Positions 1 through 64,000 of a stretch of 64,000 nt of DNA are shown in pieces. The notes beneath the pieces were generated by a model. It was given only the letters and a program-made list of their open reading frames with translations. It searched no databases and was not told the DNA's origin. The position numbers and the translations under genes are program-made. Within the stretch, counting starts at the first letter, position 1. Each line of letters starts with the position of its first letter. The stretch spans positions 372,001-436,000 of the forward strand of contig JARGXX010000138.1 of assembly GCA_030374765.1 (NCBI GenBank), written 5' to 3'. Source of the DNA: Agarophyton chilense. Lineage: Eukaryota; Rhodophyta; Florideophyceae; Gracilariales; Gracilariaceae.

Positions 1-190
1 GACGATAGGAACAATATGAACGGGGAAGAAACTTAGGCTATTGTGCTCCGTGCAGGGCGAGGCTGTTTAAATAGGGTTTCGTCATGAGCACGAGACCACG
101 AGTATTCTGTGTGCACAACGATTTGGGCTCAATGTACCATTCACTTGTCACTACGATAACGGATGCCATTGATGACATGTGTCCGCCATT

Positions 191-257
191 GGAGCAGCTT
201 GAAAGAAGCTTGGAAGAAGCTTGGAAGCAGCTTGGAAGCAAATTGGAAGCAGTGTAT
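191..257. repeat. 11-bp degenerate tandem repeat
   Basis: About six copies of an 11-bp unit close to GGAAGCAGCTT follow each other with small changes. The period is not a multiple of three, so it does not look like a protein repeat. No function is visible. Confidence 0.6.
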
Positions 258-721
258 TCTGTTGCAAGTGGTCTTGTGACACTGGACAGACGACAACATT
301 CGTCATTGTGCCAAGCGCAAATGAAAACTGTTTCTCTGTAGATAGCTGTTTGTCGTTCGTTTTTTCTTCCAAACGTGGCCGCGTCGTACAACTGTCATAG
401 TGGACACGTAATGTGTCGTGTACACCACCAACCTCATCTCACGTTGGCACCATCCAACAATAAACCCTCCAAACTCGCTTGCTGGCAGCGCACCTCTTCT
501 TCACCCGACGCTTTTAGAACTTGATAATTGTCGATACCTCAACGGCATTTGGATATCACACTCCAACAATATGATTATCTCACTAGCCCACTACTGGCAT
601 ACCTAACATTGATAAAATGTTGTGGCACCAATGTCACACACGAGTCATGTTGTATCAGCGAGCGTTACAAAAAAAGAATAAATCTCTTCCGTTCAGTTTT
701 GCTATATCAGCGTGGTATTCA

Positions 722-789
722 ATGACCAAGCAGCGTTCCATAAGCGAGATATATCCAAAATCCTCGTGCGTTATCGTGTCACTCTGTTG
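722..789. repeat. 68-bp dispersed repeat, copy A
   Basis: This segment aligns with 42120-42188 by eye over its whole length, with a near-identical core reading CGTGCGTTATCGTGTCACTC. It lies about 390 bp upstream of the nuclease start codon; the other copy lies about 250 bp upstream of the glutamate receptor-like gene. It could be the remnant of a mobile element or a shared upstream control module. Confidence 0.55.
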
Positions 790-1065
790 TGCCACTCCTG
801 CATATGTTACTTTCCGTGCCAACTCTCGTCCTCTGCGTCTGACTCCCTGACTTTTAAGCTACTTTCTCCTCGAAATTCACATGAACCATATACTTACAAT
901 GTCGCGGGTGTTCGCACTTCTAAAGTGTACTCTTTGTCGGCTTCATACTGGTGTATAATCTCTTGTCTTCAAACGTTGTTTTTGTTTCTTACATTAGATG
1001 ACAGCCTTCTTGTTTTCTATTGCTTCTGATTGCTTGATGATGAGGAGCCCTTTTTCTTACGCTCG

Positions 1066-1073
1066 CATAAAAG
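1066..1073 (+). promoter_or_regulatory. TATA-like box of the nuclease gene
   Basis: CATAAAAG lies about 105 bp upstream of the preferred start codon at 1178. Similar TATA-like boxes lie 95-130 bp upstream of bS16m and the PEP-CTERM-like gene, which supports the reading. Inference only. Confidence 0.35.
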
Positions 1074-1177
1074 GCGACCTTTGAACATGTTTTGTCGCCT
1101 TTGCGACCATCAAATCCAATCATCACCGCGCTGCCGAGCTCTTGTCTCATCACCACCGTCTCCTTCATCTCATATCC

Positions 1178-1855
1178 ATGTCTACCCCCTTCTTTCTTTT
1201 CTTCCTCCTCGGCCTCTGTCTTTCAGACACCTCTGCCTTTCACAATGATTCATTTCCGTCACCGATAGCGCCCGATTTTCTTCCCTCTGTGGTCCATCAA
1301 TCCGCTCTAGACAAATGGGTCCAGTCTTTCAAAAACTGTGGCGGTAGTTTAACTATCAAAGGTCATTCTGGAATCAAACCCGCCACCAAGATATCAGCCA
1401 AAATCAAGCCGGCCTGTCGTAAAAATGGCTCTCGCCCATTCGCCAAAGCAATCTACGGGTGGGATGCTTTTAAAAGGTTTGTATATAAAAAGAAGACCGG
1501 TAAAACAGCTCCGAAAGGAAAAGAAGTGCCACAATTGAGGCCCATTCCATGGGCTAGATGCCATATTATCGCCAACCAGTTAGGCGGGAAGGGAAATGTG
1601 TATGCCAATTTGTTCCCCTGTTGGCAGACGAAGTTCAACACACCCGCCATGTCCGATTGCGAAAATGTGGCCGCGAGAGAATTGAAAGCTGGGAATACCG
1701 TGTTATATGACACAACTCTCGAGTACAAGGGCTCTAATTCCTGGCCTGCCTCGATTATAATTGAAGTGGAGAGAATCAACAAGAATAGAAAGAGGTCCAA
1801 GCTTTACAAAGTGAGAATTGAGAATACTGAACAGGCGAAATTGACTAATATTTAG
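1178..1855 (+). CDS. Secreted DNA/RNA non-specific endonuclease-like protein
   Basis: A 225-residue protein beginning with a clear signal peptide (residues 1-20, hydrophobic FFLFFLLGLCL core). An in-frame ATG at 1142 would add 12 residues ahead of the signal peptide, so 1178 is preferred. Residues 126-150 carry the hallmark of the beta-beta-alpha metal nuclease fold in the style of Endonuclease_NS_2: WARCHIIANQLGG followed by NLFPCWQ, with His129 as likely general base and Asn144 as likely metal-site residue. Cys54, Cys80, Cys128, Cys148 and Cys161 could form disulfides, as suits an exported enzyme. It probably cleaves DNA and/or RNA outside the cell, for nutrient scavenging or defence. Single exon and complete. 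Related proteins I recall are largely bacterial secreted nucleases, so lateral gain is possible. Family call fairly sure; substrate unknown. Confidence 0.75.
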   Translation: MSTPFFLFFLLGLCLSDTSAFHNDSFPSPIAPDFLPSVVHQSALDKWVQSFKNCGGSLTIKGHSGIKPATKISAKIKPACRKNGSRPFAKAIYGWDAFKRFVYKKKTGKTAPKGKEVPQLRPIPWARCHIIANQLGGKGNVYANLFPCWQTKFNTPAMSDCENVAARELKAGNTVLYDTTLEYKGSNSWPASIIIEVERINKNRKRSKLYKVRIENTEQAKLTNI

Positions 1856-2074
1856 ATATTGCATTGAATACCACCTGTCCTCGCTGGACAGCCGATACCC
1901 GTCTCACAAATGCCACGTTGGAAATAAGCTGCAGCCGTCTACGAAGCACAAGACGGATGGAAGAGTTGTCTAGAAAGTAGCTCAGACTTCTGGAAATCAT
2001 TTTTTTTCGCTATTTACTCTTTTGGGAAATAACGAAAATGGACCGATATTAAACGCTTTAGAAACCGCTATTAC

Positions 2075-2286
2075 TGTGAATATTGTGAGTTCGGTTACAG
2101 TCCGAATTATTTGCGCACAAGATATTTGAACAAGGTTCAAATATAGGGAACCGTTCTAAAGCTGGGAAGGTAGAACTACCTAAACTAAAAGTAGCGCACG
2201 AGCTAGAGTTCGTAGAGTTCTACAGCGGGAGGGACCGAGAAAGGGACAAAGCAGACCAAGACCAGATGCAAATCTTAACATTCTTA
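2075..2286 (+). repeat. Copia-1 5' LTR
   Basis: 212 bp, starting TGTGAATATTG and ending ACATTCTTA. It matches 22350-22561 with scattered differences and is preceded by the target duplication ATTAC. Confidence 0.9.
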
Positions 2287-2300
2287 GTTATGGACCCCGG
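2287..2300 (+). promoter_or_regulatory. Copia-1 primer-binding site with Gag AUG
   Basis: GTTATGGACCCCGG follows the LTR directly. It is a diverged form of the complement of the initiator tRNA-Met anticodon arm seen intact in Copia-2 and in Drosophila copia. The ATG at 2290 is the first Gag codon. Confidence 0.7.
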
Positions 2301-3196
2301 AAGCTCATCATCAGATATGCCATCACTGCCGCGTTTCTCAAGGGATATACGCAGTGTGCCATGGACCGAGGGTGAAGGGAATCAGGAGCAGTATGCAACT
2401 GCAGTGCCACAGTGAACGGATTTCCATAACCTACTGCCCGATTCAAACAACAACAACATCCCTCAGAAGTTTAGAGAGATTGTGTTGCAGTCACAGCTCT
2501 TTGATAGAGTCCGCGATCTATGTTGATCGATTTCGGAGGATTTCATCAAATCGAAGAAAGGAGTCTCTGCCATTGTGAATTTCATCCACAAACAAGATCC
2601 CTTTGCAGCAGTTATAGACGTTTATTAAGATCTGCCGAAAATGATGACTATAAAGCGTCATCAGAACGAGTCATTGAGGAACTTCGAGTCCAGGTTTCAG
2701 GCTCAAATATCAAGGTTGCTTTCACACGGAACAGAAACGCAGTTGTCGGATTCGTTGGTTTTTTTCATTCTCCTGGCTAACTCAAACGTGGAGAACAATG
2801 AAAGATTGTCTGTCTTGGCGAAGTGGTTGGGGGAAATGTTACCCAGCACTGAGACATACTGCACATGAATACAAATGTGTTGCAGCTTCCATGTGATAGT
2901 AGCGGTGTCTCACAGGGTACGATATCTCTAGTCGACCATGATTTCCACAGCTACATCCGCGATGGAGCGTTAACATTTCGAGCACAGCCGATGAATGATC
3001 AGAGTGTAGGGAAATTGTACTGCTCTATGGCCTACGTTTCTGATTCTGACGTCCCTCGACCTTGTAATGAACTCAGAAAGATAGTTGACAAGGTCTACAA
3101 ACATGTTTGTGGACATTCTACGTATTCAAACATCAGAGTTTTGCTGGAACGAAATGATATATGGAGCGATGAAGTTGACAAGAACCTTGCTCGTAC
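2290..3196 (+). pseudogene. Copia-1 Gag and integrase N-terminal remnants
   Basis: The opening residues align with Copia-2 Gag (PWTEGEGNQEQY against PWTDGKGDQEEY). From about 2865 the sequence jumps to the integrase zinc-binding region, with HVCGH preserved. Fossil; broken. Confidence 0.75.
3192..3196. repeat. Copia-2 target-site duplication
   Basis: CGTAC here and again at 8277-8281, a perfect 5-bp duplication inside the Copia-1 integrase region. Confidence 0.9.
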
Positions 3197-3464
3197 TGAA
3201 AGAGTTATGGACACTCTACTGTTCAGTGTCGACCTTGTCGAAGAGGTAGAGCGTGCAAATTGCTAGAGTGTAGTCGTTGTACACTATCGGTGTGAGTACC
3301 GTGGTTTACAATTCATAATCATGAAGGTCTAAATACACAAAGTCATAACATATAAACGGCCGTAATTAACAACGAACATATTCATCAAACTGAATCAAAG
3401 ATACAAATTCAAATACCAAGCGGGCGCATCCAAAAGCAACCAACCAGAACCGAATAGTTCTATA
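3197..3464 (-). repeat. Copia-2 3' LTR
   Basis: 268 bp, matching 8009-8276 with no difference seen. In element orientation it starts TATAGAAC and ends CTTTCA, an unusual TA...CA rather than TG...CA ending. Confidence 0.92.
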
Positions 3465-3477
3465 CTCCTCCCTTTTC
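3465..3477 (-). promoter_or_regulatory. Copia-2 polypurine tract
   Basis: On the minus strand GAAAAGGGAGGAG abuts the 3' LTR and overlaps the end of the Gag-Pol frame. This is the expected plus-strand priming site. Confidence 0.8.
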
Positions 3478-6400
3478 ACCCAAAGTTTTTCTCAGAGTGT
3501 TTTGTCTCCGAGATCTTGTCAAAGTCGAAACAAAGTTTTCCAGTAAACAAAGTTAACTGAAGTGCATCAGTCAGCGCGCTGTCCTTCTTCGTCAGAGGAT
3601 CAGCCAGATTAGAATGTCCAGGAACCCAAGAGATCTTATCCACAGCACCAGTCTGAAATTCGTAGCGAACACATGCAACATCACCGCGGATAGACTTGTC
3701 GATGGAATTCTTTTGTGTGGATAGTGAAGTAAAGAGATCTTTGGAGTCAACAGCCAAACGCAACTTGATTTCCTTCCCAAGTAGCTCGGTGTAGGCGTTA
3801 GAAATAGTCTTACCTTCATCAATGCCCTCAGAAGCGGCGAGGATTTCCGCAGCTGGAACACTCTTAACAGGACGCTTCGATTTGTGGGACATCCACGAGA
3901 TGGCATGGTAGATGGACTGATTCTTCATTTCACCAACCAACAAACCAGTGAGCACACCAAGTTGTCCGCATTCGTCCGTCCTGGAAGCATCAGAAAAAAC
4001 CAACACGCTCAGTTCGTGCTGTCTATTATCCGTCGGTATCGGATAAGCAATGGTTGTCCCAAGCTTCTTAAGCTTACGAACAATATTTATCTGTTCAACC
4101 AAATGACAAACCTTAAGTTCCGGTGCTTTCTGCTGCAAGTAGCTTGCATAGAATGAGCAGAATGGTGAAGCTGCAGTCCCAATCCAACCAAGCGAGCTGT
4201 TGGTTGAGGCAAACACGGATTTCTCGATCTTGTTCAGAGATTGATCGAACTGCTTGCGACGTTGCCTAGTGAATGGATATTCTACGACTGCATCCAACTT
4301 GTCATCTGCATCCGTCTCAATTGTCATGTCACCATTTTGCACCGTGTTGATACCAAAGAACCGAAGCTTTCCTGGACCCTTCATGACATCGCCAAACTTG
4401 AAACGCTTGTCGAACTCTTTCATGAAATGATTCACCCGATCTCCTTTTCCGGCAGCTTTCAGGTCATCAACAATTTTTGCCACAATTAACACCAATTTTC
4501 CGTTTTCTTTCTGAAAGAACAGCTGTGGCACATGCACTGATTGCGTGAGTCCAATGTCAAACATAACTTGATCAGACTGACTCTGCCATTTGGCATTTGC
4601 ATTGACGAGGCCATACGCAGCTGTGAGTAGTAACCAAAGATGAGTAGCCTTCATGTGACTTTCCTTCGGAGGGCGAACATATACATCCCTCTGAGCCTCC
4701 CCGGTCTGCAGGAATGCCGCTTTTACGTCAGCTCTATAGATGTTCCATTCGTATAGAGACGCAATTGACTCAAGGATACGTAGTCCTGTGGGCGGGCACG
4801 TTGTGCAATCTTTGCTCAAGGCATTCTTCAAGTCATCTTCATTACCATGTGGTGCTATGCGAGCTTTCAGCTTAAGCGAGCCATCATCATTGGTCTTAAC
4901 CTTGTACAATGTGTGGCTGTTAATGATGTTGGCGTTAGGCGGGACTTGATTATGCGAAACAGGGCGCACAGTCTTGAGAAAAGTCTCCTCCTCCTTCTTG
5001 TAGGCGTTCACCAAGGGAAATTGGTCAAAACCCTGGGCATGATGTCTAAGGAACGGCTTGTTCCCAAAGTGATCAAGCATCGATGAGAGAACAGAAGTCT
5101 CAGTGCTTGTTACCTGTAGCTCAGGTTGCGTAGAACTAGAACTGGCCGCGAATGTCTCATTGTTGAACTTCCATACTTCGTTCGAAATATCCAAAGTTTC
5201 AGTGTCTCCGTCATCATAGTGAATGTTCAAACGTCCATCTTCCTCCTCAGAGTGAACAGTACCCGGATAGAACTGATCTTCGAGAGGCCAGAACACTGAG
5301 ATGTTGTCACCGACAGATGGTTCAACGTTTGCAGACTCAGTGGAAAAATCATCATCAACAGGTTTGATGTCTTCAGACGACGACACTGGAGTATCAGAGC
5401 CAGTTGCAGCATGTCCGGTGAGGTCAAATGAACTCTCCTCATTCGACTCATCAATAGAGTCGATACCTTCTTGCACTAGTTGTGCAAAGCTCTCTTGAGG
5501 TAGGGCTTTACGGGTGTCCTCGAAAGCAACTGTAACTTGTTTGCCTTTGCGTCCAGGTACAGTCACTGAGCGAGCACTGCGGTCAACGGAGAGAATTGGC
5601 TTGGCAATAGACCATTTTCCTCTCTTCTCGTGGTCTTTCTTATGATATACTTCGACCATGTCGCTGACAGCGATAGGTGGTTCAGAGACCGCCTTCGAGC
5701 GCAAGATGAGCGCTAGCTTCCTGCGAGCGTGAAGTTGATCGCGAGCAGTGCGAACATCATCGGGTACAGTCGTATCAGTGGGCTTTGCCACAACGGGACA
5801 TGTAAACCCTTTGGCCAGTTCGAATGCAGACATTGTGTCATTCCCGTACAAGTCATTCGAAATGGAGACAGACTTGTATGCTCCAAGCATAGGATCAAAG
5901 TCCTGTCCAGCAGCTTCTTTCAAGCGGAGAAAGACACTGCGTATGATATTGTGCTTCGACTCGATGGCATTCTTAGAGTGCCTGCCAGGAGGCACTGGCT
6001 GAACTGGAATCCCAAGGTTGTCGATGTAGTCTTTAAACACACCGACTTGAAAGGCTTTGTCTGCCCGAATAGACTCAGGATACCAGAACTGGGAAACCCA
6101 AGCTGCTTCGAATCCAACAATAGCTTCTTTGAGGTTTGTCGATGACACCGCATGAACACATGAGTACCTCGTGATTAGATCCATTAGATGCATAAGCAAT
6201 ATTTCATCCAAGTGCAAGTGGTCAACGCACAGAACCTCGTTGAAATTCTTGGATAGTGAGCTGATAGATACCTTGCGGCTCGGTTGCGGAACTGCTGTTG
6301 AACGACAAGCAGAACAACGATTGACCATTTGTGTAACATAAGATGCAACCGTGTCATTCCAAAATCCGTTTCTTTCTAGAAGAAGCTTGTAGTCGGTAAG

Positions 6401-8005
6401 GCTAGCATGTCCGCACACATGCTTGTGTACCTTGTCAATGATTCTCTTTACCTCAGGCCATGGTTTCGAATTGACAGTTACAGCTGAAAGGCATGAAAGC
6501 ACAGAGCTCTTACTGCAGTTACCAGTAAAGCGATTGAGCTCGACGTAGCTCAAAAAATCACGGTTGACGAGAGAAATAGATTCCCTTGTACCATTTGCAA
6601 GAAAGACCAGAGCATTTATTCCGATGTGCTCAATGTTGGCCTTGCTGGTCACATTCCTTCCTATGACCCACTGAGATGAACCGTCTAATACCAAATGCTT
6701 GATTTCGATCAGAGACCCTTGGTCTGATCTGGATGTCAAAACAATGGAGCCTAAAATGCGGCGTGCTGGACTAGCATGATCTCCTGTCCCATACTGCCAA
6801 TGGGTGTGTCCATTGAGCGTGTCGGGAATGGGCCCTAAGGTGGGGTTTGTTGGCATTCCAAGATGTTCACCCAACAGGCCAAGTTCAACTGAGCCAATTC
6901 CAGCATATGGCGCTCCATCATCAAGAAGAGGTCCTAGTTCAACAGTTGGCATATTTGTAGTAGCAGAGGAACTGCAGAGACGGTTTGTGGTCACACTATA
7001 ATGTGGAGCGGCTGGAGATGTTGCCGTGCTAGACGTAACAAGCTTTAGAGTCGTTGCCATATTGAATCGAACCGTCTTTGTATGCGATTTGTCATCTGTG
7101 TCACGTCTTGAGCTTTCGTGATACCTAGATCGCGAGGACCTCAAGCCATTGGCTCCTGATCTTTGGGGTCTGTCAAAAGACTTGCAATGTGAGGGAAGTG
7201 ATCCATCAGCATTGTGGTTGCGTTTCCAATGTCCGTACTTACCGCACAGATCACATGGATACTTCATTGTAGGAGATTGTCCCTTTTGATTGAACCGGTG
7301 TCGCTCATGACGAGTTGTACCACCAGAGCTGGCCGATAAGGTTCCATACTCTTGCGCTGGATGCGAAGTCTTGTCGCATTGCTTGATTACAGAGGCTACA
7401 GACTGATACGTGATGGCACTTAAAAACTGTTCGTTAGAAGACTGTAAATTTAGGTTTTCGTCCGACGGTGCAGCACCAGCCATGACAGACACACGCTGAG
7501 AGTCATCAATTGCAGAATTAGACAGTAGCATCAAAGCTGCAATACATTCCGGTAGTTTAGTTGTCGTGGAAATAGAGTTGAATCTTGCAACCTGTGCAGA
7601 AAAACGAGACTCAAAATTCTTCATGGTCTCGGTATTACCACGTCTTGTATTCCAGAGTTGGTTAAAGTCACGATACGCCTCACTCACCACAGAAAGAGCG
7701 TCTTTCTGATAAATTTTGCCAACTATAACATTGACGGCACCTTCAGTAACCAACTCAGCCTCTGAAATTCCGGAGCAGAGGTCTTTAGCACGCCCGTACA
7801 GCTGGGACTTAAGACAAATTGCTTGCAGAGTAGCTGGGATCTTGTGACTGTTTGAGGCGGGCAGTGCGTTGTGAAATGTCTGCCAAAGATTGACAGCATC
7901 ACGATATTCTTCTTGATCACCTTTGCCATCTGTCCATGGCGGGGACTTGGCATCCCAGGAGAACTTAGGCCTGGAAGGCAAATTGGAATTGGGCGCTGGG
8001 CCCAT
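3476..8005 (-). CDS. Copia-2 Gag-Pol polyprotein
   Basis: A single frame of about 1,509 residues. Rough domain order: Gag (1-240); a zinc knuckle near 250 (CDLCGKYGHW); an aspartic protease with a DGS active-site loop near 438; integrase with an HHCC zinc finger (HVCGH near 530, CSAC near 565) and its DDE core from about 597; reverse transcriptase with KAAFLQTG near 1097 and IVDD near 1178; RNase H from about 1335. The order protease-integrase-RT-RNase H is diagnostic of Ty1/copia. The ATG at 8005 is chosen because it lies in the primer-binding site and aligns with the Gag starts of Copia-1 and Copia-3; the frame opens slightly further upstream in the LTR without an ATG. Gag and Pol share one frame with no visible shift site, so the Gag to Pol ratio must be set in another way. 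Confidence 0.93.
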   Translation of the reverse strand: MGPAPNSNLPSRPKFSWDAKSPPWTDGKGDQEEYRDAVNLWQTFHNALPASNSHKIPATLQAICLKSQLYGRAKDLCSGISEAELVTEGAVNVIVGKIYQKDALSVVSEAYRDFNQLWNTRRGNTETMKNFESRFSAQVARFNSISTTTKLPECIAALMLLSNSAIDDSQRVSVMAGAAPSDENLNLQSSNEQFLSAITYQSVASVIKQCDKTSHPAQEYGTLSASSGGTTRHERHRFNQKGQSPTMKYPCDLCGKYGHWKRNHNADGSLPSHCKSFDRPQRSGANGLRSSRSRYHESSRRDTDDKSHTKTVRFNMATTLKLVTSSTATSPAAPHYSVTTNRLCSSSATTNMPTVELGPLLDDGAPYAGIGSVELGLLGEHLGMPTNPTLGPIPDTLNGHTHWQYGTGDHASPARRILGSIVLTSRSDQGSLIEIKHLVLDGSSQWVIGRNVTSKANIEHIGINALVFLANGTRESISLVNRDFLSYVELNRFTGNCSKSSVLSCLSAVTVNSKPWPEVKRIIDKVHKHVCGHASLTDYKLLLERNGFWNDTVASYVTQMVNRCSACRSTAVPQPSRKVSISSLSKNFNEVLCVDHLHLDEILLMHLMDLITRYSCVHAVSSTNLKEAIVGFEAAWVSQFWYPESIRADKAFQVGVFKDYIDNLGIPVQPVPPGRHSKNAIESKHNIIRSVFLRLKEAAGQDFDPMLGAYKSVSISNDLYGNDTMSAFELAKGFTCPVVAKPTDTTVPDDVRTARDQLHARRKLALILRSKAVSEPPIAVSDMVEVYHKKDHEKRGKWSIAKPILSVDRSARSVTVPGRKGKQVTVAFEDTRKALPQESFAQLVQEGIDSIDESNEESSFDLTGHAATGSDTPVSSSEDIKPVDDDFSTESANVEPSVGDNISVFWPLEDQFYPGTVHSEEEDGRLNIHYDDGDTETLDISNEVWKFNNETFAASSSSTQPELQVTSTETSVLSSMLDHFGNKPFLRHHAQGFDQFPLVNAYKKEEETFLKTVRPVSHNQVPPNANIINSHTLYKVKTNDDGSLKLKARIAPHGNEDDLKNALSKDCTTCPPTGLRILESIASLYEWNIYRADVKAAFLQTGEAQRDVYVRPPKESHMKATHLWLLLTAAYGLVNANAKWQSQSDQVMFDIGLTQSVHVPQLFFQKENGKLVLIVAKIVDDLKAAGKGDRVNHFMKEFDKRFKFGDVMKGPGKLRFFGINTVQNGDMTIETDADDKLDAVVEYPFTRQRRKQFDQSLNKIEKSVFASTNSSLGWIGTAASPFCSFYASYLQQKAPELKVCHLVEQINIVRKLKKLGTTIAYPIPTDNRQHELSVLVFSDASRTDECGQLGVLTGLLVGEMKNQSIYHAISWMSHKSKRPVKSVPAAEILAASEGIDEGKTISNAYTELLGKEIKLRLAVDSKDLFTSLSTQKNSIDKSIRGDVACVRYEFQTGAVDKISWVPGHSNLADPLTKKDSALTDALQLTLFTGKLCFDFDKISETKHSEKNFG

Positions 8006-8008
8006 AAC
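7990..8008 (-). promoter_or_regulatory. Copia-2 primer-binding site overlapping the Gag start codon
   Basis: In element orientation GTTATGGGCCCAGC follows the 5' LTR. This matches, base for base over 14 positions, the complement of the anticodon arm of eukaryotic initiator tRNA-Met, as used by Drosophila copia. The ATG within it is the first codon of Gag-Pol. Confidence 0.88.
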
Positions 8009-8276
8009 TGAAAGAGTTATGGACACTCTACTGTTCAGTGTCGACCTTGTCGAAGAGGTAGAGCGTGCAAATTGCTAGAGTGTAGTCGTTGTACACTATC
8101 GGTGTGAGTACCGTGGTTTACAATTCATAATCATGAAGGTCTAAATACACAAAGTCATAACATATAAACGGCCGTAATTAACAACGAACATATTCATCAA
8201 ACTGAATCAAAGATACAAATTCAAATACCAAGCGGGCGCATCCAAAAGCAACCAACCAGAACCGAATAGTTCTATA
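8009..8276 (-). repeat. Copia-2 5' LTR
   Basis: 268 bp, apparently identical to 3197-3464, followed by the target duplication CGTAC at 8277-8281. It should contain the element's promoter. Confidence 0.92.
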
Positions 8277-8283
8277 CGTACAC

Positions 8284-9151
8284 TCGAAGAATGCATTCAT
8301 TTTAAGACTACAGCCTTGCCTCATCCTGCGAGGAAGGTCTCCCTCAATTCCATGTCGCGTTCTTTCAACAACGTGGTCTGTGTAGACCACATGTTTCTGG
8401 ACGAAAAGTGTGTGTTCCATGTGATGAAATCCACTGCACGCTACTCTGCGGGAACGACCGTAGTAGATATGTCTATGAAAAACGCCATCTGCGCGTTTGA
8501 GTCCCATTGGATATCCCCTTTTTGGGACCCGAAGTCTGTCCTCCTCGATCCTGCGTTCAACAATTCGATATTTTTTGTATATCTCGGTCGCCATGGCATT
8601 GAAGCACGACCACTGCCTCCGAGAAGACACAACAAGAATGTGCTTGAGTCCAAGCACCGAATTATTAGAGAAAAATTTCTCCGTCTCAAGGCTGCGTGGA
8701 ACGACGAAGATGACGCCCAGGTACCTCTTTTGTTCCATAAGTCGCTGCGCATATCGAATGATCTCTGCAACAGTGATGTTCTCTCGGTCCAAGAACTGGC
8801 CAAAAGCTACAATCGCCCTGTTCTGAGTGGAGCCATATACCCTCTGAGATACCCCCGACCTTATCAAAGCGCATGAAAGCTTGCTATCGAAGCGCAAATT
8901 GACCCTCATATTGCGCTTGAAGGCGACGAGAGATGTTCCTATCAGTGTAGGGGAAAATATTCAGGTCTTCATTAAGTATTCGAATGAGAAACGAAGGAAG
9001 TGGACCGGGGCTAAGCCTGTTATCACATACGACCATGAAAATCGAACGGTGACAGTTCCTAGTGCCAATGGTAGAACTATATCGGCAGCGATAAAAGATG
9101 TACGCCCCGCTGTGGGTCAGGACGAGCTAGCCTCGCTGTGCAGTATGAAAT
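8284..9151 (+). pseudogene. Copia-1 integrase core and C-terminal region
   Basis: The reading resumes here after Copia-2. Recognisable blocks are the integrase core (NNVVCVDHMFLDE, ESKHRIIREKFLRLK) and the C-terminal region (KRRKWTGAKPVITYD), both aligning with Copia-2. Gypsy-1 interrupts it at 9152. Fossil; broken. Confidence 0.8.
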
Positions 9152-10038
9152 TGAAGGACAATGCCCTTCAAGGGGGGTTTCTTCGCACGAATTAGAAGTT
9201 TCGCTCGCTCGAGGAATAGCTTGGGCTATGACAAACTATACTGCTATGGCGTGCCGACGGCCGGTTAGGACCGGAAGGGCACACTGGTGGAGCACGTGGA
9301 CTGCACGGATGCCAACGCTCGAGTACGAGGCGTGCCACACGTGGCCCGGACTGCACCAAATGGTTAGTATTATTTAGTAATTTTTAGTATTTATTTAGCT
9401 ACGCTATCGCTATTTAGTGTCTATTTTTCGGGCGCGCGCTTACTGTCAGGGGCCGCGCGCTACACTACATAGGAGGTTGAGCACTGCTCCCCAGTAAACA
9501 CCCTCTTGGGATCCCAAGGAGGGAGTCTTGGCTCTGAACTTTTCGCCTTTGGCGCGTCTTCACCGCATACCGCGTGAGCGCCCGTTGCACGTTTGTTCAT
9601 CCTTTCCTATGTCGACCAGAGTGCTACCACCACTGTGGGTTCATATTTAATCGCCGACACTTGTCGTAGTCTCGCCTCTGTATAGGGTTTCGCCCCCGTT
9701 TTCCTCTTGTTCTCCTTTTTGCCTCTCGTGAGTGGCCGCACCACTCACCCCGCTCGTCCACCTCATACGAGTGTTTCCTCGCTCCTTTTCCGACAATCTC
9801 CGTGGTACCGCTTCGCTTAGGACTGGTCACACCCCGGACTGTGCCGTGCTCACCTAAACACTCTAGGTATATCCCGCCGGATTGGCCTCGGTCTTACACC
9901 CGACTCCGTCGTGCCTTTCCAGAGTGGCTCTGTTTCTGTGCTCTGCTGGGACGCGTCTCCTCCGCCTGAGGCGTGTCTCTCAAGAGAGGAAGATCCCGAA
10001 CATCTTCGTGGTATCTACGCTCCAAGCGTTGTCCTACA
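9152..10038 (+). repeat. Gypsy-1 5' LTR
   Basis: 887 bp, beginning TGAAGGACAATGCCC and ending GTTGTCCTACA. An AT-rich patch of repeated TTTAGTA motifs lies near 9360-9420. A TGG at 10042 just inside could begin the tRNA primer-binding site; I cannot assign the tRNA. Confidence 0.92.
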
Positions 10039-10203
10039 AACTGGTCTCCCGACTTAGAAGTTTGAGTCGGGCACAGTCAGTCGCGATTAATCGGAAAGAG
10101 AACTCAAAAATTGAGGTTGATCTCAGTTGCCTTCTTTGAGGAAGTTTCTTGGCCCCACTAGCCGATCGGGTTTGGATACTCACGTGTAACGGATTCTGAT
10201 CTC

Positions 10204-12264
10204 ATGTCGTCCAAAGACCGTCCGAGGACGCGGAGTCAAACCGGTGCACCGGAACCATCGCAACCATCCCGTATCCCGGTCCGTTCACGGTCTCATTCCG
10301 GTGGATCGACTGGTGCGCCAGGTGGAAGGACCTCGAGACCTCCTGTCTCTGATCCAACACCCCCAGCAAGTGGAGCAGGACCGGCGTCTGCCGCCGCCCA
10401 GATGCTCTCCCCTGCTAGGGATGTCACCCCCCATCCCAGCCTTGCAGCTGTGAAAGAGCAACTCCGCTCTATGCGGGAAGCTCAAGTCATCCTTGCAGAG
10501 GAGTTCGATTCCCTTCGCAAGAAGGTAAATGACACTGCTACGCAGGATTTTTCTGAGGACCTCCGTGTCCTCCGTGCGGATGTGAACTCGATTCTGGAGT
10601 CCCTTGGTGGACCCTCGGCCTTTGTGAAGGACGTCACGGACAAGTTCTCGCGCGTCCGAAGCCGTCTCGAGACGTTGGAACAAACCCTGATGTCGGGGAA
10701 TGATCCGGCCGAGCCGGTTGCAGTATCCCGCAAGGGAAGAAAGGAAGAGAACCGCCAGGCTCGAAAGAAGCGAAGGAACACGGATCCCGAACCGTCAGAC
10801 TCCTCATCCTCGGAGTCCGACTCTTCCAATTCATCGGTGGAAGTAGCTCGCCGTGAGCGTTCCTCACGCTCTAAGCGGTCAACAGCCACCCATGGTGTGA
10901 TCCGCGCCCGCACGAAGGGAAGGAAGCACACAGGGTTGAAGGAGCTGAAACCGACCAATTCGCTCTTTAAGAAGCTCTTATCATACCGGTACTACCGTTT
11001 GGAGGACTCCTCTTTGGATCGTACACCCCGTGGTAGGGGAAGAGTGAAGGACTGCATTAAGCGAATGCAGCTCTCACTACGAAACCAGTTGTTTTTAGGA
11101 GAAGACCCAATGTTGGTGTTGGATTTCTTGGCACGCTTTGTCGCGGAAGCTGACATCCTTGGAATGAACGAGGGACAGGCCTACATTGCCTTACCGTACT
11201 TCTTACGTGGGCTTGCAGAAGACCAGTATCACTCTGTCAGAGGTACATCACGCGCGTCCAAAGGAGGGGTTACCTGCTGGCCCGAAGCAGTTCAGTACCT
11301 CCTGAGGTCGTATGCTACTAACTCCGCCATTCAGCAGGCGATAGGGGCCCTGCGGGACACTCGCCAACGTCCAGGGGAGTCGGAAACCGATTATTCGTCG
11401 CGCCTTAACAAGGCCTTTCACCGCTGTGGCAATGTTTACCCCGCTGAAGAGCGTTGTACCATGTTTTTCGATGGTTTGGACCCGTCGATCCGGACTCTTG
11501 TTGCTCGACGTCGAGAAGATAGACCTAAAGCCACGTATTTGGAACTAGTGCAGTTCGCTCGTGCAGAAGGTGAAGCCCTGCGCGCACGCACTCCTGGCTC
11601 CAGGGTTAGGTCCGCAAAAGCGTTGATGTTACAACCGGGTACCCCGTCAGCTTCGATGATCGACGAACAGGCCTCCCGGAGGGATTATGATAACGTGCAG
11701 CTAGCCCATAGCGACGTTCATTCCATCCCGACAACGGAGTTACCCTCAACCTTGGACGAGTCACAATACGTGATTGAGGAGGACACGCTACTCTATGCGG
11801 ATAATGGTCGCGTTCGTGCGCCACGCGTCCCACACGAGAGTGGTAATGTCCGCTCTTCGCGTCCTGGTTGGAGAGATACCCGCCCCGCGGTGAATTTCGC
11901 CGAGCCTCGCCACCCAACACCGGCTTCTGGTCTGATTTGTCATCTCTGCTACAAACCAGGCCATACTTCTCCACAATGTGTGTTGTCTCTCCGAGAATGG
12001 GCACAAGTCGTAATCAATTACGAGGCCCTATCCCCGGAGGACAAAGCAGCTGTATCGATTGCATCGTATATCCGTGCTCGAACGGATGTTCCACGTCACG
12101 TGTCGCTTCCCCGAGCTCGGGTCGTACCTGCACCGGATTCCCGTGTCACCGACGTGGTCTGTTACCCCACCGCTTCTACGGTACCTTCTGGACTTGATGC
12201 CCCGGCGTTGCCTGCTCAACGTCCTGAGCAGCCGACTCCGGCGGAGCAGGCCCAGAAAAACTAA
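10204..12264 (+). CDS. Gypsy-1 Gag
   Basis: A 686-residue frame. The N-terminal 100 residues are Ser/Pro/Arg-rich, followed by a basic and serine-rich stretch. A capsid-like helical middle section contains ETDYSSRLNKAFHRC, typical of Ty3/gypsy Gag. Near the C-terminus is a zinc knuckle CHLCYKPGHTSPQC, which should bind the element RNA. It starts 165 bp inside the 5' LTR. This Gag looks whole. Confidence 0.85.
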   Translation: MSSKDRPRTRSQTGAPEPSQPSRIPVRSRSHSGGSTGAPGGRTSRPPVSDPTPPASGAGPASAAAQMLSPARDVTPHPSLAAVKEQLRSMREAQVILAEEFDSLRKKVNDTATQDFSEDLRVLRADVNSILESLGGPSAFVKDVTDKFSRVRSRLETLEQTLMSGNDPAEPVAVSRKGRKEENRQARKKRRNTDPEPSDSSSSESDSSNSSVEVARRERSSRSKRSTATHGVIRARTKGRKHTGLKELKPTNSLFKKLLSYRYYRLEDSSLDRTPRGRGRVKDCIKRMQLSLRNQLFLGEDPMLVLDFLARFVAEADILGMNEGQAYIALPYFLRGLAEDQYHSVRGTSRASKGGVTCWPEAVQYLLRSYATNSAIQQAIGALRDTRQRPGESETDYSSRLNKAFHRCGNVYPAEERCTMFFDGLDPSIRTLVARRREDRPKATYLELVQFARAEGEALRARTPGSRVRSAKALMLQPGTPSASMIDEQASRRDYDNVQLAHSDVHSIPTTELPSTLDESQYVIEEDTLLYADNGRVRAPRVPHESGNVRSSRPGWRDTRPAVNFAEPRHPTPASGLICHLCYKPGHTSPQCVLSLREWAQVVINYEALSPEDKAAVSIASYIRARTDVPRHVSLPRARVVPAPDSRVTDVVCYPTASTVPSGLDAPALPAQRPEQPTPAEQAQKN

Positions 12265-12380
12265 ATTTCGGAGTCTCCTCTCAAGGAGGGGCGCCCTCAG
12301 AGTCGAGGTCGACGGCTCCCGAGGCGTCCAAGCGTCGCTCCCCGGTCAAAATCCTTTCAAGGAAAGAGACCGTCAATGAC

Positions 12381-15300
12381 GTGAACTCGGAAGACTTTAG
12401 TGTTCTGCGTCGTCCCTGGAAACGTGTTTCCCATAACCGGTTCCCGGGTAGAGTTCTGGTGATGGCCAAGAGAAACTACAAGGTCTATGCTGACCTTGGC
12501 CTTTCACCCCAGTTTATGGTGCGACACCTTACCGTCTTAGTCACCGGTGCCGGTCCGAACTTTGTCGTGGAGGAAGTGTTATCGCCTGCATTGCATTCTA
12601 GGATCCGCAGCGACCACGTCCCGGAGGTCGCTGACGCGAAAAACAAACCGTTGGATACGATGGGGTTCATAGAACTGGTAGTCCGCGTTGGCGCTCGTGT
12701 GGTGAAACTCGACTTCTTCGTATGTCGGAAATTAGCGGCCCCAGTCATCTTGGGTTGCGACTTTTGCGACCGCTTCGTCGAAGCGATCTTCCCCCGCCCA
12801 CGGCGTGTCGAGATGGAGGATGGATCGTCCACTCCGATCGTTCGTCGTCCGCTTAGGCGTGCCACGAAGAAGCATGTCCCGCTACCGGCAGCACTGGAAC
12901 CTGGACCGGATAACCGTGAATCTATTAAGCACCGCGTCGCAGCGTCGTTGTGCGTCCCGCCTGAGTCCCAAATGATGGTGAAAGTAACCTCCCGTCAACA
13001 CGGACTCCGGGTCTTGCAACCATTTTCGTCACTGTATGACAGGCACAGCCTCGCAATTGCGAATGGAATCGTCCTTGTGGAGCCAAACCAACCGTTTCAC
13101 GTGCTGATCGCCAATCTAGGGACTGTACCCCAGTACCTGGTGAAAAACCAAATGATAGGGTCCGTCATGCCGCCCCCCATCGCTAAGGTGCCGACAAAGC
13201 TGAATGAATCTGACGTTCTCGGACTCGTTCACTCTAAGGAGGGGGACAGCCCGGAACCCGTTTCATCGCCTGTACCCGGGGGTCAACCTGTAACATCAGG
13301 GACGCAGCCCGTTTCAACGTGTGGTGACCGCCCCGATCCAGTCCAAGAACTCGACGACCTGGATCTCAGCCACCCCCCGGAGTCATACCGCCATCGATTG
13401 CGAGAACTGTTAAGAGGCTTCACCACTATGTGGGAGGGCTCCCTTGGTGAGATTGCCACTACGGAACACCGGATTGATTTGCTACCGGACAACCGACCCA
13501 TCTCTCAGCACCCATACCGTGCCGGACCCGCCGCACGCGCGGAGGAAAAAGCACAAGTGGATAAAATGCTTGGAGCAAGAGTCATTGAACCGTCTCAGTC
13601 GCCGTGGGATTCTCCAGTATTACTGGCTCCAAAGCAGGATGGTTCCTGGAGGTTTTGCGTCGACTACCGTCGGTGACTACCGTCGGTTGAATGCCGTTAC
13701 CGTCAAGGACTTGTATCCAATCCCAAGAATGGACGATTACATTCACTCGCAGGGCACCGCAACTGTCTTTACCACCCTGGACGCCAATTGGGGATACCGG
13801 CAAGTTCCGGTAAGGAAGCAAGACCAGGATAAAACTGCTTTCGCGTGTCACTCCGGTCTCTACCGTTTCAAACGGATGCCTTTTGGTATTACCAACGCCC
13901 CCGCTACTTTCCAGCGAGCCATCGACATCCTATTGGCACGCTTCAAATGGCGTACCTGCCTGGTCTACCTGGATGACATAATCGTCTTCTCAGATAATCT
14001 GGACAAACATCTCACTCATGTGAGGGATATCATGACCACGCTACGAGATGCGAGTGTCACTCTTAAGTTGAAGAAACGTGACTTCTTCACAAACACCGTG
14101 AATTATCTCGGCCATGTTATCCGTCCAGTACGTGTTACAATCGAGGAGACTCGTGTTAAGTCACTCAAAGAGGCTAAAGAACCACGGACGCAAACCGAGC
14201 TACGTTCCTTTCTGGGACTCGCAAACGTCTACCGACGATTCATCCCGCACATTGCGGACAAGGTTGCACCGTTAAAGGCGCTTTTGTGGAAAGGCCAGCC
14301 ACCAAAACCGGACCCCTTAGCCCCCGTTCAAACGGAATATTTCAACTCTCTTAAGGATTCTGTCGTCTCCGCCCCGATCCTCTCGTTGCCCAAGCCTGGA
14401 AGGCCCTTCACCGTAGATACGGACGCCAGCGACTACCAAGTAGGTTGTGCACTGTTTCAAACTGCACCCAATGGGGAAATACGCCCCGTAGTATACTGGT
14501 CCCAGTCGCTAAACGCCCACGAGAAAAATTACTCCGTCTCGGAGAAGGAATGCCTTGCAGTAGTGTGGGCATTACAAACGTTGCGCCCCTATCTCATGGT
14601 TAATCATTTCACCGTTTTTACGGACCACGCATCACTTCGATGGCTACTATCAATCTCGGAGCCTTCAGGCCGCTTGATGCGTTGGCGTCTCCGTCTAGCG
14701 GAATTTGACTTTGAAGTGCAGTACCGAAAAGGATCGTGCAACACCCAAGCCGATGCTCTCTCCCGCCTGGTCACTAATGGAGAAGCACTACCCGTCAAAG
14801 ACGATGAAATACCCTGCTTTGCAGTGAATGGCGACGACGCTACCATCGAGGACGAGGAACTAGACACGGACTCTTCAGATTCCGGTTCCGAATTGGACGA
14901 CTTTCTTCTCTCGGAAGATTTCGAGAAACCCTTACCAGGGAAATTCGTGCCTATTACTCCAGAGGAGATGATACGGGAGCAATTCGCTGACCAGTTCTGT
15001 GCGATGGTCCGCGCTCAACTCAAGGGAGGAGGTACTCTCCCCTTTCAGGTGAATGACGCCGGATACCTTGTACGGACCGTTGGATCGCACCCACAAATCG
15101 TGGTACCACATAACCTCTAGTCGAGAGTCTTGAGGTTGTCGCACTACTGCAAACTGAGTGGCCACGTCGGGGGACGGGAACTTTACCTCACCCTACGCCG
15201 TAACTTCTACTGGCCTGTCATAGCAGTGGACTGCTACGCAACGGTGCGGTTTTGTACCGATTGCGCTCGGAACCGTGTCAAACTCCGCCGTCATGCGACG

Positions 15301-16236
15301 AAGTTGAAGCTGTTTCCAGCTCGCGCTCCATTGGAGTTTGTGGCCATCGATATACTCGGTCCCTTCCTCACCACTAAGCGAAATTACAAGTTCGTACTCG
15401 TAATTACGGATCGCTTCTACAAGCTTGTCCGGACCGTACCGTTACGGAAGATCTCCACTATGAGTGTGGCTCAAGCCTTCGTCCTACACTGGGTCTTCGT
15501 CTACGGCCCACCGGTCAACCTCCTCTCCGATAACGGGAGACAGTTCCCCTCTCGTTTCTTCGAGGATGTGTGTCACATCTTGGACATTAAGAACCTGTTC
15601 ACGACCACTTCCCACCCCCAAACTGATGGGCAGGCCGAACGGTTCAACCGGACATTACTTGCGACACTCCGTTCATACGTTGCCGACCACCACAAAGATT
15701 GGGACTTGTTCACTGATGCGCTCACCTTTGCGTACAATACGCAGGTGCAAAGGACAACCGGAATAACGCCCTTCGAGTTGGTACTGTCCCATACTTCACC
15801 GCCCGTGGCGCTGGAACCACAGCCCATGCTGGATACCTTTCCGTCACCGACTGCTTACCGCGAAGCGTGGAAAACTTGGCTCACGAAGCTCATTCCCGCC
15901 GCACGGCGTTCAATGGGCCGAGCCCAGGCCGCTTACAAGCGTGACTTTGATACCAAAGCCCCTCGCTCGCCGCCACGTCTCGCCCCGGACGGCTATGTAT
16001 TCATCCGCAAGGAGTATTGGAACCCAGAGAAGGAGAAAATCCACAAGCTTTCACCCGTTGCCGACGGCCCCTTTCGGGTTATTTTGGTGGCTCCCGACAC
16101 TGTCGTTGTTGACCTCGCTTGTAATCATGAACGCATCTGCCGCGATCGCGTGGTGTCGGCTTCTCCGCCGTTAACATCCCAACCTACTGGTGTGACTGCT
16201 CCCGTTGAAACGAATTCATCGACCCCCTTACCCTAG
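12381..16236 (+). pseudogene. Gypsy-1 protease, RT, RNase H and integrase
   Basis: Parts seen in order: a retropepsin-like region with VILGCDFCD (about 12700-12770); RT with the palm block FKRMPFGITNAPATFQ and catalytic YLDDIIVFS (about 13660-14250); RNase H (DTDASDYQVGCALF, about 14400-14760); integrase with a zinc-binding start (about 15130-15290) and DDE core (AIDILGPF, LLSDNGRQF, HPQTDGQAERFNRTL, about 15340-15800). The order RT-RNase H-integrase is that of Ty3/gypsy. Broken in a few places. Confidence 0.88.
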
Positions 16237-17039
16237 GTCCACCCACGTCCCTACGCGTTACCACACACATCTCGGGGTTTGGCGGACCTTCCGCTACCCG
16301 CGCCGCCCAACCCGAAAGAAATCATGTCGCGCATTCGTCGCTCCTCCCCAGTCCACCCGACGGACACCAACTCCGGTGCATCGTCTAAGGAGGGGGAGGC
16401 GCCCGACAGCCCTCGTAATCCGGTCGATACCGTCGCTGGAAACTCCGTACCGTCGCGTGTCATTCTTCGCCCATCAGGTGTGCCTGATACCGACGTCCTG
16501 CACGACTCGACGCAGTCGCTATCCAAGCCTCAGAACGCAGCTGCGGATAGCGCCACCAACACTCGACGAGGTGTCAACACACGTGCAACAAGTAATGCAA
16601 ATGCGCTTGACGCACCGCAGCCTGATACAGTACGAGTGGACGACGCACCGCCAAGTACCCCGCACAGGGAGGCGGATATATCCACGGCGCCGACGCCGGA
16701 CAGCCCGCCATTGGAACGCTCACGTGACTACACGAAATCTCCCGTGGGACAGAGAGGTGCGACAACTCGCCACCGCTCCAGCGAATCTCACCGCCGAAGC
16801 GAGCTTCACCACGCCGATTAGCGGAACGACCACCCGGGTTACACGCTGGTGTGGGCCCTCCAACCGGAGTGGGAAGTGCCGAAACAAGTCCGGCACTTGG
16901 AGAAAATGAACCACCGAAGTCGGATCGACATTCTACTCCGCCGAAGACTGCCTTGCGCGCTACACGGCCCGACCGGAGCGAAGCCGCCCAACGCGTGATC
17001 ACTTCGGTACCCCCTGGCTCAGGACGGGTACCACCCGGA

Positions 17040-17285
17040 AATAGCGACACCGTCATACGGGATGGCCGGGAAGTGTACCGACAAGAGTTCGTGGTCGGAC
17101 GCATTCTGGAGCACTCCTACCACCCAAAGGGGTATCTCCAATACTTGGTCGGTTGGTACGGGTACGGCCCCGAATGGGATTCAGACGAACCGATAGAGCA
17201 CCTACCTGGGTCAAAGGTGGTACAGTATCATCGTCGTACTGTCACAGCTTTGCTGGCTACCATAGACCGAGCCCAAGTGGGATAA
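17040..17285 (+). pseudogene. Gypsy-1 chromodomain at the end of Pol
   Basis: Residues read VGRILEHSYHP, LQYLVGWYGYGPEWDSDEP and IEHLPG, the aromatic-cage layout of a chromodomain. Chromovirus integrases use such modules to steer insertion towards marked chromatin. A similar module ends Gypsy-2 Pol. Between the integrase core and this point (about 16240-17040) lies a low-complexity Pro/Ser/Thr/Arg-rich linker. Confidence 0.8.
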
Positions 17286-17413
17286 GAAGACACCCGATGG
17301 GGATAAAGGAACAGAAGATCTGGATAAGGACCTTTGGAAGAAGGAGAAGATGCACAGAAGACCTGGAGAAGGACACTCAGAAGAAGTGGAAGAGAAGAAA
17401 GAAAACAAATACG

Positions 17414-19408
17414 TCAAAGACGGAAGCAGTTTACTATTTTCGAAGTTGCTGCACACACTACCGCACAGCGGGACATACTAACCAAGATCACAAGGGACTT
17501 GTTGGAAGAACCCGGATTGCCATGCGCGCCACCTGAATCGCTAGAAGGGTTACTCCCGCCAGCCAGGCGTGCCGCTAAGGCGTCTCTCATCGCACCGATG
17601 TCGCCGCTCGCCGCTTGCGCGTTCAGTCCAACACGCCGAAGGAACTGGGAGATCGCGACCGCCTCTGGGCGTATGGGAACCTCGATAGCTTCCGGTTCGT
17701 CCGGCAACGCCGCCGCCACTAGATTTACCACCGCACCTGCGTGAGTCGCTCCCTGCGCCGGCCGCGCCGTAGTATCGGCTCCATAGGGGTCTCCCACGTC
17801 TTCCATGACCTCGTCGCCACGGTATTCGCCCGACTCCTCCGGGAGATCACCGCCATAGGCGTAGTAGAAGTCATCCGAGTTGGCAAACCCCACGGGGTTC
17901 CCGTATGGTATGCCTCGCAGAGCCATCCGGAGTGCCGACGCCTCCGCCTCAGAGATCTCTTGCTGCTCCCATGGGTTAAAGAAGATGAAATCTCCCGCCA
18001 ACGGCGTGCGTCGCCCCGGAGACCGATCAGCCCCACCGGCTTCTTGACCACGGCCGCTCCGCCGGACAGGCACGACAGCCCAGTCGACACGCCCAATTAT
18101 GTCGATGAGCTCCTGAGCTTCATCAGCGTTATTGACACCTCCAAGAGAGAGTTGAAGGTCCAGCTGCCGGATGTAACCACGCAAACGCGGAGGAAGATAC
18201 CACAGTCGATACTGGTCGTAGGCTTCCCACAAGATGTACGCCGCGGCGCGGACTGCCCATTCGGTTAGAGCCACGGACCATAAGCCGGAGTGCGGATCCT
18301 CGATGAGGTACGAGCCCAGATAGCAGACGACTGGAGGCAACTCCACGTAACATCCCCGGCACACCTCGACGGAATACCACCACCCAGGCAGGGGAACGTA
18401 TCGCACGAACTGGTAGAAGGGACTAATCCGGTTTATCTCCGTGTTCTGATAAGAGACAAGGAACCCAAAGCGGGATCTGCCCCGACGCTCCTCGCGGACG
18501 AAGTTCTGTAACCACCGATATCGGGACTCACGACGAAGGTGACGGAACTCGGCACGAAGGATCGGACGGACCCAGCAGATCGCTTCTTGACGCGCTCGCG
18601 GTTGACCGCGCCGTGCGTAAGATTCCAACGCCGCAAAGCGCTCACAATAGCCGATCTCACCCTGAGTCCGGTACATCCGTCGGTCGTAGCCGAATTCGTC
18701 GGGGATGGGGTATTGAAAGTTTTCCCGGTCGATCCGTGAATAGCCGATGCGGACGAAGGTACAATGCGCCTCTTCCGCCGACTCGCGCCTTCGCCGCAGA
18801 ATCGTGTGAATGGGAACCGCCACACGGAATCGCCAGTCCCACGAAGTGGTGATCAAAGCCGGCAGCTCGCCCGGAAGACGCGCATTTTCATCAGCATACG
18901 ACGCCAAGAGTTCTTCGTCGAAGACCGCTGTCGGATGGAACCACGGAGCTCTCCGGAGAATCGCCGCATGTTGACGCGGGTTAAACCCGATGAGTTCGTC
19001 GTAACTGGGCCAGGCGCCCTCCGCAGGAGTGATGTGGCTTGAAGCTTCGACGGAACCCCGGGATCGGCTCGGCGCGGTTGAGGAGGCACTCCCCCGCGGA
19101 AGGGGGGCCGAATGGAAACCGGAGAAGTAACCGCGGCGGGGATTGTCACCACCGTTCCTCGGGAGTGCTGGTCGCCGAGGTATCGGGATTTGGTCGCTGG
19201 AAATTGGCGTACGATGCGGAAGAGCGCTCGAAGTTCGAGGAGTGGTTACCGCGTTGGTGCGTTTGTCTTTCGGTTGTGAAGCTCTGCCTTCGACAGTCGA
19301 GTGGTCGCTGGACGCGTTACGCGGCTCGCTCTTATGCCGGTTGGACCGTTGCCTCCCCGCTATTTCGACGGCGTGTTCGTCACCTAGGGAGAGGGATATG
19401 AAGGACAA
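17414..19408 (-). CDS. Antisense gene of Gypsy-1, unknown protein family
   Basis: A frame of about 660 residues on the strand opposite to gag-pol, filling the gap between chromodomain and 3' LTR. The exact start is uncertain. After roughly 110 residues of Ser/Pro/Arg-rich sequence comes a core very rich in Trp, Tyr and Arg: APWFHP, SWDWRFR, YQNTEI, LPGWWYS, AYDQYRLWYLPPR. The tail is acidic and Gly/Ala-rich, with FLRRVG and GDIGAMRDALAARL. I see no signal peptide, membrane segment, zinc finger or known catalytic motif. The Gypsy-2 gene at 57984-59760 aligns along nearly all of the core, and the Gypsy-3 fragment shares one block, so it is a conserved protein rather than a chance frame. It is presumably expressed by antisense transcription from the 3' LTR. 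Function unknown. Confidence 0.8.
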   Translation of the reverse strand: MSFISLSLGDEHAVEIAGRQRSNRHKSEPRNASSDHSTVEGRASQPKDKRTNAVTTPRTSSALPHRTPISSDQIPIPRRPALPRNGGDNPRRGYFSGFHSAPLPRGSASSTAPSRSRGSVEASSHITPAEGAWPSYDELIGFNPRQHAAILRRAPWFHPTAVFDEELLASYADENARLPGELPALITTSWDWRFRVAVPIHTILRRRRESAEEAHCTFVRIGYSRIDRENFQYPIPDEFGYDRRMYRTQGEIGYCERFAALESYARRGQPRARQEAICWVRPILRAEFRHLRRESRYRWLQNFVREERRGRSRFGFLVSYQNTEINRISPFYQFVRYVPLPGWWYSVEVCRGCYVELPPVVCYLGSYLIEDPHSGLWSVALTEWAVRAAAYILWEAYDQYRLWYLPPRLRGYIRQLDLQLSLGGVNNADEAQELIDIIGRVDWAVVPVRRSGRGQEAGGADRSPGRRTPLAGDFIFFNPWEQQEISEAEASALRMALRGIPYGNPVGFANSDDFYYAYGGDLPEESGEYRGDEVMEDVGDPYGADTTARPAQGATHAGAVVNLVAAALPDEPEAIEVPIRPEAVAISQFLRRVGLNAQAASGDIGAMRDALAARLAGGSNPSSDSGGAHGNPGSSNKSLVILVSMSRCAVVCAATSKIVNCFRL
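19386..19398 (+). promoter_or_regulatory. Gypsy-1 polypurine tract
   Basis: AGGGAGAGGGATA directly precedes the 3' LTR. The equivalent in Gypsy-2 ends in the same GGGATA, and the antisense gene begins at the same junction. Confidence 0.8.
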
Positions 19409-20285
19409 TGCCCTTCAAGGGGGGTTTCTTCGCAGGACTTAGAAGTTTCGCTCGCTCGAGGAATAACTTGGGCTATGACAAACTATATCGCTATGGCGTG
19501 CTGACGGCCGGTTAGGACCGGAAGGTCACACTGGTGGAGCATGTAGACTGCACGGATGCCAACGCTCGAGTACGAGGCGTGCCACACGTGGCCCGGACTG
19601 CACCAAATGGTTAGTATTATTTAGTAATTTTTAGTATTTATTTAGCTACGCTATCGCTATTTAGTGTCTATTTTTCGGGCGCGCGCTTACTGTCAGGGGC
19701 CGCGCGCTACACTACATAGGAGGTTGAGCACTGCTCCCCAGTAAACACCCTCTTGGGATCCCAAGGAGGGAGTCTTGGCTCTGAACTTTTCGCCTTTGGC
19801 GCGTCTTCACCGCATACCGCGTGAGCGCCCGTTGCACGTTTGTTCATCCTCTCCTATGTCGACCTGAGAGCTACCACCACCGTGGGTTCATATTTAATCG
19901 CCGATACTTGTCGTTGTCTCGCCCCTGTATAGGGTTTCGCCCCCGTTCTCCTCTTGTTCTCCTTTTTGCCTCTCGTGAGTGGCCACACCACTCACCCCGC
20001 TCGTCCACCTCATACGAGTGTTTCCTCGCTCCTTTTCAGACAATCGCCATGGTACCGCTCCGCTTAGGACTGGTCACACCCCGGACTGTGCCGTGCTCAC
20101 CTAAACACTCTAGGTATATCCCGCCGGATTGGCCTCGGTCTTACACCCGACTTCGTCGTGCCTTTCCAGAGTGGCTCTGTTTCTGTGCTCCGCTGAGACG
20201 CGTCTCCGCCGCCTGAGGCGTGTCTCTCAAGAGAGGAAGATCTCGAACATCTTCGTGGTATCTCCGCTCCTAGCGTTGTCCTACA
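19399..20285 (+). repeat. Gypsy-1 3' LTR
   Basis: 887 bp, the partner of 9152-10038, followed by the target duplication GAAAT. Read in reverse it is the likely promoter region of the antisense gene. Confidence 0.92.
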
Positions 20286-22289
20286 GAAATCGACGAGTTG
20301 GATCACTCAGTTTCACTTGCCTACGAGGAGTGTCTTGCAGATGAGGACACTACCGAAGCAACGCGAACACAGGACTACGACAGTCAGCACGATATGGGTA
20401 TTGGAGACACAGCAGGCATTGGTTCCACATTACCCAAGTTGGGAGACACAATCGAAGTGTACTGGTCTTCGGATAACCAGTACTACACAGAAACAGTCGC
20501 GCGTTTCTCCCCCCGATCCGAACGATACACCATTTGCTACTAAGATGGTCAGAAGGAAGTTCTTAAACTTCAAGAGGAAACATGGCGATATGTCGATAAC
20601 GCCACAGGAAAAGAAGCTATTGTGGGAAACGAAGTTCAGCTTTCTCCCGGACAGGAGCTGGATAGTATCGAGGCCGATGTACTTCGTCAATACTACGACG
20701 TTCTGGGCAGTAAGGAGTTTATGTTGCACCAATCCCATGGTGTTCCCTCTTTTCTCACAGAGAATGCTTACAAGGTGGAAGAAAAAGCATTCAAGAATAC
20801 TATTCGTGAGGTTCCTATCACGCAGGTCCCTCGTGATGCGAACATCATTTCCAGTCACGTATTCTACAAGATCAAAAAGTGTGATGACACATCACTCCTT
20901 TTACGTGCGCGAATTGTCCCACATGGAAACGAAGACAAACAGAAGCACACTTTGAAGACCGATTCCGCCACCTGCTTACCTACTGGTATTCGAATATTGT
21001 TATCACTTGCAGTGATACACAAGTGGATTGTGGCTAAGATCGATTTAAAGAGCGCGTTTCTCCAGACTGGAGACGCAACGAGAGATGTGTGCATGGTCCC
21101 ACCTCGTGAGTGCCCCACAAGGTATAAGTTCTACTGGTTATTTCTTGCAGCAACCTATGGGCTTGGGAATGCTTCTGCGAAATGGCAACGATTGAGCGAC
21201 GATCTTTTTACAAGAAATGGGTTTGGTCAACTGATCTATGTACCTCAGCTATGCTATCAGGTGGAAGATGGAAAGCTACCTGTGGCAGCCATTAAGGTTG
21301 ATGATGTACTTTTTTGTGGGACACGCAGGAAGATTACTGAAGTTATCGAACAGATCAGGAAATCATACACCTTAGGCACTATCGTTTATAGACCAGGGAC
21401 ATTCAGTTCTTATGGCCTCATAGTTACTCAGTTCGATGATCATTCCATTACGATACACGGAGACGAAAAGCTGCAGGCCTACGAACCATACCCCCTGGAT
21501 CGCAACAGGTGTAAACAACGAGAAGAACAACGTAACAGCCTTGAAACAGCTGCGTTTAGGTCCCTTGACAGTTCGCTGGGCTAGTCGGGACAGGCTGCTT
21601 CGCAATTCTGCGCATTTACAGCTAGTTTCCTACAGCAGAAAGGTCTGCAACCTCTTTTGAAGAATTTGGTTACGCAGGTCAACATGCTTCGGTGTTTGAA
21701 GAGACAAGGCACTATCACACAGTATCAGCGACAAAATGATTCCCGGTCGTACCAAGTGTCAGTGGTGGTATTTTCGGATGCAAGTCGCACCGAAGACTAT
21801 GGGAAACTGGGGTTTGTGGCTGGCCTTTTGTTCGGAGAGTTGAAGAAGAATTCCATTTTTCATCCCCTCGCTTGGAGTTCTCACAAATCCAAAAGACCTG
21901 TGAAGTCTATTGGTTCTGCAGAAATCAGCGCCGCCGGTGAGGGTATTAATGAAGGAAAGGTACTGGTTCAGGCAATGAAGATGCTACTTGGTATAGAAGT
22001 CGGCCACATTGTCGTTGTTGACTCTAAAGATCTCTACAGTACTTTATCTACGTGTCGAAATGCCAATGATCGGTCAATTCGTGGAGATGTTAGCGTTATA
22101 CGGTATGGGTTTGAGACTCATAACGTTGACCGAATGGTGGGGATACCTGGAAAACAAAATTTGGCTGATCCCCTCACGAAGACCAACAGTCCGCTTTGTC
22201 AAGCTTTAGAGCTCTTGCTGTGTGATGGAAAATTGCCATTTGACTTCCCTACTGCTGTGTTGCGCAGTTCTCACTCATCTACCTGGTAA
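20286..22289 (+). pseudogene. Copia-1 RT and RNase H
   Basis: Reading resumes after Gypsy-1. RT blocks include NIISSHVFYK, RARIVPHGNED and DLKSAFLQTGDA; RNase H blocks include VVFSDASRTEDYG, SHKSKRPVKS and ADPLTKTNS. All align with Copia-2. Fossil; broken. Confidence 0.85.
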
Positions 22290-22349
22290 GTGAAATTGTC
22301 GAAGAGGAAAGTGTGAGTAGCTGTTTTTAAGATGACAAAGTGGAAAGTG

Positions 22350-22561
22350 TGTGAATATTGTGAGTTTGGTTACAGTCCGAACTATTTGCGCACAATATAT
22401 TTGAACAAGGTTCAAATATAGGGAACCGTTCTAAAGGCTGGAAGGTAGAACTAGCTAGACTACAAGTAGCGCACGAGCTAGAGTTCGTAGAGCTCTACAG
22501 CGGGAGGGACCGAGGAAGGAACAAAGAAGACCAAGGCCAGAAGTAACGCTTAACATTCTTA
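22350..22561 (+). repeat. Copia-1 3' LTR
   Basis: 212 bp, the partner of 2075-2286, preceded by the purine-rich AAAGTGGAAAG and followed by the target duplication ATTAC. Confidence 0.9.
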
Positions 22562-22566
22562 ATTAC

Positions 22567-22898
22567 AGTCCCCGAAAAACGAAACGCAACAAAAAAGGAA
22601 TTGCAGTCCACCGCGACGCAAGTTCCTCTATCACGTTACAAACACTATTAAATAAAGGCACACCATTGTTTTACAAAGTGTCGTCATAGTTCTGTGCAAC
22701 TCCCCGCGGCAATATTGGCACCCGCGTGTGCCATTGAAGTCGGCGACAAAAAGAACTCGAAAAACCAACGCGCACAAACCATTGGCTTAAACAATGATGC
22801 CAAACGCAATGACCTTTTAAACCCAAACATAAGGGCGACAGTTCCACTATTTCAGTCTCTCCGAGTGCGCAGTCTACACCAGATTATACTTGTTCAGC
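22567..22898. other. Intergenic DNA between Copia-1 and a Tc1 remnant
   Basis: No gene or repeat recognised. It may include the lost 5' end of the Tc1 element that follows, but no terminal inverted repeat can be seen. Confidence 0.35.
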
Positions 22899-23850
22899 AT
22901 GCATCCACTAGGCTACCTCTCTCAATACAGAAAAGAACAAATGGTAGCCCTTCGTCGTCAACACCTTTCCATCAGAGCAATTGCAGACCATATCAGCCGA
23001 TCACCCTCAACCATATCAAGATTCTAAAAGCGATATGAACAAAAAAAAGGTTGTTACTTCCAAAAACGCTCTAAAAAATAAAATACACATCACCTAGCTG
23101 TTACTACAACTGGCTTAAACCGGTTATTATAGCGCTAAGGAGTCAACAATTCGTCTCAATTTGCCTATTAATGTTCGCCGTATAGAAAAAATACTACGAA
23201 ATAGCCCCCCCTCTTAAATTGCACAAACTAGTTATGTCAGATGAGCATGATACAAAAGAAAACTTGTGGAATGGGCAAGACGACAATGTTGCAACGGAGA
23301 CTATAATTGGGTGTAAGTGGTTTTTTCGGATGAGTAGATGTTCAATTTGGTTTACCTATATAGTATTGCGTATTAATGGCATAAGTAAAGGAAGGACTTG
23401 CGTCGTCATTTCACACGTTAAAATGGTGGAGATTCTGTGATGGATTGGGGGGTAATTTATTTTTATGGAGTCTCTAACCGGTGTTTATTCATGGGAATCA
23501 GAATTCTACGAAGTATTGCGAAACTTCAGAGCAGGGTTTACTACCATTTGTAACTGTAGTGTTTTTTGAATTGTCGTCTTTCGGATTTCAACACGACAAG
23601 GCGTCTAAACACGCTGTGCAATACACGGGCTATTGGCTCTTTCACAATCAAATGAAAGTGTTACCATGACCTGCGAAGTCTCCGGATTTAAATATCTTTG
23701 AAGACGAGTGGGGTGTTATGGCAAGAAAAGTGTGCGATTGGTACAAACAGCTTGATACCTTGGCGGAGTTTAAGAATAGAATTATAGAGGGGCCGAAATG
23801 GCTTTCTCAAGGATATCTCCTAACTTTAAACCACAGATAAAAGAAGCGTC
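22899..23850 (+). pseudogene. Tc1/mariner transposase pseudogene (DD34E type)
   Basis: Decayed Tc1-type transposase. A helix-turn-helix start is readable at 22899-23030 (LSIRAIADHISRSPSTISRF) and ends in a stop. The catalytic domain begins near 23220 (VMSDE, first Asp), continues in a second frame (GGDSVMDWG, near 23420) and in a third (GFQHDKASKH, second Asp; SPDLNIFEDEWGVMARKV, final Glu, 23590-23730). Spacing from the second Asp to the Glu is 34 residues, diagnostic of Tc1. At least two frameshifts and two internal stops (one replacing the usual Trp before PAKSPDL) make it inactive. Terminal inverted repeats were not found. Base composition is AT-richer than the neighbouring elements. Confidence 0.75.
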
Positions 23851-23859
23851 TGTTGATAC

Positions 23860-26063
23860 CACGACCATTCTGGCGTCTAGCGAGCCCATCGCACCTGCAT
23901 CGAAAACCCAGCGTTTCCCAAAAAGAAACTGCCAACTCAGGGTAGAGGGGAAATCGCGCTCGCAACCTACGCAGTCGTGGGTGGCCTACAAAAAAGTAGT
24001 AGTGCCACCCAGAACCACAATAAATAAGCCAACCTCCCGACAGAGCTGCCTGGAGGAAGGTGGAAACCTCAGAGTGAGAGACATCTCTGAAAACTTGGTG
24101 CCTGCTCTTTCCTGGCCTTTTTGCGCAGACCGCTGCGGGCCGGTCGTCCGACCCCGCCTATGCATCGCACTCGATCAACAAAACGCTTTGCGCGACGGTA
24201 AATCGTACCGATTCGTTGCGAAGGCAGTGATGTCGACGTACGGGCTGGTTAACACTATACAGGCTCCGACTCTGGCCAAAGCAACAGAGCCGGGACTAAT
24301 AAGATTCGAGACAACTTTTTCAGCTTACATGGAGCGTGTGAATGACATAAATGCGGGCAAGCAGAACAATCAAAAGATAAAAGCTGCCTCCGTTCGGCAG
24401 TGCATCAAGCTAAAACTCTTGCACAGCCTTTACATCCTAGGTAGGATGGCAGGGGCCGCAAAGATGGGAGAAGCAACAGAAGAAGCGCTCAAGGAATGGT
24501 TCGACTCTCGTTTGGCTCATACCCTCCCCCCCCCCTGCCCCGACATCTGAACAATTGCGTCGAGAAAGCAGTCTCTGGAGTCAAATACCAGTTGCTCTAA
24601 AGGGATCCAGCAGGAACGGCCGAACAATTCGTGCTCGACGTTATAACTGCTCTCGATGAACACAACGACTCGGAATTTATCACAGAGAAAGACGGATGTA
24701 AGCAGCTTTTGATGAAACTGGTACACAAACTGGAACACCCCGAACTTTAAAGAGCTCGTCTGAGACCAAATGGGCATGTGGACTGCAGAACAGAAAGGAA
24801 ATCTTTCTTTCTTTGCGGACACCTTTGCACCACTTGCAGATCAAGCGCACGCCGTCCAATCTGCTGCGCTGAAGCTCAAACTCAAACATGGTCATGGGCA
24901 CGTAAGAGACACGCAGATTGATCGTTCACAGGAATCACCAAAGAAAATGCAAAAAACTGGCCGCTCTCTCCGCAATCGTCTTGGTAAGAGAGAAGAATTA
25001 GACAACTCAAAGAATAAAGGCATTCAAGGAGAGTGGAACAAACCGTGCCTCTACAAGGACTGTGATGGCATCCTCCCTATCAGAAAATGTCTCATAACCC
25101 CAAAGGAGAAGCAAAACGAACTTTTGAACAAGCTATTTTCCAACAAGAAGCAGCGAGACAAGAAGACGAAGCTTTCGTCCGTCCGCTCAGTTTCCTATAA
25201 CTAATCCGAACAAGAACAATAGATGGTACTCGATACTGCTCAATGATGTGGAAGAAGTGGCTCTCGGGGACTCCGGAGCCGATTCTTCTACAATCTCGAG
25301 AACAGTATTCGCGAAGACTAAGAAACAACGCCCCAGTACACCGTTCGAACGGTTCGAGAAGCCAATGATTCTCGAGCTAGCAGTCAACGGAGAAAACCGG
25401 GCAGGTGGCCCCACAGCATCGGGAAAAACTCAACTGGCGCAGACCATCGTGTTACCAAACAAGGGCCTACCCGTACGCGTACGGGACGTGAACATCCTGG
25501 TCGCGGACGGGGACATGGCAGAGGTACTGCTCGGAAGACCATTTCTCAAAGCCATTGAGTTCGATCTCGGAAAACACCTCCAGAAGGTAGGAACAGCTAT
25601 TGATGGTATGTCAGAGAAAGAATTGAGGGCAAAGCCTGCCCAACTTCCTCGACAGCCTTCGAAGGGCTGAGCTACCAAGAAGCCGAAGACGATCCGATAG
25701 AGATACTGGAGTGCCTGCAAGCCGGATTTGGAGTCGATTCAGATGAATCTATCAACCAAGCGATGAGAACGGCAGTCGAAGAGGTTAGGAGCAATGGAAT
25801 CTCTTCAAAAGTAGCCGGAAGGCTTAAAAGTCTTTTGGAAAGCCACCCTGATTGTTTTCGGATCAATCTTGGCCCGGATCAACCCACAAAGGTACACCCG
25901 CTTTCTGTGAAGCTGAGGCCAAACGCACAACCGTTTCGATGGGCACAGCGTCGCTATGGCCCAAAACAGAGGGGTTTTATTCGCCACACAGTACAGCAAC
26001 GGGGAAAAAGCGGAGCTGCGTACAAGAATTCCAATGCCCGTTGGGCCAGTCCATCATTGGTGG
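23860..26063 (+). mobile_element. Gypsy-5: fossil Ty3/gypsy Gag-protease-RT piece
   Basis: A broken element on the plus strand. A Gag-like helical section lies at about 24230-24530. A convincing retropepsin lies at about 25240-25560 (GDSGADSSTISRTVF and the second-lobe signature VLLGRPFLKAI). The first residues of RT follow near 25900-26060 (RWASPSLVVPP). It ends exactly where the Copia-3 LTR begins, so Copia-3 probably inserted into it. Several breaks; no LTRs seen. Confidence 0.65.
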
Positions 26064-26241
26064 TACCGCCGGCGCTGCAAACTAAACCTCACCCTTGCTC
26101 CACTTCGAGACACTGAGGACAGAGGAGCAAGGAGGGACACCTTGGGCCCGTTCCATCTTTCTCGGTTCCACCGCGCGTTACAAGCGCATACTATACATTA
26201 GACCGACAGCCCTTTCGCTCTTCGTACGACTGCCTCCCATA
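26064..26241 (+). repeat. Copia-3 5' LTR
   Basis: About 178 bp that recurs at 41810-42001 with scattered differences. Its right end (CTCCCATA) is followed at once by GTTATGGGTCCAGC, the copia-type primer-binding site, which fixes the boundary. The left boundary is set by where the two copies stop matching. Confidence 0.65.
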
Positions 26242-29200
26242 GTTATGGGTCCAGCGTCAGGATCTCTTTTGTCTTTCAATCCGATAGACCCGCCAAAGTT
26301 TGATCCTACCAAAAATCTACAAGAATGGCGCCGCAACGTGTGTCGATGGGTAGATACTATTTCAAATGCTGCCAAAAAGGGCACAAATCTTCGTTAGAAA
26401 ATAATCTTTGCAACTCTAGGTCTACAGATGTACGACAGAGCTTTACCTAGTGCTCAGAAATCCGTGGTCGAAGAAGCGCAGGAAAAAAAAAATTGTTTAT
26501 CACAAGCCTGAGGACCAAGTGCAAGCGGTATGCAAAATCGTTGAACTTGTCGCAGTCGACCCTTCAATTTCTGTTGTTTCTCGTTTTATTTCTTCCTTCA
26601 ATCTTGTTATAAACTGCCGTCGTCGCAAGCTTGAGTCTCTGGATAGCTTCGTATAACTTTTCCGCGTCTTGGCTGCCGATCATCTCATGCATGGAGGTCT
26701 CTCATCTTCGTCTCAGGTTGGAGAAGTGCTGGAATTAACGCTACGAAACAATGCATCTTTGAGTGAGGAGACGTTGACCAATGCCAAACTACAACTCATC
26801 TCTCTCACCGAAGCTCTCATGAGAAGTGGAAGTTACACTGAGGATACCCAGCACCACATCAATCTTGTGAAGTTTCAGGAGTCCGTAAACAACCTGCTTG
26901 AAATGCTATCGAGGCCTCGCATTAAGATTTAGAGGCACGATAATCTCAATATGGCGAAGGCAAAGCTTTTAAGAACCAAGAGAAAGATCAATGAAGCGGT
27001 CGTTGAGTTCGAGGGCATATGCCGTCTTAACCTGCATGACGCCGTTACAGACACACGGAATCTTTCTTTTACCCCTTCGAGCTCTGCTTCTCACTATACA
27101 AGGGAGGACCGTGAAAACATGGTGGGTCAGAAAGTCCAAACTGCCTTATTTGCAATTTCTCAATCCAACCAGAGCGTACGAACTCGCTTGGGAAATAGGA
27201 AGGAGGGAAATGCATCAAACGTGTCTTTCAAACCGGGAAATGCGAAGAGGAAAAGCACAGAATGGTAAGGCCGGAAAATGTGGAAAGTCGTCTTTCTGTT
27301 TCGATTGTGGTGATACCAAGCACATGGCTGGCAATGACTTGTGCTCAAGTCCCTCATTTCTGACAAATAAGAGGAATCTCGAACGCCAACGCAACGATTC
27401 AGACGGTAGGTTCACAGTTCCTCGTCGTGGAGGAAGACATCCCAGAAAAGATGCCTCCAGAGAACGAAACCGTGGATCTGACGCGGACTTTACGCCAGGC
27501 GACACCCCATCGAAGCGCAATCGTGCCTAAAGTCATGACTTGGTGCGTTTTCTGATGTGGTTAGTGGTACGAGAGATTCTAACCCCATCATTGATATTGG
27601 TTGTCCCCGCAGTGTGGGAGGCATCAGATCTGCGTCTGAACTATCAATCGCAATGGGCATCCAATTTCACGTCATAGATCTCGACTGTGACCCCTTCTAT
27701 CACGGTTTTGGTCTATAATGTTCAAATCAAAAACTAGTATTTGGCATTTGGAGGTTGAAGATCCAAGGACTGAACGATTTGGAAGCAGACATTAAGTTCT
27801 ACATTACGGAAGGCGACGGTCCTTTGCTGCTGGGGAACGACACAGTGTCACGTTCGGACCTCATGGGTTCGGACAACACGCTCGTAGTGCCCTTTTCGGT
27901 CGGAATCTCTCGGTATGACGCAGCTTTGTCAACGTACGTCCCGGGAGAAGACAATGACCGCTGAACACACTTATTCGTCGTTCCTTCGATGACAACGTCG
28001 TTCAAATCCTTCTTCTCTTCTCATTCTTCCTTTCTCTTAAGAAATTCTAATACGATCGCCAAACTATCTGGAAAGGACGGCATGGACCAGATCCATGCCC
28101 GCCGCTTCGCGACAAAGCTTCACTGCCAATCCCATCTCTCCACCAAGGACATGAAAAAGCCTTGCAGTCGAGGCGGGATACTAAATCGAACACTTTCTGG
28201 TGAGCTCGAACAGGCCTACATTTCTTGAACTTCATGGAAAAGGTCTGGCCGCCGATTACACTCTCGAAAGATATCACTCAAGAGGATACTGGGTGAGTTC
28301 AACGAGCACCTTCAAATGGATTTCCTATTCATACGCGAGTTTGGAAACCTACCCATTGTGCATATGAAAGATGTATCAACCGGTCTCTCCGTTACTGTCT
28401 TGATGACTTCAAGGGATATGACTGATACCGCTTGAATGATTGTCGTTCATTGGTTTGATGTCTTTGGGCCTCCATCAAAATTATCAAGAGACCCAGAGTT
28501 CAATAACGACTCGATTCAGCGATTGTGTGCCGAGAATCAGATTTCATTCGAACCGCGGCCTGCTCGACGCCACAAGAAAATTGGAAGCGTCGAATAGAGC
28601 AACGAGACCATCCGTACATTTGTCCAAACGCTCCTTCTCGACGAACATGATCGGAGGGAAACTCGTCGAGTGTCTGGCACGGACTTTGAGATCCTCTCAA
28701 AAGCCACAATCCTGAAGAATGGGCTGTATGGTAACAAGTCAGTCAGCAGCTTCGAGCTTGTTCACGGCTACACTCCTTCTGCTTCTGGGCTATCCAAGAA
28801 GATGCTACCAAAGAAGCTCCTTTCTTCCTACCACGAACAAGTTTCCACGCGTGCCGTACACGCCTTACTTCGTACCAAGCCATCGTATTCTTTATCACAA
28901 CACCTTCTCGCACCAACCACTCTGGTATATGTCTTTAAGAGAGTTGGAAAACATGGAGCCTGGTACAAGGCATTCGTGGTCACTACTACTGAATATATAG
29001 TATGAGTCTCTGCGAGCAAAAATCTCCCGGAACCGAAGCATCAGATCGCCTCTGAGGACATAAGGTTTGTCCCGCGTTCATCCCTTCTACAGGAACCGGA
29101 CAAACGGGAGCTTGGATACTCGTCCTTCCCGGACACTAACGCCCAGGAAGAACCGATCCCAGTCCCCGAAGAAAGGAATGATGCAGATTGTTGTTCTCTT

Positions 29201-31037
29201 GCGCCTGTCCTAGATGAAGAAGTCACAGACTTCCCTGTGCATAACATAGATGACCCCTTGAGTTTCGACCCAAACATATCAGACGAACCAAACTCGTGGT
29301 CTCTGCATCCGTTGTCTTCATCCTTCTTCGCGTCAAAGGAAGACAAAACGGCTGTGAACGCACCCTCAATGAATATCGGGAACCCTCAACTTTGCAGAGA
29401 TCTTTGTGACACCTCGCTTAGGTTCCGTACCATAGGCGAAAATCTATTGTCTTCGAAACAAAGAATTCTCGAGCAGATTAAGAAGGTCATTGGAGATCAA
29501 CCAGCCACAGAAGCTAAGCTCCAGTTCGCCCGGCGATGGATAATCGACAAGACCATCGAAGCAGAGAACAGAAACTACTCTGAAGCCGAAGCAAACAAGC
29601 CGATCTCCATCGAAGGACTCCCGCGAAATGCAAATATCATCTCCTCCCATCACTTTTTCGTGACGAAGTTCGATGGAGAGAGTGGTAAGCTCAAGCTCAA
29701 GTGCCGTCTGGTACCACATGGAAATCGGGATTCCCAAAAGGATAACATTCGATCTGACTCCTCTACGGCTTAATTCACCTGCATTAGACTTCTGCTATCC
29801 CTTGCAACTTTACTACACTTCACCCTTGGTAGCATTGAAATATCTAGAGCGTATCTGGAATCAGGCGACTTCAAACGAGATATATACATGCGGCCTCCAA
29901 AGGGATGGACACAGTTCGTAGACGAAGTATGGGCGCTACTCCAGCCTGCATATGGCCTAGTAGAGTCCGGTCGTCTCTGGCAGCTGTGCATCGAGCAATG
30001 GCTGTGCGAGTAAGGATTCTGTACTGTCCCTGGAATGCCACAGATATTTAATTTTCAGACAACCACGGACGTATATCTCTACTCCTGGCCAAATTGGTGG
30101 ACGATCTTCTCCTTGCCGCATCAAAGAATGAAATGAACACATTCTCCAAGGCTCTCTCAACTCGCTTCAAGATTGGCAGAGCACTCTTTCAGAACGAGAT
30201 TATCTTCAGCCGCCTTCAAATTCGGCAATATGAAGACTTCTCGATCGAGATCTCCATGGCAGAGTTTATGGAGAAGCTCGCCCCCATTCCGATCTCGAGG
30301 TATAGGAGGAAGCAGTCCGAGGATCTATGCACCCAACAAGAAGTCCGAGAAATCCAGTCTCTTGCTGGAAAACTCAACTACCTCGGCCATGGCGTGCTGC
30401 CTCAACCCGCGTACGCTACCAACTTCATGCAACAGCTGGTCCCAGAGATGCTCGTTAGGAATCTTTTGCAGACAAACCAGATCCTCAATCTCTTCCGAAG
30501 GCTATGTCCGGTCGTGAAGTAAATGGCTCCGAGATCCCCGATGGTATCGGATAACATGAACTCTTGCCACATAGTGACGTTCTCTGACGCCAGCACTGGA
30601 CATTCATCCGACGGTCAAACTGGATGCATCAGTGGCATCGCCTTCTCCCAAGGTGAGAACGTTTCGTACCACATCGTCGACTGGCTTAGCGCGAAGCAAG
30701 GACGCATATCCTTTAATTCAATTGGTGCCGAAATTCTTTCGGCAGCAGAATCCGCAGACAGATCCATTTTACTTAGGGAATGCGTGGAAGTTCTTGTATC
30801 GGATTTTGGTTCGCTCGTCCTTTACGTCGACTCATTTGGTTTGTACTCAACGATTACTACCCTTCACGAATGCCGAGACTACCGATTGAACACCACCGTG
30901 TCGCGCCTCTGTGACTCCTTCGAAGCTCGAGACATATCCTCCATGCGTTGGATAGCGGAAAGTCTGAACTTAGCCGACGCGTTGACTAATGGAAATCATC
31001 ATTCATTTATTCAATTGAACCAAGCTATGGTTTGAGG
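26064..31037 (+). mobile_element. Copia-3: fossil Ty1/copia element
   Basis: After the LTR and primer-binding site (26242-26255) come Gag from 26246 (MGPASGS, aligning with the Copia-2 start), a zinc knuckle near 27300 (CFDCGDTKHMAGNDLC), weak protease traces near 27590, integrase remnants (about 28000-29000), RT (about 29600-30500, with KCRLVPHGNRD, RAYLESGDFKRDIYMRPPKG and LVDDLLLAAS) and RNase H (30560-31030, VTFSDASTG, ADALTNG). No matching 3' LTR was found near 31 kb. Heavily broken, many lesions, old. Confidence 0.75.
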
Positions 31038-31135
31038 CATACTCAGCAAAAGTATTGTATCTACTATGGGCCACCATCTTGAGGCATGGAACCCTAAGGC
31101 TTGGATCTGATATGGGAAAGGTTTCAAAATCTGTT

Positions 31136-32083
31136 TCAGGAACCTTCTCGGTGACGACGTTTCTTCCCGCAGCGAGCGCGTTTCCCATCTATTCTCCCTG
31201 GGAGCAAGCGCAATACGCGACATTTTGCAATGTGACTGAAAAAACAGTCTAATTCAACACAGGACTCGAGAGCAACCTGCGTGAGACCCATGTGATACTT
31301 CTCCACTGGATCAATAATCATGTTGCGCTCCCCATCTATGCTTATCGCATGCAGGTATCTGTCAATCGCCTGAAGACTGGCAATGAAGACCTTTCCGCTA
31401 TCGCAGAAGTTATCCTAATCGAAGTTTTCTTCTCGGTGTCCAGTTCCATCACGAAGGTAAGCAAAGCTAATAACACGGGTCTTTTCCCGGACAAACATCT
31501 TCATATCCTTGAGGTCCCGAAACGTCCCTCAGGTCTCCCTTCGCGCCTTCCGGTTCCAATATTCGAGCTCAAGAATATCACCAAACCTAAGACCTGCAAG
31601 GGCATTCAAGTACATCTCATTATCGTCTGCGTTCTTTCTAACGCGATCCATGAGATACACCCAACACTCAGCAGCCTTTTCAGACCCAATGGTGAGAGCT
31701 AATTCATTACTTAAAGAAGCTTCAAGGCACAAAAACGTCTCGTGGCGACACTGCACGAACATATGACGGAGATGGAAACTTTGGACGCCCAACGATGGCA
31801 TCCGTGCTTCAAATTGGAGCACGGCGAGCCTTTGACCTGGTTTTGAGCCACAGGTAGCCAAAATGCTCTTTCTGGCTTCATGCAGGTCCTTACCTCCGCC
31901 ATGAAAAGTTCTTTCTACTCCTTCGCCATGATACGTCACCCTACTTCTCGACATACCACCTCCAACTGCCTGGCTGTACTCGATTTGGAACTTTTGCATA
32001 TCGATGCGGCACACTACGTTAGTGCCATGCTCCAGAACATAGAATTGGTTCTCAATCTCATCAAGACCTTCTCTCGACAACAA
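31136..32083 (-). CDS. Unrecognised minus-strand open frames
   Basis: A frame of 184 residues (31529-32083) and a smaller one (31136-31321) on the same strand. The larger has a balanced, protein-like composition (LHEARKSILATCGSKPGQR, CWVYLMDRVRKNADDNEMY) but I recognise no family. It is divergent from the gene at 32365 with about 280 bp between them, which could hold a two-way promoter. It might be a decayed host gene or the remains of a DNA transposon. Confidence 0.3.
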
Positions 32084-32364
32084 TAACTCCCGAGTGATCC
32101 AATCAGGGCGCTCGTCAGCATGGCAAAAAATCAGGCATGAACCAAAAATCTTGGGTTTCTGCCGTTACAAAAGTCCTCGGTATCCCGAGCTGATCGCTGG
32201 GATATCGGCGCCTCTAAAGCGCCGATCTCCCAGCAGAAGTTTGTCAGGATGTAAGAGATTATAAGAAAAATACTGCATATTCTTCCTTTATCGGATACTC
32301 CATCCAAACTTTTTGGTTCGCAAGCCACGTGCAGATATTATTTCCTGCGCCAGTCTAATCCCAC

Positions 32365-34071
32365 ATGTTTGCCTTTGAGACTGCGCTTCCTTTCCGCACG
32401 GTTTTGAACGTTCCCCTTCTACATTGCTTCCCAGCGTCTCTTCCACCACTATCTTCTACTCGCGCTAACTTTAAATCGCGTATCTTTGTACTAACTTCTA
32501 CTCGCGCTCTTTTTCAATCGCGTTTTCAGATGTTCCCGGAGCTCGTACAGGAAGAAATTGCTCCTCTTTCACCAACGAGACCCAAATCAAAAACGTCTCT
32601 ACCAAGTGCCGCTGAACCAAATGTGGTTCTTGCAGAAGATACATTTCAGCTAAACCATGATGCAGTAAACTTTCAGTCCCTTCCACTTGAAAGTCTGGAA
32701 ATGGAGCTCGCGTTTTCCTACGACTACCTTTCGTCTCGGACGACCAAGGTACTTCAAACCGTTCTCAGTGAGGTTCGGCGTAACCTTTCTGGCTCGAAGC
32801 CTGTTCTCGTCGCTCGAATGATGCTGCATATTCACACCGAAGTTCGCCGAAATATTATGCCGCTTTCGCTTCTACTTAGTATTGTACCGAATGATTGTCG
32901 CAACTACATGCGCACAATAGACTTCCTGTCGTGCAAATCTCCGCCTGGTGTTCCTGATCTATTGCGAGTGATTACTGGTGTCGCGGAGAGAACTAAATTC
33001 GGTTATGAAATTTCCCACACCCTGGTTGTTTCTAAAGCGGAATCTCTATCGAAGGATCTAGAAAAGAAGAGGAAAGAAAATTCAACGGATTTCTCGTAGG
33101 AGGAGTTCGTCAGGTTGCTTCTAATGCTGCGAGATGATGTTAAATCCAAACGAACGGTGGAGAGGATTTCGAGTGCACTGTCACGTGAAGCTCAAGACGC
33201 TGGATTGAAACGCCCTGATCTTTGGAATCTACTGGCGGATCGGTTCAACAGCATGGATTTTTGCCCTACTTACTCCTTTGATCCACCATTTGGATATCTC
33301 GATCCGAGTTGTCCTCCACTGAATCGAAGATCTGGAAATAAATTATGTCAGGTAATGAGAGAAGCAAAAAGCGCGTGGACGTCTACGCTGGCTAAGTACG
33401 ACGTGAGCGGCAATAATGGTGAGATCCCTTTCAAAGAATTCTGCCACAAAAACCAACGCCTCAATCGCCTTTCAGCTGTTGGAAGGCGTACATATCTAAC
33501 GTTTATTGTGTTTGGCCTCAACTATGAGGGTACAGATAAGGTGGTCGCGCGCTTCATCTCGCGAAACATACCTAATAATGCGGGGGGAAGTCTAGGCATA
33601 AGACAGAGGCTTCATGAAGAGAGTGTAGTGAAACGTCGAGCGAGTTCGGGTGAGCTTTCTATTTCGAGCAAACGGATTCGTTCGAACCGCAGTAGCAACG
33701 ACAACAAAATTCAAAGCACTCTCTCGGAGCTTGGAACGTCGATGAACGAATTTAACGCTATGCAGAAGCAGTATATCATTTTGCAACAGCAAATGCTGGA
33801 GGGAAGGGATAAGCATCTTGAAGAACGCCGAAGAGCTCGCGAAAGTTCCACTCAACCGTTGCAAAATTCTTCGCAGTCTACATTGCAGACCTCGAACCGG
33901 ATAAACGAGCTGAGTAAAACAATGGACGAGGCCTACGAGAGGTATCTGAAAGCGAGGGATGCGAACAAGGATGATTTTCATGTTGAATCACTACACAATG
34001 TGTATTGGGCATTTAAGACTGCTCTTGATCATATGTTGCAGGAACTTCCCGTTACCAAGAACAAAGACTAA
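32365..34071 (+). CDS. Unrecognised 560-residue protein gene with an internal TAG
   Basis: One frame runs from 32365 to 34071, split by a single in-frame TAG at 33097-33099. The upstream part (244 residues) has a variable, Ser/Pro-rich start and a helical section from about 32640. The downstream part (about 318 residues) contains FDPPFGYLDPSCPPLNRRSG and GRRTYLTFIVFGLNYEGTDK, a basic nuclear-type stretch (about 33640-33700), and a Gln/Glu/Arg-rich probable coiled coil (33750-33850). Either the TAG is a nonsense mutation, or it is the end of an intron: the preceding TTTCTCG resembles a splice acceptor, but no strong donor is seen. No known domain. It looks like a nuclear protein, possibly an accessory gene of a mobile element or a lineage-specific gene. 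Confidence 0.5.
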
Positions 34072-34555
34072 AACCAGGTTTGAGTTGGCTCTTTCATTGG
34101 CGGAAATGTATAGGCGTGATCTTTTGCTGACTTTTCATTTCTTCCCTTTCGTCGGTACCGGTTATCTCAGCGCACTCGAGACTTGTACTTCTGTCTTCCA
34201 TGATTCGATTTGACCAGAACAATAGAGAACCTTTTACGGTAAGTTCCTTTCTCCTGTTTCGTGACCACTTTCGCCCCTTATAACGAAACCGGAGACAACG
34301 ACACTGCCAGAAACAATTCTCCCTTCCCATGCGTCGAATTCAGGTTGTACGAAAGTTGTTGTTCCTATTTCTGTGCAATGGGCCGTTTTCATTCTTCTGT
34401 TTTTGAGCACGACAGAAACACCGTGTCTTGTCACAGTCTGGCAAGTGGACTTGTCCAAGCCATCCCCACCCCTCCGGCCTATTCGATTGGCGCAACTTCT
34501 CTCATCGTTCTCTCGGCTCCCCGGCCTTCTCTCCTTCCTTCCACCCAGAGCGACA

Positions 34556-36158
34556 TGGCACGAAACCGGAAGTCCCGTCGTTCCTCCTCTGGGTGTTCTG
34601 TTTCTCCACCTGCAGCCTCCCCGCCGGAAGACGATGAAGAGCTGATTGAGCAGGGGAAGTGAATGGACATGGCCCCTTCCTCAAACCGCCCCAACGAGAA
34701 ACGTAAGCGCACCGAACGCGAGTCTCTCACATCCGCACGCGCTGTGCGCAGCACTGCACAACGGGCATTCTATGAGGGCATGTTACTCGAACTCTTGGAA
34801 AAGCCTGAATGTCAGGACTTTTCAGAGCCCGTTCTCACGCTTTTGAGCCTCGAGGGTATTCCCGGTTATCTGGATAAAATCAAGCATCCAATGGACCTGG
34901 GAACCGTCAAGAGAAACATGAAAGGCGACAAGTATATCCTCCACGATAAGAAAAACGTTACCTATGCATTCGAATGAAAAGCTATGGCGAAAGACTTGCG
35001 TTTGATAATTCAGAACTGCAGGGAGTACAACGAGCCTAGTAGCGGGTTGGAAGATACAGGGAAGACACCATTGGATGATATAAGCTCACAAATCATTGAA
35101 AACGAAGCACATATCGCACGTGAAAAGGAGAAAGAACGTCGCGAGATTGAGCGAAAGCGTGAGAATGAAAGGAAACGACGCAAGGCAGCGGAAGAGGAGG
35201 CCGCACTCGCAGCTTCCCAAGCGAAAAAAGCGGCGGCGGCGCTTGAAAAGGTGAGGAGGATGGCGAAAGAAGCTGAAAGAAGGCGAAAAGAAAAGTTGCG
35301 AAAGAAAGAGGCTGAGTGGGCTGCACGTCTTAAACAAGAAAAAGCTCGAGCAGTGCAAGAAGCACTCAACGATCTGCTAGCGAAGCAACGAAAAGAAAGA
35401 AGGGGCACATTGGTAAATACCAGCAGCGTGAGTAGTGACGAACACGACACTGGAATTGGGGAAGTGACCTTTACATTCGTATCCACAGAGGGCATGGAGA
35501 AGAAACGCGGCCGGAAGAGCGCGATCGTCATGGAACTTGAAGTACAACACGACGATCTGCCGATGGTGCCGTTACTGATTTGCTTACGTATTGGTCCGAG
35601 CACTTGTTTCAGTCGCTCCGCTTCAGCATGTCGCCCGCTGATTTTACCCATTTGGTACGATGCAAATCCATTTCGTTTGCCAGGAGCGAGAGCTTTTCGG
35701 CAGATCCCAAGATCCGAGGCGTCGAGCGAGTTGCTCTTTTCAGGGAATGGCTCGCAGTGCCCTGCACAGAGCAAGATCTACCTGCCATGGCACATCTTAC
35801 GTGGGAATTGGTTGGCCAGCTCGTTCAAACTGCTCTGTTGTGTAGGTACAACGGCGAGCTTCAATCCCAACTGCCTTGCTCCAGTTCTCCCTCATGGAAC
35901 AAGGACAGGCATTGTCTGGAAGCTCTTGGTCATGGCGTTGGCACGGCTGTCACCGTTCCTTGTCCTGAAGTGCATGCTTCGAGACTTGCGGGGGAGATTC
36001 GATCGTTAATTAGTCGACCATACGCTCGCAAGTTTTATTTTCAACCTCGAGCGGATGGGTTGATGCCGCATCATGTCTACGCGGCTCTAGGTAAGTTGAA
36101 AGGACGAGGCTGGGGCGGAAAGCCACGTCTTCGCGTGGGCTTGTATGATTTTGTGTGA
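34556..36158 (+). CDS. Bromodomain protein gene, apparently disrupted
   Basis: Bromodomain features: LLELLEKPEC (helix Z), IPGYLDKIKHPMDLGTVKRNM (ZA loop) and AKDLRLIIQNCREYN, with the acetyl-lysine-binding Asn present. A strongly charged coiled coil follows (35100-35380, KERREIERKRE type), then a C-terminal region without a known domain (EALGHGVGTAV, LISRPYARKFYFQPRADG). The reading change near 35.5 kb is explained by an intron at 35542-35612 (GTACAA...TTTCAG, 71 nt), which joins the frames exactly. Two in-frame TGA codons remain: 34660-34662, harmless if translation starts at the ATG 34663, and 34975-34977 inside the bromodomain, where about 11 codons exceed the usual spacing. I found no intron with correct phase there. 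Probably a chromatin-reader gene that has decayed or has an atypical intron. Confidence 0.6.
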
Positions 36159-36531
36159 ATAAAATATGGGCTGCATCCATGAACAGTCAGACGCATATGG
36201 AGCGTGGACACACTCCGCGAAACCCACATTTGTGCCTGGCGAATCTTCCATCGTCGATTCAGTCACGGGGAACCGAAAAGCCTTCTTGCGGTCGTCCCCC
36301 AACGCTGCAGAGCTAACTTAAAATGCTTATGGTAGAAACTTGGACGGTGAAACATCCCTGAGCAGCACGTCCGTGTCTGCTGACGGTTGCAAAGGTGAAG
36401 TTTGTAACCCTTTTGCAAGGGTTAGGATTGCTAGCAATTGCTATCTACTCGCGGAGAGAATTCCAAGACATGTCTGCAAAAGTTTTGTTCGGCGGCAAAT
36501 TTAAGAGTGATCCACAGTTTGATCCCATTTT

Positions 36532-36547
36532 GGGGGGGGGGGGGGGG
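36532..36547 (+). repeat. Run of 16 guanines
   Basis: An uninterrupted G16 tract about 160 bp upstream of the bS16m start. Such runs are slippage-prone and can form four-stranded structures; an assembly length error is also possible. Confidence 0.8.
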
Positions 36548-36607
36548 ATCGGTTTTCCATCCTTCTCCCTCCAACAGCCGAACGACCAGCTTGCCACCCG
36601 GTGCACA

Positions 36608-36615
36608 TTATAAAG
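36608..36615 (+). promoter_or_regulatory. TATA-like box of bS16m
   Basis: TTATAAAG lies about 95 bp upstream of the bS16m ATG, a spacing like that of the other TATA-like boxes in this window. Confidence 0.45.
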
Positions 36616-36705
36616 CCTTGAGCGCCTTCTGCAGCGCGGCAGTAATCTGTAAACGATCTCCCTGCACTCTAGAGGATCGCTTGTTCACTCGTGAAAGCCG
36701 CCATC

Positions 36706-37151
36706 ATGGTTGTTCGTATACGGCTGGCAAGGTGGGGTCAAACTCATCGTCCGTTTTACAGAATTGTTGCTGCAGATGCGCGAGCAAAGAGAGACGGAAG
36801 GTTCATAGAAGTGTTGGGTACATACAACCCAATGTCACACTCACGACGCGAGGCCGCTAGCAATATCAAACGCGTATGTCTCAACGTGGAAAGAATCAAG
36901 TATTGGGTCTCCGTTGGAGCTCAACCGTCAGATACTGGTACGTAGTACAAGCGAACAATCCTTCAGCCAAAACCAACATCTAACCTGAGAATCATACAGT
37001 CGCCAGACTTCTGGGTACTGCCGGTGTTTTACCCTTTTCTCCAAAAGTTATCGCTGGCAGCGCAAAGGGAACAAAACAAAGTACAAGTACTATCCAAAGA
37101 GCGTTTTCTACTAGATCGCATGTCTCTGGCCTTGGAGAGCTCGTGAAATGA
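36706..37151 (+). CDS. MRPS16: Mitochondrial ribosomal protein bS16m
   Basis: Two exons, 36706-36937 and 37000-37151, give 127 residues. The 62-nt intron runs GTACGTAG to ATACAG, with a branch-like CTAAC before the acceptor, and joins SDT to VARLLG in phase. The N-terminal [18 protein letters not shown], then [13 protein letters not shown] and later [21 protein letters not shown], are the bS16 family signatures. Bacterial S16 is shorter; the extra C-terminal 35-40 residues (Lys/Ser/Thr-rich) are typical of mitochondrial forms. No separate transit peptide is obvious; bS16 proteins often carry an internal import signal. It is a small-subunit protein binding 16S-type rRNA. A plastid-targeted copy is less likely because red algal plastids usually encode their own rps16. 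It converges on the Oxa1/Cox18 gene. Confidence 0.92.
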
Positions 37152-37765
37152 ACTCTGCTGCGCAGCTTTGAAAATCATCGATCCCATTTCAAGTTGTGCT
37201 GTGTACCTTTTTGTCTCAGTGCACACACATCCAAGTGGATGCTGACATTGAAAGCGTCATGTCAGCTTGAACACTGCCTTCAATAGCAGCAAGCGAAGGA
37301 CCCCGTCGCTCTCATTATCTCCATAGATTGAAATATGCGAACACCAGTGTACATCCGATTGAATATCTGTCTTTTTTCTTGTGATTGTCCATTCAACAAT
37401 GTCATTCGTCAAGTTAAAAGCACTTGACCAATTTCCTTTCCTTTCTCAGTGCTACCGTACTGCGTTGGCTTTTAGCTCGAATTCTAACGGCTAGACAAAC
37501 ATTGTTGCCATAGATTGCGGCAAGGCTGTGTTCAAACTCGTCTGCGTAATCTTGTGTGCCATGTGAAGTGCAGAAAAGAAACCGCAAGCGTCCACGTGAC
37601 TGCATGATGATGCACGAGGGAAAACGCTTTTCAAAGGGGCCAATATCTAGGAGTTGTCTCTTGGAACGCTCCAGACTTTTTACTTTGAGCAGGTTGGAGC
37701 AGCCATTTTCTTGTATGCAGTCTTCAGGAGTTAAACGAATGAAGAAGCGCCGTAGTGTACGGCGG
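37152..37765. other. Convergent intergenic region
   Basis: About 610 bp between two genes that end towards each other. No gene recognised; it should hold both 3' untranslated regions and polyadenylation signals. Confidence 0.5.
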
Positions 37766-38926
37766 TTAGGCGCTGTTTGGAATGACAGCCAAGTATTTCT
37801 TCACGTCTCGATCATCTGTCCGAATCACAGCCTTAAAGTCGGCGATCATTCGTCCGCTCATTCGTTCCCGCTTCAACATTCGATTGACATCTTTGACGAG
37901 GGTGTCGTCCACGTTTCGACCTTTGAACCTCGAGAGCAGTTCTGACTGCATTGTCCCCAGTTCCTTTCTCATTTGCTCAAAGGCTTGCTCCGTTGCCTTC
38001 ATGACAGGAGGCGCTGATATCTCCTTCAAGTCAGCTTCCGTTAAAAGACCAACACGTCTTCTAAGCGCGTCGTTCCCCAGTGCGTTGCGCAATCCAGTCG
38101 TCAACAGCGCGTTACATGCCCAAAAGAGCACAAGCCCTGAAGGTAATTGAGTGGTAACCGATAGCGATACTACGGAAAATACTTGAAACGACCTCAGGAT
38201 AAACCTGCCCGCATTTGTTGGCAGTTTCTGCACAGGATGAAGCTTTGCAGAGGGCGCGGCCCCCGGTTCCGAGTTCCACAACCACAACCCAGCCGTGAGT
38301 AACGGCAACGCGAAGGTTGGATCTGGGGCACCCAGATCCGTTAACCACGCCAAAGACGTTCCGCTCCATCCATTATCAGCTCGAACTGAAATCTCGCGCA
38401 TTCCGAGTGACGCAGATACAATAAGCGGTAGATGAACTGCGAGGTGCCATCTAAACTGCTGCCACGACGATGTGCTAGCAGATCTCAGCGCTATTCTGCG
38501 AAGATGTCGATAAGTGTAATACTTCTGCAGAAGAGTTCCTGGCGACTTTCGCACGAAATGCTGAATCCGAAGATCTTCTTTTGCAGCAATACGAGCACGA
38601 CCGCGGTGTAGTTGATGGTGATACAATAAAGGTAGAGATAAACCGCGGATCGCCAATGAAATCACTGGGATTGTGAGAGACCACGAACAATGGATAGGTA
38701 TCGCTTCGTGAAATGCTTGGAGATTGTCAGCTGCAGCTCTCGAAAGCTCGTCAACTCTCGACGCAAATGACGTTGATGTAGATAGATTGCGCTTCGAGGT
38801 AGAAATGAAAGAATTTGTCAGAGGAACTCTGATCACCCTCGCACTCTGGTCACGTTGGATGCGTCTGCAAGGGTTGTGGGCAGAGGAAAGGGATCTCCGC
38901 CACAACAAGGCGCTTTTTAAAGCCAT
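37766..38926 (-). CDS. Mitochondrial Oxa1/Cox18-family membrane insertase
   Basis: A single-exon gene of 386 residues. The first 60 residues are rich in Arg, Ser and Leu and almost free of acidic residues, as expected for a mitochondrial presequence. FHEAIPIHCSWSLTIPVISLAIRGLSLPL matches the first transmembrane region of the YidC/Oxa1/Alb3 family. Later membrane segments are near LPLIVSASLGM, WLTDLGAPDPTFALPLLTAGLWLW and the last one at LPSGLVLFWACNALLTTGL, in the family order. The C-terminal third is charged and helical in the matrix. The short form and the FHEAI motif favour Cox18 (export of the Cox2 tail, cytochrome oxidase assembly) over Oxa1, but I cannot decide firmly. It acts in the mitochondrial inner membrane. 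Confidence 0.85.
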   Translation of the reverse strand: MALKSALLWRRSLSSAHNPCRRIQRDQSARVIRVPLTNSFISTSKRNLSTSTSFASRVDELSRAAADNLQAFHEAIPIHCSWSLTIPVISLAIRGLSLPLLYHHQLHRGRARIAAKEDLRIQHFVRKSPGTLLQKYYTYRHLRRIALRSASTSSWQQFRWHLAVHLPLIVSASLGMREISVRADNGWSGTSLAWLTDLGAPDPTFALPLLTAGLWLWNSEPGAAPSAKLHPVQKLPTNAGRFILRSFQVFSVVSLSVTTQLPSGLVLFWACNALLTTGLRNALGNDALRRRVGLLTEADLKEISAPPVMKATEQAFEQMRKELGTMQSELLSRFKGRNVDDTLVKDVNRMLKRERMSGRMIADFKAVIRTDDRDVKKYLAVIPNSA

Positions 38927-39397
38927 TCATTCAAGTGCTGATTGTTTGCATTCGAATGATTCCTCAGGCGCGTCTCATTATTCTTTTCGAAGAATGTGCT
39001 GGCTTTTGGCCGTCTTATGATAACGAAACAGTGTCCGGATCTGAGAAACCTCTAATTGCATCCATAAACACACCACCACCACCATCACCAAGGGGCTATC
39101 ACCAAGGATCGAAAGTGCTGTGAGTAGTTGTATGGAATACTGTGAAAATTGTTCGAACTTGTTTGCTCTTAGCTCGACGCTTTGGCTTGTGCGCGGATGA
39201 AGATCGCTGAAAAGTAACTGCCATCTCCACAACAGTCTGCTGCCACATCTCCCCAGCTCGACAAGTGTAGTACCGAAAACAAGCCCACACAGCAAGAAAC
39301 GTTCGTAGGAAAACAAAAACCTGCCAAACATATAGAAAGATGGTAATAACGCTGCATCATATGTAAACGCTGATCCGATTTAACTCACCTATTAAAC
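38927..39397. other. Intergenic DNA with a short CACCACC microsatellite
   Basis: No gene supported. A short CAC-type repeat lies near 39070-39090. It lies between the insertase start and the transposase end and may hold one end of the Harbinger element, though no terminal repeat was found. Confidence 0.35.
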
Positions 39398-40687
39398 CTA
39401 AAGGTTACTCGTCGGACGCAGCAAACCTCTTTCCACTAGTATTTCACGTAGTTTCTCCCGAATTACCTCCCTGTCTGTTTCTAGATCTGGGGGCGCAATG
39501 GACTGAATACTTGAGTGCCAATCATCTAATTCAGTTTGTAGAGCGTTAATTTCGTGAGGATTGTAAACGTACCTATTTCCCGGCATTGAATCCATGACGT
39601 AATTGTTTAGAATCATCCCAACGGCAATGATGTTGACACAGTCCTTCACGCTGTAATTGATTTCACCATTGCGAAATATCTTCCAACGATCTGTAAGAAT
39701 GCCAAACGCTTGTTCCACATGAATTCGCATGGATGAAGTAAAAAAGTTGAGAGCGTCTTTGAAAGCGTCAATATCTTTCCCTGGGTACGGGGTTATACAA
39801 AAGTTAGATAACGTATAAGCCGCATCACACACCGCGTAGTAGCCCAAAGGAATGTTTCCCTCATCGAGGTGCCGCGCTAAAGGGGATATAGAAAAAGCCA
39901 ATGCATCGTTAGTAGACCCCACTGCAAGAGCAGAGAAGTCAAGAAAGCGGTAGTCAGAGTCGACCAAAGCCTGCACAGGAATCGAGTAGTATCCTTTCCT
40001 GCAGTAAAAAGAACTTGGATTCTCATCATTTGGTGGCTTTCTGATTTTCACACAAAGCCCATCAAAAGCACCAATACAGCCAGAGAGAGGATTCGGAATT
40101 CTTCGCGAGGTCTTAAACCCAAATTCCAATTGACGCAGACCCTCTTCATTCTTTGGTAGACCCGGGAGCGACATTACATCTAGAACTGCAGTTATAAACT
40201 GCTTGAAGCACCTGCGGACACTAGTTTCACTTACACCATATAGTACCATGAGATCGTGAAAACTAGAACCCGACATAATTCTTATTCCAATTGCTAGTTT
40301 GACGGGAATAGGTATTCTTATTCTGTCTCCAAATGTGTCGGGCTTCAAATGATTACTTCTCTCAATTATTTCTCGTAGTGCGTTCAAAGCGGTTCGAGAC
40401 ATTCGAAACGCCCTTGAAAAAGCACTGTCAGATAGTATCGCGGTGACATCTTCAAAATTCGGCTTAATAGTAGGGAATAGAGAGGGCTTCGGGGTTTGTC
40501 GCTCGACCAGCTCCGATATTGTTAGTACAATAGCAGTCACATAAGCGTGAAAAGCAGTTACCGTTCGTGCTCGAAACACATTATTTGTTGCGATCCATTG
40601 TTTCCTGAAATTAACGAGAGAGTCTTGCTCAGACTCCGAATCTGAAGCGCTTATCTCAAGGACTACATCAGGTACCTCGTCGTCCAT
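39398..40687 (-). CDS. PIF/Harbinger transposase (HARBI1-like)
   Basis: An intact frame of 429 residues. The C-terminal half is a DDE_Tnp_4 nuclease domain: first Asp in GAFDG (Asp209), second in GSTND (Asp261), final Glu in HVEQAFG (Glu325), with the family motifs YCRKGYYS and CDAAYTLSNF between. The N-terminal half has an acidic start and a helix-turn-helix-like region around DLMVLYGVSETSVRRCF (145-163). All three catalytic residues are present, so it could be active or domesticated. PIF/Harbinger transposons usually also carry a Myb/SANT-like partner gene and have 3-bp TWA target duplications; neither a partner nor inverted ends could be found nearby. Confidence 0.85.
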   Translation of the reverse strand: MDDEVPDVVLEISASDSESEQDSLVNFRKQWIATNNVFRARTVTAFHAYVTAIVLTISELVERQTPKPSLFPTIKPNFEDVTAILSDSAFSRAFRMSRTALNALREIIERSNHLKPDTFGDRIRIPIPVKLAIGIRIMSGSSFHDLMVLYGVSETSVRRCFKQFITAVLDVMSLPGLPKNEEGLRQLEFGFKTSRRIPNPLSGCIGAFDGLCVKIRKPPNDENPSSFYCRKGYYSIPVQALVDSDYRFLDFSALAVGSTNDALAFSISPLARHLDEGNIPLGYYAVCDAAYTLSNFCITPYPGKDIDAFKDALNFFTSSMRIHVEQAFGILTDRWKIFRNGEINYSVKDCVNIIAVGMILNNYVMDSMPGNRYVYNPHEINALQTELDDWHSSIQSIAPPDLETDREVIREKLREILVERGLLRPTSNL

Positions 40688-40935
40688 GATAAGAAATGGA
40701 GTGAAAGATCTTCTCTATCTCAGAGAAGACCTCCCACCCCCTCTACTAGAGGTGAAGACCGCACGCTGTAGCCCCGGTTTCAAACCAAAAATAAAGCTGT
40801 TGTGAGCCGTTCCGGCGCACAGACGCCGCCGGCGGGCACAGCAGCTCGAAAGGTCCAGCAGCTCAAAAGGTCCAGCAATGCAACTGCCAGCAGCTGGATA
40901 CGTGTTCTTTGTTGGACGGTTTCATCAATCTGGAG

Positions 40936-41006
40936 ATTTTCGTGCACACTTTGTATGCTTTCGGGTCCAGAGGATCAGAACGCATACAAAGTATGCACGA
41001 GGATCT
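40936..41006. repeat. Imperfect inverted repeat (hairpin)
   Basis: Arms CGTGCACACTTTGTATGC (40942-40959) and GCATACAAAGTATGCACG (40983-41000) pair with one mismatch, and weaker pairing extends outwards. The spacer is about 23 bp. It could be a MITE core or a hairpin RNA. Confidence 0.6.
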
Positions 41007-41009
41007 GTA

Positions 41010-41809
41010 AGAACCCCTTCCCAACGGATACGTTTCTGATTTATTCGGGTAGTCGCGGGTTACCACCCGCCGTTTTTGTCACAAAAATCCATCCGAAAAT
41101 TTCCGACCCGGTGTTGACGCGCACCCTCATTGTACTCAATTATAATGTCCCAATCTTCATTGTCATCAAAAGCGGCTGTAAAGACCAATCGGAACAAAAG
41201 AAACCAATCAAACTGCGTGCCACGAAACTGACTGATAAAATTGGTTAAACTGCACCCGAGCAGAATAATGGCTTTGTGTTCACTAAATCACAAGAAATTG
41301 TTTACTTTTTACGAATTCAATTGCTTAAAGTTTTCTAACGTTACGCTGCGGTTTGGAACAGAAAAGCTTGAAAATATTCTTGTTTAGGTATTCGTCAATA
41401 TTTGTCTTGCTTTTGATTTTGCCGCTTTTCTTGCACGCTGGCGCCGTCGGGTTTTTAGGCTAGCATAATTGCGAGCCCTCTGCTTAGTACGAGCCTTCAA
41501 TGGATTCTTCTGAGCGAAAGTCGTCCACGTTGTCTGGAGGGAGGTGAAACGTCGAGGTTCGCGTTAGGTTTTCACACTTTTAGATGGAAGCAGTGACGTC
41601 GCAAATCTGGAGTTTTGGCGCATGCGCGGTTCTCGAAAGGAAAAAGAGAGGTACTCGCAAAAGGCTGAGGGCACGCAAAGGATATTTTTTGAAATAATTG
41701 GCCCTCAAGGAAGATGCGCCAAAAAATCTTAGGGTCAGAAAGGTTGAGCATTTGGCCGCACTCCAATAAAATCAAAATTTGTGCAATACCTGATTGCCAC
41801 CTAGCACAA
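41010..41809. other. AT-rich intergenic DNA
   Basis: About 800 bp with no gene or recognised repeat, 5' of an LTR-like fragment. Confidence 0.4.
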
Positions 41810-42001
41810 TGCCGCCGGCGCCGCATACTCAACCTCACCCTTGCTCCACCTCGAGACACTGAGCACAGAGAAACAAGGGGGGGCTCCTTGGGCCTGTTCC
41901 ATCTTCCTCGGTTCCACCGCGCGTTACAAGGCATACTAGACATTAGACAGACAGCCCTCTCGCTCTCCGTACGACTGCTTCCCGTACGACTGCTTCCCAT
42001 A
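41810..42001 (+). repeat. Copia-3-type LTR fragment (probable solo LTR)
   Basis: 192 bp matching 26064-26241, beginning TGCCGCCGGCG and ending CTTCCCATA. A 15-bp local duplication (CGTACGACTGCTTCC) near the right end makes it longer. No primer-binding site or coding sequence follows, and no clean target duplication is visible. Confidence 0.6.
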
Positions 42002-42119
42002 CCTCGAGTTGGGACCGGCTGGCTCAGGATTGCTTGTCAAATTTGGCCTTTTGTCGAATTTAGCCCCTATGAGGGTTACCGCGAGTAACATTTAGCTACG
42101 GCATATCCCCGCACCTCGA

Positions 42120-42188
42120 AGTGACCAATCAGCGTTCGGCAAGCAGGTTTTCTCCACAATCTTCGTGCGTTATCGTGTCACTCGGTTG
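42120..42188. repeat. 68-bp dispersed repeat, copy B
   Basis: Partner of 722-789, about 250 bp upstream of the glutamate receptor-like gene and 120 bp after the LTR fragment. Confidence 0.55.
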
Positions 42189-42441
42189 TGTATAGGAATA
42201 GAAGCTCTCAGATGGCAACGCACCATCAGCGAGTGTCGTTTGAAGATATATCGCTGCCATTCAGCCATTGGGGCAATCCGCTGTATGAAGCGCGCCTCCT
42301 GAGTCAAATAACACTAGCTCATTCGTCACAACGAAGCGTCATAAAAGTCTCGCTGTGTCATTCATTTGCTTGTCCGAAGTGCAGTCTATCATCCCCAAAG
42401 CCAGTGGTAGTTTTTCACTTCTAGCCCTGATTGACGAAGAC

Positions 42442-44225
42442 ATGATGCTGTCTCAGCTGCAGCATCTCACTCGAGTTTTTTGTCTGTGCGCGACAATCTT
42501 CTCTCGCGGCTCAAGCATGATCAATAATTTGCCTTCGCCGCTTCCATTACGCTGTTGCTTCATGAACGAACCTCCAGTAAGCTTTCCGAACCCTCAAATC
42601 AACGTAAATGTGAGTTCCTACTCTCTTAAGCAGTTTGTACATTTCATTCGACTGACCTCGCATCACCGGTACCAAGGGCGGTCTAGATGGCTTCATAGCG
42701 GAGTACCTCCGAGAAATTCAAGCAAGCATGGGCTGGACTTGCTCAAGCATGGAATTATTCGCTAAAGAAGACGAAAATGGATTCAACTCCTTTGTGGACA
42801 ACCTCATCGAATGTACCAACAAAACAACGGGCCAAGTACACCAATCGATGAAATGTCATTGTGATATTGGCATCGGTGGCTGGTTTCAAACCTTTGAGCG
42901 CTACGGCAAGGCAGATTTTGTTCAACCTTTTGCCCATGATAGTTTTCGCGTCTTCACTTCGAAGGAGAATACTTTCGCTTCGGCAAATCGTTTCTTCTTT
43001 TTTCAAACGTTTGACCTCTTTTCATGGCTTTGTATATTTGGCCTGTTTGTTATGTTTACATCTCTCAAGCTTTTGGATAGAGGCTTCGCCCCGGCAGCAC
43101 CGTACAAGCCTGCTTTCGAAAAGGGCACTTTTGCACGCTTCTGGCACTACATCATGAAGAGCCCAGTACTCTATCGGATACGCAAAGGCATCCAGAGCAC
43201 CAGTGAGTCATTGCACTTGTTTGCCGTCTTTTGAGGCTGACGACTAATGTGTTAACGTTCTTATTGTATGTCACCTGCGTAGTTACCCGAATGCTTCTCA
43301 CGACCGACGATCCGGTGGTCGCGAATGGCAAATCAACTCGACAGTGGTTTCTGAACATTTCTATTTCCGTGTGTTCGTTGTTTTTAATTCTCTCTTACGA
43401 AGCCAGTATGACGTACGTATCAGTATTTGAGCAAGGCATATTGAACTCGGCTTGATACTTATCATTCTCTTGCAATGCTTTCTTCTATTTCAGGGCCTCG
43501 TTGGTGCAAGAATCGGTGTCCTCAAACTTTCAATCCATTGCGGACTTTAAGATGTGTCGTGTTCAACCACGTGATGTTTGCTTTTTTAGAGGCGGTGCTT
43601 TGGAGGTATACTGGAAAACTTCTATCTCGCTTGAGTACGTTTTCCCTCTCCAAAGTTTCTGCGTTTTTGATGTCGCTAATGTAATACTGTAGAGCCGCAT
43701 GCGCCCAATTTCATCCATCTTTATAGCTGACAAACAATTCTTGTTCCTTCCATGATGAACGCCGGCAGTGATTGTCATACTGGACATTCCCCAACGTATG
43801 TAACATCATACGATGAATTGTTTTCCTTGGTGGATGGAGCAAAGTGCAAATTTGGCATTGCAATGGAAGACAGTATTAGATGGGAAATGCTAAAACGGCC
43901 TTGTGGCGACTTGGTGTTACTAGGCGAACCAATTTGGACTGCAGGACTCCACATGCTTTTACCGAAAGGTTCAAATCTGACGACCCCCATGAGCTTAGCC
44001 ACTCTTGAATTCCTACGAAACACTTCAAAAACAGGTATGCAACAAGACTTTGAGAGACAGGGATGTGGCGACGATGGTTCTGTCACTCTCACATTTTGGA
44101 AGTTAGGATTGTTTTTTGCTCTTGTGTTTTCAATTGGAGGAATAATATTCTGCTGCATGCTCTTTGATCGGTTCCTGCGTTCTAAAAGTACGGGAAAAGA
44201 CACTGGACCTAGTTCAATGGTATAG
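42442..44225 (+). CDS. Compact ionotropic glutamate receptor-like channel
   Basis: Five exons (42442-42609, 42677-43202, 43283-43412, 43494-43634, 43769-44225) join in phase to 473 residues. Donors are GTGAGT, GTGAGT, GTACGT, GTACGT; introns are 67, 80, 81 and 134 nt. Residues 1-25 look like a signal peptide. The S1 ligand-binding lobe follows at once (LRCCFMNEPPV, GGLDGFIAEYL 57-67, FERYGKADF with Arg131 at the ligand-contact site). M1 is about 163-188, a pore stretch about 225-252, M3 about 253-275 ending SYEASMTASL (compare SYTANLAAF in animal receptors), S2 contains CKFGIAMED and LLPKGS, and M4 is about 431-455. There is no amino-terminal domain, a layout like bacterial GluR0 with an added M4. 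It probably forms a ligand-gated cation channel in a membrane; ligand unknown. The pore differs strongly from animal receptors. Confidence 0.82.
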
Positions 44226-44430
44226 TTTCACTTTAGACTTGCCTGCCGTGTCTTGTAAGGTATCATTGAAGATCTGCTGACAAGGGGATTAAAGTTAAGT
44301 TCTTCACCATCTTTACTGGGGTTTCAAGGTACGCAGATGGGAGTTTATCTGAGCTACGGGGGTAGTGACGTATCTGACTGATGACCGAGGACAATTGGCG
44401 TTTTGTCCATTTAATTGTATCTTATATCTC

Positions 44431-44495
44431 AACTGTCGTCTGTACAGGTTTTTGGCATGTCATTAACATGCCAAGTATCTATATAGACGACAGTT
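44431..44495. ncRNA. 65-nt near-perfect hairpin
   Basis: Arms AACTGTCGTCTGTACAG and CTATATAGACGACAGTT pair, and inside them TTGGCATG pairs with CATGCCAA around a short loop. It lies about 205 bp after the channel gene. It could be a small-RNA precursor, a 3'-end structure or a very short MITE. No expression evidence. Confidence 0.4.
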
Positions 44496-44883
44496 TTGCT
44501 TCCCGATGAGTTGTGTCAGCCCTTCGAGCTTATGATACGACATAGACAGATCTGATCAAGTAGGCCTGACCGCTCATGTTTTCTGTCGCGATCGCTCTGC
44601 AAAGTTGTCAAGCCCAACTTCAGAAGCCGTTGCCCCCGCAGAGTCTACAGTCGTTCTAAAAAGAAATTGCTCCGTCGCCTATTGAGTATCACAGCACCCT
44701 TCTTTTTGTGACCGACTTTTTTACTGCTTAGAATCAGGAAGCTTTTCACTGTCTGGGGAAGCCTTTAATCTACATTCACCCCTTGAAATGCATCCTCTTT
44801 TCCACTGAAATTAGGTGATGTGGCAGGATGATCTCTGCTGAATGAATAAGATATGGCCCTAGACAGCTTGAAGCCTCCTGAAC

Positions 44884-45480
44884 ATGGAATCATTACCCAA
44901 TGGAGCCCATCTTCAACAGTTTGTTTGCCCCATACAATGGCTGAAAACAGACATTCCAGATTTCGCCAACCTTGTGACTCCCCTACACGATCTCATGGAA
45001 AACGTTTACGCGGCCGCAGGAAAATGCACGAAGTCCACAGTGGACCGAATCAGTCTCTCAAGTGTAGGATGTAACGATACACACCAGGAAGGATTTCAAA
45101 AATGCAAAGACGTCCTCGCACGTCTTTTTAATCGTTCTCACCTTGATGAAGCGCAACACCTCTCAGTTTACACGGACACTTCTGACACCGTTTGCTCGGG
45201 CATAATCACGCAAATCCCACACGATGAACTCGAGAAGCCTCATTTTGATCCTCCTTACAGCCCTCTGGCATTCTGTTTCGGACGCTTCAACAGCATACAG
45301 TTACGTTGGTCTGTTTTGGAAAAAGAAGGCTATGCAATTCTAGTGACTCTCCAAAGCATGCATTGGCTGGTGGCTACTCCTACTGGTTTTGATTTATTCA
45401 CCGACCAGGGCAATCATGTCTTCATTTTTGACCCACTTTTCATCCTACCGAACCTCAGTCAAACCTCTACTAGGAAGGTA
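44884..45480 (+). pseudogene. Ty3/gypsy RNase H fossil fragment
   Basis: An isolated piece: LQQFVCPIQWLKTDIPDFANL (end of RT), then the RNase H blocks VYTDTSDTVCSGIITQIP, WSVLEKEGYAILVTLQSM and FDLFTDQGNHVFIFDP. It resembles a different gypsy lineage from Gypsy-1 and -2. No LTRs seen; fossil. Confidence 0.7.
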
Positions 45481-45643
45481 AGTATTAAGCAGTATTCGTG
45501 TACTCATAGCACACAGTTGTGTTTGTATGCTAGTACGACAACAGTCACGTAATGCATTTTGAATACAAATAAATGTCTAACCGGTTGCAATGTAATAACA
45601 GTTCTCTCATGTCAGTTACATTTCTTCTACGACATCAAAACAT

Positions 45644-45940
45644 TCATATCCATCTCTCTTTTTTAGTAACCAAAATTCTTCTGAGAGATTTTGGTTTCCG
45701 ATGCTTTTCTAGATACTCAAAAGTCGTCAACGCAGCATTCTTTTCTAGTGATAACCTATGGAAGGCGTCAAACCCTTCAGGTTGTTCGTAGGTTTTGTTC
45801 CAAAAGCGCTGTCGATTTAAATTAGATGACACAACAGCGCGCAAGTACACGTTGCCATCTGTGGAAACGAGGCACTTTGTGAAGAGGAAGTGCTGCCTCA
45901 GTTTACTCGAAACTACGCTTTGGCTGGCTATATACACCAT
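45644..45940 (-). CDS. Short unrecognised open frame
   Basis: 98 residues with a plausible protein composition (NRQRFWNKTYEQPEGFDAFHRLSLEKN) but no recognised family. It could be an exon or a decayed gene. Low support. Confidence 0.2.
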   Translation of the reverse strand: MVYIASQSVVSSKLRQHFLFTKCLVSTDGNVYLRAVVSSNLNRQRFWNKTYEQPEGFDAFHRLSLEKNAALTTFEYLEKHRKPKSLRRILVTKKERWI

Positions 45941-45949
45941 CTCTTGGTT

Positions 45950-48900
45950 ATCACCCTAGTATTGGGTTTAATTCTCTTTTTTCATTTTCTAGTTTTCTTT
46001 TATTTTACTCCAAACCTCGTGTGATTTCCCCTCTTCTTTTCTTGTTGATGGTTGGTTTGTTTCCATCATAACGCCGGACTTCCAACCCTTTGTCGTTGCG
46101 GTCACCACTACTGTGGACTCGTGATCTCACCGGAGGATACCCTACACCTCTTGTGGATTCTCCTGCTTCTCCTCTACTCTCCACGCTTTTCAAAAAGCTG
46201 AACCTCGAAGTCAAACTTCGGTTTGGTGGTGTTCAGCTTCAAATGCTCTGCTCATTTATTTACACTTCCGTGGGGATGATCCTAACATCTTCATTTTTTC
46301 CCTCGCTGCTTCGCACCTCAGCACAGGAATGATACGAAAAAGTTGTGTGTCTAGTGCAACGCAGACGCTTCCAGTACGGGCTGCACAGTAGACCAAAATT
46401 TAGAATAGTAAGTTCCAGGTGCACCCTCTACCAGTTGAGCCATGTTTAAAGGACTTGGACAGCATCCGTGTGCCGGTTGCATGGACCCGTGGTAGCAAGA
46501 CTGTTTATTACTTTGGACACGCGGGTGCCTCTGCAAAAGATGTAATTAGACACCTCCCGGGCGGCGAGCGTCACCGTAATAAATCTTAAGCACCCCCTAG
46601 AGTTTTACTCTTTATTCTGGTTCCAGTAGTTTATCCAAACAGGCGGTCTTCTCCTCTGTTGTTGCTAAATTCCAGTCTCGTGGATTGTTGTTTCTATTGA
46701 AGTTTGCAGCTTGGTCCTTGCTTGGGTGTTGCCCATATTATATATTTTTGGTCATCTCCCTGTGCCTTTTTCCCCAGTGCACTACAAACCTGTCTGGCAT
46801 TGCCTGCACAATTCAACAAATAAAGTGATAGAGATCCAAAAAAAAAAGAAAAACGCAAAGACGTCGTAAATAGAGGAATACTAAATATTGCATCTTAAAC
46901 TCGATTGAATGCTCAAAGAAACAACCCTCGAAACGAGCTACGACTAAGCGACACAAGTTGAAGCAGGTCCGCAGGCGTAACCACAACAAACAATAGAATC
47001 GGTAAAAATCTTTGTACAGGAGCACAAGTCTAAAGCAGTCCTATGAATATATAAAGCTACTTTTACCAATTAAATTCACGAGAAAGATTTTGAATAACCC
47101 ATATGAGTGAACCCAGAGCGATATATCTTCATTAATGCCTTAATAAATTTGTAAAAAAACGTAGATGGTAACGAACATGGTTGTGAACTCTATAAAGAAA
47201 AACGGACTCAGCTAAACTTTCTCGGTGATGTACAAGTTGAGGTTTGCCGCGCTTAAATAGGTTCTACTGAATAAATAATTAATACTAATAAAAAACATAT
47301 TGCACACTGCAGAGTACCAAAACGCGGCCACATCACTTTTACAGTGCCTCGGTACACCTCTCACAGGTACAATAATCAACATTCTACTCAACGCATCTAG
47401 TGTCTACAAGCTCAGCATAACTGGAATATATTGCTGAACACTCTTCCTTTGATGGCATCAACATTTGAAGTATGCATTAATAGATGATTGAAAAAGATAT
47501 TTCCTTTCGACATGTTTTTTTGGATCGTTTGAGGCCAAAAATATTTGGTTGTTGCTTTTTTTGCGACTACTTAAGTTTGCTACACCAAAAGTATATCATT
47601 TTAAAGAAGAGCATTAAAGCTCTGTTTGACTAGATTCCCGAGCCTTTTCGTCAACGTTAAGGATGTATGGTTTTTATTTTTGTTTTCTTCCTTTCCGTTC
47701 TAAATTTGAAAATTCTTATCTTAATTGAATTTCAGTCACTTTTTAAGAGATATTTTGGTCTCATATGAGGCGAAGTTGTCCTCTATTGAGGCCAAACACT
47801 CGGGCGTATTTGCACTAGCAATATACCATGTATTACATGGCTACAGAATAAAATACTAATGCCACTGGTTAGAGTTTCGGAACATACTCCCAGAAAAATA
47901 TCCCAAAAGTAGGGTTGGATTCATACCATTTACAACGTCACCTTCGCAAGGATGTACTCAGTATGTATGAGTCTTGCTTGCGCTTCCGTTATCGAAGTAT
48001 GTTGCTCTAAATGACCCGTTTAGGTTCGACACAATAGACGAGAGTCATTATACGAACTAGATAAATGCTTGAAAAATAGACAAAGGCAAGCTCTGGCGCT
48101 CTTGCTGTAATCAACTTGATGCATTGATCGAACAGACTCATAAATTGGACAGAGTAACGTAAGACCAACGTTAGTGAGTCATAGGTGAGTGATAGAAAAT
48201 GAAACGGATTTTGGCGACTGGAATGTGTTTTCTGTGGTCTTCACAAATGATTTGAAAGCGTCGAAGCGTACAAAATGTTTTTGACAGAATGATTATGCGA
48301 TACAACCGTACTCATTGGCAGTAATCACTGTGCGCTAGTCTGTTGCGAGCGCAATGAAAAAGTTAAAAAGTTTCGAGTTCGATGCCTCCCATTTACTGAG
48401 GAGATTGTGCTCAGCGCTTTAAAAGCACTGAAGCACCAGGTTTTATGCGTCGAACATGGATTCCATTGCTAGTGCGTTTTGATCGCGCCATTGTCAGTGC
48501 TTCAGAGCACACGGCGAGATTAACCCAATCAGCAGTCCGATCGACGTGGCTGGGGAAAGAAAACGAAAGAAAGAGTTTGGAAACAGTATTGGTAACAGAG
48601 CAGAGTGGAGTGAACTTGTTTATCGGAGAAGTCTGCCCGTTTCGTTCTCAGGCTGGCAGGAAGGTAGAGACTGTATAAATAGAGAACATATATTTGAGAT
48701 AGAATGCATTTGTGCTCTCGTAATGATGGCGCTCGAATGCAAATATTGCACTCGTGATATTATCAACCGGTAAAGACAAATTCAAATTCATAACGACCAT
48801 AAACATAAAGATTCCAACTCAAACATGTTGAATGAGCGCTTAAAATCATAGTAGCGTGCCCACACTAGTAGTTTCGTTGTGTCGGTTCGGTCAATTTCTT

Positions 48901-49010
48901 TTTCGAAAGTTCAAGGTATGTTAAGGGGCATAAATGTCTGTGATGTCATATTGACGTCACTATGGCGCTCTGCAAGATAAAGCGCATTCTTCGTTCCTTG
49001 AAGGGCTAGT
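45950..49010. other. Gene-poor AT-rich stretch
   Basis: About 3 kb without a supportable gene. Composition is AT-rich, especially 46.8-48.4 kb, and all open frames are short. A tRNA-like A-box (TGGCTCAACTGGTAGAG, minus strand, near 46420-46440) has no matching B-box. No LTR or repeat pair was recognised. Confidence 0.45.
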
Positions 49011-49302
49011 AGTTCACCACATAAATCCATATATTGTTTTTTTGGATGAGAAAACAAGGGGTTTCAGCATGCTCACACCCTGACATACAAATCTGGCACG
49101 CTGTCGTTCGTTTGCGATTGGAAATGAAGTTGTATTTATTTTATTCATAATACCTGCTAAGTTGAGGCAATTTCTTGTTTTCAGGTACAGCGAGCAGAAA
49201 CCGGTTGCTTTGTGCAGTAGTGAGGACGAAAGCGTGAACGTGCCACCACTTTTCAAGAGATTTTTGCTTTCCCGGTTGTTAAATAACACATTGAGCGGCT
49301 CT

Positions 49303-50097
49303 CTAGTGCGAGGGCTCGCCGTAGAAAAGATCATCCATCACCACAATATCCTTAAAGAATCGGTGCAAAGTGCGGCGGAAAAAGCCTTGAATGGAAGAAT
49401 TGCCCAGTTGCACCTTCACTTTGGATACAACTGGAAGAGTTTTCTTCGGGTCGTGGGGATCCACCACAACTAATCCAGCAAAACTTAAGCCCTTGTTCTT
49501 GGGCGGGACTTCCACTTCTGCAATTTTGCATCCATCCTTATCAAAATACACCATATGGGTGAGGCGCGGAAGATCCACATCGGTGAACACCGCTCCAAAA
49601 CCGCTCACTCTCGCCGCCTCATGCTTTGCCGGAATTTGGAATTTGACAGTAACACGGTTGGATAGAACGGGGGTAAACAAACGTTTCTGGGAGAACCGGC
49701 GGAACTGTTTGGTCACAAAAGCTGGGAGCAAGGACGAGAACCTATCATCCTTTGGCGGTGGAGTCCCCGGGTTGGAAACGGCGAATTTACCTCCGCGAGC
49801 ATGGAACGTAGCCCCACGGGTGATGACGTTGTTGAAGAAATTGCCAGGCATGTTGAAGGGAACGATATCGGCATCCCAGTTGATGGACCGCTGCCCAGAC
49901 GGAAGTGGACCCGGAGTGTTGCCATTGTTCTCGCCACCCAAAAGGGTTTTGAAGTCTGCGACGACCGAGGTGAGGCCGTCGGCTTTGTGGGCGGTATGTG
50001 TGAGGACCTCAGTGTGGTACTGCGGGCATCGCTTCTGCGAGGCAAGGGAACACACTAAGAAGCTAGAGAGCCAAAGGGTAAGGATCACTGACTTCAT
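49303..50097 (-). CDS. Secreted protein of a bacterial PEP-CTERM-associated family
   Basis: 264 residues, single exon, with a signal peptide (1-20, hydrophobic LTLWLSSFLVCSLAS). The mature part matches a family I know mainly from bacteria, where members often end in a PEP-CTERM sorting signal: FKTLLGGENNG, GQRSINWDADIV (69-80), NMPGNFFNN (82-90), RGATFHARGG and, most tellingly, VSGFGAVFTDVD (164-175), then a GLSFAGLVV strand. These suggest a beta-sandwich, lectin-like fold. The PEP-CTERM tail is absent here, as expected in a eukaryote without exosortase. It is probably a cell-surface or cell-wall protein. Bacterial-to-algal transfer is a reasonable inference from the family's usual distribution. 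Confidence 0.72.
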   Translation of the reverse strand: MKSVILTLWLSSFLVCSLASQKRCPQYHTEVLTHTAHKADGLTSVVADFKTLLGGENNGNTPGPLPSGQRSINWDADIVPFNMPGNFFNNVITRGATFHARGGKFAVSNPGTPPPKDDRFSSLLPAFVTKQFRRFSQKRLFTPVLSNRVTVKFQIPAKHEAARVSGFGAVFTDVDLPRLTHMVYFDKDGCKIAEVEVPPKNKGLSFAGLVVVDPHDPKKTLPVVSKVKVQLGNSSIQGFFRRTLHRFFKDIVVMDDLFYGEPSH

Positions 50098-50223
50098 GTT
50101 GGTGCAGCTAGCAGAACTTTTGAGCTCGAATAACGCTGGTTATGACCTGAGTTGTAGATGCGGTAGAGTTGGGAGATGTTGTGCTTGGGGGGAAGGAGAT
50201 ACGGAAAGCTGCAACGATCGTCT

Positions 50224-50229
50224 CTTTAT
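50224..50229 (-). promoter_or_regulatory. TATA box of the PEP-CTERM-like gene
   Basis: TATAAA on the minus strand about 127 bp upstream of the ATG. Confidence 0.45.
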
Positions 50230-50886
50230 ACAAGTGCGCTCCGGTCAAAGCGGGCGCAATACTCGGTGGCGCTCATGCCGTTCGCCAGTTCGTGAGAATA
50301 CTGAGCTGGGGCGCTTTGAATGCCGTGGTCCTCTTCAACAATGATCTCGATCGCGGGGGATGAAGGATACTACGAAGCACAAAGAAACAGTCGCAAATTG
50401 CCCACTGGTGGTACATACCCACTTTGGCAACAGTCCTTCCGCAAACATACGTGGACTGTGTTGCAGATTCTGACGTCAGCGCTCCACCGTGATTGGCGTG
50501 GATACGGAAACGTGGTGGCAAGTGGCGATGCATCTGTGCAGCCTCTGCATTGCTGCCCGCTTGTGGGCGACTCAGTAATGGTGGCGTCCTCTGCAGCATC
50601 AGCTTGAAGCCGGGCCGCATCTCACTGTTCTCCTCCGTGGCCCGACCTGCAGCTGCATTGAATCGCCATTCAACAACCCCAGTTGAATCGAATGGGTCAT
50701 TACTTCACCCATTTCTTCTGCGAGCCGCCAGTCATACCAATTGAGAGCGATACTCTAATCGATGGAGTATTGTTGGTCGACGAGGAGTAACTGGCTTTGC
50801 CGAACTGAACCTAGGCTGAAAAGGATTGGTCGCTATCTATATTCGAAGACACCTATATGTCTTTGGCCCATCCCATACCCACGTCG

Positions 50887-51633
50887 TCAAATAACCTTCA
50901 GTATGCTTCCAAACAACTGCAGACACCTGCCAACCGCCCTGAGAACGTTCGCGGCCGCTGCAAATATCGCATCCAGCACAGTGGCGGCCACACTCTTCCC
51001 ATTCTTGGGCTTCGCTCCGCGTTCACGCCGTATACGTCTGCGCACTTTTTGCATCATTTTTCTGTTTAGCTCCCATGCTTTGGAAGCTCCTGACGCAGGG
51101 CTGGTGCGAGTCGAACGCAATTGATACGGGATGTGACTTCGTTGCGCCAATTTCCATTCCGAGCTGCGCACACCGCGCAGCTTGCGCTTAAACGCCTTCA
51201 CACTAGCCGCCCACTCGTCCGCTTCGGATTGGCTTGTGATTCGGCAGCTTCTTACAGACCGCTGTGTGCTTCTTGGTTCATCGCGCTTCTGGGAGGAGAT
51301 CAGCGGCGAATGCGATGGCAGCCTCGTGCATTTCTCTGCTGCAGATACAAAAGGGTTTTGAGGGATGAAGGAGAGACTTGAATCGCGCCGGAGAATTGAG
51401 CCGTCTGGGAGCCCCGGGAATGCGACATAGCCCTTGGGCTTTCCAATGCCGCCTCGATTCGACCATCCTTTTCCCTTTTTAACTCGTCGAAAGCTTCCAG
51501 ACTCATGGCGGATAGAATGAAGAACTAAGACATGAGAAATGAAGCAGATGATGGTATCTTTCGGTGTAGTGTGGATGCTGCGAGCAACCTTTTTTCGATG
51601 GTGTATAGGTAAAAAGTATGTTGCGAAATACAC
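50887..51633 (-). CDS. Unrecognised basic protein, doubtful
   Basis: A frame of 248 residues. The C-terminal 110 residues look protein-like: SEADEWAASVKAFKRKLRG, an Arg/Lys-rich stretch (KMMQKVRRRIRRERG) and a hydrophobic end (AATVLDAIFAAAANVLRAVG). A second frame starting at 51506 (MSLEAFDELKREKDGR) also looks protein-like, so the true gene may start there and be spliced into this frame. No family recognised. Confidence 0.3.
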   Translation of the reverse strand: MYFATYFLPIHHRKKVARSIHTTPKDTIICFISHVLVLHSIRHESGSFRRVKKGKGWSNRGGIGKPKGYVAFPGLPDGSILRRDSSLSFIPQNPFVSAAEKCTRLPSHSPLISSQKRDEPRSTQRSVRSCRITSQSEADEWAASVKAFKRKLRGVRSSEWKLAQRSHIPYQLRSTRTSPASGASKAWELNRKMMQKVRRRIRRERGAKPKNGKSVAATVLDAIFAAAANVLRAVGRCLQLFGSILKVI

Positions 51634-51639
51634 GGAAGG

Positions 51640-52714
51640 AGTTTACTGCTGTCAAGATGGATGCTGGATAGGAAGAGGCAGGAAGACCAGAGAGCAGCGG
51701 TGACCTTTTTAAACAGAAATGAGAACTTCTAAGGACGATGTGGAGAGAAACGGAAGAGTGCTTGGGAATGAAAATTTTCGATTTCGTATTTCTTGGCTGC
51801 AAGAGAGTGCATTCCGACGAAAGACAACGAACTCATAAGGTCGCCGTTACTACAAGCTGAAGGTCGACGAGGCAGCTTTCTCTCCGAATGGCGACCAAGC
51901 ATGAAGCCTGCGATTAAGAGAGGCTGACAATTTACTAGTGTTTTTGAGAGAAAGGAAGGCTCAGGGAAAAGGTATGGGTGAAGCAAAGTTATGGTAGCTG
52001 CATTGTTCGATCGCCATGAGAGGCGACAAGTAATATTCGAAGACTCTGGTGAACGAAGCCTGTTGTGTCTGTGTGTCTGGATGGAAGCCAGTCCGTGAAT
52101 GATCAGGTCGGTCAGAGCATCTCCTCTGGCAGACTAAATCATCAAATCACCTGAAACTTGAAACAGTTTTACGGGGTGGAATCATTCTGGAGATTTCCTC
52201 TGGATATATGGTGTTCCTCGATCCCCCCAGACATCGACCGATTTTGTCAACTTCCGTCAACTATGGAGGAGGACATTGTTTGGCAGTTGGCCAAAGACAA
52301 CTCTCCCGATGTAATAAAGGATTCCCATATTCGCGTATGTCACCCTACAGACCTCGGTGTCTGAGTTAGCAGCTGAAACGTTCATGCGCCGTGATGACAT
52401 TGTCAGTTATAATTGAAATCTTGAGAACCAGACCAAGTGTATTACAAGCAAAGGCGAGGAGGGGACGCGAAAAGGGCTCCTCATAGATCCATTGGCATTT
52501 CTTCTTTGTTTGCGGGCGATCGCGCAGCGTTATGTTATGCAGATCCTCATATTCCCCTTTCTGTCGCCCCGCGTTAAGTTCCGCAGATCAGCATAGTTAT
52601 AATCTTCGCAAAACGGTTTGTAGTTCTTTACGCCATGCTATAACGCAAAAGGAAGACAACATTGAGTCGGGAACGCATGTCAAATAAAATACAGTGGTTT
52701 GCATCGAGGCCCCA
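51640..52714. other. Intergenic DNA
   Basis: About 1.1 kb with no supportable gene; only short open frames of no known family. Confidence 0.4.
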
Positions 52715-53570
52715 CAGCTAGAGAAAATCGATTTCGCATCCGTTGCACAATTTATGCGCAAACGGAAGCGCTACAAAGAACAAATTGCCGAGAAGAGTAA
52801 GAAAGATCTTAAAGATTCTTCTTTGTCTTAAAAAATGAGTTTTACGGAGACAATTATGGAAACTATGATTGAGGGCAAGTTCATCACCGCCCAATGCGTC
52901 GGAAACGTCACTGACGAGATAATCAGGACATATCTCCACGAGAAATCCAAGATTTGTCAGAATAAAATATCTGTCGATCACTGGGACAAAATCATCAAAG
53001 ATGTTAAGATGGATATGGGAAGAAACGATGCTGAAGTTTGTGTATACAACTTGGTTGTAAACTATCGCAATGCTTTGGTAAACCACAGATACCCTTGATT
53101 TTTCACTAAAACCCCTGAAAAGGCTATTAAGCACATTTGTGAGCAAGTGAAACCCCGCCCCTGCCAAGAAAATATTGAAGGCATACTCCAGATCGAATCA
53201 CATGCTGGCTCGCGCAAAAAAAAATACGATGCTTATTTTCGACGCTTTGTTAAAAGAGACGACAAATAAAAGTACGCCGATCACAACAAAACCGATGTTT
53301 CAAACGATTTTATCATTCCAATCAATGTTTAATCAACGTAATCCAATAAATATAGAAAAAACGATAGTGATACCAAACGAAATATGTGCACGCTCAAAGA
53401 AGTGCGTTTGTGCTTAAATATCGGGAAATGCAAGGCTAGGCGACACTACATTAGAAAGTGTCCGAACTCTGCACCTGAAGAAAGGGAAGCCTTTCTTAAA
53501 ACCTACATGCAAGGCAAAAAGAAAAAGAAGAGAAATACAAGAAAGTGGTCGCGACTTAGATAATTTATTT
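52715..53570 (+). pseudogene. Fossil retroelement Gag-like piece with a zinc-knuckle tail
   Basis: Blocks on the plus strand resemble a retroelement Gag: KPRPCQENIEGILQIESHAG and KKYDAYFRRFVKRDD, then a degenerate knuckle-like segment (KCKARRHYIRKCP) and a Lys/Arg-rich tail. Orientation is opposite to Gypsy-4 beside it, so it is a different element. AT-rich; several breaks. Confidence 0.45.
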
Positions 53571-53749
53571 TACATAAAGACAACCACCACAACAATAACA
53601 ACCAGAAGACGAGGGCTCCCCTTCATCTGAGAGTCAGCGTATAAGTACACAAAACAATTACAATACGTTGACTCATAATGGTGACGTAATACGCGGGATA
53701 CATTCACGACCGCTCAAGCCAGATTCAAAGGTATTTGAAATCAAAGGTG

Positions 53750-55819
53750 CTGCCGTCCGTTGCTTCACCTTGGCTCACAAAAGAGACGCACCTACCCTCT
53801 TACATTCACATTTTCTTTCGGGTTTGACGTCCGCGGCGAATACTCAAATTCGCAAACCAGATCTACACAGTTCTTCAACTCCGATTTGCTAAGCCACGGT
53901 GCCTCACTCGATGGTCCTCCGTCTAGCTTCATTAGAGACATGACTCGACGATTTTCCTTCTTCTTGTAAAATATCTCCGCTAATTCTTGCTCTTCAGTTC
54001 CGTGCGCATCAAATACCACATCGAGTGGTCCACTCCTGCCCTCACGTCTGTTGAACTTTTTCAGCTTCGATACGTGAAAGTCATTGTGCAGCTCAATCCT
54101 GTGGGTAACGGGCCCCAGGATCTCCAATAACTCTAGAAGTCCTAGATATCTAGGCAGCCACTTCGTCGAAAGGTCGGAATGTGTAAACGTGTTCAGATCT
54201 CCGCTTTCAGAATCATCAAAGCGACCTTCTTGAATGATACGACCTCTCGGTGCCTGTCTGCGTAATTCTTTTGATCGGCTCTGACACGGGCGATGTTGTC
54301 CCTCGTAATACGACGGAAGGCTTCCTTGCGCACAACGTAGTCCTACGCACTCTGACATCGTACATTGCATCTCTCCAAACTGCGCGTTAGAGGGATGTAC
54401 GGTACATGGCCGAGATCAACCTGAAAAGGCGCAAGCCCAATTGTTTTCTGTTTCGAAGAGTTGTACTCGAACTCCAGCTGTCTCAAAGCCGTATCCCAGT
54501 CTTCTGGGAGCTTCTGGATGAAGCTTCATATCATATTGCACAGTGTGCGGATCATGTTTTCCGAGTGTCCATCCGTTTGGGGATGGTCCGCTGTTGACAT
54601 GTTCAACCGAACATTTGTCAATTCCGCTAGGCCTCTCCAGTGTTTAGGCTTAAAGTGTCTAATTCTATCGGATATAATGACCATCGGGACTCTATTATTG
54701 AAATCAAGAAGTCTTGGAACAGCAAAGACGCATGTTGAGCATTGATTTCATAACGTGTTTGATTAAAGAATCATCTCTTCGACAGCCTGTCCACAATTAC
54801 GGGTACTGTGTTCTTTACGCACTTGCTTTCATGAAAGTTTGTCACTAAATCAGCCGTCATTTCCTCCCAACATCGATTAGGGACATCCAACGGCTGCAGC
54901 TTTCCATGGGGCTTACCACCGGGTATCTTATTTCTCTGACAGTCATCATACGAAGCGACGTATTTAAATATCTCTTCTTACATCCCTGGTCAATAAACAT
55001 ATCGTGCCATAGTGTTGGATATCTTGTCAGCTTCAAGACGACTGCTGTCATGGAGCTCCGCCATGATTTCTCCCCGTAGGTTTCCTTCCTTTGGTACGTA
55101 CAATCTTTCCGCGTTGGATCTTGACCAATATAAGAATTCTCTATCGAACTGGAAGTTAATCGCCTGCTGCTTTATCTTGTCGTCAACAGGCTCGTCTTCA
55201 GTGTCCCCTTGGAGAAACTTGATCATTTTCTACATCCAATCGTCCTCTGCGCACCCTTCTTGCACGCGCTTTGCCATGTCTTGGCTCGCCAAGTTCATCA
55301 TTCGCAATGCGGGGAGGTGATCCGCACATCTGCTCAACGCATCAGGAACCACGTTCAGTGCTTCAAGGACATGTCGGATTTCAAATTTATACTCTTGGAT
55401 AACGTCCACCCACCTTGCTTGACGTCTGGAAAGCCTTGCATTTGATCGAAGATATCTGAGGGGTTCATAATAGATGTACAAGACAAACCTCCTACTTCTC
55501 AGATACAAACTCCAATCTTCCAATGCTATCATAAATGTTAGCAAATCCTGTTCTACTGTGTCCCAATTTTTCTCTGGATTAGACAGCCTGTGGGATAAAT
55601 ACGCTACAAGATGCCCATCCTGCTCCAGCGTTGACTCTACCGCATACTTGGGGGCATCCGTCGACATTACGAATTCCTCATTGGCTCTTGCATTCACAAG
55701 CACAGGAGCGGAGGTTAACGCGGTATCTAAAGAAGAGAAGGAGTTTTTCTGATCCTCTTCCCAAATGAAAGACATCCCTCGCACAAGATCTTCCATCGGG
55801 GTGACAATGCCTACAAATC
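53750..55819 (-). mobile_element. Gypsy-4: fossil Ty3/gypsy pol
   Basis: On the minus strand, from right to left: the end of RT and RNase H (55230-55796, STDAPKYAVESTLEQDG, YLSHRLSNPEKNWDTVEQDLL), the integrase region (about 54400-55226) and an integrase tail (LELLEILGPVTHRIELHNDFHVSKLKKF, about 54030-54140). The lineage differs from Gypsy-1 and -2. Gypsy-3 is inserted at its right edge (55820). Broken in several places. Confidence 0.75.
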
Positions 55820-56486
55820 TGTAGTATCCGCTCTAACGGAGAGAGCAGACACCTACGACAGCGTTCAGATTGCCGATGGGTCGCTTGCGGCGAAGGAAAA
55901 GGGGTGGTAGAGCTACAACACCAGCGAGCTGGAAGTGGGGTGTAAGGCCACTACTCGCCAGCGAGGGTGAACAGTGCAACTGTAAAACGTTGATGGGACG
56001 TAGGTACGAGACGGCTCGTGAAGTGGTTGCGGGCCGACTATCTATTAAAGCTCGTCCGGATCTCCGGTTAAGGAATCCTGAGCGAGGAACAGAATAGTCA
56101 TGATGCCCATGTTGTCTCCTTTACTTGTAATTGGCGCTCACCTCTGGTACACTATATACTGTATGCCAGGGTGAGTGCCCAAATAAATATATAAATAGTA
56201 CCCAGTGGTCAGCCACTTAGCCGAACCACTTTATGGGTACGGTCCCTAGTGGACGTATAGCTATAAAGGGTAGTAAAACCAGCCACGTGGATCGCCACTA
56301 CACGCGCCGTTGCAAGCCATTCCACTCGTGATACCACGTGTTCCAACAATGTACCCTGACTCCTGGCATCCTACGCGGTGTTCCGTTTCATATCACAATG
56401 CTGATGATATCACTCACTGGTGAGTTCCAACCACGACATTGCGAAAAACCAGCATATCGGATTCCCCGACATAGTAGAATACTACA
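55820..56486 (-). repeat. Gypsy-3 3' LTR
   Basis: 667 bp with terminal inverted ends TGTAGTA...TACTACA. It is bounded on the left by Gypsy-4 coding sequence (candidate target duplication AAATC at 55815-55819) and on the right by a polypurine tract on the minus strand (56487-56499). No second copy lies in the window, so the ends rest on these signals. Confidence 0.7.
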
Positions 56487-56510
56487 TACCTCCCTCGTTA
56501 AGCGCGAACC

Positions 56511-57073
56511 ATGGGGGACGCGAGAAGCGTTTATACGCAGTCGGACCGGTGTTCCGGGTACTCATCTTCATCACGAATTCCTCGCCGCCCGACCAACTCT
56601 TGCAGTTCTCAACAGCATTCTGTTCCTCACCGCTCTTCAGCTCGATCTCTCGCGATGGATCCGAACGCCGGGTCCAATCCGTTTCAGCCCTTCTCTGAGG
56701 ATGCGCCTTCTGGGGCTCCGTCAAACACTGCTGGTTCTGTGTTGCAGCCTACTGCTCAACTCGGTCCATACCGTTCATTCCCCACCCCGTACACCGGATT
56801 GCGGCCGGTACCGCTACCTCAGCCAACCGTGGCTCCGATGCCGAACGCGGCTTACGTCGCCTCTGCGGGTGTAATTCGAGCTCCTTCTGGTCGTGTTTAG
56901 CGAAGCTACCCGCACCCTGCGGCTTTCTATGGACGAGATCCTCTCGAGAACGTTGAACTTTTCGCGCAAGCGCCCTGGTTTGATCCAGTTGCTATCCGCG
57001 ATGACGCGTTGATACAACAGTATGTACACGGTGGGTACTTCCCTGACGGGATTCCGGAACACGCGATTTATAG
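56511..57073 (+). pseudogene. Antisense gene of Gypsy-3, 5' part
   Basis: The gene begins with an ATG 25 bp inside the LTR junction and opens with a Ser/Pro/Arg-rich leader, as in Gypsy-1 and -2. Further in, the block FAQAPWFDPVAIRDDALIQQY (about 56960-57022) aligns with APWFHPLAVRDEDLIQSY of Gypsy-2 and APWFHPTAVFDEELLASY of Gypsy-1. Gypsy-2 cuts it off at 57074. Broken. Confidence 0.65.
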
Positions 57074-57936
57074 TGTAGGACAATGCCTCCAAGGGGGAAA
57101 ACCTACGAAGACGTCCGGATCTTCCTCTCACGAGGTAACCGGCGCGGTAGAGCCCTCCGAGGGATCGGCGTGCAATGCCGGGTGTAAGCCGGAGCCGAAC
57201 CGTCGCGACGGGCGCAGGGAGGCTGAAAGAAGCCGAGAATATCCGCCGAAGCGGTGCTTGCGTATCCTCTGAGGAGGCAAAACCCACGAGAGTGGCGAGC
57301 ACGACAGGTGTCAGTGCGAGCCGCAAGAGCGGGAATTGCCCAATGAAACGGAGGAAAAAGGAAGGAAATGGGAACGTAGGCAAGAGGGCGAGGTTGACCA
57401 CGAGTCGCAAGAGGGGACTCGGGAATAGCCGGCACTGCCGGGTGTAGCAAACCGTATACACGGGCGGAACCACGAAAGTGGGAATAGGTACCCAACACAC
57501 GAAGGCGGCTTGAACGTCGAAGGGGGTTGGGAAGCCGTGCACCACGGGAAATCCCTCCGTAAGGAGTTGTATATCCGCGCAGGCGGTTCGACCCAGAGCC
57601 AAGATCTGGAAGACCAAGATCACCCTTGTTGGGCAGACTTTACTGGACCAGCGGCCGCGAGGCCGGCGGCCTAAGTACTGTAGTCACCGTAGAATACAAT
57701 AAATAAAGTCTATCCTAAATAGCTAAATGTCCGTCTAACAAAAGGGGCCAATCTGGCGGCCACGTGTCGCGCGGGCGCTGCGGCCACGTGTATGTCACCT
57801 GGTCCCGCCGGTGCATCACCGGCGTTCCGGCCATCGCCGTGAAACGGCTTACTCCTACTCATAACGAGGTTGCACGCCGGAGGCTCCGGAAAAAACTTAA
57901 GTCCCCAAAAACCTCTCGGGAGGACGTTGCTCTTCA
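57074..57936 (-). repeat. Gypsy-2 3' LTR
   Basis: 863 bp. In element orientation it starts TGAAGAGCAACG and ends GCATTGTCCTACA, matching the LTR ends of Gypsy-1. Bounded on the right by the polypurine tract and on the left by Gypsy-3 sequence. Long open frames crossing it on either strand are not genes. Confidence 0.82.
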
Positions 57937-57948
57937 TATCCCCCCCCT
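57937..57948 (-). promoter_or_regulatory. Gypsy-2 polypurine tract
   Basis: On the minus strand AAGGGGGGGATA abuts the LTR start TGAAGA. It lies in the leader of the antisense gene, 36 bp before its ATG. Confidence 0.8.
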
Positions 57949-57983
57949 TAAGACAGGGCGAACACCTCGAAGAGGAAGTCGGC

Positions 57984-59760
57984 ATGGCAGCTCGTCATGA
58001 TAAGAGCGCGTCCGACACCGGGTCTCCGGAAACCAACACACCTTCACCAAGGATCCCACGCACGCTCTCCGCATCCGATTCCAACCACAGCACTCCAACA
58101 CGCACCATGTCCAACCCCAACCGTCATTACACATCCGCGACTCCCGCCCTTGGCGGTTCCACCGGCTTCCGGTCCGCGGCCCACCCTGGGGATGTTACCA
58201 ACCTCGCGTACGAAGACCGCCGTATTGGCGCCCGCTTTCGCGGACAGGCGGACCCACCGCAGTGGCCGACCTACGACGCCCTTGTGGGTGCGAATCCGAG
58301 AACTCGGCATGGCTCCGCGAGATTGCGGTATGCGCCTTGGTTTCACCCATTGGCTGTCCGCGACGAGGATTTGATCCAATCCTACACCGATAATTCGGAG
58401 ATGCTCTCGGGCGACCTGCCCGGCGTGGTGACCCTGTCCTGGGATTGGCGTAATCGTATCGCCATCCCGGTACACCACATACTCCGCCGACGTGGTGAAT
58501 CCTCTGCGGAGGCTCAAGCCGCGCTTGTGCGGATCGCTTATCTCAGGCACCATCGGGCGCCTTTCGAGGTCCCGATACCGCCAGAGGTCGAATTCGACGT
58601 CCACCTTTACCGCACTCGCGGGGAAATGTCGTACTGTGACCGTCTTAACGGATTGGAAACCCTCGCTTGGAGGGGCACACCGATCGCTGGGCAAGAAGCC
58701 CTTTGCTGGGCACGACCGATTCTTTGGGCAGAGTTCCGCTACCAACCGCGGCAGTCGCGCTCGAACTTCCTTCAGAACTTCATCCGCGATGAGCGGCGTT
58801 GGCAGGCCCGGACCGGGTACTTCGTACCGTACCAGAACACGGAGATTGAGTGCATCGCGCCTGCTCACCGACGTGGTCGGTACGTCAGTCTCCCAGACTG
58901 GTGGTCCTCCTTGGAGGCGTGCTGGGGTTCCTTCATTGAGCTGCCCCCAGTATTCACCTATGTAGGGTCGTCGTTCTTGAACGATCCCCAGTCGGGGTGG
59001 TGGTCCGTCGTGGTAAGCGAATGGGCCGTCCGCACTGCGGCTTTTATCTTCGCTGAGGCGTACGACCAATACCGATTGTGGTACGTGCCACCGCGTGTGC
59101 GGGATGCGATCCGTCGTTTGGACATGCGCATCCCCCTCGGGGGCGAGGCGAACGAAGAAGAGATGCTGGGCCTCCTCGACTTTGTGGAGGGGGTCCAGTG
59201 GGATGAGGTCCCGTTGGATAACTCCCAACGCATTCAACCGCGTCGCGGGTCTGGCCCCGGACTCGGGAGGAATACCGCGCTAGCGGAGGATTTCGTCTAC
59301 TTCGACCCCTGGGAGTACCACGAGATCAGCCGAGAGGAAGCGGAAGCCAACCGGCATGCGCCGCGTGAAGTCCCGGCCGACCACCCGCGAGGGTATGTCG
59401 ACTCGAGCGACTATTACCGCGACTATGCGGATGGTGACCCGATGGTCGACAACGAACCGGAGGATCCCGGTTACGCTCCGATGGAGGATGACGGGTCCGG
59501 CGAGGCCGGTTAGGAGTCCGTTGAATACGGTGGTGCGGCTCCATCCGGGGCTGCTGATGCCGCGCGAACGGATTCCTATCCGACTCCATCGGTGGCGGGC
59601 CCGCCCGCAACCGTCGCTGGCGCGGAGCGGGGCGAGGTCATCGCGCGCTTCCTTCGGGAGGTGGGGCTTCGCCCTTCCGAGATCTCGGGTGATGTGGCCG
59701 CCATGCGGGATGTCTGAGCCAACCGCCTGGGCGGGGGTCCACCTCGTGCGGAGGAATGAC
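57984..59760 (+). CDS. Antisense gene of Gypsy-2, unknown protein family
   Basis: The best example of the family. The ATG at 57984 lies 48 bp inside the LTR junction, on the strand opposite to pol. A Ser/Thr/Pro-rich leader of about 100 residues precedes the core: WPTYDALVGANPR, YAPWFHPLAVRDEDL, SWDWRNRIAIPVHHILRRR, GQEALCWARPILWAEFR, YQNTEIECIAP, WAVRTAAFIFAEAYDQYRLW, IPLGGEANEEEM and DFVYFDPWEYHEISREEAE. An acidic tail ends with a block (FLREVG, GDVAAMRD) shared with Gypsy-1. Trp, Tyr and Arg are strikingly frequent. No transmembrane segment or signal peptide is visible, so it is not envelope-like. I know of no matching family. It is probably expressed from an antisense promoter in the LTR. 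The copy is nearly whole. Confidence 0.82.
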
Positions 59761-60091
59761 CGGAGCTGCCGGTAGAATGTAGGGCGGCGCCCCTAGGGCG
59801 CCCTTGCCAGTAGTGAGAAATAAAAGAAGAGGGTCGCCTTTCCGACGCCCTTTTCCAAGTCCACTTCTTTCTTTCCGGGGTACAGGCCTTCAACCGGGGT
59901 TCCGGCGTTGCAGGGAACCAGCCTAGCTGGGAGTCCCGTGTTTAACGGTGGGCGCTTCGCGCGCGGACCAGGTAACTGGCACGACCACCAACGAGGTTGG
60001 GACAGCGTGAGCGGTTGCTTCCTTCCCCGCGTTGAGGCATGGACGGAGATGGCGCGTGGCGCCATCAGCCATTCCATTCCGTGTTCACGGT

Positions 60092-62305
60092 TTATCCCTC
60101 TTGGGCGTTTACCAGCGTGGCTGGGAGTGCGGTCCCCGCAAGGCGGTGGTATCGCATTACCGCAGAGCGCGGGAGGTGCTCGATGGGCTCCGGGGTGTCC
60201 CACTCTGGCCCGTATCCGTACCAGCGGGTCCGGTACTGGAGCACCCCGTGCCCATCGTAGCTGTGTCCGACGATTCGGTCGAGGACGTACTCCTGCACGT
60301 AAACTTGCCGGCCTTGCCGGGTGGTGGTGACCCGAGCCTCAGCGCCGCGTGGTGCTGGGCTCGTCGTCGCCTGTTCCGGATCACCCGGTTTGTCATTCCG
60401 CTCTGCGGTTGTTGCCGGGTTGCCGGGGCTGCCGTACCGTTTCGCGGAAGTTGCCGGCGCGGCCGGGTTGTGTTCCCGCTGGGCGGTAGGGGCTTCCCTG
60501 AAGTCCGCTCTTACCGCGAGTTTGCGGGGGTCCTTCCGTCTTGGTGACGGTTCACCGGAGGCCTCCGCTTGATTTGTGGCATGCCGCGTTCCCATTGGTG
60601 GGCAGTTTCCGCCGTGCAGTGCGCCGCGGGCGGTGAGTGGTTCACCGTCCAGGCGGTCCGCCTCCGCGGGGTGGCTGTCAGCCAATGACCGGGATGCCGG
60701 GTGCCCATTGGTCCGATCTCCCGCCCGGGTCACATGACCTTGAGGACGGGTGGTCGGGCCGTCGCGGACGGTTGGCTCCGATTGTTCGGCAAGGGAGGCG
60801 GTTTTAGACTTGTTGTCGCGCCCCTTTTCCCCCATGGGGTTCGTACCGTTCTCAACGGAGTGGCTCGCTAAACCTGCTTGCGCAGCGCCCGCCGGAGTAC
60901 CGGTACCGACCGAAACGCTCGGTGTGCGACCGCGAATGTGCAGGGAGCCCTCGGTTGCTTCCACGCGATGCGGAGCGTCCGTAGGGTCTCGCTTCCCGGC
61001 TTCGGGTCTTCGAGCGCCTTGGTTCCCCTTTCGGGGTTGCGTGGCGGTCGGGTTGACCGCTGCGTCCCGCGGGAGCGGATTGGCGTCCGGCGACGATGCC
61101 GGTTGCCCGCTCGGGGGCCTTGCCCGGGGTGTCCGGTTAAACTTCCGCTGCGACGGCGATGCTTCCGCGATTGAGCGGGTCCCCTCCCCCTCCTTAGACG
61201 GAGTGACGGGTGATGGTGGGCTAACCGCATGGCGGGTATAAATACCGCTGCGTGGCGCCCGTAAGGGTAGCTGGCCGCGACGGCCAGGTGTTTCCGGCAT
61301 TGCCGGTGGTTCCGATAGAGTCGGTATATCGGAGAGACCCCGTGAGGGGTGCGGTACCACGGCGGGGCGTGGTGCCACCGTTGTACCCGTGGTATACGAG
61401 GCCGTTTCGACGGGGGCTGATGCGTTTTCTGCCTGCGGCGGTGGGGCGGCTACGATGCGGTCTTGTGAAAGACGTTCGTGGTCGCCGTTCTTGTCCACCA
61501 CAACGGTGCCGGGGAGGGAGGACACGACCCGGAACGGACCTTCAGCGACAGGCGAGAGCTTGTGACGCTTGTCGGTCCGGGGGTTGTAGTACTCCCGGCG
61601 AACGAACACGTAGGTTCCCGGCTTGGGCGGTGCCGGTAGTGGTCCGCGTAAGCGGTTATCAAAATCCCGCTTGTAGGCGGCCTGGGCACGTTCCATAGAC
61701 TTCCGGGCGACCGGTACGAGCTTGGTAATCCAATTCTTCCACTTGAGGCGGTATTGACCCACGGATGGGAAAGAGTTGACCCTGTGTTGGGGTTCGACCG
61801 CCACTGGCGGGGGTGTCCTGGAGAGCACAAGCTCGAAGGGAGTCAGACCGGTTCTCCGGTGAACCTGCGTGTTGTAGGCGTAGGTTATAGCATCAGAATA
61901 AATGTCCCACGTCATTGGGTGATCGGATACGTAGGAGCGTAGCGACGCGAGTAGGGTGCGGTTGAAGCGTTCCACCTGCCCGTTTGTTTGCGGGCGGTAG
62001 GTGGTAGTAAACAGGTTCTTGACGTCGAGGATGCGGCAGACGTCCTGGAAGAACTTAGAGGCGAACTGCTTACCGTTATCGGATAGAACCTCTATCGGAG
62101 GGCCATAAACGAACGCCCAGTGCGTAACGAAGGCGTTCGCAACCGTGAAAGCGGTGATCTTCCGTAAAGGTACGGTGCGCACCAGCTTCGAAAAGCGGTC
62201 AGTGATAACCAAGAGGAACTTGTTTCCCTTGCGCGTCTTGAGTAGAGGCCCGAGAATGTCGATTGCGACAAACTCGAGGGGCGCCCTTGTGGGGAAAAGC
62301 TTCAT
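60092..62305 (-). CDS. Gypsy-2 integrase core, linker and chromodomain
   Basis: 737 residues. The DDE integrase core is at about 1-190 (AIDILGPLL, VLSDNGKQF, RPQTNGQVERFNRTLL), followed by a GPY/F-like segment (YVFRREYYNP, HKLSPVAEGPFRV). A long low-complexity linker (about 290-650) is rich in Pro, Ser, Thr, Arg and Gly. The chromodomain ends it (LDRIVGHSYDGHGVLQYRTR, WYGYGPEWDTPEPIEHLP). The chromodomain aligns closely with that of Gypsy-1. Confidence 0.87.
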   Translation of the reverse strand: MKLFPTRAPLEFVAIDILGPLLKTRKGNKFLLVITDRFSKLVRTVPLRKITAFTVANAFVTHWAFVYGPPIEVLSDNGKQFASKFFQDVCRILDVKNLFTTTYRPQTNGQVERFNRTLLASLRSYVSDHPMTWDIYSDAITYAYNTQVHRRTGLTPFELVLSRTPPPVAVEPQHRVNSFPSVGQYRLKWKNWITKLVPVARKSMERAQAAYKRDFDNRLRGPLPAPPKPGTYVFVRREYYNPRTDKRHKLSPVAEGPFRVVSSLPGTVVVDKNGDHERLSQDRIVAAPPPQAENASAPVETASYTTGTTVAPRPAVVPHPSRGLSDIPTLSEPPAMPETPGRRGQLPLRAPRSGIYTRHAVSPPSPVTPSKEGEGTRSIAEASPSQRKFNRTPRARPPSGQPASSPDANPLPRDAAVNPTATQPRKGNQGARRPEAGKRDPTDAPHRVEATEGSLHIRGRTPSVSVGTGTPAGAAQAGLASHSVENGTNPMGEKGRDNKSKTASLAEQSEPTVRDGPTTRPQGHVTRAGDRTNGHPASRSLADSHPAEADRLDGEPLTARGALHGGNCPPMGTRHATNQAEASGEPSPRRKDPRKLAVRADFREAPTAQREHNPAAPATSAKRYGSPGNPATTAERNDKPGDPEQATTSPAPRGAEARVTTTRQGRQVYVQEYVLDRIVGHSYDGHGVLQYRTRWYGYGPEWDTPEPIEHLPRSAVMRYHRLAGTALPATLVNAQEG

Positions 62306-62308
62306 CCG

Positions 62309-64000
62309 TTAGGAGTGCTTCCAAAGTTTCACCCGGTTCTTTGCGCATTGGGTGCAGAACTGCACCGTAGCGTAGCAATCAACCGCCACAGCGGGCCAAT
62401 AAAAGTCCCTTCGCAAAGTTAGATAAAGTTTTCTCCCACCGGAGTGTCCCCCGAGGGTCGGGTAGTGTGAGAGGTGGAGCACCCTGGTTTGCAGGGTGTG
62501 GGGGACCACGATCTGGGATCGGTGGTCCACCGTCCGGACGAGGTAACCGATGTCGTTTACCTCGAACGGGAGGTCCTCTCCACCGTTTAGGCGGGCCCGT
62601 ATGCGCGTGCAGAACGGGTCGCCGAACTGTTCTCGGATCATCTCCTCGGTGGAGATGGGTACAAAAATCCCGGGTACGGGTGTTTCATTCTCGCGCGCTG
62701 CGAGTAGCTCATCCATTTCCATGGTGTCTTCCCCGGTTTCGGGCCAATCCGACTCCGTCGGTGTTTCCCCTTCCAAGGTAAAGCACGGGATCTCGTCGAC
62801 CTCCGGGTCGGCAAGTGCTTCACCTGTCGTAGGTAATCGAGAGAGGGCGTCTGCTTGGGTGTTCTGGACACCCTTTTTGTAGACGACCTCGAAGTCGAAT
62901 TCCGCTAAGCGAAGGCGCCACCGCATTAAGCGGCCAGAAGGATCTGCGATGTTCAGCAGCCACCTCAACGAGGCATGGTCCGTGTACACGCTGAAATGAA
63001 CGCCCATGAGGTATGGGCGCAGAGTGGATAGCGCCCAGACCACTGCGAGGCACTCCTTCTCGGAGACCGAGTAGTTGCGCTCGTGGACGTTCAGCGTGCG
63101 GGACCAATAGCCAATTGGTTTGCGTTCCCCCTCGGTGGTGGTTTGGAACAGTGCGCAGCCCACCTGGTGGTCGCTGGCGTCGGTGTCGATGGAGTAGGGA
63201 AGCCCAGGTTTGGGCAAGGATAGGATGGGAGCTGTCGTAACTGCCTTAATCAAGGAGCGAAAAGATTCCGACTGATCGGTGGTAAATGGCGCAGGCTTCG
63301 GTGGCTGGCCCTTCCGCAGTAGCGCGTTTAGCGGAGAGGCGATATCCGAGAAACTCGGTATAAACCGTCGATAGACGTTGACCAGATCTAAAAAGGATCC
63401 GAGATTTGTTTGAGTACGGGGCTCCTTCGCCTCGCAGAGGGACTTGATACGAACTTGTTCGATCATTAACCGTCCTGGACGGATGACGTGCCCGAGATAC
63501 TTCACCGTGTCGGTGAAGAACTCGCACTTCCTCAACTTGAGGGTTATTCCTGCGTCTCGCAGTACGGTCATCACGTCCCGCACGTGGGTCAGGTGATCGT
63601 CCAGGTTTCTGGAAAAGACAATGATGTCGTCCAAGTAGACAAGGCACGTGCGCCACTTGAAACGCGACATCAGTATGTCTATAGCCCTTTGAAAGGTGGC
63701 CGGTGCATTGGTTAAACCAAACGGCATCCGCTTGAAGCGGTAGGAACCCGAGTGGCAAACAAACGCGGTTTTGTCTCGGTCCTCTTCCCGGACTGGGACT
63801 TGACAGTAGCCCCAGTTAGCATCCAGAGCCGTAAACACGGTAGCGTCCCCGAGCGAGTCTATACACTCGTCCATGCGCGGAATCGGGTAGGTGTCCCTCA
63901 CGATGACGACATTGAGGCGGCGGTAGTCAACGCAAAACCGCCACGTGCCGTCAGCCTTGAGGGCCAGCACCATTGGTGAAGCCCAAGGAGATTGGGCGGG
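62309..64000 (-). CDS. Gypsy-2 RT and RNase H, cut by the window edge
   Basis: RT palm motifs FKRMPFGLTNAPATFQ and YLDDIIVFS (about 63600-63750), RNase H with DTDASDHQVGCALF, SEKECLAVVWAL and a YTDHASLRW block, then the integrase zinc-binding start (HYPTLGGHSGGRK, CTQCAKNRVKLW) near the left end. It continues directly into the integrase core to the left. The remainder, with protease and Gag, lies beyond the window. Confidence 0.87.
   Translation of the reverse strand, partial: PAQSPWASPMVLALKADGTWRFCVDYRRLNVVIVRDTYPIPRMDECIDSLGDATVFTALDANWGYCQVPVREEDRDKTAFVCHSGSYRFKRMPFGLTNAPATFQRAIDILMSRFKWRTCLVYLDDIIVFSRNLDDHLTHVRDVMTVLRDAGITLKLRKCEFFTDTVKYLGHVIRPGRLMIEQVRIKSLCEAKEPRTQTNLGSFLDLVNVYRRFIPSFSDIASPLNALLRKGQPPKPAPFTTDQSESFRSLIKAVTTAPILSLPKPGLPYSIDTDASDHQVGCALFQTTTEGERKPIGYWSRTLNVHERNYSVSEKECLAVVWALSTLRPYLMGVHFSVYTDHASLRWLLNIADPSGRLMRWRLRLAEFDFEVVYKKGVQNTQADALSRLPTTGEALADPEVDEIPCFTLEGETPTESDWPETGEDTMEMDELLAARENETPVPGIFVPISTEEMIREQFGDPFCTRIRARLNGGEDLPFEVNDIGYLVRTVDHRSQIVVPHTLQTRVLHLSHYPTLGGHSGGRKLYLTLRRDFYWPAVAVDCYATVQFCTQCAKNRVKLWKHS

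What the first reader, a model, noticed from the sequence alone, without database searches (positions are those of the whole stretch)
57984..59760. A conserved gene of unknown family on the antisense strand of Ty3/gypsy chromoviruses
Seen: Gypsy-2 and Gypsy-1 both carry a 550-660 residue frame opposite to pol, between chromodomain and 3' LTR. The two proteins align over nearly the whole aromatic-rich core (SWDWR, YQNTEI, AYDQYRLWY, LGG), although most of the LTRs no longer align. Known: extra antisense frames occur in plant Tat/Retand elements, HTLV (HBZ) and HIV, but I know none with this sequence. Inferred: a selected accessory gene, perhaps for regulation, RNA binding or chromatin, in a red algal chromovirus clade.
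Basis: partly seen in the sequence, partly recalled or inferred. Interest (0 to 1): 0.92.

Follow-up and report, generated by a model that had tools for sequence, protein, structure and literature searches.

The report
Backward gene in red-algal retrotransposons
Chromodomain-bearing retrotransposons of what appears to be a red alga carry, on the strand opposite to their other genes, a conserved gene for a protein of no known family, which may help the element control its own expression or evade the host.

Summary
Gypsy-1 and Gypsy-2 each carry a long frame opposite to pol, between chromodomain and 3' LTR; the two proteins are 47-52% identical. Selection acts on this frame: between lineages, changes pile up at its third codon positions (210/192/371, p 4e-17), dN is 0.47 against saturated dS, and each pol-strand frame is broken by stops in both sequences. 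Among natural copies it has the lowest pN/pS of six frames (0.55, 0.58). It is not a pair of accidents: the genome gives 79 and 67 rows, plus 150 of a third lineage, one copy of which Gypsy-2 interrupts. Chromodomain or integrase lies on the opposite strand in 58 of 60 A and B loci and in 58 of the 59 C integrase rows (of 90) that have the gene nearby. In two lineages the start codon lies 35-50 nt inside the 3' LTR, so that LTR is the likely antisense promoter (inferred; no RNA data). Relatives occur in Gracilariopsis and Gracilaria. No significant Pfam, NCBIfam or PDB match; the core is predicted with confidence (pLDDT 87) without a fold match. Plant Retand and fungal Boty make it a new variant of a known kind. 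Function is inferred.

The parts
57984..59759 (+). Gypsy-2 (lineage A) antisense gene: ATG 57984, open to TAG 59511-59513 in this copy; 25 of 30 A loci keep the usual end at the equivalent of 59757-59759 (591 aa)
57074..57939 (-). Gypsy-2 3' LTR (BLAST match of 866 bp, 97.7% to its 5' LTR outside the window; by its CA end the inner edge is 57936); CACGTG at 57761 and 57785
57937..57949 (-). purine tract (sense AAGGGGGGGGATA) next to the 3' LTR; it lies in the presumed leader of the antisense gene
60092..62305 (-). Gypsy-2 pol, integrase core and C-terminal chromodomain, convergent with the antisense gene
   Evidence: rve 1.7e-10; Chromo 2.5e-5, 24.6 bits against a cut-off of 25.1
62309..63973 (-). 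Gypsy-2 pol, reverse transcriptase, RNase H and integrase zinc-binding part
17414..19408 (-). Gypsy-1 (lineage B) antisense gene; start codon of sister copies falls at 19363, their stop at about 17498; this copy lacks both
17049..17282 (+). Gypsy-1 chromodomain (L031 1133-1366), on the strand opposite to the antisense gene
   Evidence: 60% over 78 aa, 1.2e-25
19399..20285 (+). Gypsy-1 3' LTR (887 bp; 5' LTR 9152-10038, 96.7%); one CACGTG at 19585 (two in the 5' LTR, 9293 and 9338)
56655..57073 (+). N-terminal piece of a lineage-C antisense gene (with a stop of its own), interrupted by the Gypsy-2 insertion; the rest lies beyond the Gypsy-2 5' LTR (L061 from about 6477) with convergent integrase and chromodomain

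Best explanation
It is a real protein-coding accessory gene of at least three chromovirus lineages, placed antisense between the chromodomain and the 3' LTR and kept by selection for a long time. Shown: the frame, its conservation as protein, its place and orientation, and a compact predicted core between a basic N-terminal and an acidic C-terminal tail. Inferred: transcription from the 3' LTR acting as an antisense promoter, since the start codon lies 35-50 nt from the LTR edge in lineages A and B and all three lineages have a CACGTG pair about 140-205 nt inside the LTR. Inferred more weakly: the protein acts in trans in the nucleus as an accessory factor that tunes the element's expression, silencing or integration. 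I put the gene's reality at 0.95, LTR-driven antisense transcription at 0.7, a regulatory or anti-silencing role at 0.4.
For: A-B proteins 52% identical over 580 codons, dN 0.47 with dS saturated (NG86 2.7); differences by codon position 210/192/371; pol-strand frames hold 3 to 22 stops in each sequence (p 4e-17). A-C and B-C pieces are also third-position-biased (p 1e-8, 3e-10). Natural copies: pN/pS 0.55 (27 of 30 A loci, 351 pairs) and 0.58 (21 of 30 B loci, 210 pairs), lowest of six frames, falling with divergence. Orientation: chromodomain found beside the gene in 58 of 60 A and B loci, each on the opposite strand; for lineage C 59 of 90 integrase rows have a gene row within 5 kb, 58 opposite, the other being a neighbouring element's gene. 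A groups with a G. chorda protein and an unnamed one (98/95) and not with B of its own genome. AlphaFold2 core pLDDT 87.0, pTM 0.87. Two or more CACGTG in the LTR of 24 of 30 A and 21 of 30 B loci, and in the one C copy read.
Against: No transcript data. Single copies decay almost neutrally: mutations private to one copy give a ratio of 0.86-0.89, shared ones 0.72 and 0.61, and 36 of 79 A rows have an in-frame stop in the 547 codons searched, 38 of which lie before the ATG. Both window copies are damaged at an end. In pooled copies the reverse frame that shares third positions is not far behind (0.62 and 0.70), and this Gypsy-2 copy has a 397-aa open stretch on the pol strand. The CACGTG pair was noticed after the fact, is not enriched in the window as a whole (20 against 15.2 expected) and could serve the sense promoter alone. 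No domain or fold match supports a regulatory role. AATAAA after the stop is in 6 of 7 A copies printed and none of 6 B copies.
Confidence: 0.6

Rival explanations
1. A structural or particle protein (Gag-like or envelope-like) that happens to be encoded antisense and takes part in particle assembly or transfer.
For: Long aromatic-rich core, conserved but evolving about twice as fast as integrase and RT (dN 0.47 against 0.26 and 0.22).
Against: No transmembrane-like stretch in the two proteins scanned (highest 19-residue hydropathy mean 1.27); no similarity to the Gypsy-1 Gag (hhalign probability 0.1); no BFVD fold match at E 0.001 or less. A structural protein would normally be made from the sense RNA (recalled).
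Confidence: 0.2
2. An enzyme or host-interaction protein captured from a host gene, for example to modify nucleic acid or chromatin.
For: Compact predicted core with invariant or nearly invariant charged and aromatic residues across 21 members.
Confidence: 0.2
3. The antisense RNA is what matters (double-stranded RNA, silencing or copy-number control); the protein is secondary.
For: Convergent genes would give overlapping transcripts; such a role of antisense transcripts is discussed in PMC7264820 (passages).
Against: Selection is on the protein: third-position bias and amino-acid identity in one frame.
Confidence: 0.08
4. The frame is a by-product of constraint on the pol strand or of composition.
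For: The region is rich in G+C (0.63), which favours long frames; a 397-aa stretch is open on the pol strand of this Gypsy-2 copy; one reverse frame shows 43% identity.
Against: That 43% frame has 20 and 22 stops and shares its third positions with the antisense frame; the other two pol-strand frames have pN/pS above 1.2, 27% and 22% identity, and 3 to 17 stops.
Confidence: 0.01

Closest known systems
Retand, Grande and RIRE2 antisense ORFs of plant Ty3/gypsy elements (TRP28, PF04195)
   Same: [quoted passage not shown] passages and one section of PMC7264820).
   Different: Retand is a non-chromovirus lineage and its protein usually carries TRP28; none of the 21 members here matches PF04195 at E 1 or less.
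Boty of Botrytis cinerea, antisense gene brtn
   Same: [quoted passage not shown] Zhao et al. 2011 known only from its title in a reference list).
   Different: Fungal; its sequence was not at hand, so relatedness is untested. No relative found here bears a fungal name, but 12 of 15 bear none.
HTLV-1 HBZ (and HIV-1 ASP, recalled)
   Same: Antisense gene beside the 3' LTR, under promoters in that LTR (abstracts of PMC10186651 and PMC3736048 in the listing).
   Different: HBZ is a bZIP factor; no such domain here. LTR promoter activity is not shown here, and the element is a retrotransposon in which no envelope gene was seen.

Membership tests
Ty3/gypsy chromovirus (host element) | RT, RNase H and integrase of the gypsy type | tested here: met
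   RVT_1 2e-35 and 1e-30, RT_RNaseH in both; rve 41.5 bits in Gypsy-2 and 31.9 in Gypsy-1, the latter just under the cut-off of 32.6
Ty3/gypsy chromovirus (host element) | chromodomain at the integrase C-terminus | tested here: met
   Chromo 2.5e-5 in Gypsy-2 (24.6 bits, just under the curated 25.1) and none in the Gypsy-1 ORFs given; tblastn matches to the Gypsy-2 domain in Gypsy-1 and 58 of 60 loci and in the C copy
Ty3/gypsy chromovirus (host element) | two LTRs, purine tract, target-site duplication | tested here: met
   LTRs and purine tract in both; duplication looked at in Gypsy-2 only
Ty3/gypsy chromovirus (host element) | place in the chromovirus clade of an RT tree | not tested
   no RT tree was built
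Retand-type antisense ORF | antisense between pol and 3' LTR | tested here: met
Retand-type antisense ORF | TRP28 domain (PF04195) | tested here: not met
   0 of 21 members at E 1 or less
HBZ-like retroviral antisense gene | transcription from the 3' LTR | not testable with these tools
   no RNA data; start codon 35-50 nt from the LTR in lineages A and B
HBZ-like retroviral antisense gene | bZIP domain | tested here: not met
   no Pfam bZIP match among 21 members at E 1 or less
Any family of known fold | fold match of the core | tested here: inconclusive
   [not shown]

The most novel reading that the evidence does not exclude
An ancient, vertically kept regulatory gene with a protein fold not yet seen, read backward from a bidirectional LTR control region of chromoviruses: an HBZ-like circuit that arose on its own in red algae, possibly far older than the retroviral ones, and that restrains or protects the element in trans.
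Probability: 0.3. Interest if true: 0.88.

Novelty: new variant of a known kind. Interest (0 to 1): 0.74.

Why it matters
Antisense accessory genes are known from plant Retand-type elements, a fungal element and some retroviruses. A further protein family, without detectable TRP28 or bZIP, in chromoviruses of an apparent red alga suggests that the place beside the 3' LTR is a repeated evolutionary solution. Many copies, three lineages and a confident structural model make the question of what such genes do directly testable. It also puts a context to a protein family whose three named entries are listed only as hypothetical proteins.

Full report
What is there. The window is G000:C135:372001-436000 of a 79.8 Mb genome in 135 contigs. 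Gypsy-2 lies on the - strand and its antisense frame on the + strand (ATG 57984); Gypsy-1 lies on the + strand and its antisense frame on the - strand (17414-19408). The two proteins align at 47% over 507 columns, and at 52% over 580 codons when a full-length sister copy of each (L002, L032) is used. The window's own copies are slightly damaged: a TAG at 59511-59513 in Gypsy-2, and a lost start codon and lost stop in Gypsy-1.

Is it selected. Between L002 and L032, differences by codon position are 210, 192 and 371 over 580 codons; dN is 0.47 and dS about 2.7, so saturated (p 4e-17). The three reverse frames contain 3 to 22 stops in each sequence. The one with 43% identity shares its third positions with the antisense frame and has 20 and 22 stops; the other two have 27% and 22% identity and pN/pS above 1.2. 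A 397-aa stretch is open on the pol strand of this Gypsy-2 copy, but by these numbers it is not kept in lineage B. Integrase and RT have dN 0.26 and 0.22, so the antisense protein evolves about twice as fast as pol. Among natural copies, pooled pN/pS is 0.55 in 27 of the 30 A loci held and 0.58 in 21 of the 30 B loci held (the others differ in length and were left out), lowest of six frames, the next being 0.62 and 0.70; it falls from 0.69 to 0.47 and from 0.70 to 0.51 from the closest to the most distant third of pairs. Mutations private to one copy are nearly neutral (0.86 and 0.89) and shared ones less so (0.72 and 0.61, which used a column majority). This is the pattern of a gene selected in active lineages and decaying after insertion.

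How widespread. Searches of the genome scored 79 A rows of 2154 candidates, 67 B rows of 1963 and 150 C rows of 1058; the tool calls such counts lower bounds. Of the 79 A rows 43 have no in-frame stop in the 547 codons searched. Lineage C came to light because Gypsy-2 sits in one of its copies. That C copy has its own integrase and chromodomain convergent with its antisense gene. Of 60 A and B loci, 58 show the chromodomain in the 1.5 kb flank, each on the opposite strand; L048 and L052 show none. Of 90 C integrase rows, 59 have an antisense-gene row within 5 kb, each on the 3' side and 58 on the opposite strand; the exception lies 3.2 kb off and is the gene of a neighbouring element. The other 31 have no row nearby; both lists are partial, so this is no proof of absence.

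Relatives. Three protein searches, each scoring 8000 candidates, gave 15 relatives (P0001, P0002, P0004-P0016). In a tree of 21 rows (20 of the 21 members of A4, P0015 left out as short, and a C piece added), lineage A groups with P0001 of G. chorda and the unnamed P0002 (98/95), next comes P0004 of G. domingensis (99/97), and lineage B of the same genome lies outside all of these; C groups with the unnamed P0013 (91/91). So the split of A and B is older than the spread of the A side over two genera, if inheritance was vertical. The genomic context of the outside proteins could not be read, so their orientation to a pol gene is unknown.

Anatomy of the gene. In lineage A the ATG lies about 45-50 nt inside the 3' LTR edge, in lineage B about 35 nt, with the purine tract in between. 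In lineage C a likely ATG (56655) is about 170 nt from an edge inferred at 56486 by likeness of sequence alone. The LTRs hold two or more CACGTG in 24 of 30 A loci (bins at 150 and 170 nt from the inner edge), 21 of 30 B loci (140 and 190 nt) and the one C copy read (151 and 202 nt). The chance of two such sites in one LTR is about 0.02, but the motif was picked after the fact. The pair lies between the antisense start and an AT-rich stretch that may serve the sense promoter, so a bidirectional control region is a fair guess. An AATAAA follows the stop in 6 of 7 A copies printed, in none of 6 B copies.

Reading. The gene is real and belongs to the element. By its place it recalls plant Retand-type antisense ORFs, Boty brtn and HBZ, but no TRP28 or bZIP domain was found. 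I hold an accessory role in regulating or protecting the element as the likeliest, at about 0.4, with structural and enzymatic roles at 0.2 each. That the host is a red alga is inferred from the nearest named proteins.

Noticed in passing
window 3195-8277 (-): A copia element with identical 271-bp direct repeats as LTRs (3195-3465, 8007-8277) and one 1516-aa frame that holds a Tudor-like domain (Tudor_3, 4.7e-6, residues 912-948) ahead of the RT (RVT_2), perhaps a chromatin-reading counterpart of the chromodomain.
   Followed up: partly
window 56655-57073 and L061 from about 6477: Nested insertion: Gypsy-2 interrupts the antisense gene of a lineage-C chromovirus, with TATAG on both sides.
   Followed up: yes
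window 9293, 9338, 19585, 56284, 56335, 57761, 57785: CACGTG sites, mostly in pairs, at similar distances from the LTR edge in three diverged lineages.
   Followed up: partly
window 2075-2302 / 22350-22577 and 26066-26184 / 41812-41930: Two further dispersed repeat pairs, 90% identical, not identified.
   Followed up: no
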